Translations under genes and position numbers: made by a program | Source of the DNA: Halostella salina | GTDB lineage: Archaea; Halobacteriota; Halobacteria; Halobacteriales; Natronoarchaeaceae | Direction: 5' to 3' | Length of the DNA: 64,000 bases | NCBI RefSeq assembly: GCF_003675855.1 | Contig: NZ_RCIH01000009.1 | Span: 1-64,000 of the forward strand | In this document: positions 1 to 64,000 of the stretch, piece by piece | Layout of the letters: every line of letters begins with the position of its first letter | Numbering within the stretch: the stretch's first letter is position 1 | Notes under the pieces: model-generated | The model's input: the letters and a program-made list of their open reading frames with translations, nothing else | Databases searched by the model: none | What the model was told of the DNA's origin: nothing

Positions 1-28
1 TTTTAGCTAACTGAACCGCTTTGCTTGT

Positions 29-73
29 GAAGCGGGAAATCTTCGACATGAACCATCGGTGGTTTCCCGCTTC
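29..73. repeat. Imperfect inverted repeat at left edge
   Basis: GAAGCGGGAAATC (29-41) pairs with GGTTTCCCGCTTC (61-73), 12 of 13 positions, around a 19-nt centre that itself contains ACC/GGT complementarity. Subterminal hairpins of this kind occur at ends of IS200/IS605-type elements and their palindromic derivatives. It lies just upstream of the point where a cox gene is cut off, so it may mark the inserted or deleted segment. No transposase is present here, so the identity is inference. Confidence 0.4.
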
Positions 74-129
74 ATTCCACTAGTTCTGACGGTCGAAACC
101 GACGCTGTCCAGCGATTCACCAGAGCCAA

Positions 130-921
130 TTGTTCGGGTTCAAATTCGTGGTCTACTCGACGCTCGCAATCGGCGTCCTCTCGTTTGGTGTCTGGGCACA
201 CCATATGTTTGCGAGCGGAATCGATCCCAGGCTCCGGGCGTCGTTCATGGTAGTTTCTCTCGCAATTGCGGTCCCAACTGCCGTAAAAACGTTCAACTGG
301 ATCGCGACGATGTGGAACGGACGGATCCGCCTCACAACGCCGATGCTGTTCTGCATCGGGTTCGTGTCGAATCTGATTATTGGCGGTATCACCGGCGTCT
401 TTCTCGCAGCAATTCCCATTGACCTCATTCTCCACGACACCTATTACGTGGTTGGTCACTTCCATTACTTCCTCATGGGCGGAACCGTCTTCGCGGTCTT
501 CGCCGCGATATATTACTGGTTCCCGCTCGTCTCAGGGCGAATGTATCAGAAGACTCTCGCAAAGTGGCATTTCTGGTTGAGTATGCTGGGCGTGAATATC
601 ACGTTCTTCGCAATGCTTCTGATGGGGTATCTGGGAATGCCCCGCCGATACGCAACCTACGAATTAACGGTCGGTCCGGTCGATGTACTCACGGCTCTCC
701 ATCAAACGGCTACGCTGGGGGCAGTGATCATCACGGTTGCCCAACTCATCTGGTTCTATAATATGGTCACGTCTTGGCTCGAAGGGCCGCGAGTACCGGA
801 TGCTGATCCATGGAATCTCAAAGAAAATGGGCTCCGAACAGCAGAATGGGCGTGGTTCGAACAAAAACGCGAGACCGCGTTGGCTGACGGGGGCGAGGAA
901 TCGGACGAGGACTGCAAATAA
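130..921 (+). pseudogene. Cytochrome c oxidase subunit I, C-terminal fragment
   Basis: The product is clearly the C-terminal half of a heme-copper oxidase subunit I (membrane, O2 reduction). It keeps the CuB-type His pair in WAHHMF and the heme ligand region GHFHYF, and shows about six hydrophobic segments. The family is usually around 550-600 residues; only about 263 remain. Homology begins abruptly at FGFKF behind a TTG codon. Upstream in frame the reading stays open to about position 46 but is not cox-like, and the N-terminal helices with the first heme a ligand and the CuB His-Tyr site are absent. It cannot form a working oxidase alone. A rearrangement at about position 128, next to an inverted repeat, is the simplest explanation. 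Confidence 0.85.
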
Positions 922-943
922 TAATTCCGGGATATCGGGTTCG

Positions 944-974
944 AGTATTGTACACTATTGCCAAATACTTAATA
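944..974 (+). promoter_or_regulatory. Sulfur-island operator plus TATA (site 1)
   Basis: AGTATTGTACACTATTG (944-960) runs directly into the BRE/TATA-like CCAAATACTTAATA (961-974). The downstream ATG at 999 is about 28 bp from the TATA centre, as for a leaderless haloarchaeal transcript. The AGTATTGT core recurs upstream of many genes in the next 26 kb. Confidence 0.6.
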
Positions 975-998
975 GACTAAAGGACCTTTCTACATGAT

Positions 999-1232
999 AT
1001 GGAAAAGAACGTCGGCGGTCTCGACAGAACGGCACGGCTCGTCCTCGGCCCACTCCTCGTTGCGGTCGGTGTCGCAGTAGCGGCAGGCTATCTCGATATC
1101 GGACTCGCAGGCACGATTGGGTTGGTGGTCACTGCACTCATCCTCGTCGCAGGTGTAATCTTCGTCGTCACTGGAACGACGCAAAAGTGCCCGGCAAACC
1201 AGGTCGCTGGGATCAACACGCACGACAAGTAG
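999..1232 (+). CDS. DUF2892 small membrane protein
   Basis: A 77-residue protein that begins MEKNVGGLDRTARL, the signature start of DUF2892 (the YgaP transmembrane domain family), followed by two hydrophobic helices at about residues 14-33 and 36-58 and a short C-terminal tail with one Cys (QKCPAN). In bacteria the domain is often fused or adjacent to rhodaneses; its biochemical role is not settled. It is a single-gene unit with its own operator-bearing promoter (944-974). A paralogue lies at 22741-22956. The start is the only ATG that fits both the family N-terminus and the TATA spacing. Confidence 0.8.
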   Translation: MEKNVGGLDRTARLVLGPLLVAVGVAVAAGYLDIGLAGTIGLVVTALILVAGVIFVVTGTTQKCPANQVAGINTHDK

Positions 1233-1633
1233 AACTGATGGACGCAAGACACTCGTCGTCGCCAAAATCGACGGTACGGCTCTACGGAAGCACGTAGGCA
1301 GGCGGAAATGACGGTGACCAGTGTTCTGGTTTTTTAGCTCGCCAACCCGCTCGTGGAGACATCCGGCTACTTGAATTGTTTCTTCAATTTCCGAACCAGT
1401 AGTTTATTCGCCCACCCTGACCGACATCTACCTGAAAAATATGCCTTTTTCCAAGACGGGAGAAAAATACGTATAGAACGGGTTTTCAGGAGCCAGAGTG
1501 GTTAGTATTACCATTCACACCTATTCGAGTGCACGCAAATAGCTGTGGATATCGCCGTGACGGGGACTGGAATACGTCTCGCGATATTTCTACCTGTAAT
1601 GCTGAATTCGGATTCGCTTGAACGGTGGTACCT
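1233..1633. other. Intergenic region, no gene seen
   Basis: Four hundred bases without a convincing coding region. A run of six T (1330-1335) about 100 bp after the DUF2892 stop could end that transcript. AT-rich stretches between 1425 and 1490 and GATATTT near 1585 are possible promoter elements for the downstream exporter. No clear copy of the island operator is present, only GTTAGTATTACC near 1500. Confidence 0.5.
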
Positions 1634-2557
1634 ATGAGTACTCCAGAGTCACGGATAGATGTCGAACGGTTTGTCTCGAACTTTCTCGAGTTCCAGTACC
1701 GCGAGGTGATGATGGTCTTCGCGACGCTTGCTGTCGTGGCAGGATCTATCGTCTTCTTCCCCGGATTTGATAAACTCAGTAAGGGCCTGCAAGCCGATAT
1801 TTCGCTTACACTGATGGCGGCGTTTATTCTCGTTGCAGTTATCGCTGGGGTCGTCAAGGGGATGGTGGGCTTCGGCTATGCACTCATCACGACGCCCATC
1901 TTCGCCTCTGTGATCGATCCAACTTTCGCAGTCGTTGTCCTGGCTATTCCTCCGTGGATGATCAACATGTTCCAGATCGGAGAGACCGACACCGGTTTAT
2001 CCTTCATCCGCGAGGAATGGGTTCTCGTCCTGCTAGCTATCGTGGGGTCGGTAATCGGAGTCGCGTTCCTTGCCGAATTTAACACGGGTCCAATCGTTCC
2101 GTTTCTCATCGGCCTCGTAATCTTTGGCTACGTCGTCTTCCAGATCGTTCAGGGCTTCGTCACCGTCGAAGAGACGCACAATCCGCTAGGACTCAGCGTT
2201 GCGGGGTTCCTCGAAGGGTTCCTCCTGGCTGTCGCGAACCTCGGGCCGCTGCTCCCGGCGTACTTCCATACGTTTGAGCGGGACACCGAACGGTACATCG
2301 GCGGCCTCTCGATGGTTCTCGGCACCGTATTCACAGTCCGGATTATCCAGATGGCCCTGTTCACGGACCTGCTGACAACCTATCGGCTGTGGCTCGGATC
2401 GGTGATCGCAGTCGTCACCATCGTCGGCCTCCTGCTCGGAACGTACCTCCGCCGTCTCGAAGTGGACGAGGAGAAGTTCAACTGGTTCGTCGTCGCGTTG
2501 CTGTTCGTCATCTCACTCAATATCTTCCGGAACACGATTCCAGCGCTCTTCCTGTGA
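1634..2557 (+). CDS. TauE/SafE-type sulfite/anion exporter
   Basis: Polytopic membrane protein (307 residues) of the TauE/SafE family, which exports sulfite, sulfoacetate or related organosulfur anions. An extra N-terminal helix (about residues 28-45) precedes the usual two-repeat core; the typical glycine-rich first-repeat motif is seen as AGVVKGMVGFGYALITTPIF (about residues 76-95). I chose ATG 1634 over the in-frame GTG at 1625 because it is the first ATG and matches the soluble N-terminus. The gene stands alone, facing the thioredoxin operon. In this context sulfite or thiosulfate is the likely substrate, but substrate cannot be read from sequence. Confidence 0.8.
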   Translation: MSTPESRIDVERFVSNFLEFQYREVMMVFATLAVVAGSIVFFPGFDKLSKGLQADISLTLMAAFILVAVIAGVVKGMVGFGYALITTPIFASVIDPTFAVVVLAIPPWMINMFQIGETDTGLSFIREEWVLVLLAIVGSVIGVAFLAEFNTGPIVPFLIGLVIFGYVVFQIVQGFVTVEETHNPLGLSVAGFLEGFLLAVANLGPLLPAYFHTFERDTERYIGGLSMVLGTVFTVRIIQMALFTDLLTTYRLWLGSVIAVVTIVGLLLGTYLRRLEVDEEKFNWFVVALLFVISLNIFRNTIPALFL

Positions 2558-2608
2558 CCCGGACGTAGTTTTCGGTACGAAACGTCAGCGACATCCGACC
2601 AAAAGAGC

Positions 2609-3004
2609 TCACTGGCCGGCGTCGTCCGTCGTGTCGTCGATATCCTTCTCAACGATGTCTTTCCGCGAGACAACTTCGATCACCGTCTCCGAACCGATTG
2701 CAATCCCGCCTTCGATATCTTCAACGCGGAGTATCACGTCTTCCGGACTCGTACAGCCGCAGTTGACGAACTCTTCCCACTCGTCGCCGACAGCGACAGG
2801 TCCTGCATGGGACCACCGAAGGTACCGACGGTACGTGTGTTCCGTCATATTCTCCCGGAGCCACTCGCTGTCTGCGACCCACCAGTCATCGGTGTCGTCT
2901 GGATCAGTCTCCGGTGACCGGAACGAAACGAGGACCCGATCCGCCTGATCGTCGACGGAGGCTGGGTCTGTCGTGTTGACATCGTGTCGGACACTCGACC
3001 CCAT
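2609..3004 (-). CDS. Acidic hypothetical protein, third gene of trx operon
   Basis: 131 residues, very acidic at both ends, no membrane segment. It has a WWVADSEWLRENMT segment and a NCGCTSPEDV cysteine motif around residue 80. I do not recognise the family. Its ATG overlaps the trxB stop (TGATG), so it is almost certainly translated with trxA and trxB. The paired cysteines and the context suggest a thiol-linked role, but that is only inference. Confidence 0.7.
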   Translation of the reverse strand: MGSSVRHDVNTTDPASVDDQADRVLVSFRSPETDPDDTDDWWVADSEWLRENMTEHTYRRYLRWSHAGPVAVGDEWEEFVNCGCTSPEDVILRVEDIEGGIAIGSETVIEVVSRKDIVEKDIDDTTDDAGQ

Positions 3005-4044
3005 CAGTCGTCGGCCTCCGTAGCAACTGCTTCAGGACTCTCAGCCGACGCCGCGTCTACTGATTCGAGCCACTCCTCGGCGTCCAGGGCGGCCATGCTA
3101 CCCATGCCGGCGGCGGTGACCGCCTGCTGGTACTCGCGGTCCATCACGTCACCGGCCCCAAAGACGCCGTCGGCGGCCGTCGCCGTCGTCGCCCACGCAT
3201 CCCCTGCGGTGGACGTTTGAACGTACCCGTTGTCGTCGAGGTCAACGTGGGTGTCCCGGAGGAAGTCGGTGTTGGGCTCGTGGCCGATAGCGTAGAACAC
3301 GCCACCAACCTCGACCTCCTCGACTTTGACGTCTTCACCGGCTTCGTACTTCTGGGCAGGGTAGCCATCCAGGTGGAAGACGAGCGTCGCACCGGTCACG
3401 CCTTTCTCCTGAGACCCCTTGATCGCCAAGAGTTCAGTGTTCCAGACGAACTCGACGCTATCGTGATTGCGAGCGCGGTCAGCCATGATTTCCGAAGCTC
3501 TGAGTTCGTCGCGGCGGTGGACGACGGTCACGGAGTCAGCGAACTTCGCGAGGAAGAGAGCCTCTTCCATCGCGCTGTCGCCGCCACCGACGACGAGAAC
3601 ATCGTCACCGCGGTGGAACGCGCCGTCGCATGTCGCACACGTCGAGAGGCCATACCCCATTAATTCGTCTTCTCCCTCGGCGCCGACCCAGCGAGCGCTC
3701 GCTCCCGTCGCGACGATCAGCGCGCGGGTCAGGAGCGACTCACCGGTCGAGATCGACAGCTCCAGCGGCTGTTCGTCGAGCTCCGCAGACTCGATGCTGC
3801 CATGCCGGAACTCGGCGCCGAACTGCTCGGCCTGCTCTTTCCCTCGCTGGATCAGCTCCATCCCACCGACGCCGTCCGGGAACCCGAGATAGTTCTCAAC
3901 GTCGGTCGTCAGCGTCAACTGCCCGCCCGGCTCGTCACCCTCGAGCACGAGTGGGTCGAGATCGGCCCGAGCCGCGTAAACGGCTGCCGAGAGACCAGCA
4001 ACGCCCGAACCCGCGATGACGAGATCCTGTATTTCCTCAGTCAT
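3004..4044 (-). CDS. trxB: Thioredoxin-disulfide reductase
   Basis: Flavoprotein of 346 residues that moves electrons from NAD(P)H through FAD to thioredoxin in the cytoplasm. The FAD motif GSGVAGLSA is at residues 12-20, the redox motif CATCD has Cys136 and Cys139, and the second dinucleotide fold begins VVGGGDSAME (about 151-160). Length is slightly above the usual 310-330 because of an acidic, Ala/Glu-rich C-terminal tail. It follows trxA with no gap (trxA stop 4045, trxB start 4044) and overlaps the next gene by one base. The promoter is the operator site at 4431-4460. Confidence 0.95.
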   Translation of the reverse strand: MTEEIQDLVIAGSGVAGLSAAVYAARADLDPLVLEGDEPGGQLTLTTDVENYLGFPDGVGGMELIQRGKEQAEQFGAEFRHGSIESAELDEQPLELSISTGESLLTRALIVATGASARWVGAEGEDELMGYGLSTCATCDGAFHRGDDVLVVGGGDSAMEEALFLAKFADSVTVVHRRDELRASEIMADRARNHDSVEFVWNTELLAIKGSQEKGVTGATLVFHLDGYPAQKYEAGEDVKVEEVEVGGVFYAIGHEPNTDFLRDTHVDLDDNGYVQTSTAGDAWATTATAADGVFGAGDVMDREYQQAVTAAGMGSMAALDAEEWLESVDAASAESPEAVATEADD

Positions 4045-4404
4045 TTACTCGGTGTACCTCCCGATCAGGGAGCGCAGTTGCTCTTCACCCTGCACCCCGA
4101 CGATCTCCTCGACCTGCTCGCCGTCAGCGAACAGAATCAGGGTCGGGACGCCCCGAACGCCGTATGCACCGGCAAGTTGCTGGTTCGCGTCGACATCGAC
4201 CTTGGCGACAGCAGCATCAGTCTCCGCGGCCAGCGTCTCGACGACCGGTTCGAGCATCTGGCAGGGACCACACCAGTCGGCGTAGAAGTCGGTGAGGACG
4301 ACATCGTGCTCGGCGACGACCTCATCGAGTTGGGACTGACCATTGATGTGAAGCGGTTCACTCGTGGTAGTGGTGCCAGCGTCGGATGCAGTATCGGTTG
4401 CCAT
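4045..4404 (-). CDS. trxA: Thioredoxin (WCGPC)
   Basis: 119-residue cytosolic dithiol oxidoreductase with the classical active site DWCGPC (Cys45, Cys48) and the cis-Pro in GVPTL. A short unstructured N-terminal extension ends in PLHINGQSQ, a feature shared with the thioredoxin at 25915-26328, so the two look like paralogues. ATG 4404 was preferred to the upstream in-frame ATG at 4452 because the TATA-like box lies at 4431-4441, about 30 bp ahead of 4404 and downstream of 4452. First gene of trxA-trxB-hypothetical. Confidence 0.95.
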   Translation of the reverse strand: MATDTASDAGTTTTSEPLHINGQSQLDEVVAEHDVVLTDFYADWCGPCQMLEPVVETLAAETDAAVAKVDVDANQQLAGAYGVRGVPTLILFADGEQVEEIVGVQGEEQLRSLIGRYTE

Positions 4405-4430
4405 CACCAGTACGTTGGCACCGACGGTAA

Positions 4431-4460
4431 TTAAGGATTTTGGACAATACACACAATACT
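4431..4460 (-). promoter_or_regulatory. Operator plus TATA for trxA (site 2)
   Basis: Read on the minus strand: AGTATTGTGTGTATTGTCC, then CAAAATCCTTAA as BRE/TATA, with the trxA ATG about 30 bp from the TATA centre. It shares the AGTATTGTGTG core with site 3 exactly. Confidence 0.65.
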
Positions 4461-4558
4461 AACCAATATAATTTCACGCAGCTCCGTGAGTGTCTCTGGA
4501 CTACAGGAATCCCAGCCCACCAACAAAACGGGTGAGACCTGAGACAAAAAGAGGAGAG

Positions 4559-4963
4559 TTAGCTTTCAGCAGCGGGAGCGGAGGTGTCGGACTGCTCGTA
4601 CTTGGTTTCGAACTCCTGGATGAGCTGGCCCATCTTCGCGTACCAATCGTTGAGCATCCGCTGCATTTCGTCCACGATCTGCGACGGATCCGTCGGCGAG
4701 TAGACGTGGTAGTAGCCGCCCTGCTCGTAGTTGACCTGATCTTTCTCGATGAAGCCCGTCTGGAGCAGCCGCTGGACGGCCCGGTACGCAGTCGACCGTT
4801 CACGATCGACAGCCTCGGCGATTTCGTCGACAGTCAACGGCTCTTTGGCGTCGACGAGCGCCCGGAAGCACTCCTTGTCGAGTTCTTTGAGACCGTGGAA
4901 GCACTCGAGCAGTCCCTCGCACTCCATGTCCCGACGGAGTTGTTCAGACATCGAATCTGGCAT
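4559..4963 (-). CDS. Cys-pair HTH transcription regulator, TrmB-like
   Basis: 134-residue DNA-binding protein. Residues about 40-80 form a winged helix-turn-helix (LTVDEIAEAVDRERSTAYRA, then a wing with YEQGGYYHVY); residues about 90-125 form an amphipathic helix likely used for dimerisation. The N-terminus has Cys15 and Cys21 (CX5C) followed by FHGLKEL, plus Cys32. A paralogue at 26369-26833 keeps the CX5C spacing and the HGL that follows. Such Cys pairs sense disulfide or persulfide state in unrelated regulators, so redox or sulfane-sulfur sensing is plausible but unproven. The promoter GTTAAAAGAC (4992-5001) gives a leaderless start. It sits between two sulfur-gene operons. Confidence 0.8.
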   Translation of the reverse strand: MPDSMSEQLRRDMECEGLLECFHGLKELDKECFRALVDAKEPLTVDEIAEAVDRERSTAYRAVQRLLQTGFIEKDQVNYEQGGYYHVYSPTDPSQIVDEMQRMLNDWYAKMGQLIQEFETKYEQSDTSAPAAES

Positions 4964-4996
4964 TGTTATCGCGTATCTGTACGTGCTGGGCTGTTA

Positions 4997-5087
4997 AAAG
5001 ACTTGTGTGCGGAACCTACAATCTTGTACGAACCCGTGGTCGAAACGGAGGGAGACAAAAATCTCGGCCGGACAAAGACTTGTGTAC
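4997..5087. repeat. Direct repeat and palindrome upstream of the regulator
   Basis: AAAGACTTGTGTGC (4997-5010) recurs as AAAGACTTGTGTAC (5074-5087), 77 bp apart, and the perfect palindrome TACAAGATTGTA lies between them (5017-5028 on the + strand as TACAATCTTGTA). The first repeat includes the regulator's own TATA-like region. These could be binding sites different from the island operator. Confidence 0.4.
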
Positions 5088-5113
5088 TATGGCGGAAACA
5101 GCGGGAGTGCTTG

Positions 5114-6148
5114 TCAGTCAACGATAATGGAATCAGTGTCGGCAGAGGTCGTCCGAAGCTCCTGGATGGAGCTGTAAACGACCGCACTACTGACGAGGAG
5201 TGCCGCACCGAGGATGATGACCAGTGCGACTGAGTCAAGGAATGGCATCTCGATGACACCGCCGATTTTGCGCACGGCGACGGCAATCGCTCCCAGCAGC
5301 AGCATCACGCCGAAGTACACCTTGATTTCATCCTCGTCGACGATACTCGTCGCCGCAGCGCCGACCCGGGCCCCGAGGGCGCTTCCCGCGAGCAGCGGAG
5401 CGACGATCGCGAGATCAACCGCACCGTCGAGTGCATAGAGGAAGCTCCCGATTCCGCCGGAGAAGACGATCTCGAACAGATCGGTTCCGACCGCGACGGG
5501 GACGGGGACGCCCACGAGGTAGAAGAGGGCAGGCATCCGGATGAAGCCGCCACCCACACCGAGGAAGCCGGACAGCAGTCCGGTGGCGAACGCGACGGCG
5601 AGGATCATCCACAGCGAGACCGTCACGCCGCCGCGAAGCGTCATCATCGGCGGAACCTCGTACGACTGGATCTGCTTCGCGATATCAGGGATTTCATCCG
5701 GGTCCAACTCACCATCGACATCGGCATCGTGGCTGATGCCGCCGCCATCGTCTGTGAGCGCTTGGCGGGTAACGAACAGGCCGATACCACCGAGCAGGCC
5801 AACGTACGCAACGCTGACCACGGTATCAGCCAATCCGAGGTCCTGCAGTAAATGAAGACCCTGCTTCCCGACTTCGATGCCTGCCGTGGTGCCCGCGATC
5901 ATCAGCACCCCGAGCTTGTAGTCAACTTGCCCGAGATCGCGGTGTTTCAGCGTCGCGATGACCGACGTTCCAAACACGAAGGCGAGCCCGGATGCGACGG
6001 CGACGTCGGTCTTGTAACCCATCACGAGCAGCGCTGGCGTGACGAGGAACGACCCGCCCATTCCGAAGAACCCGAACAGGAGGCCGATGAGCAGGCCGAA
6101 CCCGGTGAACATCACGAGTAGTGATGCAGCGATGCCGAAGATCTCCAT
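5114..6148 (-). CDS. TauE/SafE-type sulfite/anion exporter
   Basis: Membrane transporter of about 345 residues with two repeated halves separated by a long acidic loop (about residues 135-165, DGGGISHDADVDGELDPDEI). Glycine motifs typical of TauE/SafE are seen in each half: LLFGFFGMGGSFLVTPALL near the N-terminus and LLSGFLGVGGGFIRMPALF near residue 190. GTG (6151) and ATG (6148) are adjacent possible starts; ATG is used here because it overlaps the stop of the upstream small membrane gene. Second TauE/SafE gene of the window and divergent in sequence from the one at 1634, so the two probably differ in substrate or in induction. Confidence 0.88.
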   Translation of the reverse strand: MEIFGIAASLLVMFTGFGLLIGLLFGFFGMGGSFLVTPALLVMGYKTDVAVASGLAFVFGTSVIATLKHRDLGQVDYKLGVLMIAGTTAGIEVGKQGLHLLQDLGLADTVVSVAYVGLLGGIGLFVTRQALTDDGGGISHDADVDGELDPDEIPDIAKQIQSYEVPPMMTLRGGVTVSLWMILAVAFATGLLSGFLGVGGGFIRMPALFYLVGVPVPVAVGTDLFEIVFSGGIGSFLYALDGAVDLAIVAPLLAGSALGARVGAAATSIVDEDEIKVYFGVMLLLGAIAVAVRKIGGVIEMPFLDSVALVIILGAALLVSSAVVYSSIQELRTTSADTDSIIVD

Positions 6149-6300
6149 CACTGGTCACCTCGAATTGCAGCGATGATCTTCGAACCGACAAGCTTTTCGA
6201 GTGCTCCATACCCAATATAGAGCACGACTGCCTCCAGTAGCACGATTCCGATAACGGTCGCTGCTTGTCCCCATCCGCTCAGCGATTCAACACCGGTCAT
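6148..6300 (-). CDS. Small one-helix membrane protein upstream of TauE
   Basis: A 50-residue reading frame starting MTGVESLSGWGQ, with one strong hydrophobic helix (about residues 14-33, VIGIVLLEAVVLYIGYGALE) and a basic end before GDQ. Its TGA overlaps the exporter ATG, so the two are translationally coupled. It has the look of a small accessory or stabilising subunit for the exporter, perhaps the haloarchaeal DUF7512 type, which I name only tentatively. GATTAAAC (6323-6330) could be a proximal promoter; the operator site is further upstream at 6381-6410. Confidence 0.7.
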   Translation of the reverse strand: MTGVESLSGWGQAATVIGIVLLEAVVLYIGYGALEKLVGSKIIAAIRGDQ

Positions 6301-6380
6301 TATACGCCACCCCTTCTTTGACGATTAAACTTGTCTGTTTCATACTTCTCTGCGCAATTCTACGTAGCCGACTAGAGTAC

Positions 6381-6410
6381 AAAATGGTTTTGGGATTATC
6401 ACACAATACT
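6381..6410 (-). promoter_or_regulatory. Operator upstream of small membrane protein-TauE (site 3)
   Basis: Minus strand: AGTATTGTGTGATAATCCC (6392-6410), followed by AAAACCATTTT. The dyad TATTGTGTGATA is close to its own reverse complement. The gene start is about 80 bp further on, so a leader of some 50 nt or a second, proximal promoter must be used. Confidence 0.6.
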
Positions 6411-6566
6411 ATATCCGGGTAACCAAGAGGGGAGTTCCGATAACTTAGAGAGAACATATACGCCAAAGCAGCTCTGGAGATCAGCCGGTGCAAGTCGGAC
6501 TAACACCACGGACAGCGCTCACCTGCCAAGCAAAACCATGTTGTCGGAACACGACTAATACCCGGT

Positions 6567-7412
6567 ATGAAGGGCCTGTGCGCGACCGACCTGTCGGCTG
6601 CAAGCGAGGCCGCCATAGAGAACGAAACCTGCCTCGACTGCCTGGGACGTATCGGCGTCGACACGATCCATCTAGTGACAGTCGTCCCGGCGAACGTCCA
6701 CTCCGGCATGCCCGGGGTGAATTTCGAGGAGCGACGCCAACAGGCGCTCGACCAGTATCGGACGGTAATCGAGTCCGCCGGGTTCGACGTCGAGACCCAC
6801 GTCGTCCGTGGGACCCCCTATCGACGTATCAACGGTATCGCTGAAACCGTCCACGCGGACCTCGCAGTCGTCGGTTCCCGGGGCCAGAGCCCACTCGAGA
6901 ATCGTATCATCGGCTCAACCGCCCGCAACCTTGCGCGGACGACTGTCGTTCCGTTACTGGTCAACCGCATCGAGCGGGGGACCGACGACCCCGAGGTTCT
7001 CCGAGAACATCTCTTCCAACGGATGCTCTTCGCGACGGACTTCTCCGAACACGCCGACCGGGCGTTCGACGCCTTCTCGTACCTCCGTCACGCGACCGAG
7101 GAAGCCACGCTGGTTCACGTGCAGTCGCCGAAAGACGAAGGCGTCGACGCCGATCCCAGCCCAGAAGAACAGCTGACCGAGTACGCGAGTACGCTGGAAA
7201 ACTGGGACATCGAGACACGAATCGAGGTCCGGTACGGAGATCCTGCCGACGAAATCCTCGCCGTGGAAGCAGAAGTAACGCCGTCGACGATCCTCGTCGG
7301 GTCGAAAGGACGAAGCCGTATCCGGCGACTCCTGTTGGGCAGCGTTTCAGAGGAGATCGTCGCACAGGCGACGGGAAACGTTTTCCTCGTTCCGCCGCCC
7401 CGGGCAGTCTGA
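6567..7412 (+). CDS. Tandem universal stress protein (two UspA domains)
   Basis: 281-residue cytoplasmic protein with two UspA folds (about residues 1-140 and 150-281). Each half ends in the ATP-binding pattern G-2X-G-9X-G(S): VVGSRGQSPLENRIIGS near 110 and LVGSKGRSRIRRLLLGS near 250. Such proteins bind ATP or dimerise in stress responses; a specific function cannot be given. It is monocistronic and divergent from the TauE operon. No clear island operator precedes it. Confidence 0.9.
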   Translation: MKGLCATDLSAASEAAIENETCLDCLGRIGVDTIHLVTVVPANVHSGMPGVNFEERRQQALDQYRTVIESAGFDVETHVVRGTPYRRINGIAETVHADLAVVGSRGQSPLENRIIGSTARNLARTTVVPLLVNRIERGTDDPEVLREHLFQRMLFATDFSEHADRAFDAFSYLRHATEEATLVHVQSPKDEGVDADPSPEEQLTEYASTLENWDIETRIEVRYGDPADEILAVEAEVTPSTILVGSKGRSRIRRLLLGSVSEEIVAQATGNVFLVPPPRAV

Positions 7413-7500
7413 GAAAGACACCACCAGGGCCCCGATATCGCAGAGCGTCGGCAGCTCAAGCGGTTCTCAGATTGCTTGTGAAGCCCACGAGACGGGACCA

Positions 7501-8802
7501 TCACGGATTCTTCAGTCTTCCTGTGACGCCTTTCCCCACTCCAACTCTCGCAGGCGCAGGCGGCTCGTGCGTACCGAATTCGGGATGGGTCTCCTCCATC
7601 CAAACGTACACCACTGTACCTGACACGAACATCAGCCCGGCAGTCACGTAGAACGCGGCCGCCGCATTCACGAACTCCATCGAGAGTCCGATCAGGACCG
7701 CGCCGACAGCGTACCCGGAGTCCCGCCACATCCGGTAGACGCCCATGCCCGCCGATCGCCACGTCGGGTGGGCCGCATCGCTCGGGACCGTCATCAGGTT
7801 CGGGTACAGCAGCGCCATCCCCAGCCCGGAGACGCCGGCTAACACGACCCACGGGAGGTAGCTATCGACGAGCACCATCCCGAGGACGCCCGCGCCCGCG
7901 AGGAACATCCCGGCGATCACGGGCGGACGCCGACCGATGCGATCCGCCAGCCCGCCTGTCGCGATCTGGAGGAAGTACATCGCGCTGTGAACACCGACGA
8001 CGACCCCGACCGCTGCGATGCCCAGCCCCTGGCTCGTGAGGTACAGCGGGACGGCGATCCAGAACAGTGTGTCGACGAAGTTCTCGATGTGGCCGGCCTG
8101 TGCGGCGGCGAACAGCGTCCGGTCGCCGTAGGTCGCGCGCTTCAGCACCTCGTCGAACGGCAGGTTCGCATCGTGGTGGTCGTCGTCCCCTTCGGCTTGG
8201 GCGTACTGGACGGTCTCCTTGATCAGAAAGATCGAGATGAGGAACGCCAGCACGACGACGATAGCCGGGAAGTAGAACGGTTCTGGCCGCAAGCTCCACT
8301 GGCCGGCGATGATACCCGTGATCCAAGCTCCAACGGCGACACCAGTATAGCCGAATGCCTCGTCGATGCCGACCGCGAGCCCGCGCTGGTCAGGGCCCGC
8401 GAGGTCGATCTTCGCGTTGATCGCCATGCTCCAGGTCAACGCCTGGTTGATCCCCAGCAGGACGTTTCCGACCGTGATCCAGCCCCAGCTCGGGGCGAAG
8501 ATCAGGATAATCGGCAGCGGGAGCGCCGTCGCCCACCCGGCGATGAGGACGGGCTTGCGGCCGTACTCCTCGCCCCACTTGCCGGCGTAGAGATTGAGGA
8601 ACGACTTCACGATGCCGAACGACACGACGAACGAGCCGATCACGAGGAACGACTCGACGCCGAGGACGTCCTCCCCCAGCAGGGGGACGACGGTCCGTTC
8701 GGAGCCGATGGTCAGCCCGGTCGCGAAGACGAGCAAGACGTGCAGCGAGAACTGCCCGAGGTGCTCGCGGATCCCCTGTTTGAGTTCAGTTGGCGTAGTC
8801 AT
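7501..8802 (-). CDS. Major facilitator superfamily transporter
   Basis: 433 residues, 12 predicted membrane helices, cytoplasmic loop with acidic and His residues near 200 (EGDDDHHDANLPF). The loop-2-3-like motif appears as GKWGEEYGRKP (about residues 72-82) and the repeated one as GGLADRIGRRPP (about 288-299). It begins three bases after the stop of the rhodanese-MBL fusion, so both belong to one operon. Given the partner, export or import of a sulfur compound is possible, but the family does not define substrate. Confidence 0.88.
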   Translation of the reverse strand: MTTPTELKQGIREHLGQFSLHVLLVFATGLTIGSERTVVPLLGEDVLGVESFLVIGSFVVSFGIVKSFLNLYAGKWGEEYGRKPVLIAGWATALPLPIILIFAPSWGWITVGNVLLGINQALTWSMAINAKIDLAGPDQRGLAVGIDEAFGYTGVAVGAWITGIIAGQWSLRPEPFYFPAIVVVLAFLISIFLIKETVQYAQAEGDDDHHDANLPFDEVLKRATYGDRTLFAAAQAGHIENFVDTLFWIAVPLYLTSQGLGIAAVGVVVGVHSAMYFLQIATGGLADRIGRRPPVIAGMFLAGAGVLGMVLVDSYLPWVVLAGVSGLGMALLYPNLMTVPSDAAHPTWRSAGMGVYRMWRDSGYAVGAVLIGLSMEFVNAAAAFYVTAGLMFVSGTVVYVWMEETHPEFGTHEPPAPARVGVGKGVTGRLKNP

Positions 8803-8805
8803 GGA

Positions 8806-9918
8806 TTACTCGGCCGCACAGTTGTTCGGGCCCAGTTCCAGCTCGGCCAGTTCGTCCTCTGGGACCGACTCCCGGCCGACGTTCGTCCGCTTGACGCGTT
8901 CGAAGTTCGGCGGGTGGTCCGGAATGTCCGACGCGAGCTCCTCAACGAACGCCTCCCGGTTGCGGCCGAGGTCATCGTTCCGTTCTCTGACCTCCGCGAG
9001 CGTGGCAGCCACCGGCGGTTCAGGCGAGCCCGGATCGTGCGCCGGCAGGATCAGGGCGTCATCAGGGCGGTCCAGCAACCGCTGGAGGCTCTCGTACAGC
9101 GTCGCGGCGTTTCCCTCGACGTCGGAGTCCTCAATACCGGCCTCGACACCGAGTTCGACGCGGCCGACGCTATCGTGGAACAGGGTGTCGCCGGTCAGAA
9201 GCGCCGCGCCCTCGAGGTCGAAGGAAACGCTTCCTTCGCTGTGGCCGGGCGTGTGGACGACATCGATGTCCAGGCTCCCGACCGTCACAGTCTGTCCATC
9301 TCCGACCGGCGTCGCGTCGAGTGCGAGCGCATCCTTCGGGTGGAGATAGTACGGAACGTCGTGGCGGTCAGCTAGGGCTGCCGCGCCTGAGACGTGATCC
9401 GCGTGGGCGTGCGTGTCGAAGACAGCAACGAGATCGGCGTGGAACTCCTCGAGGACAGTGTCGTACTCGTCGAGATAGTGTGACGGGTCGAAGACGGCAG
9501 CTTCGCCGTCCGAGACGAGGACGTGAGAGAGACAGCCTTTCCCCGGCCGGGCAACTTGCACGAGGGTGTCATCACTGTCTACGGGGACGTTCGCGTGCCG
9601 GTGGACGCGGCTCCAGCCGTTCATTCCGTCCGTCAGGGTCACCGCGTCGTATCCCAGTTCCCGGAGGACTTCTGTCGCAGTCTGAGAGACGACGCCTGCC
9701 GCACAGACAGTAACGATTTGTTCGTCACTGGGCAGGTCAGAGAGCGGCTCCATGGCTTGTTCCGGGTCGTCAGTCAATTCGTCATAGACATCGACGTGAC
9801 GGCTTCCCGGGATGTGCCACTCCTCGAAGTCCGCTTGATGGCGAATATCGAGCACAAGTGGCCCGTCATTATCATCCTGCAACTGTTCACCGAGTTCCTC
9901 GGGCGATATCTCCTGCAT
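8806..9918 (-). CDS. Rhodanese-metallo-beta-lactamase fusion (persulfide dioxygenase-like)
   Basis: 370 residues. The N-terminal rhodanese domain (about 1-108) has the active Cys72 in VTVCAAGVVS. The C-terminal MBL domain (about 115-300) has the metal motif THAHADH (His170, His172, Asp174, His175), HTPGH (His226) and GDTLF (Asp244), as in ETHE1-type persulfide dioxygenases that oxidise glutathione or other persulfides to sulfite. Known bacterial fusions usually have the domains in the opposite order. The tail ELGPNNCAAE is shared with the paralogue at 12964-14157. Upstream of an MFS gene; divergent from a Cys-rich HTH-10 regulator. Confidence 0.88.
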   Translation of the reverse strand: MQEISPEELGEQLQDDNDGPLVLDIRHQADFEEWHIPGSRHVDVYDELTDDPEQAMEPLSDLPSDEQIVTVCAAGVVSQTATEVLRELGYDAVTLTDGMNGWSRVHRHANVPVDSDDTLVQVARPGKGCLSHVLVSDGEAAVFDPSHYLDEYDTVLEEFHADLVAVFDTHAHADHVSGAAALADRHDVPYYLHPKDALALDATPVGDGQTVTVGSLDIDVVHTPGHSEGSVSFDLEGAALLTGDTLFHDSVGRVELGVEAGIEDSDVEGNAATLYESLQRLLDRPDDALILPAHDPGSPEPPVAATLAEVRERNDDLGRNREAFVEELASDIPDHPPNFERVKRTNVGRESVPEDELAELELGPNNCAAE

Positions 9919-9965
9919 CGGTAGTCCAGGATAGCAGGTATATTCGCATATGGGTACTGCCGGAC

Positions 9966-10742
9966 ATGACCGGCACTGCTAATTACACCGAGTTCGAAAC
10001 TACTCATATGGGACTATACGAGGCGTCAATTCGGGTCAAACACGAATGCCCGTACCGGAAGATATCGGAGCGATACCCGGATCTGACGATCCGCGAGTGG
10101 CCGTTGAGCGACTGCCAAGTGCTTGAGATCACGACGGAGACAACGCCGACCGACGAACTACTCAACGAAATCAACGAGATCGGTACTGTACTGTATGAAT
10201 CGGCAGACGACAGTGGATACCACGTCGTCACCCAGTCCTGTCTCTGCTCGCTCGAAGACTCCGTCATCGACCGCTTCGAGGACCACAACTGCTTGTATCA
10301 ATCACCGACGATATACCGCCAGGGTTGGGAGCATTACACGGTCGTCGCGTTCGATGGCGAAGACGTGCGCGAATTGCTCGAATCGCTTCGTTCGGACAGA
10401 GAGATCGAACTCCTCTCGAAGACGTCGATCTCGGAGACACAGATTCCGCACAGTATGCTGGCGCCGGCAAATCAGCTGTTCGAAAACATCACTGACCGGC
10501 AACTGGCCGCGCTCCAGCTCGCCCTCGAAAGTGGCTACTATGAACAACCTCGGAAGACGTCTCTCCGCGACCTCGCCGAACAAACTGCCGTCGCTCGCTC
10601 GACGTACGAAGAACATCTCCGAAAGGCAGAAAACAAACTGCTCACGAATGCAGGCCAATTCCTGCGGCTGGTCACCGCAACCTTAACGACCGACCCGCTG
10701 GGCGTCGAGAGTGGTCGAGAGCCCGAACAAGCCGCGGACTAA
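9966..10742 (+). CDS. HTH-10 (Bat-type) transcription regulator, Cys-rich sensor part
   Basis: 258 residues. The C-terminal part is the HTH-10 domain of bacterioopsin-activator type (TDRQLAALQLALESGYYEQP followed by LAEQTAVARSTYEEHLRKAE). The N-terminal sensor part has scattered cysteines (HECPY, SDCQ, QSCLCSLEDS, HNCLY). ATG 9966 is 25 bp from TATATT (9939-9944), as for a leaderless start; ATG 10008 (MGLYEAS) is the alternative and matches how many family members begin. Divergent from the rhodanese-MBL-MFS operon, its probable target. The cysteines suggest thiol or metal sensing. Confidence 0.85.
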   Translation: MTGTANYTEFETTHMGLYEASIRVKHECPYRKISERYPDLTIREWPLSDCQVLEITTETTPTDELLNEINEIGTVLYESADDSGYHVVTQSCLCSLEDSVIDRFEDHNCLYQSPTIYRQGWEHYTVVAFDGEDVRELLESLRSDREIELLSKTSISETQIPHSMLAPANQLFENITDRQLAALQLALESGYYEQPRKTSLRDLAEQTAVARSTYEEHLRKAENKLLTNAGQFLRLVTATLTTDPLGVESGREPEQAAD

Positions 10743-10757
10743 CGCTGTCAGTAGCGG

Positions 10758-11933
10758 CTACAACAGCAGCGTGCCAGCTGCATACGCGAGCACGAACGCA
10801 AGGAGGAACGACCCCATCCACGCTCCAACGGTCATACCGATTTTCCGGGCATCCACCGCTTCCCGACCCCCCACCGCAGCCCCGCTCCCGATAATGGCGC
10901 TGACGACGATCTCGTTGAATGAGACCGGGACGCCCAGCAGGACGGCCAGCTGTGCGATCAGGAACGACGGCACGAGCGCTGAGATCGAGCGGCGCGGCCC
11001 GAGCGACGAGTAGTCCTGTGCGAGCGACTTGATCATCCGGGGCGCACCCGTCCACGAGCCGACGAGCATCCCGAGGCCGCCGCCGACGAGCACGGCGAAC
11101 GTCGAGACCATCCCGACCTCATCGAGCAGCGGGAGCAACGGCCCGACGGCGAGCCCGACTTGGCTCCCACCTGCGGAGAACGCCACGAGCGATCCGAGTG
11201 CCAATAGTACCCGACGCAGGCCGCCGTGTTTGTCACGGCTGACGTCCCACCAAACGACGGCCGCGACAGCCAGCGCGGCGAGGCCGGTAATGCCGACCGC
11301 CGAGACAAGTCCGTCGACTGCCAGCACCCGCTGACCGAGACCACGGACAGTTCCAGCCGCACTCCCGTCACCGAGAAAGCTGAACTGGACGTTCACGAGG
11401 ACGGCCCCGACGAGGCCGGCGAGGACGGGAATACTGCAGCGTTCGGGGACGTCGGGACGCGGAAGGAGGCTCGCGATAGTGAACGCGATGCCGCCACCGA
11501 CGAACGGCGTCAGCACCCAGACGGCGGCGATCTGCTGGTACTTTGCCCAGACCGGCGTCCCACCGAGCGCGAGACCGACGCCGATGACGGCGCCCGTCAC
11601 GGTGAACGCAGTCGCGATCGGATAGCCCGTCGTGATGCCGACCGCCATCAACCCCGCGCCCAATACGAGCACGAGGATAACGCCGGCGACGGGCAGGCTG
11701 ATGCCGCCGACGAGACCGCTCCCGACGGCTTCCGAGACGTTGCCACCCTGGGTAACGGCACCGGCGAAGCCGAAGACTCCCACGAGTAGCGCGGCGCGCA
11801 TCGTCGCGATGGCGTTCGCTCCAACGGCAGGGGCATACGGCGTGGCGCCGCTTGAGCCGGCGCCGATGACCCACGCCATAAACAGGCTGGCAAGCGCTGC
11901 ACCGGCGAAGAGGGCGATGAGAGCGGGGTCCAT
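10758..11933 (-). CDS. PiT-family anion permease (phosphate or sulfate/thiosulfate)
   Basis: 391-residue membrane protein of the inorganic phosphate transporter family, with the duplicated signature regions seen as AVGANAIATMRAALLVGVFG (about residues 37-56) and GSWTGAPRMIKSLAQDYSSL (near 290). Members called CysP carry sulfate or thiosulfate instead of phosphate. It is the last gene of an operon with a rhodanese-MBL fusion and split YeeE proteins, which favours a sulfur oxyanion; no PhoU or Pst gene is nearby. Sequence alone cannot separate the two substrates. Confidence 0.85.
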   Translation of the reverse strand: MDPALIALFAGAALASLFMAWVIGAGSSGATPYAPAVGANAIATMRAALLVGVFGFAGAVTQGGNVSEAVGSGLVGGISLPVAGVILVLVLGAGLMAVGITTGYPIATAFTVTGAVIGVGLALGGTPVWAKYQQIAAVWVLTPFVGGGIAFTIASLLPRPDVPERCSIPVLAGLVGAVLVNVQFSFLGDGSAAGTVRGLGQRVLAVDGLVSAVGITGLAALAVAAVVWWDVSRDKHGGLRRVLLALGSLVAFSAGGSQVGLAVGPLLPLLDEVGMVSTFAVLVGGGLGMLVGSWTGAPRMIKSLAQDYSSLGPRRSISALVPSFLIAQLAVLLGVPVSFNEIVVSAIIGSGAAVGGREAVDARKIGMTVGAWMGSFLLAFVLAYAAGTLLL

Positions 11934-11942
11934 AGAAATGGG

Positions 11943-12401
11943 TTAGTCTGCGCCCGTCGCGGCGGTGTCACGCGCCTGACGCCGGCTCCGCCAGTATCCC
12001 TGGGCGTAGGCGCCGACGAACATGCCGGCGAGCGCCCAGAGGATGGTGACGTTGCCGACGCCGAGGCTCGCGTAGGCGGCGCCCGGGCAGATGCCGGAGA
12101 GCCCCCAGCCGACGCCGAAGACGGCACCGCCGACCAGGACGTTCCGGTCGAACGGCTTCAGCCGGCGCTCGTAGGGGTCGCCCGTCAGGGGCGCAGCGTC
12201 CCGAATCCGGGGCAGCAGGGCGAACGCGATCCCGGAGACGATGGCGGCCCCGAACATCACGAACGGGAGGCCGAGATCCTCGAACTGGAGGAAGTTCAGC
12301 ACGACCTCCGGGCGCGCCATGTGGCTGAACCCGAGCCCGAACCCGAACACGATGCCGCCGACGAAGATCAGCGGCTTGAACAGCGGGTGGCGGTCGCTCA
12401 T
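11943..12401 (-). CDS. DUF6691/YeeE-YedE C-terminal half, thiosulfate transporter subunit
   Basis: 152-residue membrane protein with four hydrophobic segments and the conserved Cys in GLSGICPGAAYASLG (about residues 107-121), the motif of the second half of YeeE/YedE (TsuA) thiosulfate transporters. In TsuA both halves are one chain; here they are two genes whose stop and start overlap by four bases (ATGA at 12398-12401). It starts MSDRHPLFK, and the reading frame open upstream is only a shadow of the YeeE gene. Confidence 0.85.
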   Translation of the reverse strand: MSDRHPLFKPLIFVGGIVFGFGLGFSHMARPEVVLNFLQFEDLGLPFVMFGAAIVSGIAFALLPRIRDAAPLTGDPYERRLKPFDRNVLVGGAVFGVGWGLSGICPGAAYASLGVGNVTILWALAGMFVGAYAQGYWRSRRQARDTAATGAD

Positions 12402-12955
12402 GGGCTCACCCCCAGCGCGGCGACGACCTGTGCCGTGCCGATCGCCACGGTCAGGAACGTCAGCACGCCGACCAGCGATGTCTTCGACGCCGAACCGACG
12501 CCACAGACGCCGTGCCCGGACGTACAGCCCTTGCCGATCCGGGTGCCGATGCCGACGAGGATGCCGCCGACGAACAGCCGCCACGGCTGGACGTCAGTCT
12601 GCCAGAGCGTCACGCCGGCGACTTCGTAGAGCTGGCCGGTCGTCCCAGGCTCGTACAGCGAACTCGTGACTAGGCCGGACTGGAACGTCGCCGCGAACGC
12701 CAGCCCGCCGAGGATGATGCCGGCCGTGAACACGAGCCGCCAGTCGCGCGAGCCGACGTACTGCTGGAAGCGGGACTGGTCGGAGACGTACGACAGCGTC
12801 GACTCCAGGAACGTACTCGCCCCGGCTGGGATTCCCGTCCCGATGTAGATCAGGACGGTGCCGAGCCCAACGAGCAGTCCGCCGACGGCGTAGCGACTGA
12901 TCCCGTTGGGGAACAGGTCGGCAGCCGCTTGGAGCAGTACTGGGTCAGCAACCAT
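12398..12955 (-). CDS. YeeE/YedE N-terminal half, thiosulfate transporter subunit
   Basis: 185 residues, five hydrophobic segments. The conserved cysteine motif of YeeE/YedE proteins is present as GKGCTSGHGVCG (about residues 141-152). In the bacterial thiosulfate channel TsuA such cysteines hand S2O3 along the pore. Partner of the DUF6691 gene next to it; they presumably assemble in the membrane. Eight bases after the rhodanese-MBL gene in the same operon. Confidence 0.87.
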   Translation of the reverse strand: MVADPVLLQAAADLFPNGISRYAVGGLLVGLGTVLIYIGTGIPAGASTFLESTLSYVSDQSRFQQYVGSRDWRLVFTAGIILGGLAFAATFQSGLVTSSLYEPGTTGQLYEVAGVTLWQTDVQPWRLFVGGILVGIGTRIGKGCTSGHGVCGVGSASKTSLVGVLTFLTVAIGTAQVVAALGVSP

Positions 12956-12963
12956 CGGCGTCG

Positions 12964-14157
12964 TCAGTCACCCGCGAGGGAGTCCTGGCTGGCTGCGCAG
13001 TTGTTCGGGCCGAGCTCGAGCGTGAACGCTTCGTCGTCGTCGACGGCGTTCTGGCCGAGGTTCGTCGCGATGATGTCCTCGTAGTTGGCCGGCCGCGGCG
13101 GCATATCCGAGAGGATCAGGTCGACGAACTCGTCCTCGTTCATGGTGAGCGCGTCCATCTCCTCGACGAGCTCGCCGATGGGCGCCGTGAAGGTGCCGTC
13201 GGAAGCGGGTTCCGCGGCGTCGCTGAAGTGCGCACCGCCGATCAGCGTGTCGTCGGGCAGCGTCAGCACGCGCTCCTGTAAGGACTCGTAAAGCATACGC
13301 GCAGCATCCGGCGCACCCTCGTCCCCTTCCTCGAGGTCAGGGCGAGCGACGCTCTCGATGAACAGCCCGTCGCCGGTCGCGAGCAGGCTGTCGTCGACGA
13401 GGTACGAGGTCATTCCGGTCGTGTGACCCGGCGTGTACACGGCCCCGATGGTGGCGTCACCGACCTGGAACGTGTCGCCGTCCGCGGCCGTGGTCAGCTC
13501 GTCCGCGTAGGTGACGCCGCGGTCGACCGCCGCCTCGGGAATGACGCCCTCCACGCCCTCGGCGTCCAGGTCGCGAACACCAGAGATGTGATCGGCGTGA
13601 ACGTGCGTGTCCAGCGCGTACTGCAGGTCGACACCAAGGTCGTCAGCGTCCGCGAGGTAGCGGTCGGTGAACGCCCGCAGCGGGTCGATGATCGCGGCCT
13701 CACCGTCATCGTACAGCAGGTAGCCGAGACAGCCCGAGGAGGGACGCTGGTACTGCAGCAGCGTGCCGGCGCCGTCGTAGCCGGTGACCTCGACGGCCTC
13801 GTAGATGCTCGCCCAGCCGTTCATGCCGTCCTCAAGGTGGTCGACGGCGTACCCGCGCTCGGCGAGGGTGCCCGCGACATACTCGCTTGCGCCGCCCTTC
13901 GCACACAGGACGGTCACCTCGCGGTCGTCAGGGATCTGCTCGAGGATGTCCTCATCGATGTCGTCCTCGAGGAACTCGAAGTACGGGACGTTGATCGACG
14001 TGACGTTCTCGCCGTCGATACGCCACTCCTCGTAATCCGATTGCATGCGCGCGTCGAGGAGCGTGACCTCCTCGCCGGCGTCGATACGATCCTTCAGCGT
14101 CTCCGGGTGGACTGAGTACACGTCGACGTCCGGAGTCGGGAAGTCGTCAGCGTTCAT
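12964..14157 (-). CDS. Rhodanese-metallo-beta-lactamase fusion (persulfide dioxygenase-like)
   Basis: 397 residues. Rhodanese domain about 1-118 with active Cys85 in VTVLCAKGGAS; MBL domain about 130-330 with THVHADH (His185, His187, Asp189, His190), YTPGHTTG and TGDGLF. C-terminal ELGPNNCAAS matches the other fusion at 8806-9918. Predicted to take sulfane sulfur from thiosulfate or a persulfide and oxidise it to sulfite. First gene of a four-gene operon that also encodes split YeeE transport proteins and a PiT permease. The promoter with the island operator is at 14190-14228; start ATG 14157 is about 36 bp from the TATA-like box. Confidence 0.9.
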   Translation of the reverse strand: MNADDFPTPDVDVYSVHPETLKDRIDAGEEVTLLDARMQSDYEEWRIDGENVTSINVPYFEFLEDDIDEDILEQIPDDREVTVLCAKGGASEYVAGTLAERGYAVDHLEDGMNGWASIYEAVEVTGYDGAGTLLQYQRPSSGCLGYLLYDDGEAAIIDPLRAFTDRYLADADDLGVDLQYALDTHVHADHISGVRDLDAEGVEGVIPEAAVDRGVTYADELTTAADGDTFQVGDATIGAVYTPGHTTGMTSYLVDDSLLATGDGLFIESVARPDLEEGDEGAPDAARMLYESLQERVLTLPDDTLIGGAHFSDAAEPASDGTFTAPIGELVEEMDALTMNEDEFVDLILSDMPPRPANYEDIIATNLGQNAVDDDEAFTLELGPNNCAASQDSLAGD

Positions 14158-14189
14158 GTTGTGCAGTCGCTTCTACTGGGTGGTCGCAC

Positions 14190-14228
14190 AAAAGTATTTG
14201 GATAGTAGTTCCATTTTTGGACAATACT
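14190..14228 (-). promoter_or_regulatory. Operator region of rhodanese-MBL/YeeE/PiT operon (site 4)
   Basis: Minus strand: AGTATTGTCC (14219-14228) followed after AAAAATGGAA by CTACTATCCAAATACTTTT (14190-14208). The second part resembles the CTATTGCCAAATACTTAA of site 1 and the CAAAATACTTTT of site 8. Here the operator core is separated from the TATA region by about one helical turn. Confidence 0.55.
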
Positions 14229-14361
14229 ATTCTGGGAGACTCTACGATTCAACCGAGTCACACCGCCTGTATAGGGATTATTACCAGTTCAATGCCTCAG
14301 ATAGAGCGTAGAGTAGTTGGTGGCTTCCACAAAAATCGACAATCTTTTACTTGGGGAAGGG

Positions 14362-14386
14362 GTATTGTGCGATAGCTCCAATATAG
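14362..14386 (+). promoter_or_regulatory. Operator plus TATA for tusA-dsrE (site 5)
   Basis: GTATTGTGCGATAGCTCC (14362-14379) next to AATATAG (14380-14386); the tusA ATG at 14407 is about 24 bp on, a leaderless arrangement. The core GTATTGTGCGATA is also found at site 9 up to its last base. Confidence 0.65.
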
Positions 14387-14406
14387 ACTCACGGAGCAGA
14401 TACCCA

Positions 14407-14652
14407 ATGAGTGCTGAATTCGACATCACGGAGACACTCGACGTCAAAGGCGCATCGTGCCCCATGCCAGTAGTGAAGACGAAGTCCGCTATCGACGACC
14501 TCGTGGAAGGTGAAATCCTCGAAGTGCTGGCGACCGACCCCGGAAGTATGAGCGACATCGACGGCTGGGCGTCCGGGACTGACGGCGTCGAGCTCGTCGA
14601 CCAGGAGGAAGGCGACGACGTGTTCAAACACTACGTCCGCAAGACGGAGTGA
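14407..14652 (+). CDS. tusA: TusA-type sulfur carrier
   Basis: 81-residue SirA/TusA fold protein that carries persulfide sulfur on Cys18 in the signature ASCPMPV. The start ATG 14407 fits both family length and the leaderless promoter. The stop overlaps a GTG and lies two bases before the ATG of the DsrE-like gene, so they are co-translated. TusA-DsrE pairs relay sulfur from rhodaneses in sulfur oxidisers. A second TusA is at 21778-22014. Confidence 0.92.
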   Translation: MSAEFDITETLDVKGASCPMPVVKTKSAIDDLVEGEILEVLATDPGSMSDIDGWASGTDGVELVDQEEGDDVFKHYVRKTE

Positions 14653-14654
14653 CG

Positions 14655-15227
14655 ATGAGTACGGACACATCCGACGCGTCGGCTGGCGAGGCGCCCTCGC
14701 GTGCGGAGCTGGCCGCACGCGTTGACGAACTGGAGGACGCCCTCGCCGAAGCCACGAGCGAGGACGACGGCAAGAAGATGAGCATCATCGCGACGAAGGG
14801 GACGCTGGACATGGCGTACCCGCCGCTCATCCTTGCGAGCACCGCGGCCGCCTTCGGCTACGAGGTCACGGTCTTTCACACGTTCTGGGGGCTGGACATC
14901 CTTCACGAGGAGCGCTCGAAGAACCTCAAGCTCAGCTCCGTCGGCAACCCCAACATGCCTGTACCGAACGCGGTCGCCGCGCTTCCGGGGATGGACCGCG
15001 TGACGACGAAGATGATGGAGCGGAAGATCGAGGACAACGACACCGCAACCATCGAGGAACTCATCGAGACGAGCCTCGACATGGGCGTGGAGTTCCAGGC
15101 CTGTCAGATGACCATCGAGCTGATGGACTACGACGAGGACGACTTCTACGACGGCGTCACCACCGGCGTCGGCGCGGCGACCGCCCTCCAGGACATGGCC
15201 GACGCCGACATCCAGCTCCTCGTCTAA
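14655..15227 (+). CDS. DsrE/DsrF-like sulfur relay protein
   Basis: 190 residues: an N-terminal coiled-coil segment (about 15-40, RAELAARVDELEDALAEATS) then a DsrE-like Rossmann domain with Cys150 in VEFQACQMT, the position of the sulfur-accepting Cys in DsrE2 proteins. Hydrophobic stretches around YPPLILASTAAAFGYE match the family. Role: accept or deliver sulfane sulfur with TusA in the cytoplasm. In-frame GTG 14649 is an alternative start; ATG 14655 is preferred. Confidence 0.88.
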   Translation: MSTDTSDASAGEAPSRAELAARVDELEDALAEATSEDDGKKMSIIATKGTLDMAYPPLILASTAAAFGYEVTVFHTFWGLDILHEERSKNLKLSSVGNPNMPVPNAVAALPGMDRVTTKMMERKIEDNDTATIEELIETSLDMGVEFQACQMTIELMDYDEDDFYDGVTTGVGAATALQDMADADIQLLV

Positions 15228-15233
15228 ACTCTG

Positions 15234-15455
15234 ATGAACAAACTCGAGAATCCGATTCCCCAGATTGTCGATGCCGTCGCGGAGGCAGCGGGCGTCGAGC
15301 CAGTCACACTCGATCCGCCGCTAGCCGAGGTCGTCGATCCGGATGCGCTCGAAACGTTGGTCGAGGATTCGAGGGCGTCTGACCTCGAAGTGCGATTCGC
15401 GTATCGTGGTCACGATGTCGTCGTCGACGACAGCGGTCGTGTACAGGTCGACTGA
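15234..15455 (+). CDS. HalOD1-type output-domain protein
   Basis: 73-residue protein made only of a HalOD1-like domain: VDAVAEAAGVEPVTLDPPLA, VVDPDALETLV and a final Gly-His/Val pattern (YRGHDVVVDDSGRVQV). HalOD1 is a haloarchaeal signalling output domain with unknown biochemistry. It starts seven bases after the dsrE stop, so it is likely the third gene of the tusA operon. Confidence 0.75.
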   Translation: MNKLENPIPQIVDAVAEAAGVEPVTLDPPLAEVVDPDALETLVEDSRASDLEVRFAYRGHDVVVDDSGRVQVD

Positions 15456-15602
15456 AGCAGACTGTCGTTTCTCTCACTGCACCCCGTACTTCACCGAATA
15501 CCCCCTCAGCGGTCCCGTTTGGTTTCAACGGATACTCGGCGGTGAGACCGGCCGTGTGTATGATCGCCCAAGTTGTTCCGGAAAGGCAGGTCTTTGAGGA
15601 TG

Positions 15603-16598
15603 TCAGCCCCCGTAGCCATCACCCTCTATTGGCCCGCTGAATACGCCGTAGAGGAACTTGAAGTACCACAGTACCAGCAGTAACACCGGGAATCCGAGGA
15701 CAGTTACGAGGTTCAGCGCCAGCGGCGATACGACCGCTTCCCGAATCAGCAGCCCGGTCGGCGGATAGATCGTCGGGTACAGCAGAATTGCGACCAGAAT
15801 CGTCAACAGTGTGGGGAGCGCCAGCGCGCTCGCCAGCCAGACCCGGTACTGGCCGCGTTTGGCCAGCAAGCTCCCGCCCAGCCCCACGACGACCGAGAGA
15901 GCGACGACCGCGGCAACGGGAAGCGAGAGGACCGTGTCGGCAGCCCCGCCCGCGTCGGTCAGGACGACAGTTCCAAGCAGCACGACCACCCCAACAAGGT
16001 ACGCCAGTGTTGCACCGATACCGTACGAACGCAGTTCCGACGCCAGGCCGGGCTCGGTTTTGGCCGCGAGGAACGCCGCACCCGTGACGACCGAGACGGC
16101 GACCAGCCCGACGCCAGTCAGCACCACTGGCAGCGTCGCGCCGCCGAACAGCCAGCGGCCGGCGAGCATCCCGAACAGCAGCGGCGCGACCACGCTGCCG
16201 CCGACGAAGGCGTAGTCTGCGTAGCGCTTCCATCGTTGTTCGTCGCGCTGCTCGCGAAGTTCCGGGCCAAGTCCCCGGAACACTAACGCGAGGACGAACC
16301 CGATTGCGAGCAGGTAGTTGTCCGCGAGGAGGCGGGAGTAAACCCGCGGGAACGCCGCCAGTAGCATCGTCCCGAAGGCGACCAGCCACACCTCGTTAGC
16401 GTCCCAGACCGGTCCGAACGCCGACAGGAACGTCTCCCGCTCCTGTTCGTCCGTTCGGGTCGCATACAGCATTCCGATGCCGAAGTCGAATCCGTCGAGG
16501 ACGACGTACATCCCCAGTGCGAACAGCACGGCACCAAACCATATCTCCGGCAGCGACTCAACGAGGTAGGAGTCGACGGGTATCAGCTGGTCAGTCAT
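15603..16598 (-). CDS. cydB: Cytochrome bd quinol oxidase subunit II
   Basis: 331 residues with eight or nine membrane helices. N-terminal LPEIWFGAVLFALGMYVVLD and GFDFGIGML are conserved in subunit II, as is VWDANEVWL near residue 60. With CydA it oxidises quinol and reduces O2 without pumping protons. Its ATG lies eight bases inside the end of cydA. In bacteria bd oxidases tolerate sulfide well, which fits the sulfur genes on both sides. Confidence 0.93.
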   Translation of the reverse strand: MTDQLIPVDSYLVESLPEIWFGAVLFALGMYVVLDGFDFGIGMLYATRTDEQERETFLSAFGPVWDANEVWLVAFGTMLLAAFPRVYSRLLADNYLLAIGFVLALVFRGLGPELREQRDEQRWKRYADYAFVGGSVVAPLLFGMLAGRWLFGGATLPVVLTGVGLVAVSVVTGAAFLAAKTEPGLASELRSYGIGATLAYLVGVVVLLGTVVLTDAGGAADTVLSLPVAAVVALSVVVGLGGSLLAKRGQYRVWLASALALPTLLTILVAILLYPTIYPPTGLLIREAVVSPLALNLVTVLGFPVLLLVLWYFKFLYGVFSGPIEGDGYGG

Positions 16599-18078
16599 CG
16601 TCGCTCACCACCGGGATCGGACCGCGCCAGCGGCCCTCATTCGACTCGCGGACACCGAGCGTCTGGAGTTCTTCCCGGACGAGCCACTTCAGAACGTACA
16701 GGGCCGTCAGAATCAGGCCGACGTAGACGACGACGAACACGAATAGGGTCAGTGTCGCTTCCGTCCCGGTTAGCGTCGAGGAGACCGCCTCGCTGGTCCT
16801 GAGTTCGTCTTGGATGACCCACGGCTGGCGGCCGATCTCGGTGACGTACCAGCCGGTGAGCAACGCGGCGTAGCCGAGTGGCGATGCAGCGATCATCGCC
16901 TTCAGATAGCGTGTGCTGTCAGACAGCCGCCCGCGGTACATGAGGTACCCGCCCCATAGCGCCAGCCCGATGAACAGGAACCCGAGCCCGACCATGAAGC
17001 GGAACGACCAGAACACGAGTGCTACGGGGGGGTTCTCCTCGTACTCGTTCAGTCCGATGACCTCGGCGTCGAAGTCCCCGCCACTGGCGAGGAACGACCC
17101 GACTGCGGGGAGGCTCACGGTGAAGAGGTTCTCGGCTCGCGGGTCGGTGAGTGCGTCGGGGGACTTCGGGAACGCGAGCAGGTGCAGGTCGGCCTGACCC
17201 GTCTCGTAGTGGGCCTCCATCGCGGCGAACTTCTGTGGCTGGGTGTCCGCGACGTGGCGGCCGTAGGCGTCGCCGTGGACCGCCTGGAACGGTGCGGAGA
17301 CGATCAGGAGTACGACAGCCAGCTTGAGTGCGGTGTTCCAGGCTTCAGCGTCGGGCTTTTTCCAGACGATGTACGCCGAGACGCCCGCGACCAGCAGTGC
17401 GACTGAGATCACCGACGCGTTCATCATATGAACGTACATCCAGGGCATTCGCGGAGTGAGGAACGCGGCGACCGGGTCGGTTAGTTTGGCGACTTCCATC
17501 CCGTTGCGGGTGACCATCTCGTAGCCCCGTGGGGTCTGCATCCAGGCGTTGACGATCAGGATCCAGAACCCCGACAGCCAAGCGCCGAAGCCAACGAGTA
17601 CCGACGAGATGATATATGTTCGATCCGTAACGCGGTCGCGGCCGTACAGCAACACCCCGAGGAAGACGGCCTCCAGGAAGAACGCCATCTTCGCTTCGAA
17701 CGCCAGTGGGCCGCCGATCAGTTCACCGGCAACCTCGGCGAACTGTGGGAAGTTCGTGCCGAACTGGAAGCTCATCGGGATCCCGGTGACTGTACCCATC
17801 ACGAAGCCGGCGGCGAACACCTTCACCCAAAACGAGCGCAATCGGGCATACTGCTTCTCGTTCGTCCGTACGTCTTTCCACGTGAAGTAGATAATAAAGG
17901 GTGCAAGCCCGATCGAGAGAGACGCGAAGATGATGTGAACGGAGATCGTCCATCCGAACTGCATGCGGCTCGCGATCTCTGGGGAGAGCAACGCCACCCA
18001 CCCCAGGTCGACGGTGGACAGCAGTGTCGTTAGACCCATACACCAAATGATACGGGACATTAGGTCATGAGTAGTCAC
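16591..18078 (-). CDS. cydA: Cytochrome bd quinol oxidase subunit I
   Basis: 495 residues, nine membrane helices. MQFGWTISVHIIFASLSIG contains the His ligand region of subunit I, and GWYVTEIGRQPW (about residue 410) is the family signature near the quinol site. The periplasmic Q-loop between helices 6 and 7 looks short. Start ATG 18078 is used; MSRIIWCMG six codons later is possible. No copy of the island operator is seen upstream; AT-rich DNA with AAATAAAAATTTTG on the minus strand (18106-18120) is a likely promoter. Confidence 0.93.
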   Translation of the reverse strand: MTTHDLMSRIIWCMGLTTLLSTVDLGWVALLSPEIASRMQFGWTISVHIIFASLSIGLAPFIIYFTWKDVRTNEKQYARLRSFWVKVFAAGFVMGTVTGIPMSFQFGTNFPQFAEVAGELIGGPLAFEAKMAFFLEAVFLGVLLYGRDRVTDRTYIISSVLVGFGAWLSGFWILIVNAWMQTPRGYEMVTRNGMEVAKLTDPVAAFLTPRMPWMYVHMMNASVISVALLVAGVSAYIVWKKPDAEAWNTALKLAVVLLIVSAPFQAVHGDAYGRHVADTQPQKFAAMEAHYETGQADLHLLAFPKSPDALTDPRAENLFTVSLPAVGSFLASGGDFDAEVIGLNEYEENPPVALVFWSFRFMVGLGFLFIGLALWGGYLMYRGRLSDSTRYLKAMIAASPLGYAALLTGWYVTEIGRQPWVIQDELRTSEAVSSTLTGTEATLTLFVFVVVYVGLILTALYVLKWLVREELQTLGVRESNEGRWRGPIPVVSDDD

Positions 18079-18412
18079 ACGATTCTCGATTTGCGGTGAT
18101 CAACACAAAATTTTTATTTGTAGGACACTCTCCGCCCATTTCAGACAACTTATTTTTCTATATATTTATTTATTTATGCTTTGGTAAACGAGATGGATGG
18201 AATCGGATTTCTCGAGGTGACGATAACCAGCACTGTGGCGAGAAAACCAGTCCCATCGAAGGAGGAGAGGGCAGGTCGGCGATGGAAACCCGGCGCGCCG
18301 GCAGCGAGTGACGACAAAGAGCCAGTGTCCCAAGGGGGACTGATTCTGAATTCAACGTGACGAAGTGCGCAATCCGAAATGGAGTTTTTTGGTTTGTAAC
18401 ACGGTAACTGCG
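18079..18412. other. Intergenic region between cydA and the PLP enzyme gene
   Basis: 334 bp. The left third (18105-18185) is very AT-rich, with tandem TATTTATT units, and should hold the cydA promoter. The rest shows only short unconvincing frames. A run of six T (18385-18390) lies near the 3' end of the class V aminotransferase gene but reads T on the + strand, so it would end rightward transcripts only. Confidence 0.5.
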
Positions 18413-19549
18413 TCAGGTCCACTCCGAGTCCAGCGCGTCGAGTAACTGATCGATCTCAGCCCGGGTGTTGACCGCGTGGACCGACGCGCGGACGGCCTCC
18501 GGCGTCGGCAAGGCACGAACGACGATACCCTCTGACGCGAGTCTGTCGACCGTCGCTTCAGGGTCATCAACGTCGATGGTCACGAGCCCCGACTCGGGAT
18601 TCCCCGGGCTGTACAGTCGCTCGTCGGGAATACCGTCGGCCAGCCGGCCCGCAAGCTTTTGAATTCGATCCGCGATACGGTCGACCCCGACCTCGTCGAT
18701 CACGTCGATCGCCTCGGCCAGGGCGACGTGGGGGGCCGGGTTCGACGATCCAACCTCGAATCGTCGGGCGCCGGCGGCGAACTCGTAGGGATCCGCCATC
18801 GGTGTCTCGACGCTTCGGTATCCCACTGTGGACGGCTGGAGCGACTCAGCGACCTCACGATCGACGTACAGGAAGCCGCCACCCCACAGGCCCAGCAGCC
18901 ACTTGTGTCCCGCCGCCGCAACGACGTCCGCGCCCCACTCGGAGACATTCATTGGAAGCTGACCCGGCACCTGAACGGCATCAACGAGCGCAAGCGCACC
19001 GGCCTCGTGCGCGATGTCAACGAGCTCAGTGACGGGTAATCGCGTCCCATGTGTCCATGTGACAGCGCTGAAACACGCCAGCTCCGCGTCATCGACGGCC
19101 AGGGCGAAGTCGTCGAGATCAACGCGGCCGCCCTCGGTCTCGACGACTCGGACCTCAACACCCTCGCGTTCGAGGCGCTGCCACGGAAGCATCCCCGCAG
19201 GGTGTTCAAGATCGGTCCGGACAACGGTATCGCCGGGCGACCAGTCGATCGCGTTCGCGACAGCGTTGATGCCTGCGGTCGTACTTTCCACGAGTCCCAA
19301 CTCGTCAGCCTCCGCGCCGACGAAAGTGGCGACGCGCTCCCGTACTCGGTCGTACGCATCGAACGCGCCTTCGTAGGGGTCGTTGCGAGTGCTCGCCTCG
19401 TACTCGTGGGAGCGAACGAACTCGTCGGCAGCTTCAACGACGTACCGTGGACTCGGGCCGTGAGCACCGAAATTCAGGTAGATGTCTTCGTCCAGTGCGG
19501 GCGTGTCAGCCCGAAGTTCGGTAGGAGTCATCAGTCGGTCTCTCGGCAT
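18413..19549 (-). CDS. PLP class V aminotransferase/cysteine desulfurase-like
   Basis: 378-residue fold-type I PLP enzyme. The PLP Lys is in AAGHKWLLG; LVDAVQVPGQLPMNV carries the Asp that holds the pyridine ring, and GVVESTTAGINAV-like sequence (LGLVESTTAGINAV) binds phosphate. It resembles cysteine desulfurase or isopenicillin-N-epimerase-type enzymes; a flexible-loop active Cys like that of IscS is not evident, so desulfurase activity is uncertain. The start overlaps the stop of the thioredoxin gene (ATG at 19547-19549, with MTPTEL at 19531 as alternative). Co-transcribed with that thioredoxin. Confidence 0.85.
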   Translation of the reverse strand: MPRDRLMTPTELRADTPALDEDIYLNFGAHGPSPRYVVEAADEFVRSHEYEASTRNDPYEGAFDAYDRVRERVATFVGAEADELGLVESTTAGINAVANAIDWSPGDTVVRTDLEHPAGMLPWQRLEREGVEVRVVETEGGRVDLDDFALAVDDAELACFSAVTWTHGTRLPVTELVDIAHEAGALALVDAVQVPGQLPMNVSEWGADVVAAAGHKWLLGLWGGGFLYVDREVAESLQPSTVGYRSVETPMADPYEFAAGARRFEVGSSNPAPHVALAEAIDVIDEVGVDRIADRIQKLAGRLADGIPDERLYSPGNPESGLVTIDVDDPEATVDRLASEGIVVRALPTPEAVRASVHAVNTRAEIDQLLDALDSEWT

Positions 19550-19887
19550 TAGTCGCTGTACGTCCCGATCAAGTCACGCAGTGACTGTTCAGTTTGGCCA
19601 CCCCGGAGCTGTTTCACCGGCTGGCCATCCACGAACAGAACGAACGTGGGAGTACTCTGGGCACCGAACTCGATTGCGATCTCGAGGTGAGACTCGATAT
19701 CGATCGTCGCGACCGCCGCATCCGTGTCCGCTGCAATCGTTTCGAGCATCGGCTTCATCCGCTGGCACGTACCGCACCACTCCGTGTAGAACTCCACGAG
19801 AGTGACGTCGGTGTCTCCGACGACCGATTCGATGTCGCCATCCCCGAGCGAAATCACACTCTCCGTCTCCGCTATCTGAGCTGTCAT
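19549..19887 (-). CDS. Thioredoxin-family protein (WCGTC)
   Basis: 112 residues, thioredoxin fold, active site EWCGTC (Cys38, Cys41), cis-Pro in STPTFVLF. The Thr in place of the usual Pro between the cysteines should raise the redox potential relative to the WCGPC thioredoxins at 4045 and 25915. First gene of an operon with a PLP enzyme. The ATG 19887 is about 28 bp from the TATA-like TTAATAAT, giving a leaderless transcript. Confidence 0.92.
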   Translation of the reverse strand: MTAQIAETESVISLGDGDIESVVGDTDVTLVEFYTEWCGTCQRMKPMLETIAADTDAAVATIDIESHLEIAIEFGAQSTPTFVLFVDGQPVKQLRGGQTEQSLRDLIGTYSD

Positions 19888-19910
19888 TATAGACGCTACG
19901 TGCCGTGTGT

Positions 19911-19940
19911 TTAATAATCTTGGGACTATCGCACAATATA
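19911..19940 (-). promoter_or_regulatory. Operator plus TATA for thioredoxin-PLP operon (site 6)
   Basis: Minus strand: TATATTGTGCGATAGTCCC (19922-19940), then AAGATTATTAA (19911-19921). This is the clearest copy of the island motif: dyad TATTGTGCGATA, GTCCC, then TATA. Confidence 0.7.
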
Positions 19941-20006
19941 AATTCGAGCGTGGAAGTGAGCGACCGGGAAAAATTCCGCTAACAAGGGCGAGCCAGCAGT
20001 TGTTCG

Positions 20007-20633
20007 TTACTGGGATTCGTCGTTGGTCCGTTCCCGGCCGATCGCTCCTGCCAGCTCCAGCAGGTATCCGAGTCCGTACTGGACATCAGGGTCGCGTAGC
20101 CCTCGGAGCAAGCCGACGGCCCCGACCTGCTCTGGCGGTTCCTGCTCCGCCTCACCGACGCTCGACAGCAGCGTTTCGATACCGTTACGAGTGGCATCTT
20201 CGGACGCCGTCTGTGCGACCTCGCCGAGCGCGGCGCCCGTCCCGGCCAGTGACGTGACCATCTCGTCATCGAGCGCCGCAGTCCCTAGCGACGCGACCTC
20301 GGCGAGTTCAGCCAGTTCGTCGAGTGTCCCGGTTTGCTGGAGGATAAGCAGCGTGTCTAACGCGTCTCGAAGTTCGTCGCCGTTCTCACCAACAGCCTCG
20401 GCCAACGCCACTGTTTCGTCAGTTGCTAGCCCATCTGCGGACTCAGCGAGTGTCGCTCCGGTGGCCGAGAGTTCGCGGACCATCTCGTCGGAAAGCGCGC
20501 TCTCCCCTAGTGAAAGTACCTCCAACAGTTCGTTGACAGCGTCGAGATGCTCCACGAACTCGGCGACTGCCTCGGGGTTCTGTTCGATCGCAGTCTCGAG
20601 GTCAGTTGGCTCGGCTGCCTCTCTCTCGGACAT
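20007..20633 (-). CDS. DUF1641 protein
   Basis: 208 residues, highly acidic, helical, with a repeated ELS.LGESALSDEMVRELS pattern seen three times (for example LGTAALDDEMVTSLAGTGAA), and a C-terminal GLLRGLRDPDVQYGLGYLLE, the DUF1641 signature. DUF1641 proteins are encoded beside sulfide:quinone oxidoreductase-like flavoproteins and formate dehydrogenases; the function is unknown. Two bases after the flavoprotein gene in the same operon, so probably a partner or regulator of that enzyme. Confidence 0.85.
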   Translation of the reverse strand: MSEREAAEPTDLETAIEQNPEAVAEFVEHLDAVNELLEVLSLGESALSDEMVRELSATGATLAESADGLATDETVALAEAVGENGDELRDALDTLLILQQTGTLDELAELAEVASLGTAALDDEMVTSLAGTGAALGEVAQTASEDATRNGIETLLSSVGEAEQEPPEQVGAVGLLRGLRDPDVQYGLGYLLELAGAIGRERTNDESQ

Positions 20634-20635
20634 GG

Positions 20636-21781
20636 TCAGAGCAACCCTCGCGCAGTCAGCCAGTAGGACTCGTTGTACGCCAGTTTCGACCAGTGCAGTT
20701 TCTGCGAAGGCGGTGCTGGAGACGGCGGGCTCTCGTAGTCGAACTCGACGAACGACGCCGCGTTCAGCCCCGTCTCGATGAAACAGAGCGTCTTGCCGTC
20801 GTAGGTCGCCGTCGGCGGACGACCACGAAGCTCGCTGGCGAGGCGCTGGCCGACAACGCTGGCCTGGTAGTGCGCGACGCTGCCCGCGTTCGGGACACCG
20901 GTGTCAGCGGTATCACCGAGCGCGTACACGTTCTCGGCAGCCTCGGCCTCGAGCGTGTGTTTATCGACGTCGACCCAGCCATCGTCGCCCAGGCCAGCCT
21001 CCTCGATCAGGTCGATACCGGCGTGAGGCGGGATCGTCACGAGGAGGTCGTAGTCGAGGTCGGTTCCCTCCATCGACGTTATCGTCTCTGCCTCGGGGTC
21101 GACCGACTCGGCGTTGAAGAGCGTCTCGACGTTGATGCCGCGGTCGTCCATAATCGGCTGAGCCCACTCGGCGATATGTGGGTTGCCGTGGACGCGCTGG
21201 ACCGGGTACGTGTAGGTGATGTCGACGTCGTCCCGGAGGCCGCGCTCGCGGAACCAATCGTCGGCCATGAAGACGAACTCGAGTGGCGCTGCCGGACACA
21301 TGTGAGGGGTCCCGATGACGCTCAACACCAGTTCGCCCTCCGTGAACTCCAGTAGTTCCTCGCGGAGGGCAGTCGCTCCCGACTCACTGTAGTAGTTGTA
21401 TCCGCCCTCAGCGAGGCCGGGTATGTGACTAGGTTCTAGCGTCGATCCGGTCGCCAACACAAGATAGTCGTAGTCGACCGATGTGGAGCTACCACTGAAC
21501 TGGAGCTGCTGGGACCCGGTGTCGATATCGGACACGCGGTCGATCTGCAGGTCAATCGCGTCGTCGACGAGTTCGCTGAGCGGACGACGGCCGTCGTCCG
21601 GCTCACGCTGGCCGAACGGCACGTACAGCCAGACCGGCTTGTAGACATGATCTGGGTCGTCGTTGACTAGCGTGACGCGGACATCGCCGGCGGCGATTTC
21701 CGGTTTGAGTCGGTCAGCGAGGTCGTTCGCGAGGACTGTTCCACCGGTCCCGCCGCCGACGATGACGACGTGCTCGGTCAT
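20636..21781 (-). CDS. Sulfide:quinone oxidoreductase-like flavoprotein
   Basis: 381 residues. N-terminal FAD motif VIVGGGTGGTVLAN (about 6-19), second motif LVLATGS (about 107-113), and C-terminal YALGDTADTG holding the FAD Asp. The conserved SQR/FCSD cysteine region reads GTPHMCPAAPLEF with Cys162; one further Cys is in GKTLCFIETG. Canonical SQRs have three cysteines, so this is a non-canonical type and its acceptor and donor are open. C-terminal SYWLTARGLL may be a membrane-binding helix. ATGA overlap with tusA; DUF1641 follows. Confidence 0.87.
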   Translation of the reverse strand: MTEHVVIVGGGTGGTVLANDLADRLKPEIAAGDVRVTLVNDDPDHVYKPVWLYVPFGQREPDDGRRPLSELVDDAIDLQIDRVSDIDTGSQQLQFSGSSTSVDYDYLVLATGSTLEPSHIPGLAEGGYNYYSESGATALREELLEFTEGELVLSVIGTPHMCPAAPLEFVFMADDWFRERGLRDDVDITYTYPVQRVHGNPHIAEWAQPIMDDRGINVETLFNAESVDPEAETITSMEGTDLDYDLLVTIPPHAGIDLIEEAGLGDDGWVDVDKHTLEAEAAENVYALGDTADTGVPNAGSVAHYQASVVGQRLASELRGRPPTATYDGKTLCFIETGLNAASFVEFDYESPPSPAPPSQKLHWSKLAYNESYWLTARGLL

Positions 21782-22014
21782 GCTTTCTCCACGTAGAACG
21801 CGTTGTAGTCGTCGAGCTCATCGACAGCTAACAGTTCGTTACCGGCTTCCTCGGTCCACTCGGGGACATCGGTGAGTGACTGGTCGTTGTCGCTCAGGAG
21901 TCGAATCACGTCCCCGGATTCTGCACTCCGAATCTTTCCGATGAGGTCCATCAATGGACCAGGGCAGGCCGCGCCTCTGGCATCAACGGTCGCGTCAGGT
22001 TCGATGTCAGTCAT
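21778..22014 (-). CDS. tusA: TusA-type sulfur carrier
   Basis: 78 residues, signature AACPGPL with the persulfide Cys17. CPGP instead of CPMP separates it from the paralogue at 14407 and is common for copies paired with SQR-like proteins. First gene of tusA-flavoprotein-DUF1641; the stop overlaps the next start by four bases. It presumably takes sulfur produced by the flavoprotein. Promoter region with the island dyad at 22048-22085. Confidence 0.92.
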   Translation of the reverse strand: MTDIEPDATVDARGAACPGPLMDLIGKIRSAESGDVIRLLSDNDQSLTDVPEWTEEAGNELLAVDELDDYNAFYVEKA

Positions 22015-22047
22015 AAATATCTCACACGTGGTGGTTGGGGGTGGAGG

Positions 22048-22085
22048 GTTTTAGTATTGTGTATTAGTTCCAAGATTCTGAAATA
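22048..22085 (-). promoter_or_regulatory. Operator region for tusA-SQR operon (site 7)
   Basis: The best match to the motif is on the + strand (TAGTATTGTGTATTAGTTCC, then AAGATTCTGAAATA), although the nearest gene start is tusA on the minus strand. The dyad TAATACACAATA adjoins ACTAAAAC on the minus strand, a possible TATA box about 37 bp from the tusA ATG. Orientation is therefore reversed compared with the other sites. Confidence 0.5.
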
Positions 22086-22141
22086 CGTAGTCGTGTTAGT
22101 CAGAAAGAGGCAGTGAAAGGCTCATATGAAAGTGGGAGCAC

Positions 22142-22735
22142 CTATCGCTCGAATACAACTCCGTAGTGATACGGCGGCAGATCGACCTGCCGACCGAGTA
22201 CGAACGGGGATGCCGAGCGCACGGTATCGTTGGTCTCTCCGGGTGCCATTCGAAGTTCAGTCGGGGGGCCACGGGGCTGACCCTCCACAGTCGTCGTTTC
22301 GCGTGGCTGCTCGTGCCAGTTGATGATCACCAGACTCCCGTCTGGTTCGATTGTGTCGAACGCGTTCTGGACGAACGTCGCTTGTTCGTCGATACCGTGG
22401 AAGGTGTTTGCTACGACGAGTGTGTCGACACGTTCGGGGAGTACTTCGGGCAGGTTGCGAGCGTCATCATGAATTGGAACGACGTTCTCGATGTTCTGCT
22501 GTTCTGCGAGGCGATCGAGTTCAGTGAGTAGGACTTCGTCAAGATCCAGCGCGTACACCGATTCAGGCTCAACGATGCGGGCAGCCGGCAGTACGAAATA
22601 CCCGCTTCCACATCCCACTTCGGCAACCGATTTGCTCGTCCCGATGCCGAGTTTCCGGAGTGTCGCACCGGGCGTCGGCCAGAGCTTACTCCACCAGTCC
22701 CAATCGGGCTGGCCGGTGTTCTGGAACCGCTCCAT
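22142..22735 (-). CDS. Class I SAM-dependent methyltransferase
   Basis: 198 residues. Motif I is VAEVGCGSGYFVLPAA (about residues 38-53), followed by the acidic ribose-binding strand YALDLDEVLL and motif post-II VPIHDDARNLPE. N-terminal MERFQNTGQPDWDWWSKLWP is a conserved head in a group of archaeal methyltransferases seen near sulfur or metal resistance genes. Substrate unknown. ATG 22735 is five bases after the DUF2892 stop, so the two form an operon. Confidence 0.85.
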   Translation of the reverse strand: MERFQNTGQPDWDWWSKLWPTPGATLRKLGIGTSKSVAEVGCGSGYFVLPAARIVEPESVYALDLDEVLLTELDRLAEQQNIENVVPIHDDARNLPEVLPERVDTLVVANTFHGIDEQATFVQNAFDTIEPDGSLVIINWHEQPRETTTVEGQPRGPPTELRMAPGETNDTVRSASPFVLGRQVDLPPYHYGVVFER

Positions 22736-22740
22736 CGCTA

Positions 22741-22956
22741 TCAGGGGCGGGACGTATCGATGCCCAACAAGCGGTACAGGAGACACACTCGAACGAGTCC
22801 GGTGCCGATAAGGATGAGGCCCACGAGGGACAGTGCTGCACCGATCGTCGGCTCGAGTCCAAGGAGACCGCTGAGTGTTGCCAAGCCGATGAGCCCGACC
22901 ACTAACCCGACGACGATCCGAGTCTTCCTGTCCGTCGCACCAATATTGTTTTTCAT
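22741..22956 (-). CDS. DUF2892 small membrane protein
   Basis: 71 residues, MKNNIGATDRKTRIVVG then two hydrophobic helices, ending in a short tail with a Cys (RVCLLYRLLG). Paralogue of the gene at 999-1232. The start at 22956 matches the family N-terminus; GACTTAGG (22979-22986, minus) would serve as TATA for a leaderless transcript, and TAGTTGTATTGCGTACTT next to it is a weak variant of the island motif. First gene before a methyltransferase. Confidence 0.8.
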   Translation of the reverse strand: MKNNIGATDRKTRIVVGLVVGLIGLATLSGLLGLEPTIGAALSLVGLILIGTGLVRVCLLYRLLGIDTSRP

Positions 22957-23049
22957 ACCCACAAGTACGCAATACAACTACCTAAGTCTTTCTCGACGAA
23001 CAGCTGCCACCTGAGACGTTTGCAGGCATATCCGTCGGTCACCGGGCCG

Positions 23050-24300
23050 CTACTGAGTGATCTGGGATCGCCACTCGGCAGGAAGCTGTGTGTAGACGAC
23101 TGCGTTGTCGACGAGCACGTCAACCGGGACATACTCGTCGGGCGCGTGGACGGTGTCGGTTCCAAGCGCGAATTCGACGGTTGGAATCCCCGCATTCCGG
23201 AGTTTCTTGGCGTCCCCGCCGCCCGTACCACTCCGCCGGTAGACGCGCGTCTCCGTGACAGCCGCTGCCGTCGACGCGACGGCTTCGACAAGTGGGCTGT
23301 CGGGAGCCTCGGCAGTCCCGACACTCCACGACACGTCAGCAATCGTGATCCCCTCACAGTCGGCAACGCAATCCCGGATCCCCGCGAGCACGTCGGAAGT
23401 GTGGACACCAGCTGCCAGCCGCACGTCGACCTCGGCACGGGCGGACTGCGGGACGCTATTGATAGCGTCGCCCCCTTCGAGGATACCGAGATTGATCGAG
23501 GGGTACCAGAACAGCTCACGAGCGACATCCTCGCCCATCGACGGGGCGTAATATTCGACCGATTCCTCGATGATCGGAGCTACGTCAGCGGCGATCTCGA
23601 GTCGCTGGGAGCCGAACCGTTCACGCATCGTCTCGACCGCGTCGTAGAGTCGATCGATCGCATTCACGCCGAGTGGTGGCCGTGAGCCATGGGCCCCCTC
23701 ACCGCCCGCTTCGAGCGTCAACCAGATGCTCCCCCGATCGGCAACTGTCACCGAGTGGCGGCCCGCCTCGCAGGTCGGTTCACCGATCACACACGCGTCT
23801 GCGTCGAGTTGGCCGTCCTCTAGCAGCGCCGGCAGCCCGGCGTCACCGCCCACTTCCTCGTCGCTGACGAAAGCGAACAGGAGATCGATTGGCGGATCGG
23901 CGTCGGTGGCTGCATACGCGTGGATGGCGAACAGCATCGACGCTACGGCCCCCTTCATGTCGGTCGCGCCACGACCATAGACGCGGTCGTCGACGTGTTC
24001 TCCCAGTGGGTCGTGTGTCCACGCGTCGGCATCGAACGGCACCGTGTCGAGATGCCCGTTGTACAGCAGCGTCTGGTCCGCCTGCCCGGGAACCCGTACG
24101 AGGAGGTTCGGTTTCGCCGGATCGGCCACGACACGCTCGGTGTCGACTGAAAGTGGCCCGAGGGACCGCTCGATTTCGGTGACGATATCGCGGGTGTCGC
24201 CCGGCGGGTTTGTCGTATCGATTGCGAGCAGGTCGAGGGCAAGCGAGATCAGATCCTCACGGTGTGCCCGGACGTACTCGGAAGGACTTTCGTCGCTCAT
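23050..24300 (-). CDS. M20-family metallopeptidase (ArgE/DapE-like)
   Basis: 416 residues, two-zinc amidohydrolase/peptidase. Metal and catalytic motifs in order: YNGHLDTVPFD (His and Asp), GRGATDMKGAVAS, FVSDEEVGGDAG (Glu-Glu), CVIGEPT, and a C-terminal His region. Acts on N-acyl amino acids or small peptides; the substrate is not clear. Its start overlaps the stop of the upstream flavoprotein by four bases (ATGA), so it is co-expressed with a disulfide/persulfide reductase-like protein; release of amino acids or Cys conjugates would fit but is speculative. Confidence 0.9.
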   Translation of the reverse strand: MSDESPSEYVRAHREDLISLALDLLAIDTTNPPGDTRDIVTEIERSLGPLSVDTERVVADPAKPNLLVRVPGQADQTLLYNGHLDTVPFDADAWTHDPLGEHVDDRVYGRGATDMKGAVASMLFAIHAYAATDADPPIDLLFAFVSDEEVGGDAGLPALLEDGQLDADACVIGEPTCEAGRHSVTVADRGSIWLTLEAGGEGAHGSRPPLGVNAIDRLYDAVETMRERFGSQRLEIAADVAPIIEESVEYYAPSMGEDVARELFWYPSINLGILEGGDAINSVPQSARAEVDVRLAAGVHTSDVLAGIRDCVADCEGITIADVSWSVGTAEAPDSPLVEAVASTAAAVTETRVYRRSGTGGGDAKKLRNAGIPTVEFALGTDTVHAPDEYVPVDVLVDNAVVYTQLPAEWRSQITQ

Positions 24301-25649
24301 TCGCCAGCCAGCTCCACTTCGAGGACTTTCGCCGCCGTCAGAATCGGATCCCAGACGGGGCTGAACGGCGGCGCATACGCCAAGTCAGCGTCCCGGAGTT
24401 CAGTCACCGTCATACCGGCCGTGAGCGCCGTCACGACAGTATCGATGCGCTTCGCGCCTTCCCGGCCGACCACGCTCCCGCCCAACAGCTGGCCAGAATC
24501 CCGGTCGGCCACTAGCGTGACCGTAAGCTCCGCACCACCGGGGTAGTAGTGAGCCCGCGTCGGTGCCGATATCGTCACCGAGACGGGGGTGAAGCCGGCC
24601 TCCCGTGCCCGTTCCTCCTCGAGGATCCCAGTTCGGGCGGCACCCAGGTCGAACGCCTTGACGATAGCCGTCCCGGCGATCTCGCCGACCGGCTCCGTAT
24701 CACCGGCGACGGTCTGTCCGATCGCACGGCCAGCACGATTGGCCGTCAGCGCCAAGGGCACGTGGTCCGGCTTGCCAGTCACGACGTGGCGTGCCTCGGC
24801 GCAGTCGCCCGCAGCGTAGATATTCTCGTAGTTCGTCCGACCGTACTGGTCGGTCGCGATCGCCCCGGTTTCCCCAAGCTCGATGCCGACATCCACCGCG
24901 AGGTCGGTGTTCGGTTCGACACCGACGCCGACGATGGCGACGTCGGCGGGATTTGACTCGTCGTCGAGCGTGAGGCGCTCGACCCGCTCGGCACCTTCAA
25001 AGCCTGACACGGCGGTGTCGAGGTGCAGTTCGACTCCCTGCTCGCGGAGGTGGTCCTCGACGACCTCGGCCACCGCGTCACCGAACGGCTGGAGGACGTG
25101 CGGCAGCATCTCGTAGAGGTGGACGTCGACGCCGCGCGCCGACAGCGCTTCGGCCATCTCGATGCCGACGTAGCCGCCGCCGACGATAGCCGCGGAGTCC
25201 GGCGAGTGTTCGGTGACGTAGTTCTCGATGGCATCGGCCTCATCCATGTTATGGATCGTGAACACCCCATCGAGGCCGAGGCCGTCGAACGGTGGTTCGA
25301 TAGCGCTTGCGCCCGTCGCGACGAGGAGGTGGTCGTAGGGCTGGTCGAACGTTTCGCCGTCACCCTCGACGGTGACGGTTTCACCCTCAGGGTTGATGCC
25401 GACGACCTCGTGACCTATCCGGAGATCGATATCGCGCTTCTCACGGAACTCTTCGGGCGTCACGGCGACGAGGTCCTCCAGGTCGTCGACCTCGCCCTTG
25501 ACGTAGTAGGGCATCCCGCAGGCGGCGTAGGACACCCACTCGCCTTTCTCGAAGACGACGACGTCCAGCTCCGGGTTTGCACGCTTGGCTTTGCTTGCGG
25601 CGCTCATTCCCGCAGCGTCACCACCGATGACCACGAACGTGTCGCTCAT
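24297..25649 (-). CDS. CoA-disulfide/persulfide reductase-like flavoprotein
   Basis: 450 residues. FAD motif VVIGGDAAGMSAASKA at the N-terminus, active-site Cys44 in SYAACGMPYY as in CoA-disulfide reductases and NADH-dependent persulfide reductases, NAD motif AIVGGGYVGIEMAEAL (about 158-173), FAD site IYAAGDCAEARH, and a C-terminal dimerisation domain. The extra rhodanese domain of the NPSR subfamily is absent. Likely reduces low-molecular-weight disulfides, polysulfide or persulfide with NAD(P)H. ATG 25649 is 30 bp from the TATA-like box of site 8. Operon with an M20 peptidase. Confidence 0.88.
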   Translation of the reverse strand: MSDTFVVIGGDAAGMSAASKAKRANPELDVVVFEKGEWVSYAACGMPYYVKGEVDDLEDLVAVTPEEFREKRDIDLRIGHEVVGINPEGETVTVEGDGETFDQPYDHLLVATGASAIEPPFDGLGLDGVFTIHNMDEADAIENYVTEHSPDSAAIVGGGYVGIEMAEALSARGVDVHLYEMLPHVLQPFGDAVAEVVEDHLREQGVELHLDTAVSGFEGAERVERLTLDDESNPADVAIVGVGVEPNTDLAVDVGIELGETGAIATDQYGRTNYENIYAAGDCAEARHVVTGKPDHVPLALTANRAGRAIGQTVAGDTEPVGEIAGTAIVKAFDLGAARTGILEEERAREAGFTPVSVTISAPTRAHYYPGGAELTVTLVADRDSGQLLGGSVVGREGAKRIDTVVTALTAGMTVTELRDADLAYAPPFSPVWDPILTAAKVLEVELAGE

Positions 25650-25674
25650 ATCTGAGAGTTGGTACGGGAGAGTC

Positions 25675-25702
25675 AAAAGTATTTTGTAGTTTTTACAATA
25701 TT
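25675..25702 (-). promoter_or_regulatory. Promoter with partial island operator (site 8)
   Basis: Minus strand: AATATTGT (25695-25702), AAAAACTAC, then AAAATACTTTT (25675-25685) as TATA. Only the left half of the dyad is conserved, so this is a weaker copy than sites 2, 3, 5, 6 and 9. Confidence 0.45.
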
Positions 25703-25914
25703 ACTACATACTCATTCCTAGCTCAAAACGGCCTTACTTGGAGAGTGGTGGAAGGAGGCATCGGAGGCTGGAGTGGTCAAGCAGTACAGCGGTCACTCAT
25801 CAGGAACGCTCATACGACGGCGATCAGCAGGTGGCCGACGAGCGTCAGCAAGCCAACGAGTGAGTCGTCCGGATGGCGTCCATCCGCGTCAACAATCCCA
25901 TCAACAACAAGGAC

Positions 25915-26328
25915 TCACGCGTGCGTTTCGATCACTGAACGAAGCTGTGCTTCGTCCTGCATTCCGACGAGCCGTTCCGCTGGCTGACCGTCAGCGAACA
26001 GGAGAAGGGTCGGGACGCCCTGAACACCGTACTCGGCGGCGAGTTGCCGGTTCGTGTCGATATCGATTTTCGCCACGGTCGCACTAGTCTCGGCCGCGAT
26101 CGTTTCGATGACTGGTTCGAGCATCTGACACGGGCCACACCAATCGGCATAGAAGTCGGCTAGTACGGTGTCGTACTCAGCGACAGTATCGGATAGCTCG
26201 GTGTTGCCGTTGATATGAATGGGTCCAGACGGACTCTCCGAGGTGGACTTCTCAGCACTATCCGGTTCAGTTCGATTTCGAAGCTCCGCCAATTTCTGTC
26301 GTCGGATCTCCTCGATATCTTCAGCCAT
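25915..26328 (-). CDS. Thioredoxin (WCGPC) with N-terminal helix
   Basis: 137 residues. Residues 1-18 (MAEDIEEIRRQKLAELRN) form a charged helix, followed by a linker and a thioredoxin domain with DWCGPC (Cys64, Cys67) and GVPTLLLF. The GPIHINGNTELSDTV part resembles PLHINGQSQLDEVV of the trxA at 4045, so this is a close paralogue. ATG 26328 is about 30 bp from CTTATGTATTTTG. Monocistronic. Confidence 0.92.
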   Translation of the reverse strand: MAEDIEEIRRQKLAELRNRTEPDSAEKSTSESPSGPIHINGNTELSDTVAEYDTVLADFYADWCGPCQMLEPVIETIAAETSATVAKIDIDTNRQLAAEYGVQGVPTLLLFADGQPAERLVGMQDEAQLRSVIETHA

Positions 26329-26352
26329 TAGGTACCCGTTCGAACCGAATCG

Positions 26353-26385
26353 ACTTATGTATTTTGTATTAATCGCACAATACTA
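26353..26385 (-). promoter_or_regulatory. Operator plus TATA for thioredoxin (site 9)
   Basis: Minus strand: TAGTATTGTGCGA (26373-26385), TTAATA, then CAAAATACATAAG (26353-26365). The operator lies inside the last codons of the adjacent regulator gene, which ends at 26369 on the same strand. Confidence 0.65.
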
Positions 26386-26833
26386 CCCCACCAGAGAGCT
26401 GAACTAACGGGTGATAGGGACAGGACTGCAGCGGCTGGTTCTCTCGGTTCTCAGAGTCCGGTCTATATCGATCTTCGAACTCCTGAATAAGCAGTCCGAT
26501 GGCCGTATACCAATCGTTGAGCAATCGCTGGATGTCGTGTACAACTTCCTCGGATGTCCGCGAACGATACACGTAGTAGTACCCTCCATGATCGTAGTTT
26601 ACTTGCTCCAAAACTACCACGCCGGCCTCAAGGAGCCGAGAAATCGAACGATACGCAGTCGAGGGTTCACAATCCATTCGTTCTGCGACGTCGTCGCCGG
26701 TGAAACCCTCCTCTACCTGTTGTAGCAGCTGAAAGACCATCTGATCCCGATCGTTGAGCCCGTGAATGCAACCCGGGAGGTCGAGGCACCCCAGGTCGCG
26801 CTCTAGGTCCTCACGCATTGACGTGACCACCAT
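26369..26833 (-). CDS. Cys-pair HTH transcription regulator, TrmB-like
   Basis: 154 residues, paralogue of the regulator at 4559-4963: N-terminal CX5C (Cys16, Cys22) followed by IHGLNDRD, winged HTH (FTGDDVAERMDCEPSTAYRS, then YDHGGYYYVY) and a C-terminal helix LLNDWYTAIGLLIQEFEDRY. Unlike the other copy it has Cys56 in the recognition region and a longer tail with two more cysteines. ATG 26833 gives leaderless spacing of 29 bp from GATTAAAGC; MREDLER at 26818 is the alternative. Its own promoter carries the island dyad (26874-26889), suggesting autoregulation. Confidence 0.8.
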   Translation of the reverse strand: MVVTSMREDLERDLGCLDLPGCIHGLNDRDQMVFQLLQQVEEGFTGDDVAERMDCEPSTAYRSISRLLEAGVVVLEQVNYDHGGYYYVYRSRTSEEVVHDIQRLLNDWYTAIGLLIQEFEDRYRPDSENRENQPLQSCPYHPLVQLSGGVVLCD

Positions 26834-26857
26834 GTCCGAAGATAGGGTGACAGAGAC

Positions 26858-26889
26858 GATTAAAGCTGTTCCTGAATACTACAATACTC
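26858..26889 (-). promoter_or_regulatory. Operator plus TATA for the regulator (site 10)
   Basis: GAGTATTGTAGTATTC on the minus strand (26874-26889), a near-palindrome, then AGGAACA and GCTTTAATC (26858-26866) as TATA. It places the shared motif at the promoter of a candidate regulator of the island. Confidence 0.6.
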
Positions 26890-26993
26890 CGTTGGCCGAG
26901 CAGGTACCAGATCGATTCATTTCCAATGAAGATACGCTTTTGCGGGAGAATACCCGAAGAGACTTTGTTCTAAAGACCCAAGATAATACACGA

Positions 26994-27434
26994 ATGACGC
27001 TCCCAATCGACCCGACCCAGATCGATCCGGCGGACATCGGCGAAGAACAGGCGACCCTCGAGATGAGCCACGAGGACGCGATCGAACACGTCCGGGACGT
27101 GTTCACGGACGCCGGGTTCGGCGTCCCCGTCGAGTTCTCGCCCTCCGAGATGCTCAACGAGAAGGTCGACGCGGGCCGCGACCCCTACTACGTGCTCGGT
27201 GCGTGCAACCCCGAGGTAGCCGACCGCGCGCTCGACGCGACCGACAACAAACTCGGTGCGCTCATGGCCTGCAACGTCGTTATCTGGGAGCAGGAACCCG
27301 GCAAACAGGTCGTCTATCACGTCTCCATCATGCGCATCGCCCGCCTCGTCGGGATGGCGCCGGACAACGAGGAGATGGCAGACATCGTCGCCGACACCGG
27401 CGAACTCGTCGACGAAGCGTTCGCGAACCTCTAA
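26994..27434 (+). CDS. DUF302 protein
   Basis: 146 residues with the DUF302 core: AIEHVRDVFTDAGFGVPVEF, YYVLGACNPEVADRAL and GALMACNVVIWE, including two conserved Cys. DUF302 proteins are small soluble proteins often found with sulfur or thiol genes; the activity is unknown. An in-frame ATG at 26832 would add 54 residues, but that stretch is AT-richer, unlike the family, and covers the promoter of the divergent regulator, so ATG 26994 (MTLPIDPTQI) is chosen. The stop is one base before the methyltransferase start. Confidence 0.85.
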   Translation: MTLPIDPTQIDPADIGEEQATLEMSHEDAIEHVRDVFTDAGFGVPVEFSPSEMLNEKVDAGRDPYYVLGACNPEVADRALDATDNKLGALMACNVVIWEQEPGKQVVYHVSIMRIARLVGMAPDNEEMADIVADTGELVDEAFANL

Positions 27435-27435
27435 C

Positions 27436-27996
27436 ATGGGATATCACACGTTCGACGCCGACCGCGCCGACAAACTTGAGGACGCACAGCGACGCTACCG
27501 CTTCCTCTCGACGGAAGAACTTCTCTGGGCACTGTCAACAGATGGCGACGAGACGGTCGCAGATCTCGGCAGCGGGACCGGGTTCTACACCGACGACGTC
27601 GCACCAGCTGTCGACCACGTGCACGCCGTCGACATCCAGGAGACGATGCACGATTACTACCGGGAGAAAGGCGTCCCCGAGAACGTCGACCTCGTGACGA
27701 GTGGCGTCGATGATCTCCCGCTCGATACGAACAGCCTCGACGCCGCATTCTCGACGATGACATACCACGAGTTCGCTGGGGAAGAGGCGCTGGACGAGAT
27801 CACCCGCGTGCTAACGGACGTCGGTCGATTGATTATCGTCGATTGGGCGGCAACGGGGAGCGGAGACCACGGGCCTCCACTTGATGAACGATTCAGTGGT
27901 GCGGAAACGGCGAACGACCTCCGCGAAGCTGGATTTCACATCGAGCATACTGCCGTCCGGACGGAGACGTTCCTCCTTATCGGCGAGCTCAGATAG
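27436..27996 (+). CDS. Class I SAM-dependent methyltransferase
   Basis: 186 residues. Motif I is VADLGSGTGFYTDDVAPA, followed by VHAVDIQETMHDYYRE and LVTSGVDDLPL, and by MTYHEF and VGRLIIVDWAAT in the expected order. Methyl acceptor unknown. It is directly downstream of the DUF302 gene, so both form an operon. The other SAM methyltransferase of the island (22142-22735) is also second in an operon after a small accessory protein. Confidence 0.85.
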   Translation: MGYHTFDADRADKLEDAQRRYRFLSTEELLWALSTDGDETVADLGSGTGFYTDDVAPAVDHVHAVDIQETMHDYYREKGVPENVDLVTSGVDDLPLDTNSLDAAFSTMTYHEFAGEEALDEITRVLTDVGRLIIVDWAATGSGDHGPPLDERFSGAETANDLREAGFHIEHTAVRTETFLLIGELR

Positions 27997-28000
27997 AGGA

Positions 28001-28804
28001 CTACGCCCGTTTTCGGAGGATTCCTCGTACGAACGGCCGGATCGGTGTTACGCCGAAATGCATACGTTCAAGCTCAACGATATCGAACGTCGAATCAGCT
28101 GCGATTCGCTTGCTACCACTCTTCTGCAGGCGTTGTTTGGAGGTGAAGTAGGTTTTGCGGAGCCGACGAACGGTCTTGCCGTCGTCGGTCCACAGTTCGT
28201 GGCGAACAGGAGAACCGTGCTTTTCGCGGTGACACACCGTGACGAAACTCGCTTCCCCGATGTCCACGCCGATGGGCGTTTGCTCGTTGGTGGACGCCTC
28301 AGATTTGTCCTCCACTTCGCGGGTAGCGGTGACGAGGAGATACCACGTTCCGGCCCGCTCGAACAGCCGACTTTCACCCCATTTCAGCACCGCCTGCGTA
28401 CACCGCTTCGAGCCATTCCCGCTGGTCGGGATTGATATGTACCAGTATGCAGATGTGGTAATCCTCGTGGTGCGGGATTTTGACGTACCACTCGATAGCG
28501 TTCTGTGGCTGGTGATCGAGTTGTAGTCCCTCGTTAGTGAACCGTCCCGGGCGATCATCGTGCAACTCGTCGGCGTCGTAGCTGTTGTGGAGTTGTGGGA
28601 CGTACTTCTTGATGGCATTTTTCGCGTAGGCGCTCAGGTCGTACTCGACGACCACGTCGTTGGCCGCTACCTCTGTGTCACAGCCAGCGGCGAAGGCGGC
28701 CTGAAGCGCCGGCTGGTACGTGTCCCGCGTCTCTCGAATTTCTGACGCTTGTGGACGTTCGGGTCCACAAGTTTCAGTTCGAGCGTTTTTGTGATCTCGC
28801 CCAT
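28001..28804 (-). pseudogene. Decayed IS200/IS605-type TnpB (OrfB) gene
   Basis: The start MGEITKTLELKLVDPNVHKR at 28804 is typical of haloarchaeal TnpB (RNA-guided nuclease of IS605/IS1341 elements). The frame then shifts: a lost A after KRQK, and a second shift near 28375 between the EWLEAVYAG part and the WGESRLFERAGTWYLLV part. GVDIGEASFVTVC is the RuvC-I region with its Asp. The protein then breaks off after about 260 codons, so the later RuvC motifs and zinc finger are missing. No TnpA is present. It is a dead remnant between a methyltransferase and a potassium/amino-acid transport pair. Confidence 0.85.
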
Positions 28805-28950
28805 CGTCGCCCTACTTAATCACTCTCTTGTGAGAATCACATGTTTCAGCCATTCGGGGTGGAAGTAAAACGGTGAGAAGTCCGGCACTGCAATGGAACA
28901 GTAGACAGTCTCATTCTGCCCGCCTGTTGGCCTCTCGGTTCCTGCTGGCG

Positions 28951-29035
28951 TGGCCTTGTTGAAACCTTTTGTGGGTGATATGTTTCAGCGGGGTGCTGCA
29001 TACAGAACGCATATTCAGCAGTCGGAACAAGTGTT
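28951..29035 (+). mobile_element. Possible solo insertion-sequence end
   Basis: The order TTGTTGAAACC, about 27 nt, TGCTGCATACAG is matched at 58305-58360 by CTGTTTGAACC, 28 nt, TGCTGAATACAG. No transposase lies beside either copy. The tract TGCTGCATAC...ATATTCAGCA (29000-29023) is also a short inverted repeat. It may be a leftover end of a haloarchaeal IS. Confidence 0.35.
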
Positions 29036-29072
29036 TGCTGACAAACTCCGCCGCCTGAAACGGAGACAATGA

Positions 29073-29726
29073 CTACCCTCGCATCAGATTCATCACTTCG
29101 TCGGCGACATCTGGTTCAACAGCGACGACGTAGCGACTGCCGGGTGTCAGAGTCGTGTCGGATCGAGCGATTCGGTTGCCATCGTCGTCGGAGACAATCA
29201 GTGTCCCCGCGGGAAAACGCACGTCAGCCAGTTTTTTTCCAGCGGCCGGCGCTCCCTCCGCGACTCGGACGAGCAGAATATCTAGGTTGCCCGTTACGTC
29301 TGCCAGCGTCTGCACGTCGCTGCCGAGAATCTCGTTTGCCGCCACCCGGGCACCGGCCCGCTCGGGGAACAACACCGCGTCCACGAGCCGAGTGTAGGAC
29401 TCTCCGGCCACGCGGTCGATACGTGCCACCGTCCGGATTTCAGGTGACAACTCCCGGGCAGCCAGACAGACCGCGAGGTTCAACCCGGTTTCACCCGTGA
29501 GCGCTGCGATCACGTTGGCTTGTTCGATGCCGGCCTGTTCGATGATGTCGGGGTTAGTCGCATCGCCCTGGATGACCGTCGCAATCCACTCGTCAGCTAT
29601 CTCTGAGACAACCCTGTCGTCCTGTTCGATGATCGTTACGTCGTGCCCGAGGTCGGCGAGTCTCTCCGCTGTCTGGAAGCCGACGCGCCCGCCACCCGCG
29701 ATGAGTATGTCGTAATTGCTGGTCAT
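29073..29726 (-). CDS. TrkA-type NAD-binding regulatory protein (RCK)
   Basis: 217 residues. N-terminal RCK_N Rossmann domain (ILIAGGGRVGFQTAERL, then VTIIEQDD and VIQGDATNPDII) and C-terminal RCK_C domain from about residue 130. Such proteins gate K+ or amino-acid transporters by binding NAD(H) or nucleotides. It follows the APC permease by four bases, so it probably regulates that permease and not a Trk channel. The start MTSNYD at 29726 was chosen over 29741, which overlaps the permease stop. Confidence 0.9.
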   Translation of the reverse strand: MTSNYDILIAGGGRVGFQTAERLADLGHDVTIIEQDDRVVSEIADEWIATVIQGDATNPDIIEQAGIEQANVIAALTGETGLNLAVCLAARELSPEIRTVARIDRVAGESYTRLVDAVLFPERAGARVAANEILGSDVQTLADVTGNLDILLVRVAEGAPAAGKKLADVRFPAGTLIVSDDDGNRIARSDTTLTPGSRYVVAVEPDVADEVMNLMRG

Positions 29727-29730
29727 GTGT

Positions 29731-31185
29731 TTAGTCTTCACCCGACAGTGATATTTCCGTGTTACTCTCGATTGGTCCGCGGTCCGGTTGCGCTTTCAGA
29801 CGGTCGAGCGCAACGTACACGAGGCCGCCAAGCAGGATCCACGCGGCGCTGAGGACGAGCGCCAGCGGATCAGTCCGCATAAGATATTCCACGAGCACCC
29901 CGGCCAGAAGCAGGTTCAGCGCGATACCGAGCAATGCCGGAACCGGGTAATAGGGCATCTTGTAGGGGCGGTTCATATTCGGTCGCTCCCGCCGGAGCCG
30001 AATCACGGCGACGTTGACGATGATGAACGAGAGCAGAAAGAACAGGCTCGCCATGTTTCCGGCACTCTGTGTCGGCAGTGCCACTGACCCGAGCATCACG
30101 ACTGCGCTGGTGAGGATTGCCACGAACGGGGTTCCGTATCGGTGGTGAATCTGGCCGAAGGAAGGCAGCAACTGTCCTTCACGGCCCATTGAGAACGCTA
30201 CCCGCGAGGAGGCGATCACGACCGCGTTTAGGGCTGTCAGCGTCGAGAAGACCGCCCCGAAGACGATGATTGCCCCGCCGTTCTGGATGATCGGCAGTCC
30301 GGTCGGCATGAACGATGTCGCCGCCGCGGCGATCCCTGCCTCGCCGGCGTCGGCGAGGCCCTCCGCCCCGAGCGTGCCGACGGCGACGGTGACGACCGCC
30401 AGATAGACGATGACGGTCGCAAGCAGACTCACGAAGATCGCTTTCGGGATGTTCTCACGGGGGTTCTCGACTTCCTCGGTGACGGTCGTGATGAGGTCGT
30501 ATCCCTCAAAGGCGATGAACGTCAACCCCATGGCTGGCAGGAGTGCGGTCGCACCCGCACCTTCTGAGAACAGCGGCTGGAACTCGGCCCCGGAAAACAT
30601 CGGGGAGGCAAGACCGAAGCCGACAAACACAACGAGGATACTCACTTTGATGATGGTGAAGACCGTCTCAGCGCTGCCACTGGCAGCCGTCGAGACGGCG
30701 TTGAGCGCAACGAGACCGAGAACGGCGACGAACGCCAATAGTAACGCAAGTGGCACGCCCACGTCAACGACCGGTATCACGACAGCACCTACTTCGTCAG
30801 GCGGCGGAACAACTCCATAGACGTGCAACAGTTCTAGAAAGTTCGGTGCAAAGCCAAGCGCGTAGAGCCCCCCCGCGATCATGTAGGCGAACCAGAGCAT
30901 CCAGCCCATGATGAACGAGGAAAGATCCGCAAAGATCTCCCTAACGAAGGCGTATCCGCCACCGCTTTTCGGGATCGAGGCGGCTAGTTCCGCATACGAA
31001 AGGCCGGTGAATGCGGTCACAACGCCGTTCAGCGCGAAGACGAGGATCGCAGCCGGGCCAGCGATTTCGGCGGCCAGCCCCGTCAGCACGAAGATCCCGG
31101 CTCCGATCATCGCGCCCATTCCGATCATCGTGGCGTCGAGCAACCCGAGTTCGGCTTCCGGGGATCGGGTCTGGTTCTCACTCAT
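29731..31185 (-). CDS. APC-family amino acid/cation permease
   Basis: 484 residues, 12 hydrophobic helices. N-terminal GLLDATMIGMGAMIGAGIFV is the APC substrate-site motif, with GYAFVREIF and FIAFEGYDLITTVTEEVENP further on. The last 30 residues are hydrophilic. It is paired with a TrkA-type regulator, an arrangement common in haloarchaea. Cargo could be an amino acid (including cystine) or K+; not determinable. ATG 31185 (MSENQT) is preferred over 31194. Confidence 0.88.
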   Translation of the reverse strand: MSENQTRSPEAELGLLDATMIGMGAMIGAGIFVLTGLAAEIAGPAAILVFALNGVVTAFTGLSYAELAASIPKSGGGYAFVREIFADLSSFIMGWMLWFAYMIAGGLYALGFAPNFLELLHVYGVVPPPDEVGAVVIPVVDVGVPLALLLAFVAVLGLVALNAVSTAASGSAETVFTIIKVSILVVFVGFGLASPMFSGAEFQPLFSEGAGATALLPAMGLTFIAFEGYDLITTVTEEVENPRENIPKAIFVSLLATVIVYLAVVTVAVGTLGAEGLADAGEAGIAAAATSFMPTGLPIIQNGGAIIVFGAVFSTLTALNAVVIASSRVAFSMGREGQLLPSFGQIHHRYGTPFVAILTSAVVMLGSVALPTQSAGNMASLFFLLSFIIVNVAVIRLRRERPNMNRPYKMPYYPVPALLGIALNLLLAGVLVEYLMRTDPLALVLSAAWILLGGLVYVALDRLKAQPDRGPIESNTEISLSGED

Positions 31186-31194
31186 TACTCGCAC

Positions 31195-31669
31195 TCACCA
31201 TTTCGCCCGTCGTGCATAGTGTGGTGCGGTATTTTGGTTACTTATTTATCAACCGGGGTGAGTTCTTTGATATCGGGAATCATACCGGTATTTGATACTG
31301 ATATCTCTGCGCGGTGCTGGTCGAATCCAGTAGTCTCCTACGAGAACTCTCTGCTGAACTGATCCTCTGTATCTCGCACGCCGAATGTGTCATCATCTGA
31401 GGGTTTCAACACCGAGCGCATCGTACGTCTTATATTAATCTTGGCGCAATGCCTCTCAGCGGCTGCGTGATTGAACATCACGTTCGGGGAGAAACTTGAA
31501 AAGTTCCTTCCGGTCAGGACGAAACCCACAGTCTCACGGTAGATTTATACACTAGTTTCCACTCCTGTCGTAACTTCATCCCCGTACCAAGTCCCACAAG
31601 CTACTTTTTCGTCCCAAACCACCGATACTGCAAGACGGTCCCCATAATTTCAGGTATACCTGGAACTGT
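31195..31669. other. Intergenic region, possible gene remnant
   Basis: 475 bp. AT-rich DNA at 31220-31300 would hold the permease promoter. A short minus-strand frame (31338-31529) contains NHAAAERHCAKINIR, which looks like real protein rather than noise, but it has no family I can name and is probably a remnant. Nothing else was seen. Confidence 0.4.
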
Positions 31670-32008
31670 ATGCGAAAGATGAGTGATCCAGACAAGATCG
31701 ACCAAGTCAGTACTGAAGATGTCGAGTTTACCGAGGCCACACTAGGATACGCGATTCTCGTATATGGGACATACGTCGGTGCAATCGAAGGCTTTCCCGG
31801 GAAGCTTGAGCATATTGAGGTAGAACCCCACTGGGAAGGGAAAGGGATTGCACGAACTGCACTTCAGGAGTTTATATCTCTCAGCCAGGATCACGGCATT
31901 TCGGAAGTGACGGTGAATAATGCCGTACATCCGGCTATGGAACATATCCTCAATACAGAGGGATTCGAGGAGACCTCAGATGATGTTGGCTGGAAGATAG
32001 AAATCTGA
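31670..32008 (+). CDS. GNAT-family N-acetyltransferase-like protein
   Basis: 112 residues, short for GNAT (usually 140-180). The acetyl-CoA loop motif appears as HIEVEPHWEGKGIARTAL (about residues 46-63, R/Q-x-x-G-x-G/A form), followed by VNNAVHPAMEHILNTEGFEE, which matches the C-terminal part of the fold. The missing N-terminal strand region makes it a minimal or decayed member. ATG 31670 and 31679 are both possible. Neighbours give no clue to the substrate. DNA is AT-richer than the sulfur island. Confidence 0.7.
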   Translation: MRKMSDPDKIDQVSTEDVEFTEATLGYAILVYGTYVGAIEGFPGKLEHIEVEPHWEGKGIARTALQEFISLSQDHGISEVTVNNAVHPAMEHILNTEGFEETSDDVGWKIEI

Positions 32009-32123
32009 CTCGTGTAAGATACATAGACCAGTTCTTGGGGCCTACGATTATACTTCTCTGTGGGCACCTCTTTTGCAAAGTACAGGGGATTCACTTATCG
32101 GGCCAGGCAGCGTATCGTTCAGT

Positions 32124-32411
32124 ATGCCTGAAGAAGTGCTGTTCAAATCGGAGAGCGACCAAAGTCGAGAAGAGATTGCATCGTACCTCCGGAAAGTCGC
32201 GGACAATCTCGAAAGCGGAGATCCCATCAACCTGAAAACAGGCTCCGAGTCTGTAACACTAAATCCCCCTGCTCGACCAACCTTCGAGGTCAAAGCTGAA
32301 CGCGAAGGTCCGGCTGGCAACATGACTGAACGCAGTATCGAGTTCGAACTCGAATGGGACGAGAACGACGGTGAGGATGGCAGCAAAAGTGGTCAGTTAG
32401 AAATTGAGTAG
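32124..32411 (+). CDS. Amphi-Trp domain protein
   Basis: 95 residues: MPEEVLFKSESDQSREEIAS, YLRKVADNLESGDPINLKTG, then PPARPTFEVKAEREG and an acidic tail. This is the amphi-Trp fold, a small haloarchaeal domain of unknown function. ATG 32124 begins at the family N-terminus. Monocistronic. Confidence 0.8.
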   Translation: MPEEVLFKSESDQSREEIASYLRKVADNLESGDPINLKTGSESVTLNPPARPTFEVKAEREGPAGNMTERSIEFELEWDENDGEDGSKSGQLEIE

Positions 32412-32627
32412 TCACTCCGCCTATCTATCTAACGGGGGATAGCTTGGAACTTGTCGGGGACTCCGTCGTTCCCCGACACTGGTAGAGACAGGATACCCAC
32501 ATACCAGCCCGACACACAAAAATACCATAATATTGTTACGAATCACGTGCGAGACTTAGAGCCAGAAGATGAAGCAGTGATTCAGCAACCAAGCGGAAGG
32601 ACATCACCCTAACGGAGCGGTTCGAAA

Positions 32628-33080
32628 TTAAGAAGCGACGGATTTGTAGACTGGTCTTCCGATCAGGAATAGGCCTAAGATGCCGGATATAAGTGGTAGA
32701 GGGCTACTCTTTTTCTTAAGATACGATTTCGAGGGTGAGCCTTGCACGACATAGGCCGTGGTTGTCTCCCCGACATTGTACTGGTCAATTCTGTCTTCCG
32801 CGGCAGTCCTTGTGTCGGACGCTTTTGTTCCTATTCCCGGGCTGATGTTGTCGGAAGTGTATTGGGTTCCGTTGTACGTGTAGCTGTAAGTGACGTGGGG
32901 TGTGTACCTGTCCCCCCTTTTTGAGGAATCCATGGTGACTTCTTTGCTCTCTACCGTGGCTTCAATCTGCACCCCGGACGAGAGGCTTTGTTGCTGAGAG
33001 TATGCCATGTATCCAGCAACTCCGAGCAGCACAATCCCCAGTATTATACTTATCAGAGACAGCTTCGACATATTCGTCAT
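32628..33080 (-). CDS. DUF3592 membrane protein
   Basis: 150 residues: N-terminal helix (about 8-27), an extracytoplasmic beta-rich segment with HVTYSYTYNGTQYTS and the VGETTTAYVVQGSPSKSYL motif of DUF3592, and a C-terminal helix (PLISGILGLFLIGRPVY). Function unknown; family members often occur in accessory regions. Ser/Thr/Lys-rich composition is less acidic than the haloarchaeal norm, suggesting recent transfer. MSKLSL nine bases in is an alternative start. Confidence 0.8.
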   Translation of the reverse strand: MTNMSKLSLISIILGIVLLGVAGYMAYSQQQSLSSGVQIEATVESKEVTMDSSKRGDRYTPHVTYSYTYNGTQYTSDNISPGIGTKASDTRTAAEDRIDQYNVGETTTAYVVQGSPSKSYLKKKSSPLPLISGILGLFLIGRPVYKSVAS

Positions 33081-33310
33081 TGTTTAGACTACTGAATGTT
33101 AATTTTGACGTGTTTCTCACTGCGTAACACATGCAAACCTAATTAACGGCCAATTCTTCCTCGAAGGTGTGAAACAAACATCGGGAGCTTTCTGCATTTA
33201 CCCCGATATTCAGCAAACCGGTTGTGTGAGTTGGGAGGGTTTCAGCAGTGGGACTCCCCTCAGAATGTCGAAAATTATTCTGCGAACTAGGATCCGGTTC
33301 TTCTGAACAC

Positions 33311-33486
33311 CCGTCGAGCAATTTTCAGCGGCTAAGACAACCAGGATCTAGGGGAATCGGGGTGTTTCACGGCTCGAAGTGCTGCGCTGCGGGAACCTCG
33401 ATGGATTCAGACTTGGTGAAGCAGTGGTCCCAAGGTATCCAGATACGCCCGAAATCATCCTCGTTACCCCGCCGTCGAGCAATTTT
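33311..33486. repeat. 15-bp direct repeat, 161 bp apart
   Basis: CCGTCGAGCAATTTT at 33311-33325 and 33472-33486, identical. The segment between them has no gene. It could be a target-site or recombination scar at the island border. Confidence 0.45.
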
Positions 33487-33732
33487 TGAAATCACAGTTT
33501 TATCTCGGAACTTGTCGAGGTGATTTCTACGTTCTCAAATCGGCCCGACGAGGTTCTTCTGCAATTTGAGTCCGTTATTTCGCCTTGTATATCGCGGGTT
33601 TCGTCCAAAGAAAGAGGCGATATGCAGTGTGCGAAGGCCGCCGGCTCTCTCAGGCCGAGGGGCCATCACAGAGGTAGCGGAACGACGGAAGTATCAGATG
33701 TAGCGCATAGGTTGACGGGGTGCGTTTCGGTG

Positions 33733-33766
33733 GTGTCTGTCGCCCCCGCGAGAGGGTGGCGGGGCG
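33733..33766 (+). promoter_or_regulatory. Leader stem-loop box E
   Basis: GTGTCTGT then stem CGCCCC (33741-33746) / GGGGCG (33761-33766) around a 14-nt purine-rich loop containing GAGAGGGTGG. It lies 23 bp before ATG 33789. Member of a family of ten such boxes in this window. Confidence 0.6.
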
Positions 33767-33788
33767 CATCACGTGCCCCCGAGAGACG

Positions 33789-34232
33789 ATGGCTTCGGAA
33801 CGACACAGCAAGACACGAGCAGCGCATCACGCAGGAACCACCCCCGACGGTGAGGCGCCGTGGGTGGCCCTCGAAATGACGGTTCCGACCGACCGGGATC
33901 ACGCGTCAGTCGTCGCCCTCGTGGAGTGTACTCTCGTCGAGCTCACACACGAGGCCGTGGGCGTCGTCTTCGTCGCTCACCAGGTCGGGCGGTCGACGCG
34001 GACGCAGTACGTCACCCGCGACGACGTCGGCGAGCAGCTCCAGAAACGGCGCTTCGACGATCGGCTGGGCTGGCAGGAGACCACCATCCCTCGACGAGCC
34101 GTTCGCAACGAGCTCATCACCCAACTCACGCGGTCGCCCTCAACGTCAACGGCGGAGCAGTCAGGTGTAGAAGCAGCCCGTGAGTCAGACACCTTCGTCG
34201 TGAAGCCAGTTCGAGAGCTCCGAACACCGTAG
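33789..34232 (+). CDS. Hypothetical plasmid-type protein
   Basis: 147 residues, family not recognised. Central part (PWVALEMTVPTDRDHASVVA, VALVECTLVELTHEAVGVVF) is strand-rich, followed by basic-acidic helices. Start ATG 33789 follows the leader hairpin (33741-33766). Clean haloarchaeal codon use supports a real gene. It ends ten bases before the TTAACCAACA inverted repeat. Confidence 0.65.
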   Translation: MASERHSKTRAAHHAGTTPDGEAPWVALEMTVPTDRDHASVVALVECTLVELTHEAVGVVFVAHQVGRSTRTQYVTRDDVGEQLQKRRFDDRLGWQETTIPRRAVRNELITQLTRSPSTSTAEQSGVEAARESDTFVVKPVRELRTP

Positions 34233-34241
34233 CGGCTAGAC

Positions 34242-34283
34242 TTAACCAACATTCTCGGCCGATACCGGCATTGTGTTGGTTAA
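34242..34283. repeat. TTAACCAACA inverted repeat, copy 1
   Basis: TTAACCAACA (34242-34251) and TGTTGGTTAA (34274-34283) are perfect 10-bp arms 22 nt apart (32 bp centre to centre, about three helical turns). A second copy with the same spacing is at 56789-56830. It follows a gene stop by ten bases. Confidence 0.7.
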
Positions 34284-34414
34284 CGCAGGGGGTTGGATCC
34301 ACTTCCTCGCCCCCACCCACCGCCCGACCCTCGAGTGAATGAATCCTGGCGACCGGTCGGCTCGAACGGCCGTCACGACGGATTTTATCGGCCCGCTCCT
34401 CCTCGAGAGCGAGT

Positions 34415-34960
34415 ATGGTCGTCGTCGAGGAGGTCACCAAACTGAGCGAGCGCCGTACCCAAACCTCGTCCGAGGTGTTTCCGGAGGATTCGTTGACGTC
34501 GATTCGGGAAGCCGTCGAGGCCGTCCCAGCAAGCGTCTTCGACGGCTCGACGAAGCACACAGAGGTCGGCGGCTTCGATGCCGCGATCGCCGACAAGCTC
34601 TCGCAGTACGAGTACGAAGGGGACGCCGCCGGCAGCTACAACCCGAACTGCAAGCTCTGGTCGCATCAGGGGTTTCACTACAGCGTTGACCTCTACGACG
34701 CCGACGCCCGTATCGCCATCGAGGTCGAGAAGAGCAAGCGGAAGAACGTCAGCGACGACCTCCTCAAGTTCCAGAAGGGGTACCGCACCCAGAAAGATGG
34801 CCGGCCGAAGATCGAGTTCGGCTGTCTGGTGGTGCCGGTGAACTACCTTGGTCGACATAACCTCTACCAGCACAGCCTGACCAAGCTCGACTTCATGAAG
34901 GGCGTCCTGTTCATCGACGACGTCGCCGTCATCGGCTATTGCGACCCCCGACCGGACTGA
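34415..34960 (+). CDS. Possible PD-(D/E)XK restriction-endonuclease-like protein
   Basis: 181 residues. The middle has YSVDLYDADARIAIEVEKSK (about residues 89-108), in which Asp followed by ExE/K could be a nuclease core like that of BglII-type enzymes; the rest (LVVPVNYLGRHNLYQHSLTK) is soluble alpha/beta. No methyltransferase adjoins it. Starts at ATG 34415. Family assignment is tentative; the fold could also be a non-catalytic relative. Confidence 0.6.
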   Translation: MVVVEEVTKLSERRTQTSSEVFPEDSLTSIREAVEAVPASVFDGSTKHTEVGGFDAAIADKLSQYEYEGDAAGSYNPNCKLWSHQGFHYSVDLYDADARIAIEVEKSKRKNVSDDLLKFQKGYRTQKDGRPKIEFGCLVVPVNYLGRHNLYQHSLTKLDFMKGVLFIDDVAVIGYCDPRPD

Positions 34961-35027
34961 TACTGTCCGCCCTGACTGTTTGTCGGCGCCGAGAGACATG
35001 CAGCGCGCAACAGCGGGCGCTGCGTGA

Positions 35028-35324
35028 TCCATTAAGGCAGGTCCCGATCCGCACGACGACACGAGTGCCGACTACGAACGGTTCGAGAAGGAACAGCTCG
35101 CCCAGGACCGCGACGCCATCGGCGTCGACACGGCGGACGTCGACGACTCGACGGCCCAACGCCTGGTCAACGACCTCGTCGACGCGGACGACGTCACTCC
35201 GGTTCCCGAGGACCAAGTTCTGGTTCACGAGCCGAGCGGCACCGCGTTCGACTCGACGACACAGCTGGCCGTCTTCCACCGTGGCTGGGCGGCCGGCCGC
35301 GACGCCGACGGGGAGGACGAGTGA
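35028..35324 (+). pseudogene. Acidic hypothetical protein lacking a start codon
   Basis: A frame with strong haloarchaeal coding character (DYERFEKEQLAQDRDAIGVD, TAQRLVNDLVDADDVTPVPE, ending GWAAGRDADGEDE) runs to TGA 35322-35324. An in-frame TGA at 35025-35027 precedes it and no ATG, GTG or TTG follows in the N-terminal part; only ATT 35031 is available. Either a rare ATT start is used or the 5' end is lost. Its stop overlaps the next ATG by one base, as in an intact operon. Confidence 0.55.
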
Positions 35325-35710
35325 TGCAGCAGACCCTCGTCGGCTGTGCGTTTTGCGACGCGCCGCCCGGTACCGAGACTGGCGAGGCCCATACCTGGGG
35401 GCAGGACGAGCGGGTCACCCACCCGATCTGTGTCGACTGCGCGATTCAGACGGAGCCGGATCCCGACGAGCGCGATCACGTCGCCTGTGACGGCTGTGGG
35501 CTGGTCGTCGATACGCTCGCAGCGTCGCCGGCGTGAAACGCCGGCTTCCAGCGGGACCTCCGGTCCCGCCCGGCTCACGCGATTCCGTGTCGATCTCGGG
35601 CATCTGGAAGGCCCGTTGCAGCTGTGCGCCCGCTGTAGTCCGGGTGGCCTTGCGACGTACTGGACGCGCGACCTCGAGGAGCATCTCGTCGCGACGCCGG
35701 TGGAGTGGTC
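35324..35710 (+). pseudogene. Zinc-ribbon protein interrupted by a hairpin insert
   Basis: The N-terminal part MQQTLVGCAFCDAPPG... has CxxC pairs (GCAFC, CVDCA, CDGCG) and reads to TGA 35534. In another frame from 35574 the sequence continues as LTRFRVDLGHLEGPLQLCAR then CSPGGLATYWTRDLEEHL, which I believe is the rest of the same small haloarchaeal protein (DUF7558-like, named from memory). Between them sit 49 extra bases made of two perfect hairpins. The 3' end has no near stop, so the gene looks inactivated. If the two halves are unrelated, 35324-35536 is an intact 70-residue zinc protein. Confidence 0.55.
35527..35569. repeat. Twin perfect 8-bp hairpins
   Basis: GCCGGCGT/ACGCCGGC with loop GAA (35527-35545), five bases, then GCGGGACC/GGTCCCGC with loop TCC (35551-35569). 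Both stems are perfect with 3-nt loops. They fall inside the zinc-ribbon gene and shift its frame. Confidence 0.7.
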
Positions 35711-35791
35711 CCATCTCTCGGTCCGGAACCTCACTAACCCAAATACCAAACATACCAAACAGCTATGTTCCAACAGTTCCAACACTACTTT

Positions 35792-36151
35792 ATGTCGAGC
35801 GGCACCATCGATATCGAGGAGTTCGAGAACGCCGACGCCGACGACTTCGAGGAACGGACCGATACCGAGCGGATCGTGCTGTTCCTCGACGAGCACGACG
35901 ACCGGGCGTGGAAGGCAGCGACGATCGCCGAGCGACTTGGTCTGGAGACCGACGCTGTCAGCGCGCTCCTCTCGCGATTGAAGGAACGTGGGCTGGTGCG
36001 GCACAAGCGCCCGTACTGGGCGATCACGGACGACGAGGAACGGCTCCAATCTGCCTACCGGCTCCACCGTCACCATGAGACAGCGGATGACCAGTACGGC
36101 GAGGAGCGTCTCGAGGACCTCCAGACTGACGACATGGAGGACGTGCAGTGA
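35792..36151 (+). CDS. MarR-like HTH protein, putative antitoxin
   Basis: 119 residues. Winged HTH: FLDEHDDRAWKAATIAERLG, LETDAVSALLSRLKERGLVR, HKRPYWAI. The last 30 residues are acidic and probably disordered, as in antitoxins that wrap the toxin. MSSGTIDIEEF at 35792 is taken as start; MFQQFQ at 35765 is possible. Its stop overlaps the GTG of the PemK/MazF gene (GTGA), so the two form a toxin-antitoxin operon with autorepression likely. Confidence 0.78.
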   Translation: MSSGTIDIEEFENADADDFEERTDTERIVLFLDEHDDRAWKAATIAERLGLETDAVSALLSRLKERGLVRHKRPYWAITDDEERLQSAYRLHRHHETADDQYGEERLEDLQTDDMEDVQ

Positions 36152-36489
36152 CGGCGTTCGAAGATCTGGACCGCGGTGACATCGTCTGGGCGAGTGACCC
36201 GCTCTCGGAAAAAGGGCGCCCGATGCTCCTGTTGGGAGCTCCCCAATTCCCGGCCCACGGTGCGCAACTCATCACGGCCCTCATCTCCACGCAGACCTAT
36301 CACGAGGAGTCGATCACGCTCCGAGACGGCGACTACGAGGGTGACCCACTAGGGGAACGAAGCCACGTTCTCCCGTGGTCGACCGCGACGCTCACCAGTG
36401 CTGCGGATGTCGACCAGTATCTCACCTCGCTGGCCGACGAACGCATCGAAGACGTGGCAAACCAGTTGACCGACTACATTTCCGCCTGA
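36148..36489 (+). CDS. PemK/MazF-family toxin
   Basis: 113 residues, SH3-like barrel of the MazF/PemK group, which cleaves mRNA. Pattern: FEDLDRGDIVWASDPLSEKG (strand 1 with GDIV), GRPMLLLGAPQF, ALISTQTYHEESITLRDGDY, SHVLPWSTATL (the conserved VxPxxTxxL-like core). Starts at GTG 36148 overlapping the antitoxin stop. Intact. Confidence 0.8.
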   Translation: MTAFEDLDRGDIVWASDPLSEKGRPMLLLGAPQFPAHGAQLITALISTQTYHEESITLRDGDYEGDPLGERSHVLPWSTATLTSAADVDQYLTSLADERIEDVANQLTDYISA

Positions 36490-36632
36490 GACCACCTTCT
36501 GTCGTGGTAGCTATCACCTCGTCAGTACGTCCTGTGTCAGCTGATTCTCGACTGGTCGCGATACGCGATGCCAGTAGAGTCACCCCAAACAGTCTTTGCT
36601 GATTCGCTGTAAACTGTAATCGAGAACGGCCC

Positions 36633-37367
36633 GTGGTACATACCGCAAACCGCGGCGACGGCGACATCGTCCAGGACTTCCTCTCGGTCGCTGACCTCCT
36701 CGAGGAGCCACAGCTCGCCCAGCTGTACGCGTACCTCGCTCGGGAGGGGGAGGCGACCGTTCAGGACGTGATGGACGACCTCGAACTCGCACAGGGGACC
36801 GCCTACAGCTACGTCAACCGGCTCGTCGACGCCGGCGTCCTCACTGTCACCGACGACGAGCAGCCGCGCCGGTACGCCGCCCGGGAGATCGACCTGACCG
36901 TGCCGACGACCGCGGGCGACCGCGAGTACACGATCACGCCGGCGCTCATCGATGCTGTCGGCCGCCGTGAGACTGACGCCGACATCGACACCCACATCGA
37001 CCGCCACGGCGTCGCCGGCCTCGCGACCGCGCTCACCTACGCGGTTGCTCGGGAGCGCGGCGAGGTGACCCACCGCCTGATGGCCGAGGATCTGGACATC
37101 TCGCCGCTGGCTGCGGAGATGATCCTCCAGGCGCTCCGCCCCCTCGTCCACGAACATTACGAGATCGAGGAGGCCGGGGCAGGGTCGAGGGGTTGGCCAT
37201 CGACGGCGACGGCGCTGACGACGCGTGAGCCGGCTTCACATCGCCGACACCGGCCTGTTCGTCGCAATGGGGACAGCCCTCAAACAGCCGCTATCAGGCC
37301 GTTCGGCGGTTCGCTCGCCGGAACCACATCACCTTCGTCCTGCCCGAACGGGTGTACGAGGGGCTGA
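36633..37367 (+). CDS. Winged-HTH regulator partner of a PIN toxin
   Basis: DIVQDFLSVADLLEEPQLAQ, LYAYLAREGEATVQDVMDDL and GTAYSYVNRLVDAGVL form a haloarchaeal HTH family encoded upstream of PIN-domain toxins on plasmids. Start GTG 36633. The frame is convincing to about residue 190 (HYEIEEAGAG, near 37180); after that the sequence is no longer acidic protein, and in the +2 frame an acidic end VEGLAIDGDGADDA leads to TGA 37226-37228, which would overlap the toxin's GTG. A frameshift near 37185 is therefore likely and the true end is probably 37228. Confidence 0.65.
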   Translation: MVHTANRGDGDIVQDFLSVADLLEEPQLAQLYAYLAREGEATVQDVMDDLELAQGTAYSYVNRLVDAGVLTVTDDEQPRRYAAREIDLTVPTTAGDREYTITPALIDAVGRRETDADIDTHIDRHGVAGLATALTYAVARERGEVTHRLMAEDLDISPLAAEMILQALRPLVHEHYEIEEAGAGSRGWPSTATALTTREPASHRRHRPVRRNGDSPQTAAIRPFGGSLAGTTSPSSCPNGCTRG

Positions 37368-37735
37368 CCGTCGACGACCCCGATGTCGAAGCCCCGTCGG
37401 TTGACGCCGCGATCGACGAGGGTTGAGCGACAGTTGCGTCACCGCTGGAGTTCTCCGAGCCTGTCGTCTCGCGGGTGATGGATGGCGTCCAGCGGTATAT
37501 CGCGAACGTCGACGACCGACCCGCCGACGATGTTGAACGGGCGGACGCTGCCCTCGCCGCCCTCGCTGCCCAGCATCTCAGCGCGGGGTCGGCGACCGAG
37601 GTCTACATCTACACGACCGATATTGCGGCTGGGGAGGGAGCTGAAACCGTACTCGGAAGTGAGGGCTACGGGGGTTCAGTGACGTTCGTGAACGGGTTCC
37701 GGTTCATCGAGGACTTAGTCGCCGGTGACAGCTGA
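37225..37735 (+). pseudogene. PIN-domain toxin, frameshifted and nonsense-mutated
   Basis: GTG 37225 begins LHIADTGLFVAMG, with the first catalytic Asp of PIN nucleases. An extra A after the GGGG at about 37271 shifts the frame; the next part reads SRYQAVRRFARRNHITFVLP and continues to GGSVTFVNGFRFIEDLVAGD. TGA at 37424-37426 replaces the expected Trp codon. Two independent lesions mean it is dead. Its HTH partner upstream also looks frameshifted, so the whole module has decayed. Confidence 0.8.
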
Positions 37736-37737
37736 GC

Positions 37738-37842
37738 CTATTCGGAGTCGAGGTCACGAGCGTCGAGCTCGCGGGCGAGAGACTGGTCTCCCGTTCGCGT
37801 GATATCGTGTTCGTCGACGAAGCTGGCATCCTCTGGATCCAC
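37738..37842 (-). other. Short acidic frame, possible gene remnant
   Basis: GTG 37842 to TAG 37738 gives 34 residues (VDEHDITRTGDQSLARELDA near its middle) with haloarchaeal codon use, convergent with the PIN pseudogene and just after an in-frame TAA. It looks like the 3' end of a lost gene, but is too short to be sure. Confidence 0.3.
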
Positions 37843-37899
37843 TTAAATGAGTAGTTAATTTTCCAACTATTATCGCAAGAGGGGAGCCGATTTCAAAAA

Positions 37900-38781
37900 A
37901 TGGAGAGCCCTATGGGGTATGGACGTGTACCAACTGACATGGCTGGGAGCCAGGGACACACAACAGCGCTCTCGGAAATCGCTCGGAACCAGTTATCGCT
38001 GCTTGACTCACTAGCGGATGAAGACACAGATCGAATCATACCGCTGAATTTGCTTGATACACAGCACTACTGCGAGCAGAAAGCACAGTTTCAACGGGCA
38101 CAGGGGTGGGACGATGAATCACTCCCAAAGCGCCTCGTTCGGGGTCGGGAACAACATAGCGAGCTAGCTGAAACCACGGCATCAAGCGATGATGAGTATA
38201 CGCTTGAGGATGTTTGGGATGATATACAATCAGGAGACGTCTCGCTCCTCTATCCCCCACTCGCGTACGAACTGGTGAACATGGTTTTGGTGGGTTGCCC
38301 GATGTTTCTTCGGTTCGTGAACAGCCAGCCATCGCAATTAACCCTCGTTCGAGGAGTGACGAAAGAAGCGTACACAGAGCGACTCTTCCCGAACGAAGAG
38401 TTCTTGCTCTGGTGTCACGGCAACCTGCTAGATCGAATTGGATTTGATGTCTCGGATCTTTCGGTTCGCTATCTCAAATACCCGCAGTCTAAGTTCGACG
38501 CCGTCGAGGTAAGCAGGGCACAGCTCTTGCTTGCCGCTGAGGACGGTGATGAGATCTCCGTGAAGCTTAACGAGGGGTCCACGCTTCACCCACATATCCG
38601 GCGGCATCCCATTTCGTACGAACGGGATAGTAAACGAGGCAAGCAGCTCAGAGCATTCGCAGCATTCTGGCGAGACGGTGGCGATAACCCAGACGGTGCG
38701 AATCACTGGAAGCAGTGTGTCAGCTGTCGCTTCCGTTCACAGTGTGACCTTGCACTCGCAAAAGGAGAGAAGCGTAGGTGA
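37900..38781 (+). CDS. Cas4/RecB-like protein, catalytic residues apparently lost
   Basis: 293 residues. The cysteine layout matches Cas4-type Fe-S nucleases: one Cys in LLDTQHYCEQKAQF (Cys58) and a C-terminal CVSCRFRSQC cluster. The segment that in active relatives reads GxPD...RF, then ExK, is here VGCPMFLRFVNSQPSQLTLV, with Met at the Asp position and no ExK, so the nuclease looks inactive (my alignment by eye). It is the first gene of an operon with a DEDD exonuclease and a DUF1998 helicase. Start ATG 37900, after TTAATTTT at 37855. Confidence 0.7.
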   Translation: MESPMGYGRVPTDMAGSQGHTTALSEIARNQLSLLDSLADEDTDRIIPLNLLDTQHYCEQKAQFQRAQGWDDESLPKRLVRGREQHSELAETTASSDDEYTLEDVWDDIQSGDVSLLYPPLAYELVNMVLVGCPMFLRFVNSQPSQLTLVRGVTKEAYTERLFPNEEFLLWCHGNLLDRIGFDVSDLSVRYLKYPQSKFDAVEVSRAQLLLAAEDGDEISVKLNEGSTLHPHIRRHPISYERDSKRGKQLRAFAAFWRDGGDNPDGANHWKQCVSCRFRSQCDLALAKGEKRR

Positions 38782-38851
38782 CTCCGATGAAGAGATCAAT
38801 CACAATTCTCCGAGGAACACACAGCGCAGAGCAGCCACGGAAGTCTCGTTC

Positions 38852-40282
38852 ATGATCGGGCTCACAGTCTTACCTGAACTGACGATTGATCGGTGCGAGA
38901 GGAATCAACTCCGGGACGTCATCCATTATTTCGATTCAGAGGTAGTGTTTACTCCGAATCAAGTTCACCAGCGGTTCCTCACCGACACAGTTGGTGATTC
39001 CGTAGAGGTGATGACGCAACCCCTCGCAGATAGGCGAGCCACCCAGATCGCAAAGGACAGCGACACACGCTTGATCTGGGCCGCTACGCCGAGCGCTCTT
39101 GAGGAAACCATCCAGCTGACCCAAACCGGGACACCAGAGAATCGCCGAGAATGCTACATCCTCACCGACCAATTGAGTGTCTCTGTCGACCTGATCCACT
39201 TGGAAGCCCACCTCGATGGCTTGGAGGAGTATCGAACTCCCTTCATGGAACACGGTGCGCTTGACGACTTTACGCACCTCACCATCGAAGCAAATCCCGA
39301 ATATCGCGCGGAGTGGGACGGGATTGACGTTCAAGGCGTGATGCCTGGGGCAAACAAACAGCAGGGGGCGAGTGGAGCAGGCGTCGCTCATTTCGAACTC
39401 CAAGAAGACGGTATCGTTGGGGGGAAAACCCGAGAACTGGGCAAATTTGGTCTTCAGGCAGTCGATCAAATCGGGCGATCACGAGCAGAGACGCTGCGGG
39501 AGGCCGGAATTCAAACCCGTCAAGCACTCGAATCGGCCTCAGTGAATGAGGTTTCAAAGCTTTCTGGGCTTGGCCAGAAGACTGCCAGAACCGCTATCGA
39601 ATCTGCACAGGTAATCGAACAAGGAGAGGTACGGAAAGCTCCAGGAGCAAGTCTCCCCGAGAAGGAACCGGTCTTCATCGACATCGAGACGGATGGCCTC
39701 AACCCGACGATCATCTGGCTCATCGGCGTCTATGTCCGTGACCGCTATATGTCGTTCATCGAAACCGATCCGAGAAAACCGGAAGTTGCACTGGAAGCGT
39801 TCCTGTCTTGGCTCTCAGAGTTCGGAAACAATCGACCCATCGTCGCCTACAACGGCTGGAAGTTTGACTTCCCAGTAATCGAAGAACACATCGGAGAGCA
39901 CTGTCCACAGTACCTCGACTTTTGGACGAGTACGCATCGGTTCGATCTCTACGATTGGGCGGTTCGAGAGAACAATGCGGCCCTTCCAGGACTGACGAAC
40001 AAACTGGAAGACGTGGCAACAGCACTCGGATGGGACCCACTGGACACGGGATTAACGGGTGCCGAAGTTGGCCGGCTGTTCCAACGATATGCAGCAAACC
40101 CGTGTGCAGATACTGAGTTAGATTGGGAACGCCACAAGCGCTACTGTGAGGACGACGTCCGCGCACTCGCCTACATCTACGAACAGGTTGCAACAGCCAC
40201 ACACCGAATGACGGTGACCAGTAGTGGGTCGGGTTCGACGACGAACGACTCCACATCTCAAGGAACACTCAGCGATTTCTAA
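38852..40282 (+). CDS. HhH plus DEDD exonuclease (MrfB/YprB-like)
   Basis: 476 residues: about 200 N-terminal residues of unknown fold, a helix-hairpin-helix region (about 222-262, VSKLSGLGQKTARTAIESA), then a ribonuclease-H-like 3'-5' exonuclease. Exo motifs: VFIDIETDGL (Asp-Glu), VAYNGWKFDFPVI, and YCEDDVRALAYIY. The same domain is found in Bacillus MrfB (YprB), which works with the MrfA helicase in repair of mitomycin lesions. Start ATG 38852 is 70 bp after the Cas4-like stop; an upstream in-frame stretch lacks a start codon. The helicase follows three bases later. Confidence 0.85.
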   Translation: MIGLTVLPELTIDRCERNQLRDVIHYFDSEVVFTPNQVHQRFLTDTVGDSVEVMTQPLADRRATQIAKDSDTRLIWAATPSALEETIQLTQTGTPENRRECYILTDQLSVSVDLIHLEAHLDGLEEYRTPFMEHGALDDFTHLTIEANPEYRAEWDGIDVQGVMPGANKQQGASGAGVAHFELQEDGIVGGKTRELGKFGLQAVDQIGRSRAETLREAGIQTRQALESASVNEVSKLSGLGQKTARTAIESAQVIEQGEVRKAPGASLPEKEPVFIDIETDGLNPTIIWLIGVYVRDRYMSFIETDPRKPEVALEAFLSWLSEFGNNRPIVAYNGWKFDFPVIEEHIGEHCPQYLDFWTSTHRFDLYDWAVRENNAALPGLTNKLEDVATALGWDPLDTGLTGAEVGRLFQRYAANPCADTELDWERHKRYCEDDVRALAYIYEQVATATHRMTVTSSGSGSTTNDSTSQGTLSDF

Positions 40283-40285
40283 CCA

Positions 40286-42730
40286 ATGAGCGATAACAAC
40301 ACCCCAACACTCGATACGGTCCTGAATACCGAAGCGCTCGAAGAGACGTTTCCGGACTACGAAGGTCAGCTTGCCGATACGATCACCGACCCGCCGAAGG
40401 AAGCAGAAAGGGTCCCAGCTACCGAGGTGCTTCCGGATACGCTCGCAGAGAAGATCGATCACGACCTCTACAGCCATCAGGCAGCGGCGATCCAGGAGTT
40501 ACAAGCGGACAACAACGTGACAGTCTCCACATCCACGTCCTCCGGGAAGACGTGGATCTATACGCTCTACTTCTGCATTCGGAAGCTGCAGAGTCCGGAC
40601 GCCCGTGCACTGTTCCTTTACCCGACGAAGGCACTCAGCGCGGACCAAGAACGGACGATCAACGACCTTTTCGACAAGCTCGGAATCGACGCTCTCGCCG
40701 AGACATACGACGGTGATACGAAGGACGACCGGAAAAAGCTCATCAGAGACCGCGTCGACGTCGTCATTTCCAATTTTGCGGGAATCAACCAGTATCTGGA
40801 CTCCCACATGAAGTGGCGAGATGCCTTCCAGAACTGTGAGCTCGTGGCCATCGACGAGTGTCACACATATACTGGTGTTCATGGGATGCATGTCTCGTGG
40901 GTTGTTCGTCGACTCCGCCGATTACTGGAACACTATGGGTCAGCTCCCCAGCTCGTCTGTTCAACGGCCACCATTGGGAACCCACGTGAACACTCTGAAC
41001 TGTTGACAGGGGCCGACTTCGAAGTGATCGATGAGGACGGGAGCCCACACGGTCGCCGAGAGATCGCGTTCTGGGAGCCACCACTTCAAGAGACAGATGG
41101 CGCCGTCGATGGATTGGCAGAAGACGAGATCATCCCCTCGATGCGACGGAACGCCGACGATGAGGCCGCGGGGGCACTCGTCCATCTAGCGAAAAACGAC
41201 GTTCAGACGCTGATGTTCACTGACTCGCGGCAGGGCACGGAAATCGGTGTGAAGCGCGCGATGAACGCTGCTCGGAACCACCCCGGAGGCCAGTACGTCA
41301 ATATCGAGCCCTATCACGCTGGGCTTAGTAAACGGAAACGCCGTTCCGTGGAAAATCAGCTCGGCAGCAACGATCTCGATGGAGTCATCTCCACGAGTGC
41401 ACTAGAGTTGGGGATCGACATCGGGTCCATGGACGCCACAGTACTTGCGGGGTATCCCGGGACTCGGCAGTCCTTCTGGCAACGCATCGGTCGTGCGGGT
41501 CGTGGCACGACCGACTCCCTCTCCGTGTTCGTGACACAGTCCGATGCTATCGACCAGTACATCCTGAACAACCCAGAATACGTCCTCGAAGAGAACGTCG
41601 AGGATGCCGTGGTCGACCTCTCGAACAACCCAGTCTATGCCAAGCACGTTCTCTGTGCAGCATCTGAACGGCCGCTAACGCAGTCCGATGCGAAGTGGTT
41701 CGGGTCAGAGGACCGGTTGGCTCGGACCATCGATATGTGGCAAGCGGCCGGACAGATGGTGGGTGACCTAGACCGTGGTGCGCAGCACAACGGATCCGCT
41801 CGGCCCCAGAGTGACATCTCGATGTACGCCACGACTGACGAGCAATACGAGGTCCGTCAACTAGACGGCGAAATCGACATGGAACCCCTCGATAAAGAAC
41901 GGGTTTATCGGGAGTTCTACCCCGGTGCCTTAGTTCTACATGATGGTGACCAATATGAGGTTCAGGAAGTTGTAGAAGATCGAATCCGTCCGTATGTGAC
42001 CCTCGAGGAGTCACACTCACCAAACTACACCCAGGCGATCCACGATAAGCGGATCACCGACTTGGAAGTCGAACGATCCTACGAGCTCGATAACGGCTAT
42101 CAGCTCTGTGCCGGAATGGGGACAGTTCACATCAACTACAGCGCCTACAACGTGAGGAACATCCATTCCGGCGAGATGGTCAATGCCATGGTGCCTATTG
42201 ACCTAGATCCGATTTCGATTCGAACGCAGCTTATGTGGATCGCGTTCCCGAACGAGGCAGTCGATCAGGTTCTACGAGAGATTCCAGTAGAGTCCTATAT
42301 TCGGCCGACCGAGAAGTCTGAGTTCCCCTCCATGGGCGAAGAAAAGTTTACCATGGCCGGTGGGCTCCACGGAGGCGAGCACGGGATGATCAAAATGGCA
42401 CCCTTGGAGCTCCGTCTAGACAATAGCGACATGGGTGGATTGTCTACTCTTCGCCATTCCGAGGTCGATAGCCCGGTTTGGTTCATCCACGACGCTGTTG
42501 AGGGCGGTATCGGATTCTCCCACAGCATCTACGAGAACTTTGAGGCGGTTGCTCAGCGGACGCTTGAGCGGATCGATGGCTGTGACTGCGGCCGTGATAT
42601 CGGCTGTCCAGCCTGCTTGATGAGTAGTCAATGTGGAAATCAAAACGAACCGCTCCACCGACCAGCCTCTGTTGGGTTGCTCGAGAAGGCGCTGGAACAG
42701 GTAAGAAGAATTTCCAACCAATCAACCTGA
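40286..42730 (+). CDS. DEXH helicase with DUF1998/MZB domain (MrfA/YprA-like)
   Basis: 814 residues, superfamily 2 helicase. Q/I region LYSHQAAAIQELQAD and STSSGKTW (Walker A), DECH box in VAIDECHTY, SAT motif as CSATIGNP, motif VI QRIGRAGRG. The C-terminal Zn-binding module has CDCGRDIGCPACLMSSQC, the four-Cys DUF1998/MZB signature. MrfA-type enzymes translocate on DNA and unwind damage-containing duplex. With the adjacent exonuclease and Cas4-like protein this makes a three-gene DNA-processing operon that may serve repair or defence. Confidence 0.9.
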   Translation: MSDNNTPTLDTVLNTEALEETFPDYEGQLADTITDPPKEAERVPATEVLPDTLAEKIDHDLYSHQAAAIQELQADNNVTVSTSTSSGKTWIYTLYFCIRKLQSPDARALFLYPTKALSADQERTINDLFDKLGIDALAETYDGDTKDDRKKLIRDRVDVVISNFAGINQYLDSHMKWRDAFQNCELVAIDECHTYTGVHGMHVSWVVRRLRRLLEHYGSAPQLVCSTATIGNPREHSELLTGADFEVIDEDGSPHGRREIAFWEPPLQETDGAVDGLAEDEIIPSMRRNADDEAAGALVHLAKNDVQTLMFTDSRQGTEIGVKRAMNAARNHPGGQYVNIEPYHAGLSKRKRRSVENQLGSNDLDGVISTSALELGIDIGSMDATVLAGYPGTRQSFWQRIGRAGRGTTDSLSVFVTQSDAIDQYILNNPEYVLEENVEDAVVDLSNNPVYAKHVLCAASERPLTQSDAKWFGSEDRLARTIDMWQAAGQMVGDLDRGAQHNGSARPQSDISMYATTDEQYEVRQLDGEIDMEPLDKERVYREFYPGALVLHDGDQYEVQEVVEDRIRPYVTLEESHSPNYTQAIHDKRITDLEVERSYELDNGYQLCAGMGTVHINYSAYNVRNIHSGEMVNAMVPIDLDPISIRTQLMWIAFPNEAVDQVLREIPVESYIRPTEKSEFPSMGEEKFTMAGGLHGGEHGMIKMAPLELRLDNSDMGGLSTLRHSEVDSPVWFIHDAVEGGIGFSHSIYENFEAVAQRTLERIDGCDCGRDIGCPACLMSSQCGNQNEPLHRPASVGLLEKALEQVRRISNQST

Positions 42731-42779
42731 CTCTCTGACAACCTGCTACACATTTTTATCACCAGTCGATTACTAACGC

Positions 42780-42938
42780 ATGCGTAGAGAGCTGCTTACC
42801 TTCGCTCATGAACACCGGCCACGGTATTTCGATCCAGACCAAAATACTGAACGTATGACAAAGCAAAGAGATTTAGAAGCCTCGCCGGACGTCCTCGTAC
42901 CCGTTAGCAGACGCTCTGGTCCTCCAGAGTGGATGTAG
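42780..42938 (+). CDS. Possible 52-residue protein
   Basis: ATG 42780 to TAG 42936-42938 encodes a charged, Arg-rich peptide (RRELLTFAHEHRPRYFDPDQ near the start) about 50 bp after the helicase stop. No family recognised; composition is less acidic than usual. It may be a small operon tail or chance. Confidence 0.3.
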   Translation: MRRELLTFAHEHRPRYFDPDQNTERMTKQRDLEASPDVLVPVSRRSGPPEWM

Positions 42939-43024
42939 ATCCGCTGGTCGCTCGATTTTCAGACACATGATCCTGAGTTTGCTGCGTATAGAGAATAGAT
43001 ATAGCACTGAATACGGGGTAGCAA

Positions 43025-43417
43025 TCACAGTACTGTATGAATCTCATCATCAAAGTTATAGAGCGTTCGGTCCAACTCCCAAGGTTCCAGGCCGAGTTCG
43101 GCCGCGATGGCCTGTAGAAACTGCTCGTGATTATCATAGTCCCGCTTTTCAAACGGATAGCCGCTCTCCCGCAGGATTCCTTCTATCCGACTATCGATGG
43201 CGATGAACTCTCGGAAGTCTTCAAGATAGAGATCCATAGGGATATTTCGGGCATACTTATCTCCAATCCAATCGAACTGCTTGAGAAACTCCATTTTCGC
43301 CTCCACACCATCTCTCTGTTTAAACGCCTCCTTCACCCCTTTTGGGTCGCCGTAGGATTCTTTGATGAGTTCGAAGTTACTCACCATCGCCTCCGCTTTC
43401 GTCGGATGCATTGCCAC
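43025..43417 (-). CDS. HhH-GPD-like mini protein (DNA glycosylase relative)
   Basis: 130 residues. LKQFDWIGDKYARNIPMDLY resembles the HhH hairpin of HhH-GPD glycosylases, and FREFIAIDSRIEGIL has the Asp at the place of the catalytic Asp (usual pattern: D-x-H/R-V after the hairpin). The domain is usually over 200 residues with an iron-sulfur cluster; neither is present. The frame is open upstream only to a TAG 24 bases before the GTG, so the protein is either minimal or 5'-truncated. It lies 20 bases after the gene upstream, same strand. Confidence 0.5.
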   Translation of the reverse strand: MAMHPTKAEAMVSNFELIKESYGDPKGVKEAFKQRDGVEAKMEFLKQFDWIGDKYARNIPMDLYLEDFREFIAIDSRIEGILRESGYPFEKRDYDNHEQFLQAIAAELGLEPWELDRTLYNFDDEIHTVL

Positions 43418-43437
43418 ATTCCCGTACAGTCGGGATT

Positions 43438-43932
43438 CTAAATACGAATACCGATGATCTGGATCAACTTGGTTGAGTGTTCGGAAGGCAACGCTACCGT
43501 AGCGGTGTTCATCGATGCGCCGTCGTCGTCAACGACAATCTGTGATCCATAGGATCCCCGCAAAGTTGAGAGACTGAGTACGATCTCGAACCAAATAATA
43601 TCGTCTCGCTTCCACCATCGCCTTCCTTTCTCCTTCAGTTCTTGGAGCTTGTCCTTGACAGGGTATTCGGTCAAAACCTCGTCTACAGCGTTAGTGAGTG
43701 TCCGAAACGCTCCCCACTCCTCACGGCCGTATCTGTTCCCGTGGGCGTCGTGGACCCAGTACGAATACGAACTCTTTGGCGCTGGCAGTTCAACGTCGGG
43801 GGTGTCGGACTCATTTAGAACATCCACGAAATCATCACTATCGGGGGGCTTCATTCCGTCTTCAATGATAATAGCATACCCCTCCTCTGGCCAGAGTTTC
43901 TCCAGTTCGTCTAAATTGGGATAGTCCGCCAT
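43438..43932 (-). CDS. Hypothetical protein
   Basis: 164 residues, soluble, acidic N-terminus (MADYPNLDELEKLWPEEGYA) and a Trp-rich middle (SYWVHDAHGNRYGREEWGAF, GRRWWKRDDIIWFEIVLSL). No recognised family. It is upstream of the HhH-GPD-like gene, same strand, and likely in one operon. AT-richer DNA than the plasmid backbone suggests cargo. Confidence 0.6.
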   Translation of the reverse strand: MADYPNLDELEKLWPEEGYAIIIEDGMKPPDSDDFVDVLNESDTPDVELPAPKSSYSYWVHDAHGNRYGREEWGAFRTLTNAVDEVLTEYPVKDKLQELKEKGRRWWKRDDIIWFEIVLSLSTLRGSYGSQIVVDDDGASMNTATVALPSEHSTKLIQIIGIRI

Positions 43933-44551
43933 ATCTCATTAATTGCCATTCATCCCACTTGAAATGAGGGATAGTCTGGATGACTTGATTGATAAAAATG
44001 GAGTGGCGGCCTACAATCTTTGTACTCCTGCCAGACTTGCGCTGTGTATTCAGCACACGGTTTCTATCAGTGCTCGTGGACTTCAGTACGAAATAGCGGT
44101 TCTGATAAGGAGGCGCACCGAGGGATATCCTCTCTGGTTACATAACGGCCCGCCCCGCTCGCCGCTGCCGCCCTCCGCGTCGCTCGCGACCGACCATTCC
44201 GGGCGGTCTGCCTGCAGTAGCGGGCGGACTGCCGGGCTAAAGTGCATGTGCCCTCGACGCCAGCGCTTCACCCGTTCGGGTCCTGTGGACCTCGGCTCCG
44301 CCGACCGCGACGGACGTAGTTGCGTCGCGGCGAACGGGGAATGCGCTGGCCGCTCGCTCCGGGCGGGTCGGCGCGCGGTGCTGGTTGGGGCCATCTCATG
44401 CAGGCGCGCTCTCGCTCGCGCCCGGTAGGGCGCTCGCGAAGGCGCGAGCGAGAGCGCGCAGATGGTTCTGTCGGTCGTTGTCGTCGGAAAACCGCGATGT
44501 TGGAGCATCGCGGTGTCGGCGCGTGAGCGCCTTCGGAGTTGGTGAACTCCA
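43933..44551. other. GC-rich, hairpin-rich non-coding region
   Basis: About 620 bp without a believable gene, extremely GC-rich from 44145. It contains a series of hairpins: CCCG-TT-CGGG (44271-44280), CCGCGACG/CGTCGCGG (44305-44330), a 17-bp perfect stem (44406-44457), ACCGCGATG/CATCGCGGT (44491-44514), GGCGC-GTGA-GCGCC (44518-44531) and GGAGTT-GGTG-AACTCC (44535-44550), ending one base before the ATG of the OB-fold gene. It could be a structured leader RNA, a regulatory DNA or a replication or transfer origin. Confidence 0.65.
44406..44457. repeat. 17-bp perfect inverted repeat
   Basis: GCGCTCTCGCTCGCGCC (44406-44422) and its exact complement (44441-44457) around 18 nt that contain the palindrome CGCTCGCG-like core. 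It is the longest perfect dyad I found in the window. Confidence 0.75.
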
Positions 44552-45451
44552 ATGTCTAGTAACAACGCTAGCGGAAAGGTCGTTACGGTGGATGAACAGG
44601 CATTCGAGAAAGCGGGCGGTCAGGCGGTCGATGAAGACGGCTTCCCGGTCGTCGACGAGACGCCGGAGTTCGAGGCGGCGGTCGAGCAGGAGACGCAGGC
44701 GAAGGTGGATGCGAACCACCCGGACGGGATCGCGGACACGAGCAAGGACCGGATTCACGGTGTCAGCCTCGAACAGGAGGAGCGCATTCGGGCGCGGGAC
44801 GCCGAACTGGAGCGCATCAGTGCCCAGGCCGAGCTGGGCACGCAGGACGGTCGGGAGCAGCGCACGCGAGCGGTCGCCGCACAAGGGAGTAAGCAGCGCC
44901 GGCGGGAGTTCCAGAAACGGGCCGCGAGCGTGGACCCGATGGCCGACCCCGACCGGGATGATCCCCGGGCAGCACTCTCCCAGGATGAACTGGCGACAGT
45001 GAACACGGAGGCAGACCGACTCGCGACGCGGGTGGATGGCTGGTCGCGTGCGGCGATCAGTCGACGCCTGGCCGACGCAGCCGTCGACGGCCGGGACCTG
45101 ACGAGTGCGGTCGTGCGGGTGTTCGAGGAGTTGCAGACGGCGCCGGGGCAGGTGGTTCCAATCGGGAAGCTCGAGGACGTCGATCGCAAAGAAGTGAGTG
45201 TCGAAGGTCAAATCGAGGTGCTTTGGGATAGTGACTCGCCAGCCATCGCTCAAGTTGGCCTGATCGCAGACGAAAGCGGGAAAACGAAGGTGACGATCTG
45301 GGAGAAATCGAATGCCCCCTGGGTCGAAGAAGGTGAACGGGTGCGCATCCACGGAGCAGCGAGAAATTGGTACGAAGGACGCGTTTCACTAGCCGTCACT
45401 GGCTGGTCAACCCTTCATTTCCCGGAGCGTGGCCGCTGGTGGGACGAATAG
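44552..45451 (+). CDS. RPA-like single-stranded DNA-binding protein (OB fold)
   Basis: 299 residues: acidic N-terminal half with Gln/Glu/Arg-rich helices, a helical region ISRRLADAAVDGRDLTSAVV (about 170-190), and a C-terminal OB fold with DRKEVSVEGQIEVLWDSDSP, AQVGLIADESGKTKVTIWEK and GERVRIHGAARNWYEGRVSL. OB proteins of this kind are common on haloarchaeal plasmids and resemble RPA/SOSS-B units. Likely binds ssDNA in replication or repair of the element. The ATG follows directly on a hairpin. Confidence 0.8.
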   Translation: MSSNNASGKVVTVDEQAFEKAGGQAVDEDGFPVVDETPEFEAAVEQETQAKVDANHPDGIADTSKDRIHGVSLEQEERIRARDAELERISAQAELGTQDGREQRTRAVAAQGSKQRRREFQKRAASVDPMADPDRDDPRAALSQDELATVNTEADRLATRVDGWSRAAISRRLADAAVDGRDLTSAVVRVFEELQTAPGQVVPIGKLEDVDRKEVSVEGQIEVLWDSDSPAIAQVGLIADESGKTKVTIWEKSNAPWVEEGERVRIHGAARNWYEGRVSLAVTGWSTLHFPERGRWWDE

Positions 45452-45612
45452 CCAATCGGAGCAGCCTTCTTTTTTTGCTGTGTGCCGGACCGACCCTGAC
45501 CCCGCCGCCCCACCCTCCGCTCCGTGCTCGCTTCGCTGCGCGCGCAGCCACAACCACGAGACCCGGTCTGAGATTTATCCCTGAAATCGGGGGAAACAGT
45601 GCGCGACCGGGC

Positions 45613-45644
45613 GTGTTTGTCCCACCCCACGAGGGGTGCGGGCG
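45613..45644 (+). promoter_or_regulatory. Leader stem-loop box C
   Basis: GTGTTTGT then CACCCC (45623-45628) / GGGGTG (45633-45638) with loop ACGA, 23 bp or more before ATG 45667. Shares the CGAGGGGTGCGGG-type core with boxes A and B. Confidence 0.5.
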
Positions 45645-45666
45645 TGCCCAACGCTCGGAGCTACGC

Positions 45667-46800
45667 ATGAAAGTCGAAGGAGACTACACGTGCGACATCT
45701 GCGGCGAATCGTTCGAAACGAACGTCGAGATTGCTGCCCACATAGCAGGCCACAAGCGGTCAATCACACCGGACCACATCATTGAGGAGCTCAGACGCGT
45801 CGCCGAACAAAAAGGCCGAACGCCGATGCAACCCGAGGTTGAGGAAGAGACAGAGTTCACAGCTGGTGCCGTCCAATCAACGTTCGGGAGTTGGGAAGAA
45901 GGACTACACGAGGCGGGGCTTGAACCACTCGATCAATCCTACTCAGAAACGGAGGTAATCGACGACTTACAGCGCGTGGCCGAGATGCTCGGTCACTCTC
46001 CGTCAGTGTCGGAAATGAAGGCACATGGGGAAGTGTCTCCAGCTGTGGTGAAACGACGATTCGGATCGTGGAATACCGGACTGGACGCTGCAGAGCTATC
46101 GACAACGAAATCGGCCAAGGTTACACCGAAAGAAGTAATCTCAGCGATTCAGACTCTCGGAGAGGACCTTGGGCGGCCACCGACCGCTTACGAAATGGAT
46201 GAACAAGGAGCGTACGCAACGAAAGTCGCCCACCGGCGATTCGGTAGCTGGAACGCTGCACTTCAGGAGGCAGGTTTTGACCCACATACGCGACGAAATA
46301 TTCCGGATGAAGAGTTACTGACGGAGCTCACTCGGCTCTGCGATGAACTGGGGCATGTCCCCTCAACTGTGGATATGAGAGAACACGGGGAGATCACGAT
46401 CTATCCGTACATCCGACGATATGGATCATGGAAGCGGGCTGTGGAGGCAGCCGGGATGGAATATCGCGGCCATCCGAGCGGCCCAGATCACCCCACTTGG
46501 AAGGGTGGCTACGGGGACATCTCATACGGCCCAAACTGGTACAAGCAGCGCAAACGCGCCTTGGAACGGGACAGCTTCGAGTGCCAGATGCCGGGCTGTC
46601 CGATTGACCGCGAGACCCATCGCGAGCGCTGGGACCGTGACCTGAACGTCCACCACATTACGCCGCTTGGTGCATTCATCGATGGCGACGGAGTACTGGA
46701 TTATGAACGGTCAAACCGACTTGAGAACCTGATTACGCTCTGTCAGCGCCACCATACGATGTGGGAGGAGTTCGCTCCGCTCCAGCCCGATATTCGCTAA
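45667..46800 (+). CDS. C2H2 zinc-finger HNH endonuclease with four HE-associated repeats
   Basis: 377 residues. N-terminal C2H2 finger (CDICGESFETNVEIAAHIAGH is its span, residues 9-29), four tandem repeats of about 53 residues each ending in a FGSW or YGSW motif (TFGSWEEGLHEAG, RFGSWNTGLDAAE, RFGSWNAALQEAG, RYGSWKRAVEAAG), and a C-terminal HNH domain with CQMPGCPI, NVHHITPLGAF and NLITLCQRHH. The repeats are those associated with homing endonucleases and bind DNA. It probably cuts DNA at a long site; it might mobilise itself or act in the plasmid's biology. Start ATG 45667 after box C. Confidence 0.85.
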   Translation: MKVEGDYTCDICGESFETNVEIAAHIAGHKRSITPDHIIEELRRVAEQKGRTPMQPEVEEETEFTAGAVQSTFGSWEEGLHEAGLEPLDQSYSETEVIDDLQRVAEMLGHSPSVSEMKAHGEVSPAVVKRRFGSWNTGLDAAELSTTKSAKVTPKEVISAIQTLGEDLGRPPTAYEMDEQGAYATKVAHRRFGSWNAALQEAGFDPHTRRNIPDEELLTELTRLCDELGHVPSTVDMREHGEITIYPYIRRYGSWKRAVEAAGMEYRGHPSGPDHPTWKGGYGDISYGPNWYKQRKRALERDSFECQMPGCPIDRETHRERWDRDLNVHHITPLGAFIDGDGVLDYERSNRLENLITLCQRHHTMWEEFAPLQPDIR

Positions 46801-46812
46801 CCGCTCAGAGAG

Positions 46813-46840
46813 GTGTTGCTCGCCCCCACGATGGGGGGCA
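46813..46840 (+). promoter_or_regulatory. Leader stem-loop box D
   Basis: GTGTTGCTC then GCCCCC (46822-46827) / GGGGGC (46834-46839) with loop ACGATG, 26 bp before ATG 46866. Confidence 0.5.
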
Positions 46841-46865
46841 GGGACAGCAGCGAATCCGTTCCACT

Positions 46866-47081
46866 ATGGCCGACGACACGACACTCACGGCCCGCGAACG
46901 GCTTCGCATTCACCTCCGCGAAGCCCGCCACACGACCGACTCGCCAATCGTGGACGCACAGTTAGCGGCCGCACTGGACGCCTGGAACGACCTACCGCCG
47001 CCACCCATACGGGAGTGTCCCGTCTGTGGGAAAGTCGGATTGTCAGAACGGATCCGACAACACAGGTGTGGGTCAAAATGA
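46866..47081 (+). CDS. Small zinc-finger protein
   Basis: 71 residues: MADDTTLTARERLRIHLREA and a C-terminal single finger ECPVCGKVGLSERIRQHRC (CxxC ... HxxxC-type). Small basic-acidic DNA- or RNA-binding proteins of this size are typical of haloarchaeal plasmids. Start ATG 46866, preceded by box D. Confidence 0.7.
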   Translation: MADDTTLTARERLRIHLREARHTTDSPIVDAQLAAALDAWNDLPPPPIRECPVCGKVGLSERIRQHRCGSK

Positions 47082-47191
47082 TAGAACAGTTCAGCCTACG
47101 TTGTGCATAAGCGCTTACTCAAATCGAAGTGCATAATCAATAAGTATATGAGGTAAGTAAGTGGGTTTGAAGTAATGGAGGGACCAATCTG

Positions 47192-47434
47192 ATGGCGATA
47201 GCTGTGGTCGACGAGGAAAAAATCGAGAGACTCGTGGAAGCACTCAGGGACGCCGAAGGAGGTCCGTTAATGGTCCGAGAGGTTGCTGACCGTCTCGACG
47301 TTTCGCGCAATACTGCTAGTAAATACGTAGATGTCGCAGAAGCCACTAATGAGGTAGTAACGGACAGATACGGCCCTGCTCGCCGCGTCTGGCTACCTGA
47401 AAAAGCTCCATCTGGAACAGCGGAGGGTGCATAG
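47192..47434 (+). CDS. Small HTH protein, controller-like, before methyltransferase
   Basis: 80 residues: EKIERLVEALRDAEGGPLMV, REVADRLDVSRNTASKYVDV forms a winged HTH. The stop is two bases before the methyltransferase ATG. By position it may act like a controller of the restriction-modification system. TATA-like sequence AATAAGTATATG is at about 47138-47150. Confidence 0.75.
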   Translation: MAIAVVDEEKIERLVEALRDAEGGPLMVREVADRLDVSRNTASKYVDVAEATNEVVTDRYGPARRVWLPEKAPSGTAEGA

Positions 47435-47436
47435 AG

Positions 47437-48984
47437 ATGACTCCTGTAGACGATTTCAAGGCTGTCGGTGAGGATGGACTTATCAGAAATAAACTGGATC
47501 GTATGCGCCAGACCGGAGAGATGCGCGTTCTTGATTTATTCGCAGGTTGCGGCGGCCTCTCACTGGGCTTCGAGACCGCTGGCTACGAAATAGTTGGCGG
47601 CATCGAGAAGAACGATTACGCCGCTTCAACGTATGCGGAGAATATCCATCGAGAAGCATCTTCAGCGGTGAAGAAATTCCATTCAAAAGCTCGAGATATC
47701 TCCGAGGTTGACCCCGAGGAGTACGTTGAGGAACATCCCAATCTGAACGAGGTCGGACGCGATGTAGACGTTCTGGTCGGCGGTCCCCCATGTCAGGCCT
47801 ACACCCGGGTGGGACGTGCAAAGCTAAGAGATGTCGCAGAGGACCCAGAGGCCTTCCTCAATGACCCGAGAAGTAACCTCTATCTACAGTATCTGGAATT
47901 CGTTCAGAAGACCAAGCCAGCGGTGATTCTGATCGAGAACGTTCCGGACATTCTGAATTATGACGGGCACAATATTGCTCGGGAAGTAGCCGAAGTACTG
48001 GATGAGCTTGGCTACTCCCCTCGATACACTTTGCTAAACGCGTCATATTATGGGGTTCCCCAGATGCGTGAACGGATGTTCCTTCTGGCCTATCATGAAG
48101 ACGTCGCCGCAGACCCCGAGTTCCCGGAGCCCACTCACTACCATGAACTACCGTCCGGGTATCAAGGGTCACGGGATGTAGCTCTTCAGGAGGTCGAGAC
48201 ACCACAGACTACTCTGGAGGACCCAACGAGGAAGAAGACGTACTTCTCTCCCATCCCTGAACCCGAAGATGATCTCCCGTCCGCTGTGACTGCCCACGAG
48301 GCAATTGGTGATTTACCCGAGATAACCCGGCACCTTCGGGGAGAACTAGAGCGAGGGGCAAGACGGTTCGATGATCTTTCACCGTACCCTGGCTCCTCTC
48401 ACTCCGATTACGCAGAGAAAATGCGAAACTGGCCGGGATTCGAGAGTTCAGATGGCGTCTGGGACCATACCATCCGAAACCTCCCTCGTGATTACCCCAT
48501 CTTCCGACGGATGAATGAGGGGGACGAATATCCCGCGGCTCACGAACATGCAATGGATCTGTTCCGCGAAAAACTCCAAGAACTGGAAGAACAGGGTGAA
48601 AGGCCTGAACCCGGGTCAGAAGAATACGAGGAGCTAAAAGACTCCATAGTTCCCCCCTACAGCACCGACAAATTCCCCAACAAATGGTGGAAAATGGAGA
48701 GGGATAATCCAGTCCGGACGCTCATGGCTCATCTTCAGAAGGACAGCTACACCCATATTCACTACGACGATGAGCAAGCCCGGACCCTCTCCGTGCGCGA
48801 AGGCGCTCGTTTACAATCCTTCCCAGATGGCTTCGAATTCGAGGGTACAATGAACCCGGCGTTTCGCCAGATTGGAAATGCCGTCCCTCCGCTACTGGCT
48901 CTCTCACTCGCAACGAAGATCTCGGAGGTGCTTCCGGTTTCCGATGACGGGAAGAGTCGACACAAAAAGGTTCATTCTGCCTGA
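47437..48984 (+). CDS. DNA (cytosine-5) methyltransferase
   Basis: 515 residues with all landmarks of C5 enzymes in order: motif I VLDLFAGCGGLSLGFETAGY, motif IV GGPPCQAYTRVG with the catalytic Cys, motif VI IENVPDIL, motif VIII PQMRERMFLL, motif IX RTLSVREGARLQSFPD, motif X QIGNAVPPLLA. The target-recognition region (about residues 230-400) is long. AT-richer than the backbone. Convergent with an McrC/McrB-like pair, so together they resemble LlaJI-type restriction-modification, in which McrBC-like subunits cut and C5 methylation protects. Confidence 0.92.
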   Translation: MTPVDDFKAVGEDGLIRNKLDRMRQTGEMRVLDLFAGCGGLSLGFETAGYEIVGGIEKNDYAASTYAENIHREASSAVKKFHSKARDISEVDPEEYVEEHPNLNEVGRDVDVLVGGPPCQAYTRVGRAKLRDVAEDPEAFLNDPRSNLYLQYLEFVQKTKPAVILIENVPDILNYDGHNIAREVAEVLDELGYSPRYTLLNASYYGVPQMRERMFLLAYHEDVAADPEFPEPTHYHELPSGYQGSRDVALQEVETPQTTLEDPTRKKTYFSPIPEPEDDLPSAVTAHEAIGDLPEITRHLRGELERGARRFDDLSPYPGSSHSDYAEKMRNWPGFESSDGVWDHTIRNLPRDYPIFRRMNEGDEYPAAHEHAMDLFREKLQELEEQGERPEPGSEEYEELKDSIVPPYSTDKFPNKWWKMERDNPVRTLMAHLQKDSYTHIHYDDEQARTLSVREGARLQSFPDGFEFEGTMNPAFRQIGNAVPPLLALSLATKISEVLPVSDDGKSRHKKVHSA

Positions 48985-49069
48985 CTAGTCTACTTTTGCA
49001 GGTATTGCTAAAGGAAGAATAATATCCCCGTCAATTTCGGGGCAAGGTAATATGATGCCACCCTCTGCT

Positions 49070-50731
49070 TCAGCTCCCGTAGAAGGAAATACCGGCATCG
49101 TCACAGAGCTTCTCGATGCTATCTCGAATCTCTTCCAAACTCATTCCTGGCTTGAGCGGTGCGGCACCAATCGAGAACTCATTCCTGTAGCTGTCGTCGA
49201 ATAGCCGGTCAGGTAACGACGCCGTTCTCCAGTCTGGAACAGGTTCTGCCTCATGTGGAGACAGGAGAAAGCTGCCGGAAACCAACCTGACGATACTCCC
49301 ATCTTCCTTCTCCCGAACTATAGCATCCCGGTACGTGTGCACCGAGGAGAGAGCTTCATTCAGTCCAGCATCAACACGGTATTTCGCATCCAGAATGAGC
49401 ATTTCTTGCGGCTCATCATCACCTATAATAGCAATATCTGGTCTCATCAGTCGTGAAATTGAACCCACCCTATCGTCTTCCCTCCAGTATTCCCCGAAGC
49501 TCTTCTGATAGGCCAGTATGAAATCATCCCCATACTCCAGCGTCACACTATTTGTCGCGAGAACTAGTTCGCCAGGGCCAGTCTCCTTGAACAGGTCCGA
49601 AACGTCTGGGTCATCAACTCGGGTGTCTTCGGCAAGGGCTCTTGCGATACGAAGGAAACACCACAACTCGTAGAGGTCGTAAGTTCTCGAAATAGGTACC
49701 TCAAGGGCGTCTCCCGTTACACGGGACAGACCCTGTTCTATTTCTTGATACAGGTGAAAGAACTCCCGATAATGGGGTTTCCGGCGGTATATAGAACTGA
49801 TAGTCGGAGTATCAGAAATATCGGCGACCGATTCAAATAGCGAAAGTTCAAGCAGCTGACTGAGCCGGTCAGACATTCTCCGGCATCGTGCCGCCCAGCG
49901 AGACCTTCGACGACCGAGTTCCGAGTCATCAACAGCAGCCTCAAGACAATCTGAAACTGCCAGCAACCAGTCTTTCCAGGTGACAAGAGCAGCTTTAATC
50001 TCACGATGCTCCTGAATGTCGAGGCCCGTCTCAACCGATTGCTTCCGAATGGTTGCAGGATAGATACCGTCGAGACTCTCTGGAAGTGAACCGGGTTCCC
50101 GTGTTTCCTCTAGAACCGTTCCCGACCGCAGTGACTTGACCAATTCTCTCCCTGTAACCTTTCTCGCTTCATGATGGCTGACCTCCTGTTCCCGGCTTTT
50201 CAGTACACGAACCGGATTTTCATCGATTTTGTTGACAACCTCTACGATACGCGGGAGTCGTGACTGAATATATTCGAGACGGGCGATTGGGGGAAGTTTA
50301 TGATGGAAGCCCTGTCCGATTCCAGCCCGATACGGCCCAATAGAAAACAGGGCGGTCGTATCTTCGAGAATATCCTCAATCATCCGGTTGTAGCGATCAC
50401 GGGCGAGTTTGGCAACTTGCGGATCGATTTCTATTTCCGCCCTGGCACGTTTTCCGGTAGCGAATCCGATGTCGATTCGAACGAGCCCGCTATAGAAACC
50501 AGGAGACCAAGCCCATCGGGCAGTTCTGTCATCGGGACTCCGCAGAGCTTCAAGCGGTGTTCCATCAATGGAGAGTGTGGTTTCATCAGGGGATTCTACA
50601 TCAACCAGTTCGAACTCGTACTCCTCGTTCTCCTCAATAATCCCGGAGGGTATATCGCAGGTGTCGGGCCATATCCGCCACCATTCTCCCGATGACTCCC
50701 GTTTACGGACACGAAGCTCGGTCATGTTCAC
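49070..50731 (-). CDS. McrC-like restriction subunit (DUF2357, PD-(D/E)XK)
   Basis: 553 residues. A long N-terminal DUF2357-type region is followed by a nuclease core near residue 460: PDIAIIGDDEPQEMLILDAKY (Asp, then DAK in place of ExK) and a helix VHTYRDAIV. McrC proteins are the endonuclease partner that stimulates and is recruited by McrB GTPase. The start overlaps the stop of the McrB-like gene by four bases (50728-50731). The adjacent methyltransferase gene is convergent, 86 bp away. Confidence 0.82.
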   Translation of the reverse strand: MNMTELRVRKRESSGEWWRIWPDTCDIPSGIIEENEEYEFELVDVESPDETTLSIDGTPLEALRSPDDRTARWAWSPGFYSGLVRIDIGFATGKRARAEIEIDPQVAKLARDRYNRMIEDILEDTTALFSIGPYRAGIGQGFHHKLPPIARLEYIQSRLPRIVEVVNKIDENPVRVLKSREQEVSHHEARKVTGRELVKSLRSGTVLEETREPGSLPESLDGIYPATIRKQSVETGLDIQEHREIKAALVTWKDWLLAVSDCLEAAVDDSELGRRRSRWAARCRRMSDRLSQLLELSLFESVADISDTPTISSIYRRKPHYREFFHLYQEIEQGLSRVTGDALEVPISRTYDLYELWCFLRIARALAEDTRVDDPDVSDLFKETGPGELVLATNSVTLEYGDDFILAYQKSFGEYWREDDRVGSISRLMRPDIAIIGDDEPQEMLILDAKYRVDAGLNEALSSVHTYRDAIVREKEDGSIVRLVSGSFLLSPHEAEPVPDWRTASLPDRLFDDSYRNEFSIGAAPLKPGMSLEEIRDSIEKLCDDAGISFYGS

Positions 50732-52344
50732 CGCATGCTCTGGAAAGAGCCCATCTCATCCAATTCATCAAGGAGTCTGGAAACGATCTCCTTGCATTCC
50801 GGCATGTTCTCAGTTTCAAACTTGTCTTGGAGATCAACGAGGAGTTGCCGCTCACTCTGTGACCCATTCAGCTTTACAAGTATCTTCTGTGCGACTGCGT
50901 GGTCGAGATTTTCGCGGTCGCTCCCGAGGTCCTCATCCTGTGCAAATCCTACGTATCTCACAATCTCCTCGGTAACTCTGTAACCAAACCCGAGACCGTG
51001 AGGCTCCAGGAGATTCCAGATGTCGACGAGGTGGTCCTCAGATGCCTCGATTGCTTCACTGAGCGATGGGTTGTCGTCTTCGAGGTGATCGAGAAAGCCC
51101 TCTATGTCCACATCGGACATATCGACCGTCACGGCCCGGTCCAGAACCTTATCGCTGAATGGGTGAGTGGTTTCATCTATATTCACTGTTCCAGTAATAT
51201 ACAGGTTGTCAGGGACGGTTAGCTCTGGAGGGATATCTTCTCCTGTGCTTCCAGTCACCGGGTCCGAATTCTCGTGCAGGGTGATTGGTTCCCCTGTCTC
51301 AATTGCGCTTAAGACATCAGAGAAATAGTACTCTACTCGCGCCAAATTCATCTCGTCGATAAGAACGAAAACAGGAGATTCCGGATGCTCGTTGGCAGTG
51401 AGTACAGCTTGGAGGAAGGGAGGGACTATGTACTCTTCCGAAAGCGGATCATAGTACCCAGTCAGACCACTTGGGTCGGTCCAGTCAGGCCGAACAGGAC
51501 AGATGAAAAAGAGAGGGTCATCTTCGTCTTCATTATTAATTCCGTGGACTGCACGGGCATACATCATTGCTAGGCTCGTTTTCCCGGTCCCCGAAATTCC
51601 AGTGAGAATCACGAAGTGTTTCCCGTCCAAGTGGTTGAGACCAACGTGATACTGTCTTAGTTGCTCGTCGAAAAAGTAGCCACCCTGGTTCTCGATACCG
51701 GTTTTTATTTCATCCAGACCGCGCTCCTGGGGGGACTGGCGCATACCATCGGGTAACGGTTCAGGCTGCCAGACCTGTATCTCCTCCAAGCTACTCCCGC
51801 CAACCATTCCCTTGAGATAGCTAATCCATTGCCTTGCGACCAGACCCTGGCGGGTGGGTGACGTCGGGGGATAGACCGTCACAACCAGTTTGTCGATATT
51901 GACGGCCGGTTCTAGTTCAGGACGATGTGGATTGAGACTGTCGAGATATCCGCTGTTGTGCAAGTAGACCTGCCCATCCTCTGCAAGATAGGGTCGAACA
52001 TTGTTGTTCCGGTCGCTGTGTGGAACATCAGTACCATCGCTCCCATCCTCGCCAAACTCTTCCATTCGGTCTAGCCGGTCACAGAATGTGGAAAAGTCGT
52101 CATGGAAGAACGCCGCAAACCACAGTTCCTTCGAGGGATGGAATGTATATTGTCCGATAAGAACAATCCCGTCTTTCGAGGGATCCAGACTCTCAAGATT
52201 TACCGTACCGAGCTGGAAACCCCCTTCGAGCGGGCGAGGAGCGTTCGAAACCCCGAACATCTTACTGAGGGCCGTGTTATCTGTAAAGTCAGAATCTCTC
52301 TTGATCCGCTCTACAAAGTCCTCTTTGCGGTCGCCAACTGTCAT
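50728..52344 (-). CDS. McrB-like AAA+ restriction subunit
   Basis: 538 residues. N-terminal region of about 230 residues presumably recognises DNA; the AAA+ motor has Walker A GISGTGKTSLAMMYARAV (about residue 235-252), Walker B PVFVLIDEMNLARVEYYF, and the McrB-type NVDETTH motif seen as GTVNIDETTHPFSDKVLDRA. McrB hydrolyses GTP to drive translocation and cleavage with McrC. With the C5 methyltransferase it makes a LlaJI-like system. TTAAACGGAGG at about 52360 precedes the start. Confidence 0.85.
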   Translation of the reverse strand: MTVGDRKEDFVERIKRDSDFTDNTALSKMFGVSNAPRPLEGGFQLGTVNLESLDPSKDGIVLIGQYTFHPSKELWFAAFFHDDFSTFCDRLDRMEEFGEDGSDGTDVPHSDRNNNVRPYLAEDGQVYLHNSGYLDSLNPHRPELEPAVNIDKLVVTVYPPTSPTRQGLVARQWISYLKGMVGGSSLEEIQVWQPEPLPDGMRQSPQERGLDEIKTGIENQGGYFFDEQLRQYHVGLNHLDGKHFVILTGISGTGKTSLAMMYARAVHGINNEDEDDPLFFICPVRPDWTDPSGLTGYYDPLSEEYIVPPFLQAVLTANEHPESPVFVLIDEMNLARVEYYFSDVLSAIETGEPITLHENSDPVTGSTGEDIPPELTVPDNLYITGTVNIDETTHPFSDKVLDRAVTVDMSDVDIEGFLDHLEDDNPSLSEAIEASEDHLVDIWNLLEPHGLGFGYRVTEEIVRYVGFAQDEDLGSDRENLDHAVAQKILVKLNGSQSERQLLVDLQDKFETENMPECKEIVSRLLDELDEMGSFQSMR

Positions 52345-52490
52345 TGAATATCCCCCGATTTAAACGGAGGATACTTAGAAGGTAGTGTTCAGATTAACTG
52401 AACCGAGGACCGTACTGGATAGCGTTTATTGTTCCCTCAATGGGTGAGGGGCTCGCTGTACGGGCGAGTTCCCGAAACACGGTGAGAACG

Positions 52491-53480
52491 ATGGCAATCA
52501 GAGACATCTATGAGACTGGCTTCGACGAGGACATCCAGACGGACTCGAGCACCAACCAGTGTCCCGAATGCGACGGCTGGGTCACCACGAACGCGGTCGA
52601 AACGGTCTGCGAGGACTGTGGCCTGGTCATCGATGAACAGCGTATCGATCACGGGCCGGAGTGGCGGGCGTACGACGACGAGGAGCGCGAGCGAACGGGT
52701 GCTCCACTCACTGCGGCCCGCCACGATCGCGGCCTGTCGACGGAAATCGGTCGCGGCACCGATGCCAACGGGAACGAGATCTCTGGGCAGAAGCGACGGC
52801 GACTCGCACGGATGCGCCGTGAGCAGACCCGGGGCCGCTGGCGGTCGAAAGCGGAACGGAATCTCGCCCACGGCCTGGGCGAAGTGCGTCGGTTGACGAG
52901 TGCCCTCGAGCTCTCCGATTCGGTTCGCGACCAGGCGTGTCAGCTCTTCCGGAGCGCCCAGAACGAGGATCTGCTTCGTGGCAGGTCCATCGAGGCCATC
53001 GCCGCGGCCAGCGTCTACGGAGCCTGCCGGTGCAACGGCCGCTCGCGGTTAGTGGACGACGTCAGCGAGATGGCCCGCGTCGCGGAGTCACGGGTCACGA
53101 ACGCGTACAAAACGCTGAACGAAGAGCTGGGCCTCCCCGCTGAGCCCGTCTCCCCCAGCATGTTCGTGCCGCGCCTCGCCTCGGACCTCGAGTGTCCGGA
53201 CAGGATCCGACAGCGGGCCCGAACTCTGGCGGAGCAGGCCGAGGAGCGCGGCGTCACGACGGGCGTCCATCCGGCCGGGTTCGCAGCGGCCTGTCTCTAC
53301 AAGGCCGGTCGCGAGGAGGGGCGATGGTTGATGCAATCCGAGGTTGCAGGAGCCGCGAACATCTCAACGACAACGATTCGGAACCATCGAGACACACTAC
53401 AACAGCTGGACGATGAGCATAGTGTGGGTACCAAGGGCGATACAGAAAGGCGAGGAGCGTCTGCAAAAAGCAGAGGTTAG
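52491..53480 (+). CDS. Transcription initiation factor IIB (TFB)
   Basis: 329 residues. N-terminal zinc ribbon with CPECDGW and CEDCGLVIDEQR, B-reader region, then two cyclin-like repeats (for example SIEAIAAASVYGACRCNGRS and GVHPAGFAAACLYKAGREEG). It recruits RNA polymerase to TATA/BRE promoters. Haloarchaea have several TFBs and plasmid-borne copies may redirect transcription, so it could serve the accessory genes here. ATG 52491 (MAIRDIYE) is the usual start. Confidence 0.93.
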   Translation: MAIRDIYETGFDEDIQTDSSTNQCPECDGWVTTNAVETVCEDCGLVIDEQRIDHGPEWRAYDDEERERTGAPLTAARHDRGLSTEIGRGTDANGNEISGQKRRRLARMRREQTRGRWRSKAERNLAHGLGEVRRLTSALELSDSVRDQACQLFRSAQNEDLLRGRSIEAIAAASVYGACRCNGRSRLVDDVSEMARVAESRVTNAYKTLNEELGLPAEPVSPSMFVPRLASDLECPDRIRQRARTLAEQAEERGVTTGVHPAGFAAACLYKAGREEGRWLMQSEVAGAANISTTTIRNHRDTLQQLDDEHSVGTKGDTERRGASAKSRG

Positions 53481-53508
53481 ATAAGGATTGTAACAGAGGA
53501 TATCGATA

Positions 53509-54054
53509 ATGGACGAAGAACCGGAGTCAATCAGCTATTTGTCGGCTGATGATATCCGTGACATTCACGAGTTAATCGTGGAGTCAGATGCGGACACGGC
53601 AGCGGGCATCTCTTCACCAGGTGATATCGAATATACCGTCGAACATATCCAAGAAGGCCATTTCGGGCAGGTTCCCGAGTCGCTCCACGAGAAGGCATAT
53701 CATCTGCTGCGACTCATTGCGGCGAATCATCCATTCGTCGATGGCAACAAGCGAACGGCGCTCATGTCGACCCGAATTTTCTACGCGCTGAATGGCCGCC
53801 GCTTTGACTACAATCGGGAGATCAAAGAGATTCTGAAGGCGCTCGCGACAGATGAGGGCAGTGTCGATGAGGACGACGTGATCGAGTATCTACGAGCGCA
53901 CACAGAGCCGCTTGCCCAAGAGTACGAGGCGACCATCAACCTGTGGCTGGCACGTATTGAGGGCACAGAACAGCTACCCACGGAGCACGACACAGTCGAT
54001 CAGGAATCCAACGAACCGAACGATTATGACGACGACGCCCATAGTGAGGGGTAA
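53509..54054 (+). CDS. Doc/Fic-family toxin
   Basis: 181 residues. Fic motif HPFVDGNKRTAL (about residues 75-86) is the Doc form HPFxDGNKR; Doc phosphorylates EF-Tu, other Fic proteins AMPylate. N-terminal YLSADDIRDIHELIVE matches death-on-curing proteins. C-terminal tail of about 40 residues is acidic. Phd-type antitoxin is not upstream; a 45-codon gene begins two bases downstream. It follows a TFB gene. Confidence 0.85.
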   Translation: MDEEPESISYLSADDIRDIHELIVESDADTAAGISSPGDIEYTVEHIQEGHFGQVPESLHEKAYHLLRLIAANHPFVDGNKRTALMSTRIFYALNGRRFDYNREIKEILKALATDEGSVDEDDVIEYLRAHTEPLAQEYEATINLWLARIEGTEQLPTEHDTVDQESNEPNDYDDDAHSEG

Positions 54055-54056
54055 GG

Positions 54057-54194
54057 ATGGCCGCTGAAAGTGAGCAGACCGAGGTTCCCGATGAGATGTC
54101 CCCCGAGGAAGCACGGCAGTATCTCATCCGGTTCCTCGGACGCCAAGACCTCGATGAGCACGAGGAAATCTACGACGAGCTCGCGACCGAGTAG
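54057..54194 (+). CDS. Micro-ORF after the Doc gene, possible antitoxin
   Basis: 45 residues, very acidic (MAAESEQTEVPDEM, then SPEEARQYLIRFLGRQDLDE and a final EEIYDELATE). ATG 54057 is two bases after the Doc stop, and the GTAAGGATGG context is typical of coupled translation. Its composition suits a small antitoxin that binds a Fic toxin, but order (toxin first) is reversed from phd-doc. No family recognised. Confidence 0.55.
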   Translation: MAAESEQTEVPDEMSPEEARQYLIRFLGRQDLDEHEEIYDELATE

Positions 54195-54333
54195 GACTCT
54201 CTCTAAGCTGCGGGTTCTACGTAGTCCTACAACAGTAACGTGACATCTCTCAGAGTGAGACTGTTCCGACCCGGAGCGAAAGCTAGGTCGACGTATCGGT
54301 TTTCCCGTTCGCGCTGGACCATCGTCCACACAT

Positions 54334-55203
54334 ATGGACGTAACTGAGGACACAGTTCGAGATGTCTGCACGGACGCAGTCTTCGAACGCGGCGAACGAT
54401 ATCTTGCTGAGAGTCGTATCCACGAGATCCACCGCGTCGACAGCACCGTCACCGCCGTCTTGAGCGGCAGCCGTCAGTACGATGTTCGTGTTGACCTCGC
54501 CACCGACGGGTTCGCCCCGTGGTGTGATTGTCCGTACGACGGGCCGGGTGCGTGCAAGCACGTCGTCGCCGTATTGCTTCGGTGTGTCGACGACCCACCA
54601 CCAGACGAAGGCGATCAACTCGACGCCGCACTCAATGGCGCCGACGCCGACGAACTCCGCGCGTTCCTGCGTGACGTACTCGCGACCGATGCGGATCTCC
54701 GCGCCCGGTTTCTCGCCCGCGTCGGCGAGCCGACGAGCCAGTCGGCTGATGAGCTTCGTGCCTCGATCGATCGGCGGTTCGAAGAGACGAACCCTAAGTA
54801 CCACGTCGTTTTCGACCCCATCGACTTCACGCAGTGGTTCGATCTCGCGAACAAGTACCGCGAGCAGGGGCGGCACGCGTCGGCGGCGACCGTCTACCGG
54901 GCACTCGTCGAGTCGCTCGACGACAACATGGAGCGCGTCGACGGCGCGTACGACCACTTCTCACGTGCATTCAGTCGGGCGCTCGACGGATATGTCGACT
55001 GTGCCGCGACTGCGGTGCGCGACGCTGATGCGGTCACTGACGCCGTCGCATTCCTTGAGGAGCGGGCGACATCGGGAACACCGTTCCTCGCGGAACACTT
55101 CGAGAAGGCAGCAGTCGATCTCCGGGAAAGGGCGGATGAGTCGTCCTGCGATAGCTGTGTCGCCTTCGATGACGCCCACAAGTTCGAAGATCACGAGAAT
55201 TAG
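54334..55203 (+). CDS. SWIM zinc-finger protein
   Basis: 289 residues. SWIM motif CxCxnCxH is seen as WCDCPYDGPGACKHVVAVLL (about residues 66-85), followed by long helical segments. SWIM domains bind DNA or protein and are found next to helicases and in Shu-type recombination complexes. Last four bases overlap the convergent pseudogene. Function not assignable. Confidence 0.85.
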   Translation: MDVTEDTVRDVCTDAVFERGERYLAESRIHEIHRVDSTVTAVLSGSRQYDVRVDLATDGFAPWCDCPYDGPGACKHVVAVLLRCVDDPPPDEGDQLDAALNGADADELRAFLRDVLATDADLRARFLARVGEPTSQSADELRASIDRRFEETNPKYHVVFDPIDFTQWFDLANKYREQGRHASAATVYRALVESLDDNMERVDGAYDHFSRAFSRALDGYVDCAATAVRDADAVTDAVAFLEERATSGTPFLAEHFEKAAVDLRERADESSCDSCVAFDDAHKFEDHEN

Positions 55204-55751
55204 TTTGTATCGCGGGCAGCCACGTCGATCATTTGTTCGCGAGCGGCTTCGACATCCGAGTAGAGTGCCAACGCGTGCTTGATGAGTCGGCGGTCTTCCA
55301 GATTCTCCTCCCAGCGCGTAATCATGTCACGGCGCTCGCGGAGCTCGGCACTTGCGAGATCGCCGTCGGCGAGCGACTGTTCGAGCTCTTCCCACGTCTC
55401 GACATCGTAGGTCGCCTGCCACTCCTCAATCTCCTCGGTGATCGCGGCCAATTCGCTGCGCAGCTCCTCGCGCGTGTTCTCCTCGATGAGCGTACGGATT
55501 TCCTCGAAGAGCAGGCGCGTGTATTCCGGCTGATAACGCGTCGTCTCGCCGGCCTCGACGCGACGCAATTGGCCCTGGTCGACGAGATCCTGGAGCTCCT
55601 AGTTGGTCGTGCTCCAGGCGGCGTCGGCCTGCTCGCTGATCCAGTTAACTGAGCGGGGTTCCCGAAGTGACTCGGTGACCGCCCGAATGCGGTCGCGGGC
55701 GCTCATCGACTTATCCCACGACTGAACGCCATCTCGCGGAGATTCGGACAT
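55200..55751 (-). pseudogene. HTH regulator with an amber stop
   Basis: ATG 55751 starts MSESPRDGVQSWDKSMSARD and REPRSVNWISEQADAAWSTT, then TAG at codon 51 (55599-55601), then the same frame continues ELQDLVDQGQLRRVEAGETT and a long coiled coil to the end (RYQPEYTRLLFEEIRTLIEE). The head is a winged HTH and the tail an acidic coiled-coil, as in a haloarchaeal ArsR-like family. A single base change (G to T) explains the stop; the rest is undamaged, so the loss is recent or readthrough occurs. Confidence 0.75.
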
Positions 55752-55875
55752 GCGTGGCACCTCTTGCAATAGTGTTCGTGCCTTACTCTCATATATGATT
55801 GTACCTTCTCACATAATCGAGAGTTTGTTACGAGCATAGGCGTCCGGACATTGAAATACGAAACCGACAGAAGTG

Positions 55876-56769
55876 ATGAGCCAACCGATGCACAACAGAT
55901 ATTCTGATTTTGAAGAACTGCGGCCGACCGGCGAGGCGTCCCACATTCCGGACACGAGGCTGGACGACGGGTGTGAAAGTGACCCTCGGCGGCAACGCAT
56001 CGCGCCGAGTTCTGGCGGCTATCCTGATGCGACGACGGCCGCCGGTGGCGAGTGCAAGTCGTGTGGGGCGTCAGTCCCAGACGGCCAGACGAAATGCCGG
56101 TTCTGTCTCACCAACCATCTCGGGAGTGGCGCCACTAGAACGAACGAGACAGCGTCGACGACGTGCCTCGGCATCGTCCACTTGGTCGTCGAGTCGACCA
56201 CGTTCTACGGCGCCGTCGCGAAGGGCGGCGCCGCGGCGAACCTCCTCTCCGCCAACGAGGCGGAGCCGGTCGTCGACGACTACACGCTCATCTACGACCT
56301 CGACGAGGCGCCGGCGCGCCAGCTGGCCGAGCAATGGCCCTCACTTCCCGACGCGGTACAGGTGTCGTCAGAGGAGGGAGAGCGGCTTCTCAGTGTCGCC
56401 CGTGACCGGACTGGGTGGCACGGGCAGGAAGCGTCGGAGCGTCAGGAGCAGGCCCCGACGCGGCTCTACGACCAGCGTGGGGACGGCATCCGCGACGCGT
56501 CGCGTCTCGACGCAGTCCTCGCCGACGCCGACGACGCGGTGCGGCTGGTTCCAGCGATAGCGCTGACCGAATCCGCCGGCGAAGCTGGGGCTGATCGGCA
56601 GGAGTCGTCGATACCGACGACGCAGGAACTCGACTGTCAAACCTGTGGACGGGCGACCGACCATCAGTTCAAGACCCACGAGTCGGTCCCGGATGAGGCG
56701 TGGACGGGACAACCGATCTGGGAGTGTCGGGTGTGTGGCTCGGCTCGCTACGGACCCAGTCTCGAGTAG
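55876..56769 (+). CDS. Zinc-ribbon plasmid protein of unknown function
   Basis: 297 residues. First zinc ribbon GGECKSCGASVPDGQTKCRF (about residues 58-77), a middle domain (CLGIVHLVVESTTFYGAVAK, EAEPVVDDYTLIYDLDEAPA), and a second zinc ribbon at the C-terminus (CQTCGRATDH ... WECRVCGSARYG). Related proteins are common on haloarchaeal plasmids. ATG 55876 is used; GTG 55873 precedes it. Ends 20 bases before inverted repeat copy 2. Confidence 0.7.
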   Translation: MSQPMHNRYSDFEELRPTGEASHIPDTRLDDGCESDPRRQRIAPSSGGYPDATTAAGGECKSCGASVPDGQTKCRFCLTNHLGSGATRTNETASTTCLGIVHLVVESTTFYGAVAKGGAAANLLSANEAEPVVDDYTLIYDLDEAPARQLAEQWPSLPDAVQVSSEEGERLLSVARDRTGWHGQEASERQEQAPTRLYDQRGDGIRDASRLDAVLADADDAVRLVPAIALTESAGEAGADRQESSIPTTQELDCQTCGRATDHQFKTHESVPDEAWTGQPIWECRVCGSARYGPSLE

Positions 56770-56788
56770 CGCCAGTGCTGGGCGTTGA

Positions 56789-56830
56789 TTAACCAACACC
56801 CTGCGAGTAGCGTCGAGGGTCGTTGGTTAA
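56789..56830. repeat. TTAACCAACA inverted repeat, copy 2
   Basis: TTAACCAACA (56789-56798) and CGTTGGTTAA (56821-56830), nine of ten paired, spacer 22 nt as in copy 1 at 34242. It lies 20 bases after a gene stop and 78 before the next start. Confidence 0.7.
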
Positions 56831-56870
56831 GGCAGCGAGCTCCTGCAAGCCCGACGCCAGTCTCGATGGG

Positions 56871-56902
56871 GTGTCTTTCCGCGCCGGCGAGTGGTGAGGC
56901 GC
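56871..56902 (+). promoter_or_regulatory. Leader stem-loop box G
   Basis: GTGTCTTTCC then GCGCC (56881-56885) / GGCGC (56898-56902) with loop GGCGAGTGGTGA, five bases before ATG 56908. Confidence 0.6.
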
Positions 56903-56907
56903 TTCCG

Positions 56908-57096
56908 ATGGAGCAAGAGTTCAAACAGGGCTACCGGATGCATCGTGTACTCAGCAATCTCAACCGACTCGACGTCGACCGATTGGACGACGCGGATCGA
57001 GAGCGAGTCGAGACCGCGAGAGACCTCCTGGAAGAGGTGAGCCTTCTCACGCGGCCGGGCGACAGAGTCGGGGCGGACGCCCACGCAGACTCCTAA
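56908..57096 (+). CDS. Small hypothetical protein
   Basis: 62 residues: MEQEFKQGYRMHRVLSNLNR and DRERVETARDLLEEVSLLTR, an amphipathic helical protein. No family recognised. Its leader contains box G, and the inverted repeat copy 2 lies 80 bp upstream. Confidence 0.6.
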   Translation: MEQEFKQGYRMHRVLSNLNRLDVDRLDDADRERVETARDLLEEVSLLTRPGDRVGADAHADS

Positions 57097-57138
57097 CTGG
57101 AGTCGCCGGCCACGCCCAGGGAGGCACCTCTCGCGTCG

Positions 57139-57170
57139 GTTTATCGCCCCCGACAGGGGTGCGGGGGCGA
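57139..57170 (+). promoter_or_regulatory. Leader stem-loop box A
   Basis: GGTTTAT then CGCCCCC (57145-57151) / GGGGGCG (57163-57169) with loop GACAGGGGTGC, 18 bp before ATG 57188. Perfect 7-bp stem. Confidence 0.65.
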
Positions 57171-57187
57171 CCCCGTGAAGTCCAGAC

Positions 57188-57568
57188 ATGGTGACACTAC
57201 AAGCTGCGACAACGTCGACTGGCGCGATCGTATCGGATCCGCAGGCAGTCCGCGAGCTCTGTGAGAGCTACTGCTTCGGGACGCTCGACTGGGAGGTGAC
57301 CGAAGACGGAGAGCTCACCATCTGGGGGTACGACGACTTCGAGGTGTACGAGGCGCGGGAGAACGGCCTGACGGACTACGAAGGCGGGATCGTGACCCAC
57401 GAATTCCTGCGAGAACTCGCCGACCACCTCGAAGCTGACGAAGAACTCGATATCCAGGCGGCGGGGTTCACCAAGTGCCGCTTCCCAGTCCTGGCCAAGC
57501 GGTACGTCGTTCGCGATGGCGAAGTCCTCCACGCGGACCTCAGTTCCCTCGACCCGATCGATGAGTAG
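57188..57568 (+). CDS. Hypothetical plasmid protein
   Basis: 126 residues, very acidic, no Cys cluster. ELCESYCFGTLDWEVTEDGE and LTIWGYDDFEVYEARENGLT give a strand-rich core; the end LADHLEADEELDIQAAGFTK is helical-strand. Not recognised. It is one of a row of small genes each with a leader stem-loop (here box A). Confidence 0.65.
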   Translation: MVTLQAATTSTGAIVSDPQAVRELCESYCFGTLDWEVTEDGELTIWGYDDFEVYEARENGLTDYEGGIVTHEFLRELADHLEADEELDIQAAGFTKCRFPVLAKRYVVRDGEVLHADLSSLDPIDE

Positions 57569-57569
57569 C

Positions 57570-57601
57570 GTTGTTCGTCCCCCGAGAGGGGTGCGGGGCG
57601 A
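57570..57601 (+). promoter_or_regulatory. Leader stem-loop box B
   Basis: GTTGTTCG then T-bulged stem CG(T)CCCC / GGGGCG (57576-57582 and 57595-57600) with loop CGAGAGGGGTGC, followed by CGGTCGCCCCGTGAGGTG before ATG 57636. Confidence 0.55.
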
Positions 57602-57635
57602 TCCAGTCGCGGTCGCCCCGTGAGGTGATTGCTCG

Positions 57636-58298
57636 ATGGGACATCGCGCACTTGTTGCGTACGAACGCACGGACGGACAGTACACGCTCCACTACAGTCA
57701 TTGGGGCGCAGCGAACCTGAAGCTCAAACACCGAATCTCGGCTGAGTCGCCGTTCGGTGGCGACGACACCGACTCCAAGTGGGCGAAACAGCTCCTCGCA
57801 GAGCTTGCCGATGGCCTCGAGGCAGATGCAGTCGACGGCTACCTCGCTGACGAGGACCGACCGTCGACGGTCGTCGAGCCGAAACCCCGCGCCACCGGGC
57901 TCACCCTCGACGAGATCGTCGCTGACCATCTCGACTACCTCCACCACGAGGCGTTCTTCGTGGTGTCGACGACGTTCGAGGTGACCGCCTATCGGACGCT
58001 GTGGTTCGGGCTCCAGTACGACTCGGAGACGGTCGAACAGGGAGAGACCGTCGGGAACGGCGCGCTCGCGACGGTGCGCTGGTACGACGGTGAGCCGGTC
58101 GGCGACGGCCACCTGCAGGGCCAGTTCGCGGCCCTCAAAGACGTCGTCGGCGACATGTTCGACAAGGGCGTCTTCACGCCGTCGACGGCGAGGCAGTATC
58201 TGAAACGGAAGCTCGCTGAGCGGGTCGGGGACCGACAGGAGCTGCTCATTCCAACCGGAGAGTCACCCTTCGAGAAGGCGAGCCTGAACCACTCCTAG
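57636..58298 (+). CDS. DUF6735-like hypothetical protein
   Basis: 220 residues. MGHRALVAYERTDGQYTLHY and SHWGAANLKLKHRI match what I recall of the haloarchaeal DUF6735 family; FVVSTTFEVTAYRTLWFGLQ and LATVRWYDGEPV give further strands. Function unknown. Start ATG 57636 after box B. Confidence 0.65.
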   Translation: MGHRALVAYERTDGQYTLHYSHWGAANLKLKHRISAESPFGGDDTDSKWAKQLLAELADGLEADAVDGYLADEDRPSTVVEPKPRATGLTLDEIVADHLDYLHHEAFFVVSTTFEVTAYRTLWFGLQYDSETVEQGETVGNGALATVRWYDGEPVGDGHLQGQFAALKDVVGDMFDKGVFTPSTARQYLKRKLAERVGDRQELLIPTGESPFEKASLNHS

Positions 58299-58304
58299 TT
58301 GGCT

Positions 58305-58360
58305 CTGTTTGAACCCTCAGCCACTGGTAGTTTTCTGAAGCCGTGCTGAATACAGGGAAG
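58305..58360 (+). mobile_element. Possible solo insertion-sequence end
   Basis: CTGTTTGAACC, 28 nt, TGCTGAATACAG, similar in layout to 28951-29035. It lies just before an AT-rich cargo gene, which suits a former insertion end. Confidence 0.35.
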
Positions 58361-58438
58361 TGACTACTCAGCGGTATCGGTCAGCAGTTCATAGGGTGGG
58401 GAAAGTACCAATATATTGGGCCAGTGAATTTCTCTGTA

Positions 58439-59656
58439 ATGGCAAGGAATCGAAGTGCTCTATTCTGTGATTACAATTTCCTCGACCTGAAAAGAGAGAA
58501 GCAGGAAGAGATGAAGAACGAGATCTCATCACTCACCTCGGAAGAGTTAGATGAGAACAGTACGGACTCACTAGCGATAATTTTCTCTTCAAAATATACT
58601 CCTTCTCAGATCGAACTTCACGATGTTATCAAAAAGGACGGAGGACAGGTTGAGAAAGAAGTTCAAAACAGAGCTGGGATTCCAACCCCCGGTCGAGGCA
58701 CACCGACTAGGAAATACGAGAGGCTGAAGGTTAAGTTCCAGTTTGACGGGGATAAGAAACTATTCCGTTACAAGCCTAGCAGCTACAATTTCAGCCCTCC
58801 ATTGTACGACAAGCTCAGAAAGAGTGAGGTTGTAAGATACTTTGATTTCCGGACGCAGAACCGGGATGCGGAAGAGGTGAAAGAGGAGCTTCACTCTGAT
58901 ATCGAGGATTGGAAGGATGATGTCCGGTTGTGGGTTGAGAACCTGAATTCCGACATCAGGCAGATGCGGGAGAAATTTGAAAACAAAGCTCGTTCGGCGA
59001 TTGAAAGGCGTCGAGGCGAGGTTGAAACCAAGACAAAGGTTATGGAGGATCTCGGTGTCGATACAGGTGGTTCTGGAAGTCAGGGGTTCGTAGTCCCTGA
59101 GAAGAAGCGGAGTATTGAGCTTCCGAAGCTTGAGGACAGCAGTTCTCCGGATATTGTTCCAGACAATCATTATTTGGAGATTCTCGGGATTATTGATGAT
59201 CTGGGAGTGAATATCGAACGATCTGCTGAAAGGGTTCGAGATCTGGATGAGGAGTCCCTGCGTGATATTTTTCTCGCAGGGATCAACTCTCACTACGCCG
59301 GGATTGCACAGGGCGAGTCTTTCAACCGAAGTGGAAAGACTGATATTCTGCTTCCGTACGAAAACCGGAATTTGTTCGTTGCAGAGTGCAAGTTCTGGTC
59401 TGGACAGGCTCAGTTCGTAGACGCTATGGACCAGCTCTTGGGGAATCTAACGGTCCGGGATTCGCATGCGTGTTTGATGATGTTCTCTAGGAGAGCGAGG
59501 TTCGACGAGATACGTAGGAAGGCGGAGAAGGCGACGAAGAGTCACAAGCAATTTGAGACAGAGTTACCGGATTACGATGATCACGACGTGTACCGATTCA
59601 ACATCGACTCAGGTACACCAGTCAGGGTCGCTGTCAAAGTATTCAACCTGAAATAA
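58439..59656 (+). CDS. AT-rich solitary nuclease-like protein
   Basis: 405 residues. N-terminal two thirds are helical and charged with a long coiled-coil (about 135-200); near residue 300 comes SGKTDILLPYENRNLFVAEC, then KFWSGQAQFVDAMDQLLGNL: Asp followed by ExK is the PD-(D/E)XK core. Codon use and GC are clearly lower than neighbours. ATG 58439 is 26 bp from the palindromic TATA region CCAATATATTGG (58408-58419), so it is leaderless; GTG 58424 is unlikely. Looks like a transferred defence-type gene without obvious partner. Confidence 0.75.
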   Translation: MARNRSALFCDYNFLDLKREKQEEMKNEISSLTSEELDENSTDSLAIIFSSKYTPSQIELHDVIKKDGGQVEKEVQNRAGIPTPGRGTPTRKYERLKVKFQFDGDKKLFRYKPSSYNFSPPLYDKLRKSEVVRYFDFRTQNRDAEEVKEELHSDIEDWKDDVRLWVENLNSDIRQMREKFENKARSAIERRRGEVETKTKVMEDLGVDTGGSGSQGFVVPEKKRSIELPKLEDSSSPDIVPDNHYLEILGIIDDLGVNIERSAERVRDLDEESLRDIFLAGINSHYAGIAQGESFNRSGKTDILLPYENRNLFVAECKFWSGQAQFVDAMDQLLGNLTVRDSHACLMMFSRRARFDEIRRKAEKATKSHKQFETELPDYDDHDVYRFNIDSGTPVRVAVKVFNLK

Positions 59657-59702
59657 TCGAGTGGGGCGACATCCTAGTTCAAGCTACTTCGTGGCAGCTG
59701 CT

Positions 59703-59732
59703 GTTTTTCAGGGGCCGGAATGGGTGAGCCCC
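59703..59732 (+). promoter_or_regulatory. Leader stem-loop box F
   Basis: GTTTTTCA then GGGGC (59711-59715) / GCCCC (59728-59732) with loop CGGAATGGGTGA, 19 bp before ATG 59752. Confidence 0.6.
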
Positions 59733-59751
59733 GCCGTAGGCTCGTGATTCG

Positions 59752-60168
59752 ATGACCTCAGACGAAGACCCGTTTCACGACTGCGAGTTGGATCCCGAGG
59801 CGATCCTCGGGACACACACCTTCGAAGGCGTCCTGTTCACCGACGAGACGGAAACCCCGGTGAACGTGCTCACCGGCGAGACACCGGCACATTCGCAAGC
59901 AACCGTCGAGGAAGCGAAAGAGTTCGCTGCGAGTATCGACACGGAAACGCCCCAGATCGCGCTCCCCGCATCCGTCGAGTCGCAGATCGAAACACAGAGC
60001 AATCCCTACACGGCGGCCGCATTCTTCCACTTCAAGGCGACAGGCTCGCTCGAACGCCACCGTGCTTACCACGCCGCCTACGAGTCGGACGCGTTCGCGG
60101 TCGACTTCGAGGCCGACTACGAATCGGGCGACCTGACCATCACTGTCGAACGAACGGACGAGGCCTGA
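59752..60168 (+). CDS. Hypothetical plasmid protein
   Basis: 138 residues, acidic. HDCELDPEAILGTHTFEGVL, VNVLTGETPAHSQATVEEAK, and AAAFFHFKATGSLERHRAYH give a small mixed fold. Not recognised. Member of the row of leader-hairpin genes; box F precedes it. Confidence 0.6.
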   Translation: MTSDEDPFHDCELDPEAILGTHTFEGVLFTDETETPVNVLTGETPAHSQATVEEAKEFAASIDTETPQIALPASVESQIETQSNPYTAAAFFHFKATGSLERHRAYHAAYESDAFAVDFEADYESGDLTITVERTDEA

Positions 60169-60188
60169 GAATCCGCTGTCACGAGCAG

Positions 60189-60220
60189 GTTTTTCGAGCG
60201 CCGGCGATAGGTGCCGGCGC
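60189..60220 (+). promoter_or_regulatory. Leader stem-loop box H
   Basis: GTTTTTCGA then GCGCCGGC (60198-60205) / GCCGGCGC (60213-60220), perfect 8 bp with loop GATAGGT, 51 bp before ATG 60272. Confidence 0.6.
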
Positions 60221-60271
60221 GGCTGGAGCGAGCAACGACCCCCGGTGCGTCGGCGTTTCGAGGTGTTCGAG

Positions 60272-60763
60272 ATGCATATGGTGATATACGCACTCGTAGA
60301 GGCATCGATGCACGACGACGCGCTGTCCACCGGAAAGTCGGTGTTCGACCGCCTGGTCGGCGCGGACCCACACGCCGGCGCCGTCTTCGATTACTATGTG
60401 ACCTTCGACGAGGAGGACACGTCCGTTGCGGGGAAGGCACGATGGGGGGAGTTGCCGACGGCAGCCCCCGTCGACTCCGATGACGGCCAGGACCTGCTCG
60501 AGCGCGGCTGGGAGGCGACGAAGGAGGAATTCGAGCGTAATCTCGACCGGGTGAAGGAGGCCATCGACGAGCTCTCCGACGAGGAGATCATGCGCGACGA
60601 GGACCTCGCCCGACACGCCTTCCACCAGGTCGGTGCGTACGACGGCCCGACGATCTTCCTGTACACCGAGCACGGAACCGGCATTCGCCACCGTGGACAG
60701 CTGGATCGACTCCTCGAGGAGAGTGAAGAGCTCTGGATCGTGCCCGCTGACGTCCACTTCTGA
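60272..60763 (+). CDS. Hypothetical plasmid protein
   Basis: 163 residues: MHMVIYALVEASMHDDALST then a helical acidic middle (EEFERNLDRVKEAIDELSDE) and a conserved-looking end GPTIFLYTEHGTGIRHRGQL. Similar proteins occur on many haloarchaeal plasmids; function unknown. ATG 60272 or 60278 are both possible. Three bases separate its stop from the next ATG. Confidence 0.65.
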   Translation: MHMVIYALVEASMHDDALSTGKSVFDRLVGADPHAGAVFDYYVTFDEEDTSVAGKARWGELPTAAPVDSDDGQDLLERGWEATKEEFERNLDRVKEAIDELSDEEIMRDEDLARHAFHQVGAYDGPTIFLYTEHGTGIRHRGQLDRLLEESEELWIVPADVHF

Positions 60764-60766
60764 ATA

Positions 60767-61132
60767 ATGCCTCCCATCACCAACTGGCGACGCGAGAGCC
60801 GCTCGCCGACGCTTGCGTATCGGAACATCGAGACCGGTGCGCGAGCCGTCCTGTATCGTGCGCCGGACTCCTACCGGTACAAGTGGCGCGGGGTGATTCT
60901 CGTCGACGGCTACCCGGTCTGGTCGCGGGGATACGAGACGGAGGATGCGACATCGTTCCGTGACGAGCTCCGGGAGCGGCCCGCTCCAGTCCTCATTTGT
61001 CCGGAGTGTCCGAACGACGACGTCCTCATCGGCGAGAAGGCAGTAGACGGGGCGAAAGTCCAGCGGTGGTACGACTGCTCTGACTGTGGGTACGAAGCCC
61101 CCTCACGCATCGTCTACGGCCCTGAACGCTGA
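60767..61132 (+). CDS. Zinc-ribbon hypothetical protein
   Basis: 121 residues: MPPITNWRRESRSPTLAYRN, VLYRAPDSYRYKWRGVILVD, then a C-terminal zinc ribbon CPECPNDDVLIGEKAVDG ... YDCSDCGYEA (two CxxC). Likely a nucleic-acid or protein-binding protein. Starts three bases after the preceding gene, so it is the second gene of that operon. Confidence 0.65.
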   Translation: MPPITNWRRESRSPTLAYRNIETGARAVLYRAPDSYRYKWRGVILVDGYPVWSRGYETEDATSFRDELRERPAPVLICPECPNDDVLIGEKAVDGAKVQRWYDCSDCGYEAPSRIVYGPER

Positions 61133-61149
61133 GAACGTACACACGCAGG

Positions 61150-61194
61150 GTATTTTTCAGCCGGGGCGGAGAGAGTGACCCGGTCGAACCGGGT
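61150..61194 (+). promoter_or_regulatory. Leader stem-loop box K with competing hairpin
   Basis: TATTTTTCAG then CCGGG (61161-61165) / CCCGG (61179-61183) with a 13-nt loop GCGGAGAGAGTGA; the same right arm can pair instead in ACCCGGT-CGA-ACCGGGT (61178-61194). Two mutually exclusive stems precede ATG 61205. Confidence 0.6.
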
Positions 61195-61204
61195 CGGTCC
61201 AACA

Positions 61205-61600
61205 ATGAGTCTCGAAGTACTCGACCGACACAGTGAGGCACTGTTCGAGTTCCTCTGGTGTCCCGTCTGCGGGCAGGAGGTCTTCACCCACATCCCCTTT
61301 GAGGGGGTGTTCTGCAAGAACTGTAACACGCAGGTCGTCCTCCGGGAGTCCCGAGAAACCCGTGGCTACGAGGAGGCTGTGCTCGCGTGCTTCGACACCG
61401 ACTCGACGTGGAATCTTCATGTCGACGAGAAGCTCCGTCGCGACCTGCCTGACGGCTCGGCACGGGCAAAAATCCTCGGTGCACCGGGAGCCTACAAAGT
61501 CGACTGGTGGAGTCCAGCACCTGGGGAGGATTGGGAGCCGGTCGAGCGTGGTGAATTCGACGACATGGAGGAACCGGACGAAGTTTCACATCTCGCGTAG
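61205..61600 (+). CDS. Zinc-ribbon hypothetical protein (DUF7567-like)
   Basis: 131 residues: MSLEVLDRHSEALFEFLWCP, CGQEVFTHIPFEGVFCKNCN form a four-Cys zinc ribbon near the N-terminus; EAVLACFDTDSTWNLHVDEK and APGAYKVDWWSPAPGEDWEP follow. I recall this as DUF7567, tentatively. Start ATG 61205 after box K. Confidence 0.65.
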   Translation: MSLEVLDRHSEALFEFLWCPVCGQEVFTHIPFEGVFCKNCNTQVVLRESRETRGYEEAVLACFDTDSTWNLHVDEKLRRDLPDGSARAKILGAPGAYKVDWWSPAPGEDWEPVERGEFDDMEEPDEVSHLA

Positions 61601-61630
61601 TGGATTGCAATCCCGCTACGACTGTGTGGT

Positions 61631-61655
61631 GTTGTTTCAGCGCCGGCGAGTACCG
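61631..61655 (+). promoter_or_regulatory. Leader box I (short form)
   Basis: GTTGTTTCAGCGCCGGCGAG then TACCG directly before ATG 61656. It keeps the T tract and GCGCCGGCGA of boxes G and H, with only a short CGG/CCG stem. Confidence 0.45.
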
Positions 61656-62240
61656 ATGTCGACACGGAGCCAACTCCGATTCGTCCAACGAGTCGAACAG
61701 ACCGGTGAGACAGATGGCAGCGCCGACCGCGTCGCGCAGGTGTACCGGCATTCGGACGGCTACCCGGGGAGCGTCCTCCGGGATCTCGCACAGCTGAAAG
61801 AGCTTCTCGATGCGACTCGTGCAGAGCGGGGACCGGGCTACACGGCGGCGACGTTCGTGTTCCTCGACAAGCTCTCGACGGTCGAGCTCTATCTGGATGG
61901 CGACCCAGAGCGAACGATCGACGCGGCTCAGCCAGCGGATCTCCTCGAGCCGTCCAATATGGAGCACCTGGACCAGCCGCTGTTCCTGCTGGGCCACGGC
62001 GTCGAGAATCCGGCCGACGGCATCCACGGCGACGAGGAGTACCTCTACGTCGTCGAACTCCCGACGGAGAACCCGTTCGACGAGCCGACCGAGTGGACAG
62101 TCAAAGTGAGCGGTCACTCCGCGTTCCCCCGCTGGGACGGCCCGACTGACGAGGCCTTCGAGCAGGCGAGCTGGCAGTTCCACGGGTCACTCGAGGACGC
62201 GCTCGCAGAACTGGTCCGGGACGAAGCAGTCGTCAAGTAA
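61656..62240 (+). CDS. Hypothetical plasmid protein
   Basis: 194 residues, acidic: MSTRSQLRFVQRVEQTGETD, RVAQVYRHSDGYPGSVLRDL, AATFVFLDKLSTVELYLDGD, then an end VSGHSAFPRWDGPTDEAFEQ. Conserved haloarchaeal plasmid family of unknown function. T tract and box I lie 24 bp before the ATG, so the box may itself include the promoter. Confidence 0.65.
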   Translation: MSTRSQLRFVQRVEQTGETDGSADRVAQVYRHSDGYPGSVLRDLAQLKELLDATRAERGPGYTAATFVFLDKLSTVELYLDGDPERTIDAAQPADLLEPSNMEHLDQPLFLLGHGVENPADGIHGDEEYLYVVELPTENPFDEPTEWTVKVSGHSAFPRWDGPTDEAFEQASWQFHGSLEDALAELVRDEAVVK

Positions 62241-62284
62241 AATCCCAAATCGTATTTATATAGTTAGGGTTTAGAAAGACCCGG

Positions 62285-63235
62285 ATGATTTCGAAGGCCG
62301 GACTCGCTGTGCTTGACGCGCTGAGTACCGGCCGTGACGCAACACCTGAGGAACTCGCGGCCGAAACCGGATATTCACGAGAACATCTGTACGACGTACT
62401 CGACGAATTGCTCGCAGCGGGATTGCTCACAGAAACCCGTGGGTCCAGCAATCAGCGTCGTGTCCGCATCGCGGAACATCCAGTTACCGAAGCGTATCGA
62501 ACGCTGCAGTCGGAGTTCAGCCACGTGGAATGGACGGAACTGCTCTCCCCAGCCACACTCCGCGTGTGTTGGTATCTCGATAGACCACGTTACATCGCTG
62601 ATATCGCAGACCGGCTCGGAATCACTCGCCAAGGTGTCCACAGCGCGTTATCGCCGCTCAAGCACCGAGCACTACTCTCCAGAGCCGATTCGAAGTACGC
62701 CCTTCATGACGAAGTCTCGCCGCTGTTGGCGTTCGCCCGGGCTACTGTAGAGCACGAACATCGAGCCCGAGTCCGGGAAATCGCCCCCAGCGCCACGATC
62801 GCGTGGTGCGATCCGAACCGATCCCTCGTCCGCGTACAGACCGCTGAGGATACGGACGCACTCCAAGCAGCTCCGGACTGGGAGATGACCGGACTGGGCC
62901 GGTTTGCAGCGTATGGTCTACAGTTTTTCCTCGCCGGCGAGCCTCCGTTCTGGTATGCTCCGGACGAGGAGCTAACGGCTGCTGAAGTCGTATGCCATAC
63001 GCTCCTTCTGGATAGCGGATCTCGGCGGGTCAGCTATTCGATGCTGCTGATCGAGGCGGAGGACATCGATCAGGAGACACTCGTCGAGACCGCACAGTGG
63101 TACGACTTAGAACCCACTGCGAAAGCGTTGTATCGGCCACTTCGGGACAACTTCGACAGGACAGATGATCTGCCAGTCATCCTCCCAAAGAAGGACGAAT
63201 ATATCGCGCTCAAAGAGCAATACGGCGTCTCGTAA
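62285..63235 (+). CDS. Tandem winged-HTH regulator, orphan toxin-antitoxin-like
   Basis: 316 residues with two winged HTH domains (about 15-65, TPEELAAETGYSREHLYDVL; about 105-145, ADIADRLGITRQGVHSALSP) and a C-terminal alpha/beta domain (WEMTGLGRFAAYGLQFFLAG). On other haloarchaeal plasmids such proteins pair with a nucleotidyltransferase-like protein, but none follows here: 37 bp on, a convergent gene starts. TATTTATA at about 62252 is a good TATA box. Confidence 0.75.
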   Translation: MISKAGLAVLDALSTGRDATPEELAAETGYSREHLYDVLDELLAAGLLTETRGSSNQRRVRIAEHPVTEAYRTLQSEFSHVEWTELLSPATLRVCWYLDRPRYIADIADRLGITRQGVHSALSPLKHRALLSRADSKYALHDEVSPLLAFARATVEHEHRARVREIAPSATIAWCDPNRSLVRVQTAEDTDALQAAPDWEMTGLGRFAAYGLQFFLAGEPPFWYAPDEELTAAEVVCHTLLLDSGSRRVSYSMLLIEAEDIDQETLVETAQWYDLEPTAKALYRPLRDNFDRTDDLPVILPKKDEYIALKEQYGVS

Positions 63236-63271
63236 CCCTAACCCCGCAGCCTGGCGGAAAATTACGACGGG

Positions 63272-64000
63272 TTAGATGATGCCGCCGATCACGAGTAGTC
63301 CGACGACGAGCAGCAGCGTCGCAACCACGCTCCCGCCAGCAAGCAGCTTGTTCTCCATCGCCTTCTCGTGGAGGGGCATCTCGGCGTACTCCTTGCGGAA
63401 CGCGCCGAGGTTCTCCTCGTCGTAGAAGTACTTCCTCTTCAGCGCGAACCGTTCGGTCACCGCACAGCCGGTACAGACCGGCTCCCCTTCGAGCCGTTCG
63501 GTCTTGATGTGGGTGTCGCAGGCGATCGCCCCGCAGTTCGGACAGTAGGTGTACGTCTCGTCGACGCCGCTCGTTTCGCAGTGGACGCAGCGATGAATCC
63601 CGTCCTCCAGAGTGACCCGTGAGGGGCCAGCAGCATAGTATTCGTACGGATACGAGTACTCCAGTATCTCTGTCGTCTGCCGAACCTCAGGGAGGTACAC
63701 CGGCTCAATCGATTGCACTGAGATGTCCGAGCGGTTCGGCTCACAGGTCTTGTTGTACGTGACGTTGTTGTCGCCGGTGTAGGTCACCGTCGTCGTGTGG
63801 TAGTCCTGGAGCCGCTCGACGGCCCATTCCTTGTACTCCGTCTGGGTCTGGCCGAAGCGGCGCTCCTCGACGTCGTCGAAGACCTCCCCGAACTGGTCGA
63901 CATCGAGGTCAACCGTCGCGTGGAGGTTCTCGGTGACCAGCGTCGCGACTTCGTCGTCGGCCACCTTCGGATGGCCGCGCTCAGCGTGGACAACGAACTG
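63272..64000 (-). CDS. Zinc-ribbon membrane protein, 5' end beyond window
   Basis: At least 242 residues; the frame stays open to the right edge (the in-frame GTG 63964 lies inside a continuous acidic sequence starting ERGHPKVADDEVATLV). Middle: CVHCETSGVDETYTYCPNCG and ACDTHIKTERLEGEPVCTGC, two zinc ribbons, then a charged helix and a C-terminal membrane helix VVATLLLVVGLLVIGGII. Membrane-anchored with the zinc part probably in the cytoplasm. Function not known; resembles viral or plasmid proteins of haloarchaea. Incomplete at its N-terminus. Confidence 0.75.
   Translation of the reverse strand, partial: QFVVHAERGHPKVADDEVATLVTENLHATVDLDVDQFGEVFDDVEERRFGQTQTEYKEWAVERLQDYHTTTVTYTGDNNVTYNKTCEPNRSDISVQSIEPVYLPEVRQTTEILEYSYPYEYYAAGPSRVTLEDGIHRCVHCETSGVDETYTYCPNCGAIACDTHIKTERLEGEPVCTGCAVTERFALKRKYFYDEENLGAFRKEYAEMPLHEKAMENKLLAGGSVVATLLLVVGLLVIGGII

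Follow-up and report, generated by a model that had tools for sequence, protein, structure and literature searches.

The window analysed here is a stretch of 64,000 nucleotides from Halostella salina that carries a sulfur island, spanning from a TauE/SafE transporter gene near 5.1 kb to a sulfide:quinone oxidoreductase (SQR) gene at 21.8 kb. On the minus strand, the TauE/SafE transporter (5114-6151; PF01925, 141.5 bits) is accompanied by a persulfide-dioxygenase-like rhodanese-MBL fusion (8806-9918; PF00581 and PF00753), a PHO4-family permease (10758-11933; PF01384), two halves of a YeeE/YedE-type sulfur transporter (11943-12404, DUF6691, PF20398 and PF04143; 12398-12955, PF04143 at 27.9 bits with a cut-off of 27), and a second persulfide-dioxygenase-like rhodanese-MBL fusion (12964-14157; Pfam), with ETHE1 and BpPRF among its nearest solved structures. 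The plus strand encodes the sulfur carrier TusA (14407-14652; PF01206, 76.3 bits) and a DsrE2-type sulfurtransferase (14649-15227; PF13686, 178.5 bits). Past the cytochrome bd genes cydAB, the minus strand encodes a class V PLP enzyme (18413-19549; PF00266), a thioredoxin (19549-19887; PF00085), a DUF1641 protein whose gene is the partner of the SQR gene (20007-20633; PF07849, 54.7 bits), and SQR itself (20636-21781). An MFS permease and a Usp protein also lie within the island. The earlier note on this DNA had placed cydAB between the tusA-dsrE and thioredoxin-PLP units, and Pfam confirmed this arrangement (tusA-dsrE2 at 14407-15227, PLP-thioredoxin at 18413-19887). A small HalOD1 protein (15234-15455) directly follows dsrE2 and faces cydB. 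Farther along, at 45367-52344, the window holds an HNH-repeat endonuclease, a C5 cytosine methylase, and a PDDEXK_7/DUF2357 protein adjoining an AAA ATPase, a group suggestive of restriction or defence. An Rfam search of window positions 1-30000 gave no match, and a tRNA search of the window found none.

The SQR gene is the genome's only match to either of two SQR queries, and the nearest solved proteins are SQORs. Its closest counterpart is human SQOR (6oi5/8dhk), with which it shares the FAD motif and both catalytic cysteines; C162 and C333 align with these residues, which we take to be C201 and C379 in the human numbering. The protein scored 336 bits against NF049943, the NCBIfam model of the type III selenoprotein subtype, below the cut-off of 525, and it differs from these known proteins also in the pairing of its gene with DUF1641. 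A flavoprotein at 3004-4044 was rejected as the SQR, being of the thioredoxin reductase type (TIGR01292, 322 bits, cut-off 343). The rhodanese-MBL fusions carry the HxHxDH metal motif in the MBL domain in addition to the rhodanese domain, although against NF040641, the curated bifunctional Blh model, they reached 42 and 51 bits versus 625. They share the HxHxDH MBL domain with ETHE1 (4chl) and BpPRF (5ve3) and have a rhodanese domain as in PRF, but the window rhodanese is N-terminal and the similarity amounts to only 74 and 67 bits in the one of the two window proteins that was compared. Alignment of the PLP enzyme, a member of the SufS family, with SufS (5b7s) revealed that the SufS-type catalytic cysteine loop is absent, and therefore we rejected its naming as a cysteine desulfurase of the SufS/NifS kind; it may be a C-S lyase instead.

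The cytochrome bd genes are cydA, encoding subunit I (16591-18078, minus strand; PF01654, 465.9 bits), and its partner cydB, encoding subunit II (15603-16598, minus strand; PF02322, 214.5 bits), which comes after cydA and overlaps it by 8 bases. This cydA is the sole cydA of the genome and lies about 2 kb from the SQR-DUF1641 pair. Since many close CydA homologues are called at 482 aa, translation possibly begins with the ATG at 18039, which gives 482 aa, instead of the GTG at 18078. Alignment with solved bd oxidases showed that the heme ligands are kept (H48, H217, and M362, presumably H19, H186, and M393 in E. coli CydA numbering), as is the quinol site, with K283 and E288 of the Q-loop (which we take to be Lys252/Glu257 in E. 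coli) and GWxxxExGRQPW at residues 409-420. Geobacillus 5doq, E. coli bd-II 7ose, and bd-I 6rko resemble the window CydA in heme ligands, GRQPW, and the Q-loop Lys/Glu pair, and the predicted product of cydAB is a canonical-looking, quinol-oxidising cytochrome bd. It differs from the canonical enzymes in being archaeal and in being set in a sulfur island. Because a 334-base gap with an AT-rich stretch lies 5' of cydA, cydAB is probably its own transcription unit and not part of the SQR transcript. As a separate observation, a stretch of some 70-80 bases preceding the ATG of cydA looks conserved by eye in 14 close-type loci (L016-L026, L028, L033, and L073) out of 19 loci inspected, some of them closely related to one another; the window, L030, and L031 do not share this conservation, and the stretch may be a regulatory leader of a cydAB cassette.

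At the left edge of the window lies the 3' remnant of a COX1 gene, encoding heme-copper oxidase subunit I (130-921, plus strand), which matches positions 237-436 of PF00115 only, with the interruption near base 130. Because the window and contig C9 share their first base, a mere contig edge was conceivable. We rejected such an artefact. Bases 1-130, upstream of the COX1 piece, contain in-frame stops and form a repeat with 100% identical copies in contig C7, at whose end it takes up 130 bases, and in contig C14, which begins with 127 bases of it; similarity to the other COX1 genes of the genome begins at base 131, where the repeat gives way to homology, and PF00115 found no separate 5' half across the 3.74-Mb, 99%-complete host assembly. 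A C10 match (19.6 bits, below the cut-off) was rejected as the missing half, since it is an intact 468-aa frame. The COX1 gene is therefore interrupted and not merely cut by the window, and the truncation claimed previously was borne out. The repeat is probably the end of a mobile element that broke both COX1 and the assembly. A hairpin-like inverted sequence, seen in it by eye, suits an element end.

The significance that had been attached to this break for bd did not hold. A search for intact heme-copper oxidases gave three strong COX1 genes elsewhere in the genome (505, 500, and 451 bits) plus two weaker full-length matches (309 and 181 bits). The view that bd replaces a heme-copper oxidase lost through the left-edge break agrees with the COX1 piece being really broken, but because three strong intact COX1 genes remain, bd is an addition and not a replacement. 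The strong form of this view is already refuted, and we regard it as very improbable altogether.

We assessed the association of bd with sulfide oxidation genes in a class sample of 116 haloarchaeal genomes, of which 64 contain cydA and 113 contain PF00115. In three of them (G001, G007, and G092) cydA is present with no PF00115 match, and bd may be their sole oxygen reductase. Distances were counted from 72 cydA genes in 62 genomes to 84 DUF1641 places in 71 genomes, both identified by Pfam, with fragments dropped (five cydA rows from G095, one from G009, and one from G050). The results showed that, with the window included, 11 of the 72 cydA genes lie within 5 kb of DUF1641, 16 within 10 kb, and 23 within 20 kb. 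The random expectation within 10 kb, supposing 3.4-Mb genomes, is 0.45 against the 16 observed. None of the 150 best-scoring COX1 matches listed, 80 of them in DUF1641 genomes, lies within 5, 10, or 20 kb of DUF1641. Within DUF1641 genomes, cydA is found within 10 kb in 16 of 60 cases versus 0 of 80 for COX1 among the best 150 (Fisher, P = 3.5e-7, kinship ignored), and the remaining 44 of the 60 cydA genes are farther than 10 kb away. At the level of whole genomes, 50 contain both cydA and DUF1641, 12 cydA only, 21 DUF1641 only, and 33 neither, an odds ratio of 6.5 with kinship ignored and with genomes holding cydA fragments alone scored as lacking cydA.

Neighbourhood DNA gave a similar picture. 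SQR or DUF1641 was found within 10 kb in 17 of 73 cydA loci versus 1 of 60 COX1 loci (Fisher, P = 1.9e-4), and any queried sulfide or sulfane-sulfur gene in 29 of 73 versus 2 of 60 (Fisher, P = 2.4e-7), the 29 sulfur-linked cydA being spread over 24 of the 62 genomes. Counted among the 73 cydA are the window gene and both copies of each of L121, L123, and L140, with one more G095 copy (L140) than in the count of 72; for COX1, 42 of the 62 genomes with cydA contributed one random locus each, and 18 further loci were added. Because the neighbourhood queries included reference proteins from the cydA loci L079, L053, and L071, this count is biased toward finding genes near cydA, a bias from which the Pfam count of DUF1641 distances is free. 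These findings indicate that haloarchaeal bd is recurrently linked to SQR and its partner gene in a manner that COX1 is not.

Peroxiredoxin (PF00578) and universal stress genes are also recurrent neighbours, as expected if bd and the sulfur genes were gathered as accessory genes for low oxygen or oxidative stress, with bd serving as oxygen scavenger or peroxide defence and no quinol passing from SQR to bd. Against this explanation, none of the accessory genes used as controls lies within 10 kb of DUF1641: 0 of 35 for ureC (3 of 35 within 20 kb, all from one genus), 0 of 48 for gvp, and 0 of 30 for ArsD, the last likewise within 20 kb. These controls are small, since just 19 ureC, 19 gvp, and 22 ArsD rows fall in DUF1641 genomes; before this count, 14 urease rows were removed as weak, three tandem ureC pairs were reduced to one copy each, and gvp clusters with several rows lost the extra ones. 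We consider this explanation unlikely.

The cydA genes linked to SQR or DUF1641 belong to 12 of the 31 cydA genera and to 5 families, and we therefore rejected the possibility that the linkage is due to a few related genomes. In the cydA tree (a quick search with SH-aLRT only) they fall to either side of the midpoint. On this tree the linkage state changes 15 times, compared with 14-17 times in 20 shuffles, and thus the linkage was gained and lost often. Such frequent gain and loss fits repeated assembly, and fits loose ties just as well. Four named loci (L069, L071, L079, and L081) carry tight same-strand SQR-DUF1641-peroxiredoxin-cydAB arrays, and L094 carries a tight same-strand SQR-DUF1641-cydAB array; representatives of these arrays were checked. 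L085 has the same array order, but its cydA is 397 aa and there is no cydB match. Two cydAB copies lie close by in opposite directions in L081, L121, L123, and L140, and in L121 SQR-DUF1641 is situated between them.

We then considered the origin of the window cydAB. In a genus-level sample of five genomes, one of them 89% complete, the window-type cydA was found in the host genome only; two of the other four have a cydA at 61-62% identity and two have none. One genome with such a cydA, G052, has no queried sulfur gene in the 20 kb read around it, and the distant-type SQR query, which gives 205 bits with the window SQR, yields nothing above 26% identity there. DNA-level comparison of the island covered seven loci at five distinct places. 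Related islands, with main blocks at 79-89% DNA identity, occur in Halobacterium sp. KA-4 (L030) and in G066 (L162). The G066 island contains SQR. In KA-4, whose island resembles that of the window more than any other among the named loci, the 21.4 kb covered contain no SQR homologue. With L015 and L031, the latter being the same place as L148, the window shares DNA homology only in cydAB, so cydAB appears also to travel as a cassette.

A named set consisting of the best 80 of 175 relatives' cydA loci was compared as well; 8 of the 32 closest loci, by unrounded identity, are shorter than 20 kb. Among these 80, the close cydAB type at an identity of at least 82% accounts for 33 loci, and island sulfur genes are present in two of the 33 (L028 and L030), which are also the only two of the 80 with TusA homologues. 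The stretch covered around cydA contains an SQR homologue in 13 of the 80, in 10 cases at 32-38% identity to the window SQR. Linkage was not scored for weak homologues of NifS (L018), HTH (L023), thioredoxin (L024), and Usp (L045). Since the window's type is usually unlinked in this set, the pairing of cydAB with sulfur genes in the window may be young or due to chance. Further cases of the close type linked to sulfur genes come from the class sample (L119, L153, L156, and L162); the two samples are not independent, because 19 locus pairs overlap.

These results bear on a serious rival, in which cydAB encodes a general high-affinity oxidase for low oxygen on a small mobile cassette that landed in the sulfur island by chance, with no functional meaning. 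It is consistent with the homology confined to cydAB in L015 and L031, with the two linked loci among the 33, with the absence of phylogenetic persistence of the linkage in the class sample, and with cydAB having its own upstream region. However, across the class the linkage greatly exceeds the chance level and hardly occurs for COX1, and the close type is linked in the four class-sample loci named above as well. For the window cydAB we regard chance insertion as a real possibility, though not a probable one.

That bd resists sulfide and heme-copper oxidases do not, as the earlier note said of bacteria, has been published for bd and bo3 of E. coli: sulfide up to 58 uM leaves bd unaffected, and the IC50 of bo3 is 1.1 uM (PMC4815019). 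The window enzyme belongs to the same family and the same use is proposed for it, whereas the E. coli findings cited here concern resistance to added sulfide (PMC4815019) and the neighbourhood in the window suggests coupling to sulfide oxidation. In sulfur-respiring natronoarchaea, bd is encoded but reportedly was never detected in proteomes of three conditions (PMC6176080), which argues against a general role. In Halobacterium salinarum, phototrophic cells are reported to have slightly less cydA1 than aerobic ones (PMC2020435), and one cydAB copy of Sulfobacillus acidophilus reportedly rises on sulfur (PMC5114278). Among the matches listed, in a search whose coverage mostly left out subscription papers, we found no description of haloarchaeal cydAB-SQR linkage.

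We propose, with a probability of roughly 0.5, that cydAB was gained with or into an island for sulfide and sulfane-sulfur oxidation and acts as the sulfide-tolerant oxygen end of this pathway. SQR would convert H2S to persulfide and reduce the quinone pool, and cytochrome bd would pass electrons from the quinol to O2 under sulfide levels that block the heme-copper oxidases. The persulfide would be converted to sulfite by the MBL-rhodanese proteins, with sulfane sulfur carried by TusA, DsrE, and thioredoxin and sulfur oxyanions moved by the TauE and YeeE-type proteins. We infer this electron path, the sulfide tolerance of the window bd, and its co-regulation with the sulfur genes from gene content and context. 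The earlier suggestion that the island lets cells respire O2 during sulfide oxidation is thereby upheld in part: the recurrent bd-SQR linkage and the conserved catalytic residues speak for it, the contrast drawn from the COX1 break fails, and the probable separate transcription unit of cydAB and the usually unlinked close type in the named loci speak against it. The functional idea is plausible, and the statistical base of the linkage is new relative to the earlier note.

Haloarchaea are mostly regarded as aerobic heterotrophs. More tentatively than for the window itself, and at just under even odds, we suggest that they repeatedly built a dedicated aerobic sulfide-oxidising chain, from SQR-DUF1641 through quinone to bd, out of different cydAB lineages and SQR operons, with bd as an exchangeable sulfide-tolerant oxidase and DUF1641 as a partner of the module. 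If bd is their sulfide-tolerant oxidase, DUF1641 would gain a context in haloarchaea, and many of them could respire oxygen at the sulfidic interfaces of brines and mats.

Follow-up and report, generated by a model that had tools for sequence, protein, structure and literature searches.

The operon described here lies on a 193-kb contig (C9) of the 3.74-Mb genome of the haloarchaeon Halostella salina, in a window of 64,000 nucleotides. As a sequence-only reading of this DNA had proposed, three genes form a single operon: a cas4-like gene is followed by an mrfB-like gene and an mrfA-like gene, all on the forward strand, with intergenic gaps of 70 bp and then 3 bp, and the order of the triple is conserved among its relatives. 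The cas4-like gene (37939..38781) encodes a 280-aa Fe-S protein from which the nuclease residues have been lost, the mrfB-like gene (38852..40282) a predicted HHH and DEDDy 3'-5' exonuclease of 476 aa, and the mrfA-like gene (40286..42730) an 814-aa predicted SF2 helicase of the MrfA/YprA type with a DUF1998/MZB zinc domain. A CTTAAA box at 37840..37850 (+), about 90-100 bp before the cas4-like gene, is conserved in nine aligned upstream regions and may be a haloarchaeal TATA-like promoter element. The nine aligned leaders also share a CCCTATGGGGTA element (CCCTATGGG-like; 37908..37919, +), which is followed by an in-frame stop in three of them. Because homologous leaders hold these stops, translation of the cas4-like gene is predicted to begin at the conserved ATG 37939, and a longer form beginning at ATG 37900 is unlikely. 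The surroundings also agree with that reading, which had placed the operon in an accessory region carrying defence genes: a Dcm methylase gene (47437-48984, +) and an McrC-like/McrB-like pair (49070-52344, -), recognized with Pfam, PADLOC and NCBIfam profiles, are found 5-10 kb downstream and are considered here as context only. Between the triad and the Dcm gene, at 45664-46800 of the window, lies a gene for an HNH endonuclease that has four repeats of the homing-endonuclease type and also a weak C2H2 zinc finger.

The sequence-only reading had further matched the exonuclease and the helicase to Bacillus MrfB and MrfA, and this match holds in full for the helicase and in part for the exonuclease. 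In the MrfA-like protein, Pfam recognizes DEAD, Helicase_C, HRQ1-type winged-helix and MZB(DUF1998) domains, and residues 36-780 align colinearly and without large inserts with Bacillus subtilis MrfA/YprA (PDB 6znp, E=8.5e-99). In each of the 20 homologues compared, Walker A, the DExH motif, motifs III and VI and the zinc cysteines are preserved. The MrfB-like protein contains HHH_5 and RNase_H_2 domains, and its DEDD residues, together with a tyrosine as the fifth catalytic residue (YxxxD), are invariant in 40 homologues, so that by motif it is a predicted DEDDy exonuclease; no TPR domain was found in it by Pfam. Bacillus MrfB is a DEDDh exonuclease with His258 and a C-terminal TPR domain (PMC11194089). 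Since tyrosine replaces histidine and a TPR domain was not found, the likeness to MrfB is one of family and operon partner and not of detail.

For the Cas4-like protein, single-sequence profile searches gave weak matches (PADLOC Cas4, E=0.002; NCBIfam cas4, E=0.0076) and no match in Pfam. Profile-profile comparison with HHalign against Cas4/RecB-type relatives, represented by a profile of three haloarchaeal proteins matching PDDEXK_1, Exo5 and Cas4, gave a probability of 98.4% and E=4.4e-15 over 242 columns, and in the reverse direction the profile of these three active relatives recovered the triad proteins with E-values down to 1e-16. These comparisons firmly support the homology of the triad protein to the Cas4/RecB-type PD-(D/E)XK Fe-S nucleases. 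In the alignment, four Fe-S cysteines, arranged as an N-terminal YC and a CxxCx5C motif (codons at 38071, 38716, 38725 and 38743, +), are invariant, as is a histidine. In contrast, the motifs GxPD, (E/D)RK and QxIQxW of the active relatives read G(C/R)P(M/T), VRG and (N/S)ExFxLW in the triad proteins. The catalytic D, (D/E)xK and Q are thus replaced (D to M/T, E/D to V and K to G) in nine of nine aligned members and in one further locus (L045). Pairwise dN/dS values for the cas4-like gene are 0.07-0.17 (about 0.1) where measurable, the closest pair excepted, and this purifying selection indicates that the gene is maintained; together with the invariant cysteines it speaks against a decaying pseudogene, a reading that was rejected. 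The Fe-S protein that had been noticed in front of the pair is accordingly there, with the correction that it is probably a maintained but catalytically dead protein and not a nuclease. A part in a CRISPR adaptation module was rejected, as no cas gene occurs among the neighbouring genes examined. An AlphaFold2 model built from six sequences reached a pLDDT of 37 and was discarded. The cas4-like gene had no match in the phages and viral contigs searched, and scanning of viral contigs with active Cas4-like proteins as queries found no further relatives. Two other loci carry related genes. One (L028 9588-10439) encodes a relative of 34% identity without the cysteines and without the catalytic residues, with no mrfAB nearby and an Mrr-type gene about 2 kb off. 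The other (L027 9579-10334) encodes an active-looking Cas4-like protein; a Dcm methylase gene and a pair of ORC-CDC6-like and HD-CE genes are its neighbours, and this group (L027 7725-14384) is likely a separate conflict system.

About ten genomes, belonging to four or more families, carry the triad in the same gene order, and most of the copies reside on plasmids or small contigs. Close Cas4-like relatives (61-77% identity) were found in 7 of 392 Halobacteria genomes, Halostella salina included; further copies are located on plasmids of Natronorubrum bangense and Haloarcula pelagica (the latter with 58% identity) and on a contig of Halorussus ruber. Four haloarchaeal plasmid records have any match to the triad, which is absent from most haloarchaeal plasmids. 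In every intact copy, mrfB and mrfA stand directly behind the cas4-like gene. Among the other copies, mrfB is split into two open frames in Natronobeatus (L020 10521-12187, and L034 on a Natronobeatus ordinarius plasmid), with the cas4-like and helicase genes intact, and the cas4-like gene of Natrinema sp. DC36 is reduced to a 5' remnant. An mrfB-like gene is present in 155 of the 392 genomes; at the 31 mrfB loci examined outside the triads, the triad cas4-like gene was in no case found upstream. In the MrfB tree, nine triads form one clade (support 100/99) that lies within the pairs without cas4 and has the Halobacterium salinarum pHS3 pair and that of genome G032 as its sister. Within the clade, Halostella salina groups with Natrinema and Haloferax with Natronorubrum, a branching against host taxonomy. 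From this single, host-incongruent clade, the cas4-like gene would most simply have been gained once, after which the triple moved horizontally. The operon is therefore not universally chromosomal and tied to repair genes only, the pattern that would have spoken against the earlier reading: it resides on plasmids and islands of few genomes, and no repair genes were found beside the triads examined. Halostella salina itself carries a second, native mrfB-mrfA pair without cas4 on contig C6, which groups with the pairs of its own genus and has a GC3 of 0.94-0.95, against 0.57-0.66 for the triad. At one locus (L024 4447-5757), mrfA is immediately followed on the same strand by a gene whose 436-aa product belongs to no known family; such a fourth gene was not seen in the other triads.

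Various defence genes are found around the other copies. The Natrinema triad adjoins GmrSD, the Haloferax triad adjoins Argonaute and an Eco57I-type methylase, and the Natronorubrum triad adjoins an Mrr-type nuclease. On the Haloarcula pelagica plasmid, a CBASS operon of SMODS, E1-E2-JAB and SAVED-TIR genes (L035 1929-6642) is separated from the triad by an Orc1/Cdc6 gene. In addition, several copies adjoin Orc1/Cdc6, ParA-like, integrase and ImmA/IrrE/ArdC-like genes, and the neighbours vary from copy to copy. When independent loci were counted by hand, a defence gene was nearby in five of eight triads and in four to five of 20 pairs without cas4 (p 0.04-0.08), the triads having been scanned more fully than the controls. 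A survey of co-occurrence and defence association, as called for in the sequence-only reading, thus finds the three genes kept together in all intact copies and a patchy, mobile distribution, whereas the enrichment of defence genes over mrfAB pairs without cas4 is no more than suggestive. Upstream of the Natronobeatus triad, a protein of about 1630 aa with a sacsin domain is encoded at L034 1534-6435.

Several known systems resemble the triad in part. With the mitomycin repair pair MrfA-MrfB (YprA-YprB) of B. subtilis it shares a full-length homologous helicase and a gene order in which the DEDD exonuclease immediately precedes the helicase; it differs in the added Cas4-like subunit, in the DEDDy and HHH exonuclease in which no TPR domain was found, and in its mobile and patchy occurrence. 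A 2017 survey described Cas4-like proteins (pfam12705) beside COG1205/YprA helicases with large inserts in bacteria and mesophilic archaea and predicted a role in defence (PMC5704561). A cas4-like gene next to a YprA/DUF1998 helicase gene is common to both cases, but the helicases of the survey possess large metal-binding inserts that are missing from the triad helicase, and in the triad MrfB is present and the active site of the Cas4-like protein is lost. In a 2025 survey of YprA helicases, those linked to MrfB were assigned to a repair branch that is distinct from the defence branch, and Cas4 was not mentioned (PMC12458937). The triad differs from the cases in both surveys, while the link between Cas4 and YprA as such was already known. 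DISARM, Druantia, ARMADA and BRIGADE likewise contain a YprA/DUF1998 helicase in accessory, defence-rich regions. In contrast to theirs, the 814-aa triad helicase lacks BrxA-like or zinc-module inserts and the split DUF1998 of DISARM, and it is accompanied by MrfB; no methyltransferase or BrxHII partner gene of the DISARM, Druantia, ARMADA or BRIGADE type was found within the operon. An assignment of the helicase to ARMADA, BRIGADE or Druantia was rejected because it has neither the inserts nor the partner genes of these systems. Another architecture to be compared is COG2251/TIGR03491 (the TM0106 family of RecB-like nucleases), in which a Cas4/RecB-type domain is joined to HHH and PF13482 exonuclease domains. 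COG2251 proteins combine a DUF83 (Cas4) domain with the PF13482 exonuclease, often together with AAA domains (PMC3985635). The MrfB-like protein matches this profile over the HHH-exonuclease part only and below the curated cut-off, and, unlike the single-protein fusion, the triad has split genes, a Cas4 domain that is probably dead and a helicase of the SF2 DUF1998 type. On a Haloglomus plasmid (L041 1800-10812), a 1538-aa fusion of a RecB/Cas4-type Fe-S nuclease and an SF1 helicase is encoded directly before a distant mrfB-mrfA pair. The nuclease of this fusion appears intact and active by sequence, and the locus is flanked by an HsdR_N gene and, downstream, by a Piwi/Argonaute gene.

Based on these comparisons, a possible mode of action can be proposed for the triad. 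The operon would be a mobile derivative of MrfA-MrfB to which a third subunit, descended from a Cas4/RecB-type Fe-S nuclease, was added in a single event; after the loss of catalysis, this subunit would have been kept as a DNA-binding structural protein stabilised by its Fe-S cluster. In the three-protein complex envisaged here, the MrfA-like helicase may unwind DNA in the 3'-5' direction. The dead Cas4-like pseudo-nuclease could hold or guide the separated strand, by analogy with the nuclease-fold scaffold domains of RecBCD/AddAB-like machines, and the MrfB-like exonuclease could then degrade the released 3' strand. The COG2251 fusion and the Haloglomus nuclease-helicase fusion beside mrfAB are precedents that support such a mechanism. 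As a unit, the triad, carried by plasmids and islands, would clear foreign or aberrant DNA in the manner of an accessory defence module, a reading with roughly even chances. More tentative is the narrower proposal that haloarchaea have here a new anti-virus system, whose dead Fe-S Cas4 pseudo-nuclease recruits or gates a helicase and exonuclease of the repair type and so turns a repair machine into an immune effector.

The most serious alternative, itself rather unlikely in our estimation, is a plasmid-borne repair operon that excises mitomycin-type or other lesions like Bacillus MrfAB, with the Fe-S subunit improving the handling of lesions or ends, and that spreads because it is useful in high-UV brines. 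The full-length homology of the helicase to B. subtilis MrfA and the assignment of YprA helicases linked to MrfB to the repair branch (PMC12458937) are consistent with it, and many haloarchaeal plasmids have mrfAB pairs without defence neighbours. Furthermore, at E<=1e-20 the triad mrfB is the only one in five of the seven triad genomes surveyed, where the operon could thus serve as the repair pair; this, like the repair-branch architecture of the helicase, counts against defence. On the other hand, Halostella salina retains its separate native mrfAB pair, the spread is patchy, several neighbourhoods are rich in defence genes, and repair genes are missing beside the triads examined. Defence is favoured over plasmid-borne repair, at about even odds, on account of the patchy, mobile and host-incongruent occurrence of the triple, its frequent location in defence-rich places and the native pair that Halostella salina already possesses. 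It is improbable that the triad serves its carrier plasmid or island, in replication restart, recombination, plasmid competition or counter-defence, instead of the host: the Orc1/Cdc6, ParA-like, integrase and ImmA/IrrE/ArdC-like genes beside several copies fit such a service, whereas the absence of the triad from most haloarchaeal plasmids and from the phages and viral contigs searched, and the differing neighbours of the copies, argue against it. PD-(D/E)XK enzymes can relocate their catalytic residues, and charged residues, K142 and E190 among them, remain invariant in the Cas4-like protein; nevertheless, a still active nuclease with relocated residues, making the triad two nucleases and a helicase, is quite improbable, as all canonical motifs were lost together while the Fe-S cysteines stayed invariant.

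As a mobile version of MrfAB joined by a Cas4 fold put to a new use, the triad sits on the border between the repair and defence branches of the YprA helicases, and it could reveal the route by which a machine for repair turns into one for defence. Its Cas4-like subunit would, moreover, exemplify a Cas4-family protein that has been retained because of its Fe-S fold and not because it cuts. As two triad copies occur in the genetically tractable Haloferax, the question is directly testable. The native mrfB-mrfA pair of the genus Halostella may be linked to defence as well: in two of the four genus members viewed (L004 4371-10749, on contig C6, and L087), a GmrSD-type restriction gene precedes it on the same strand at a distance of 53-60 bp.
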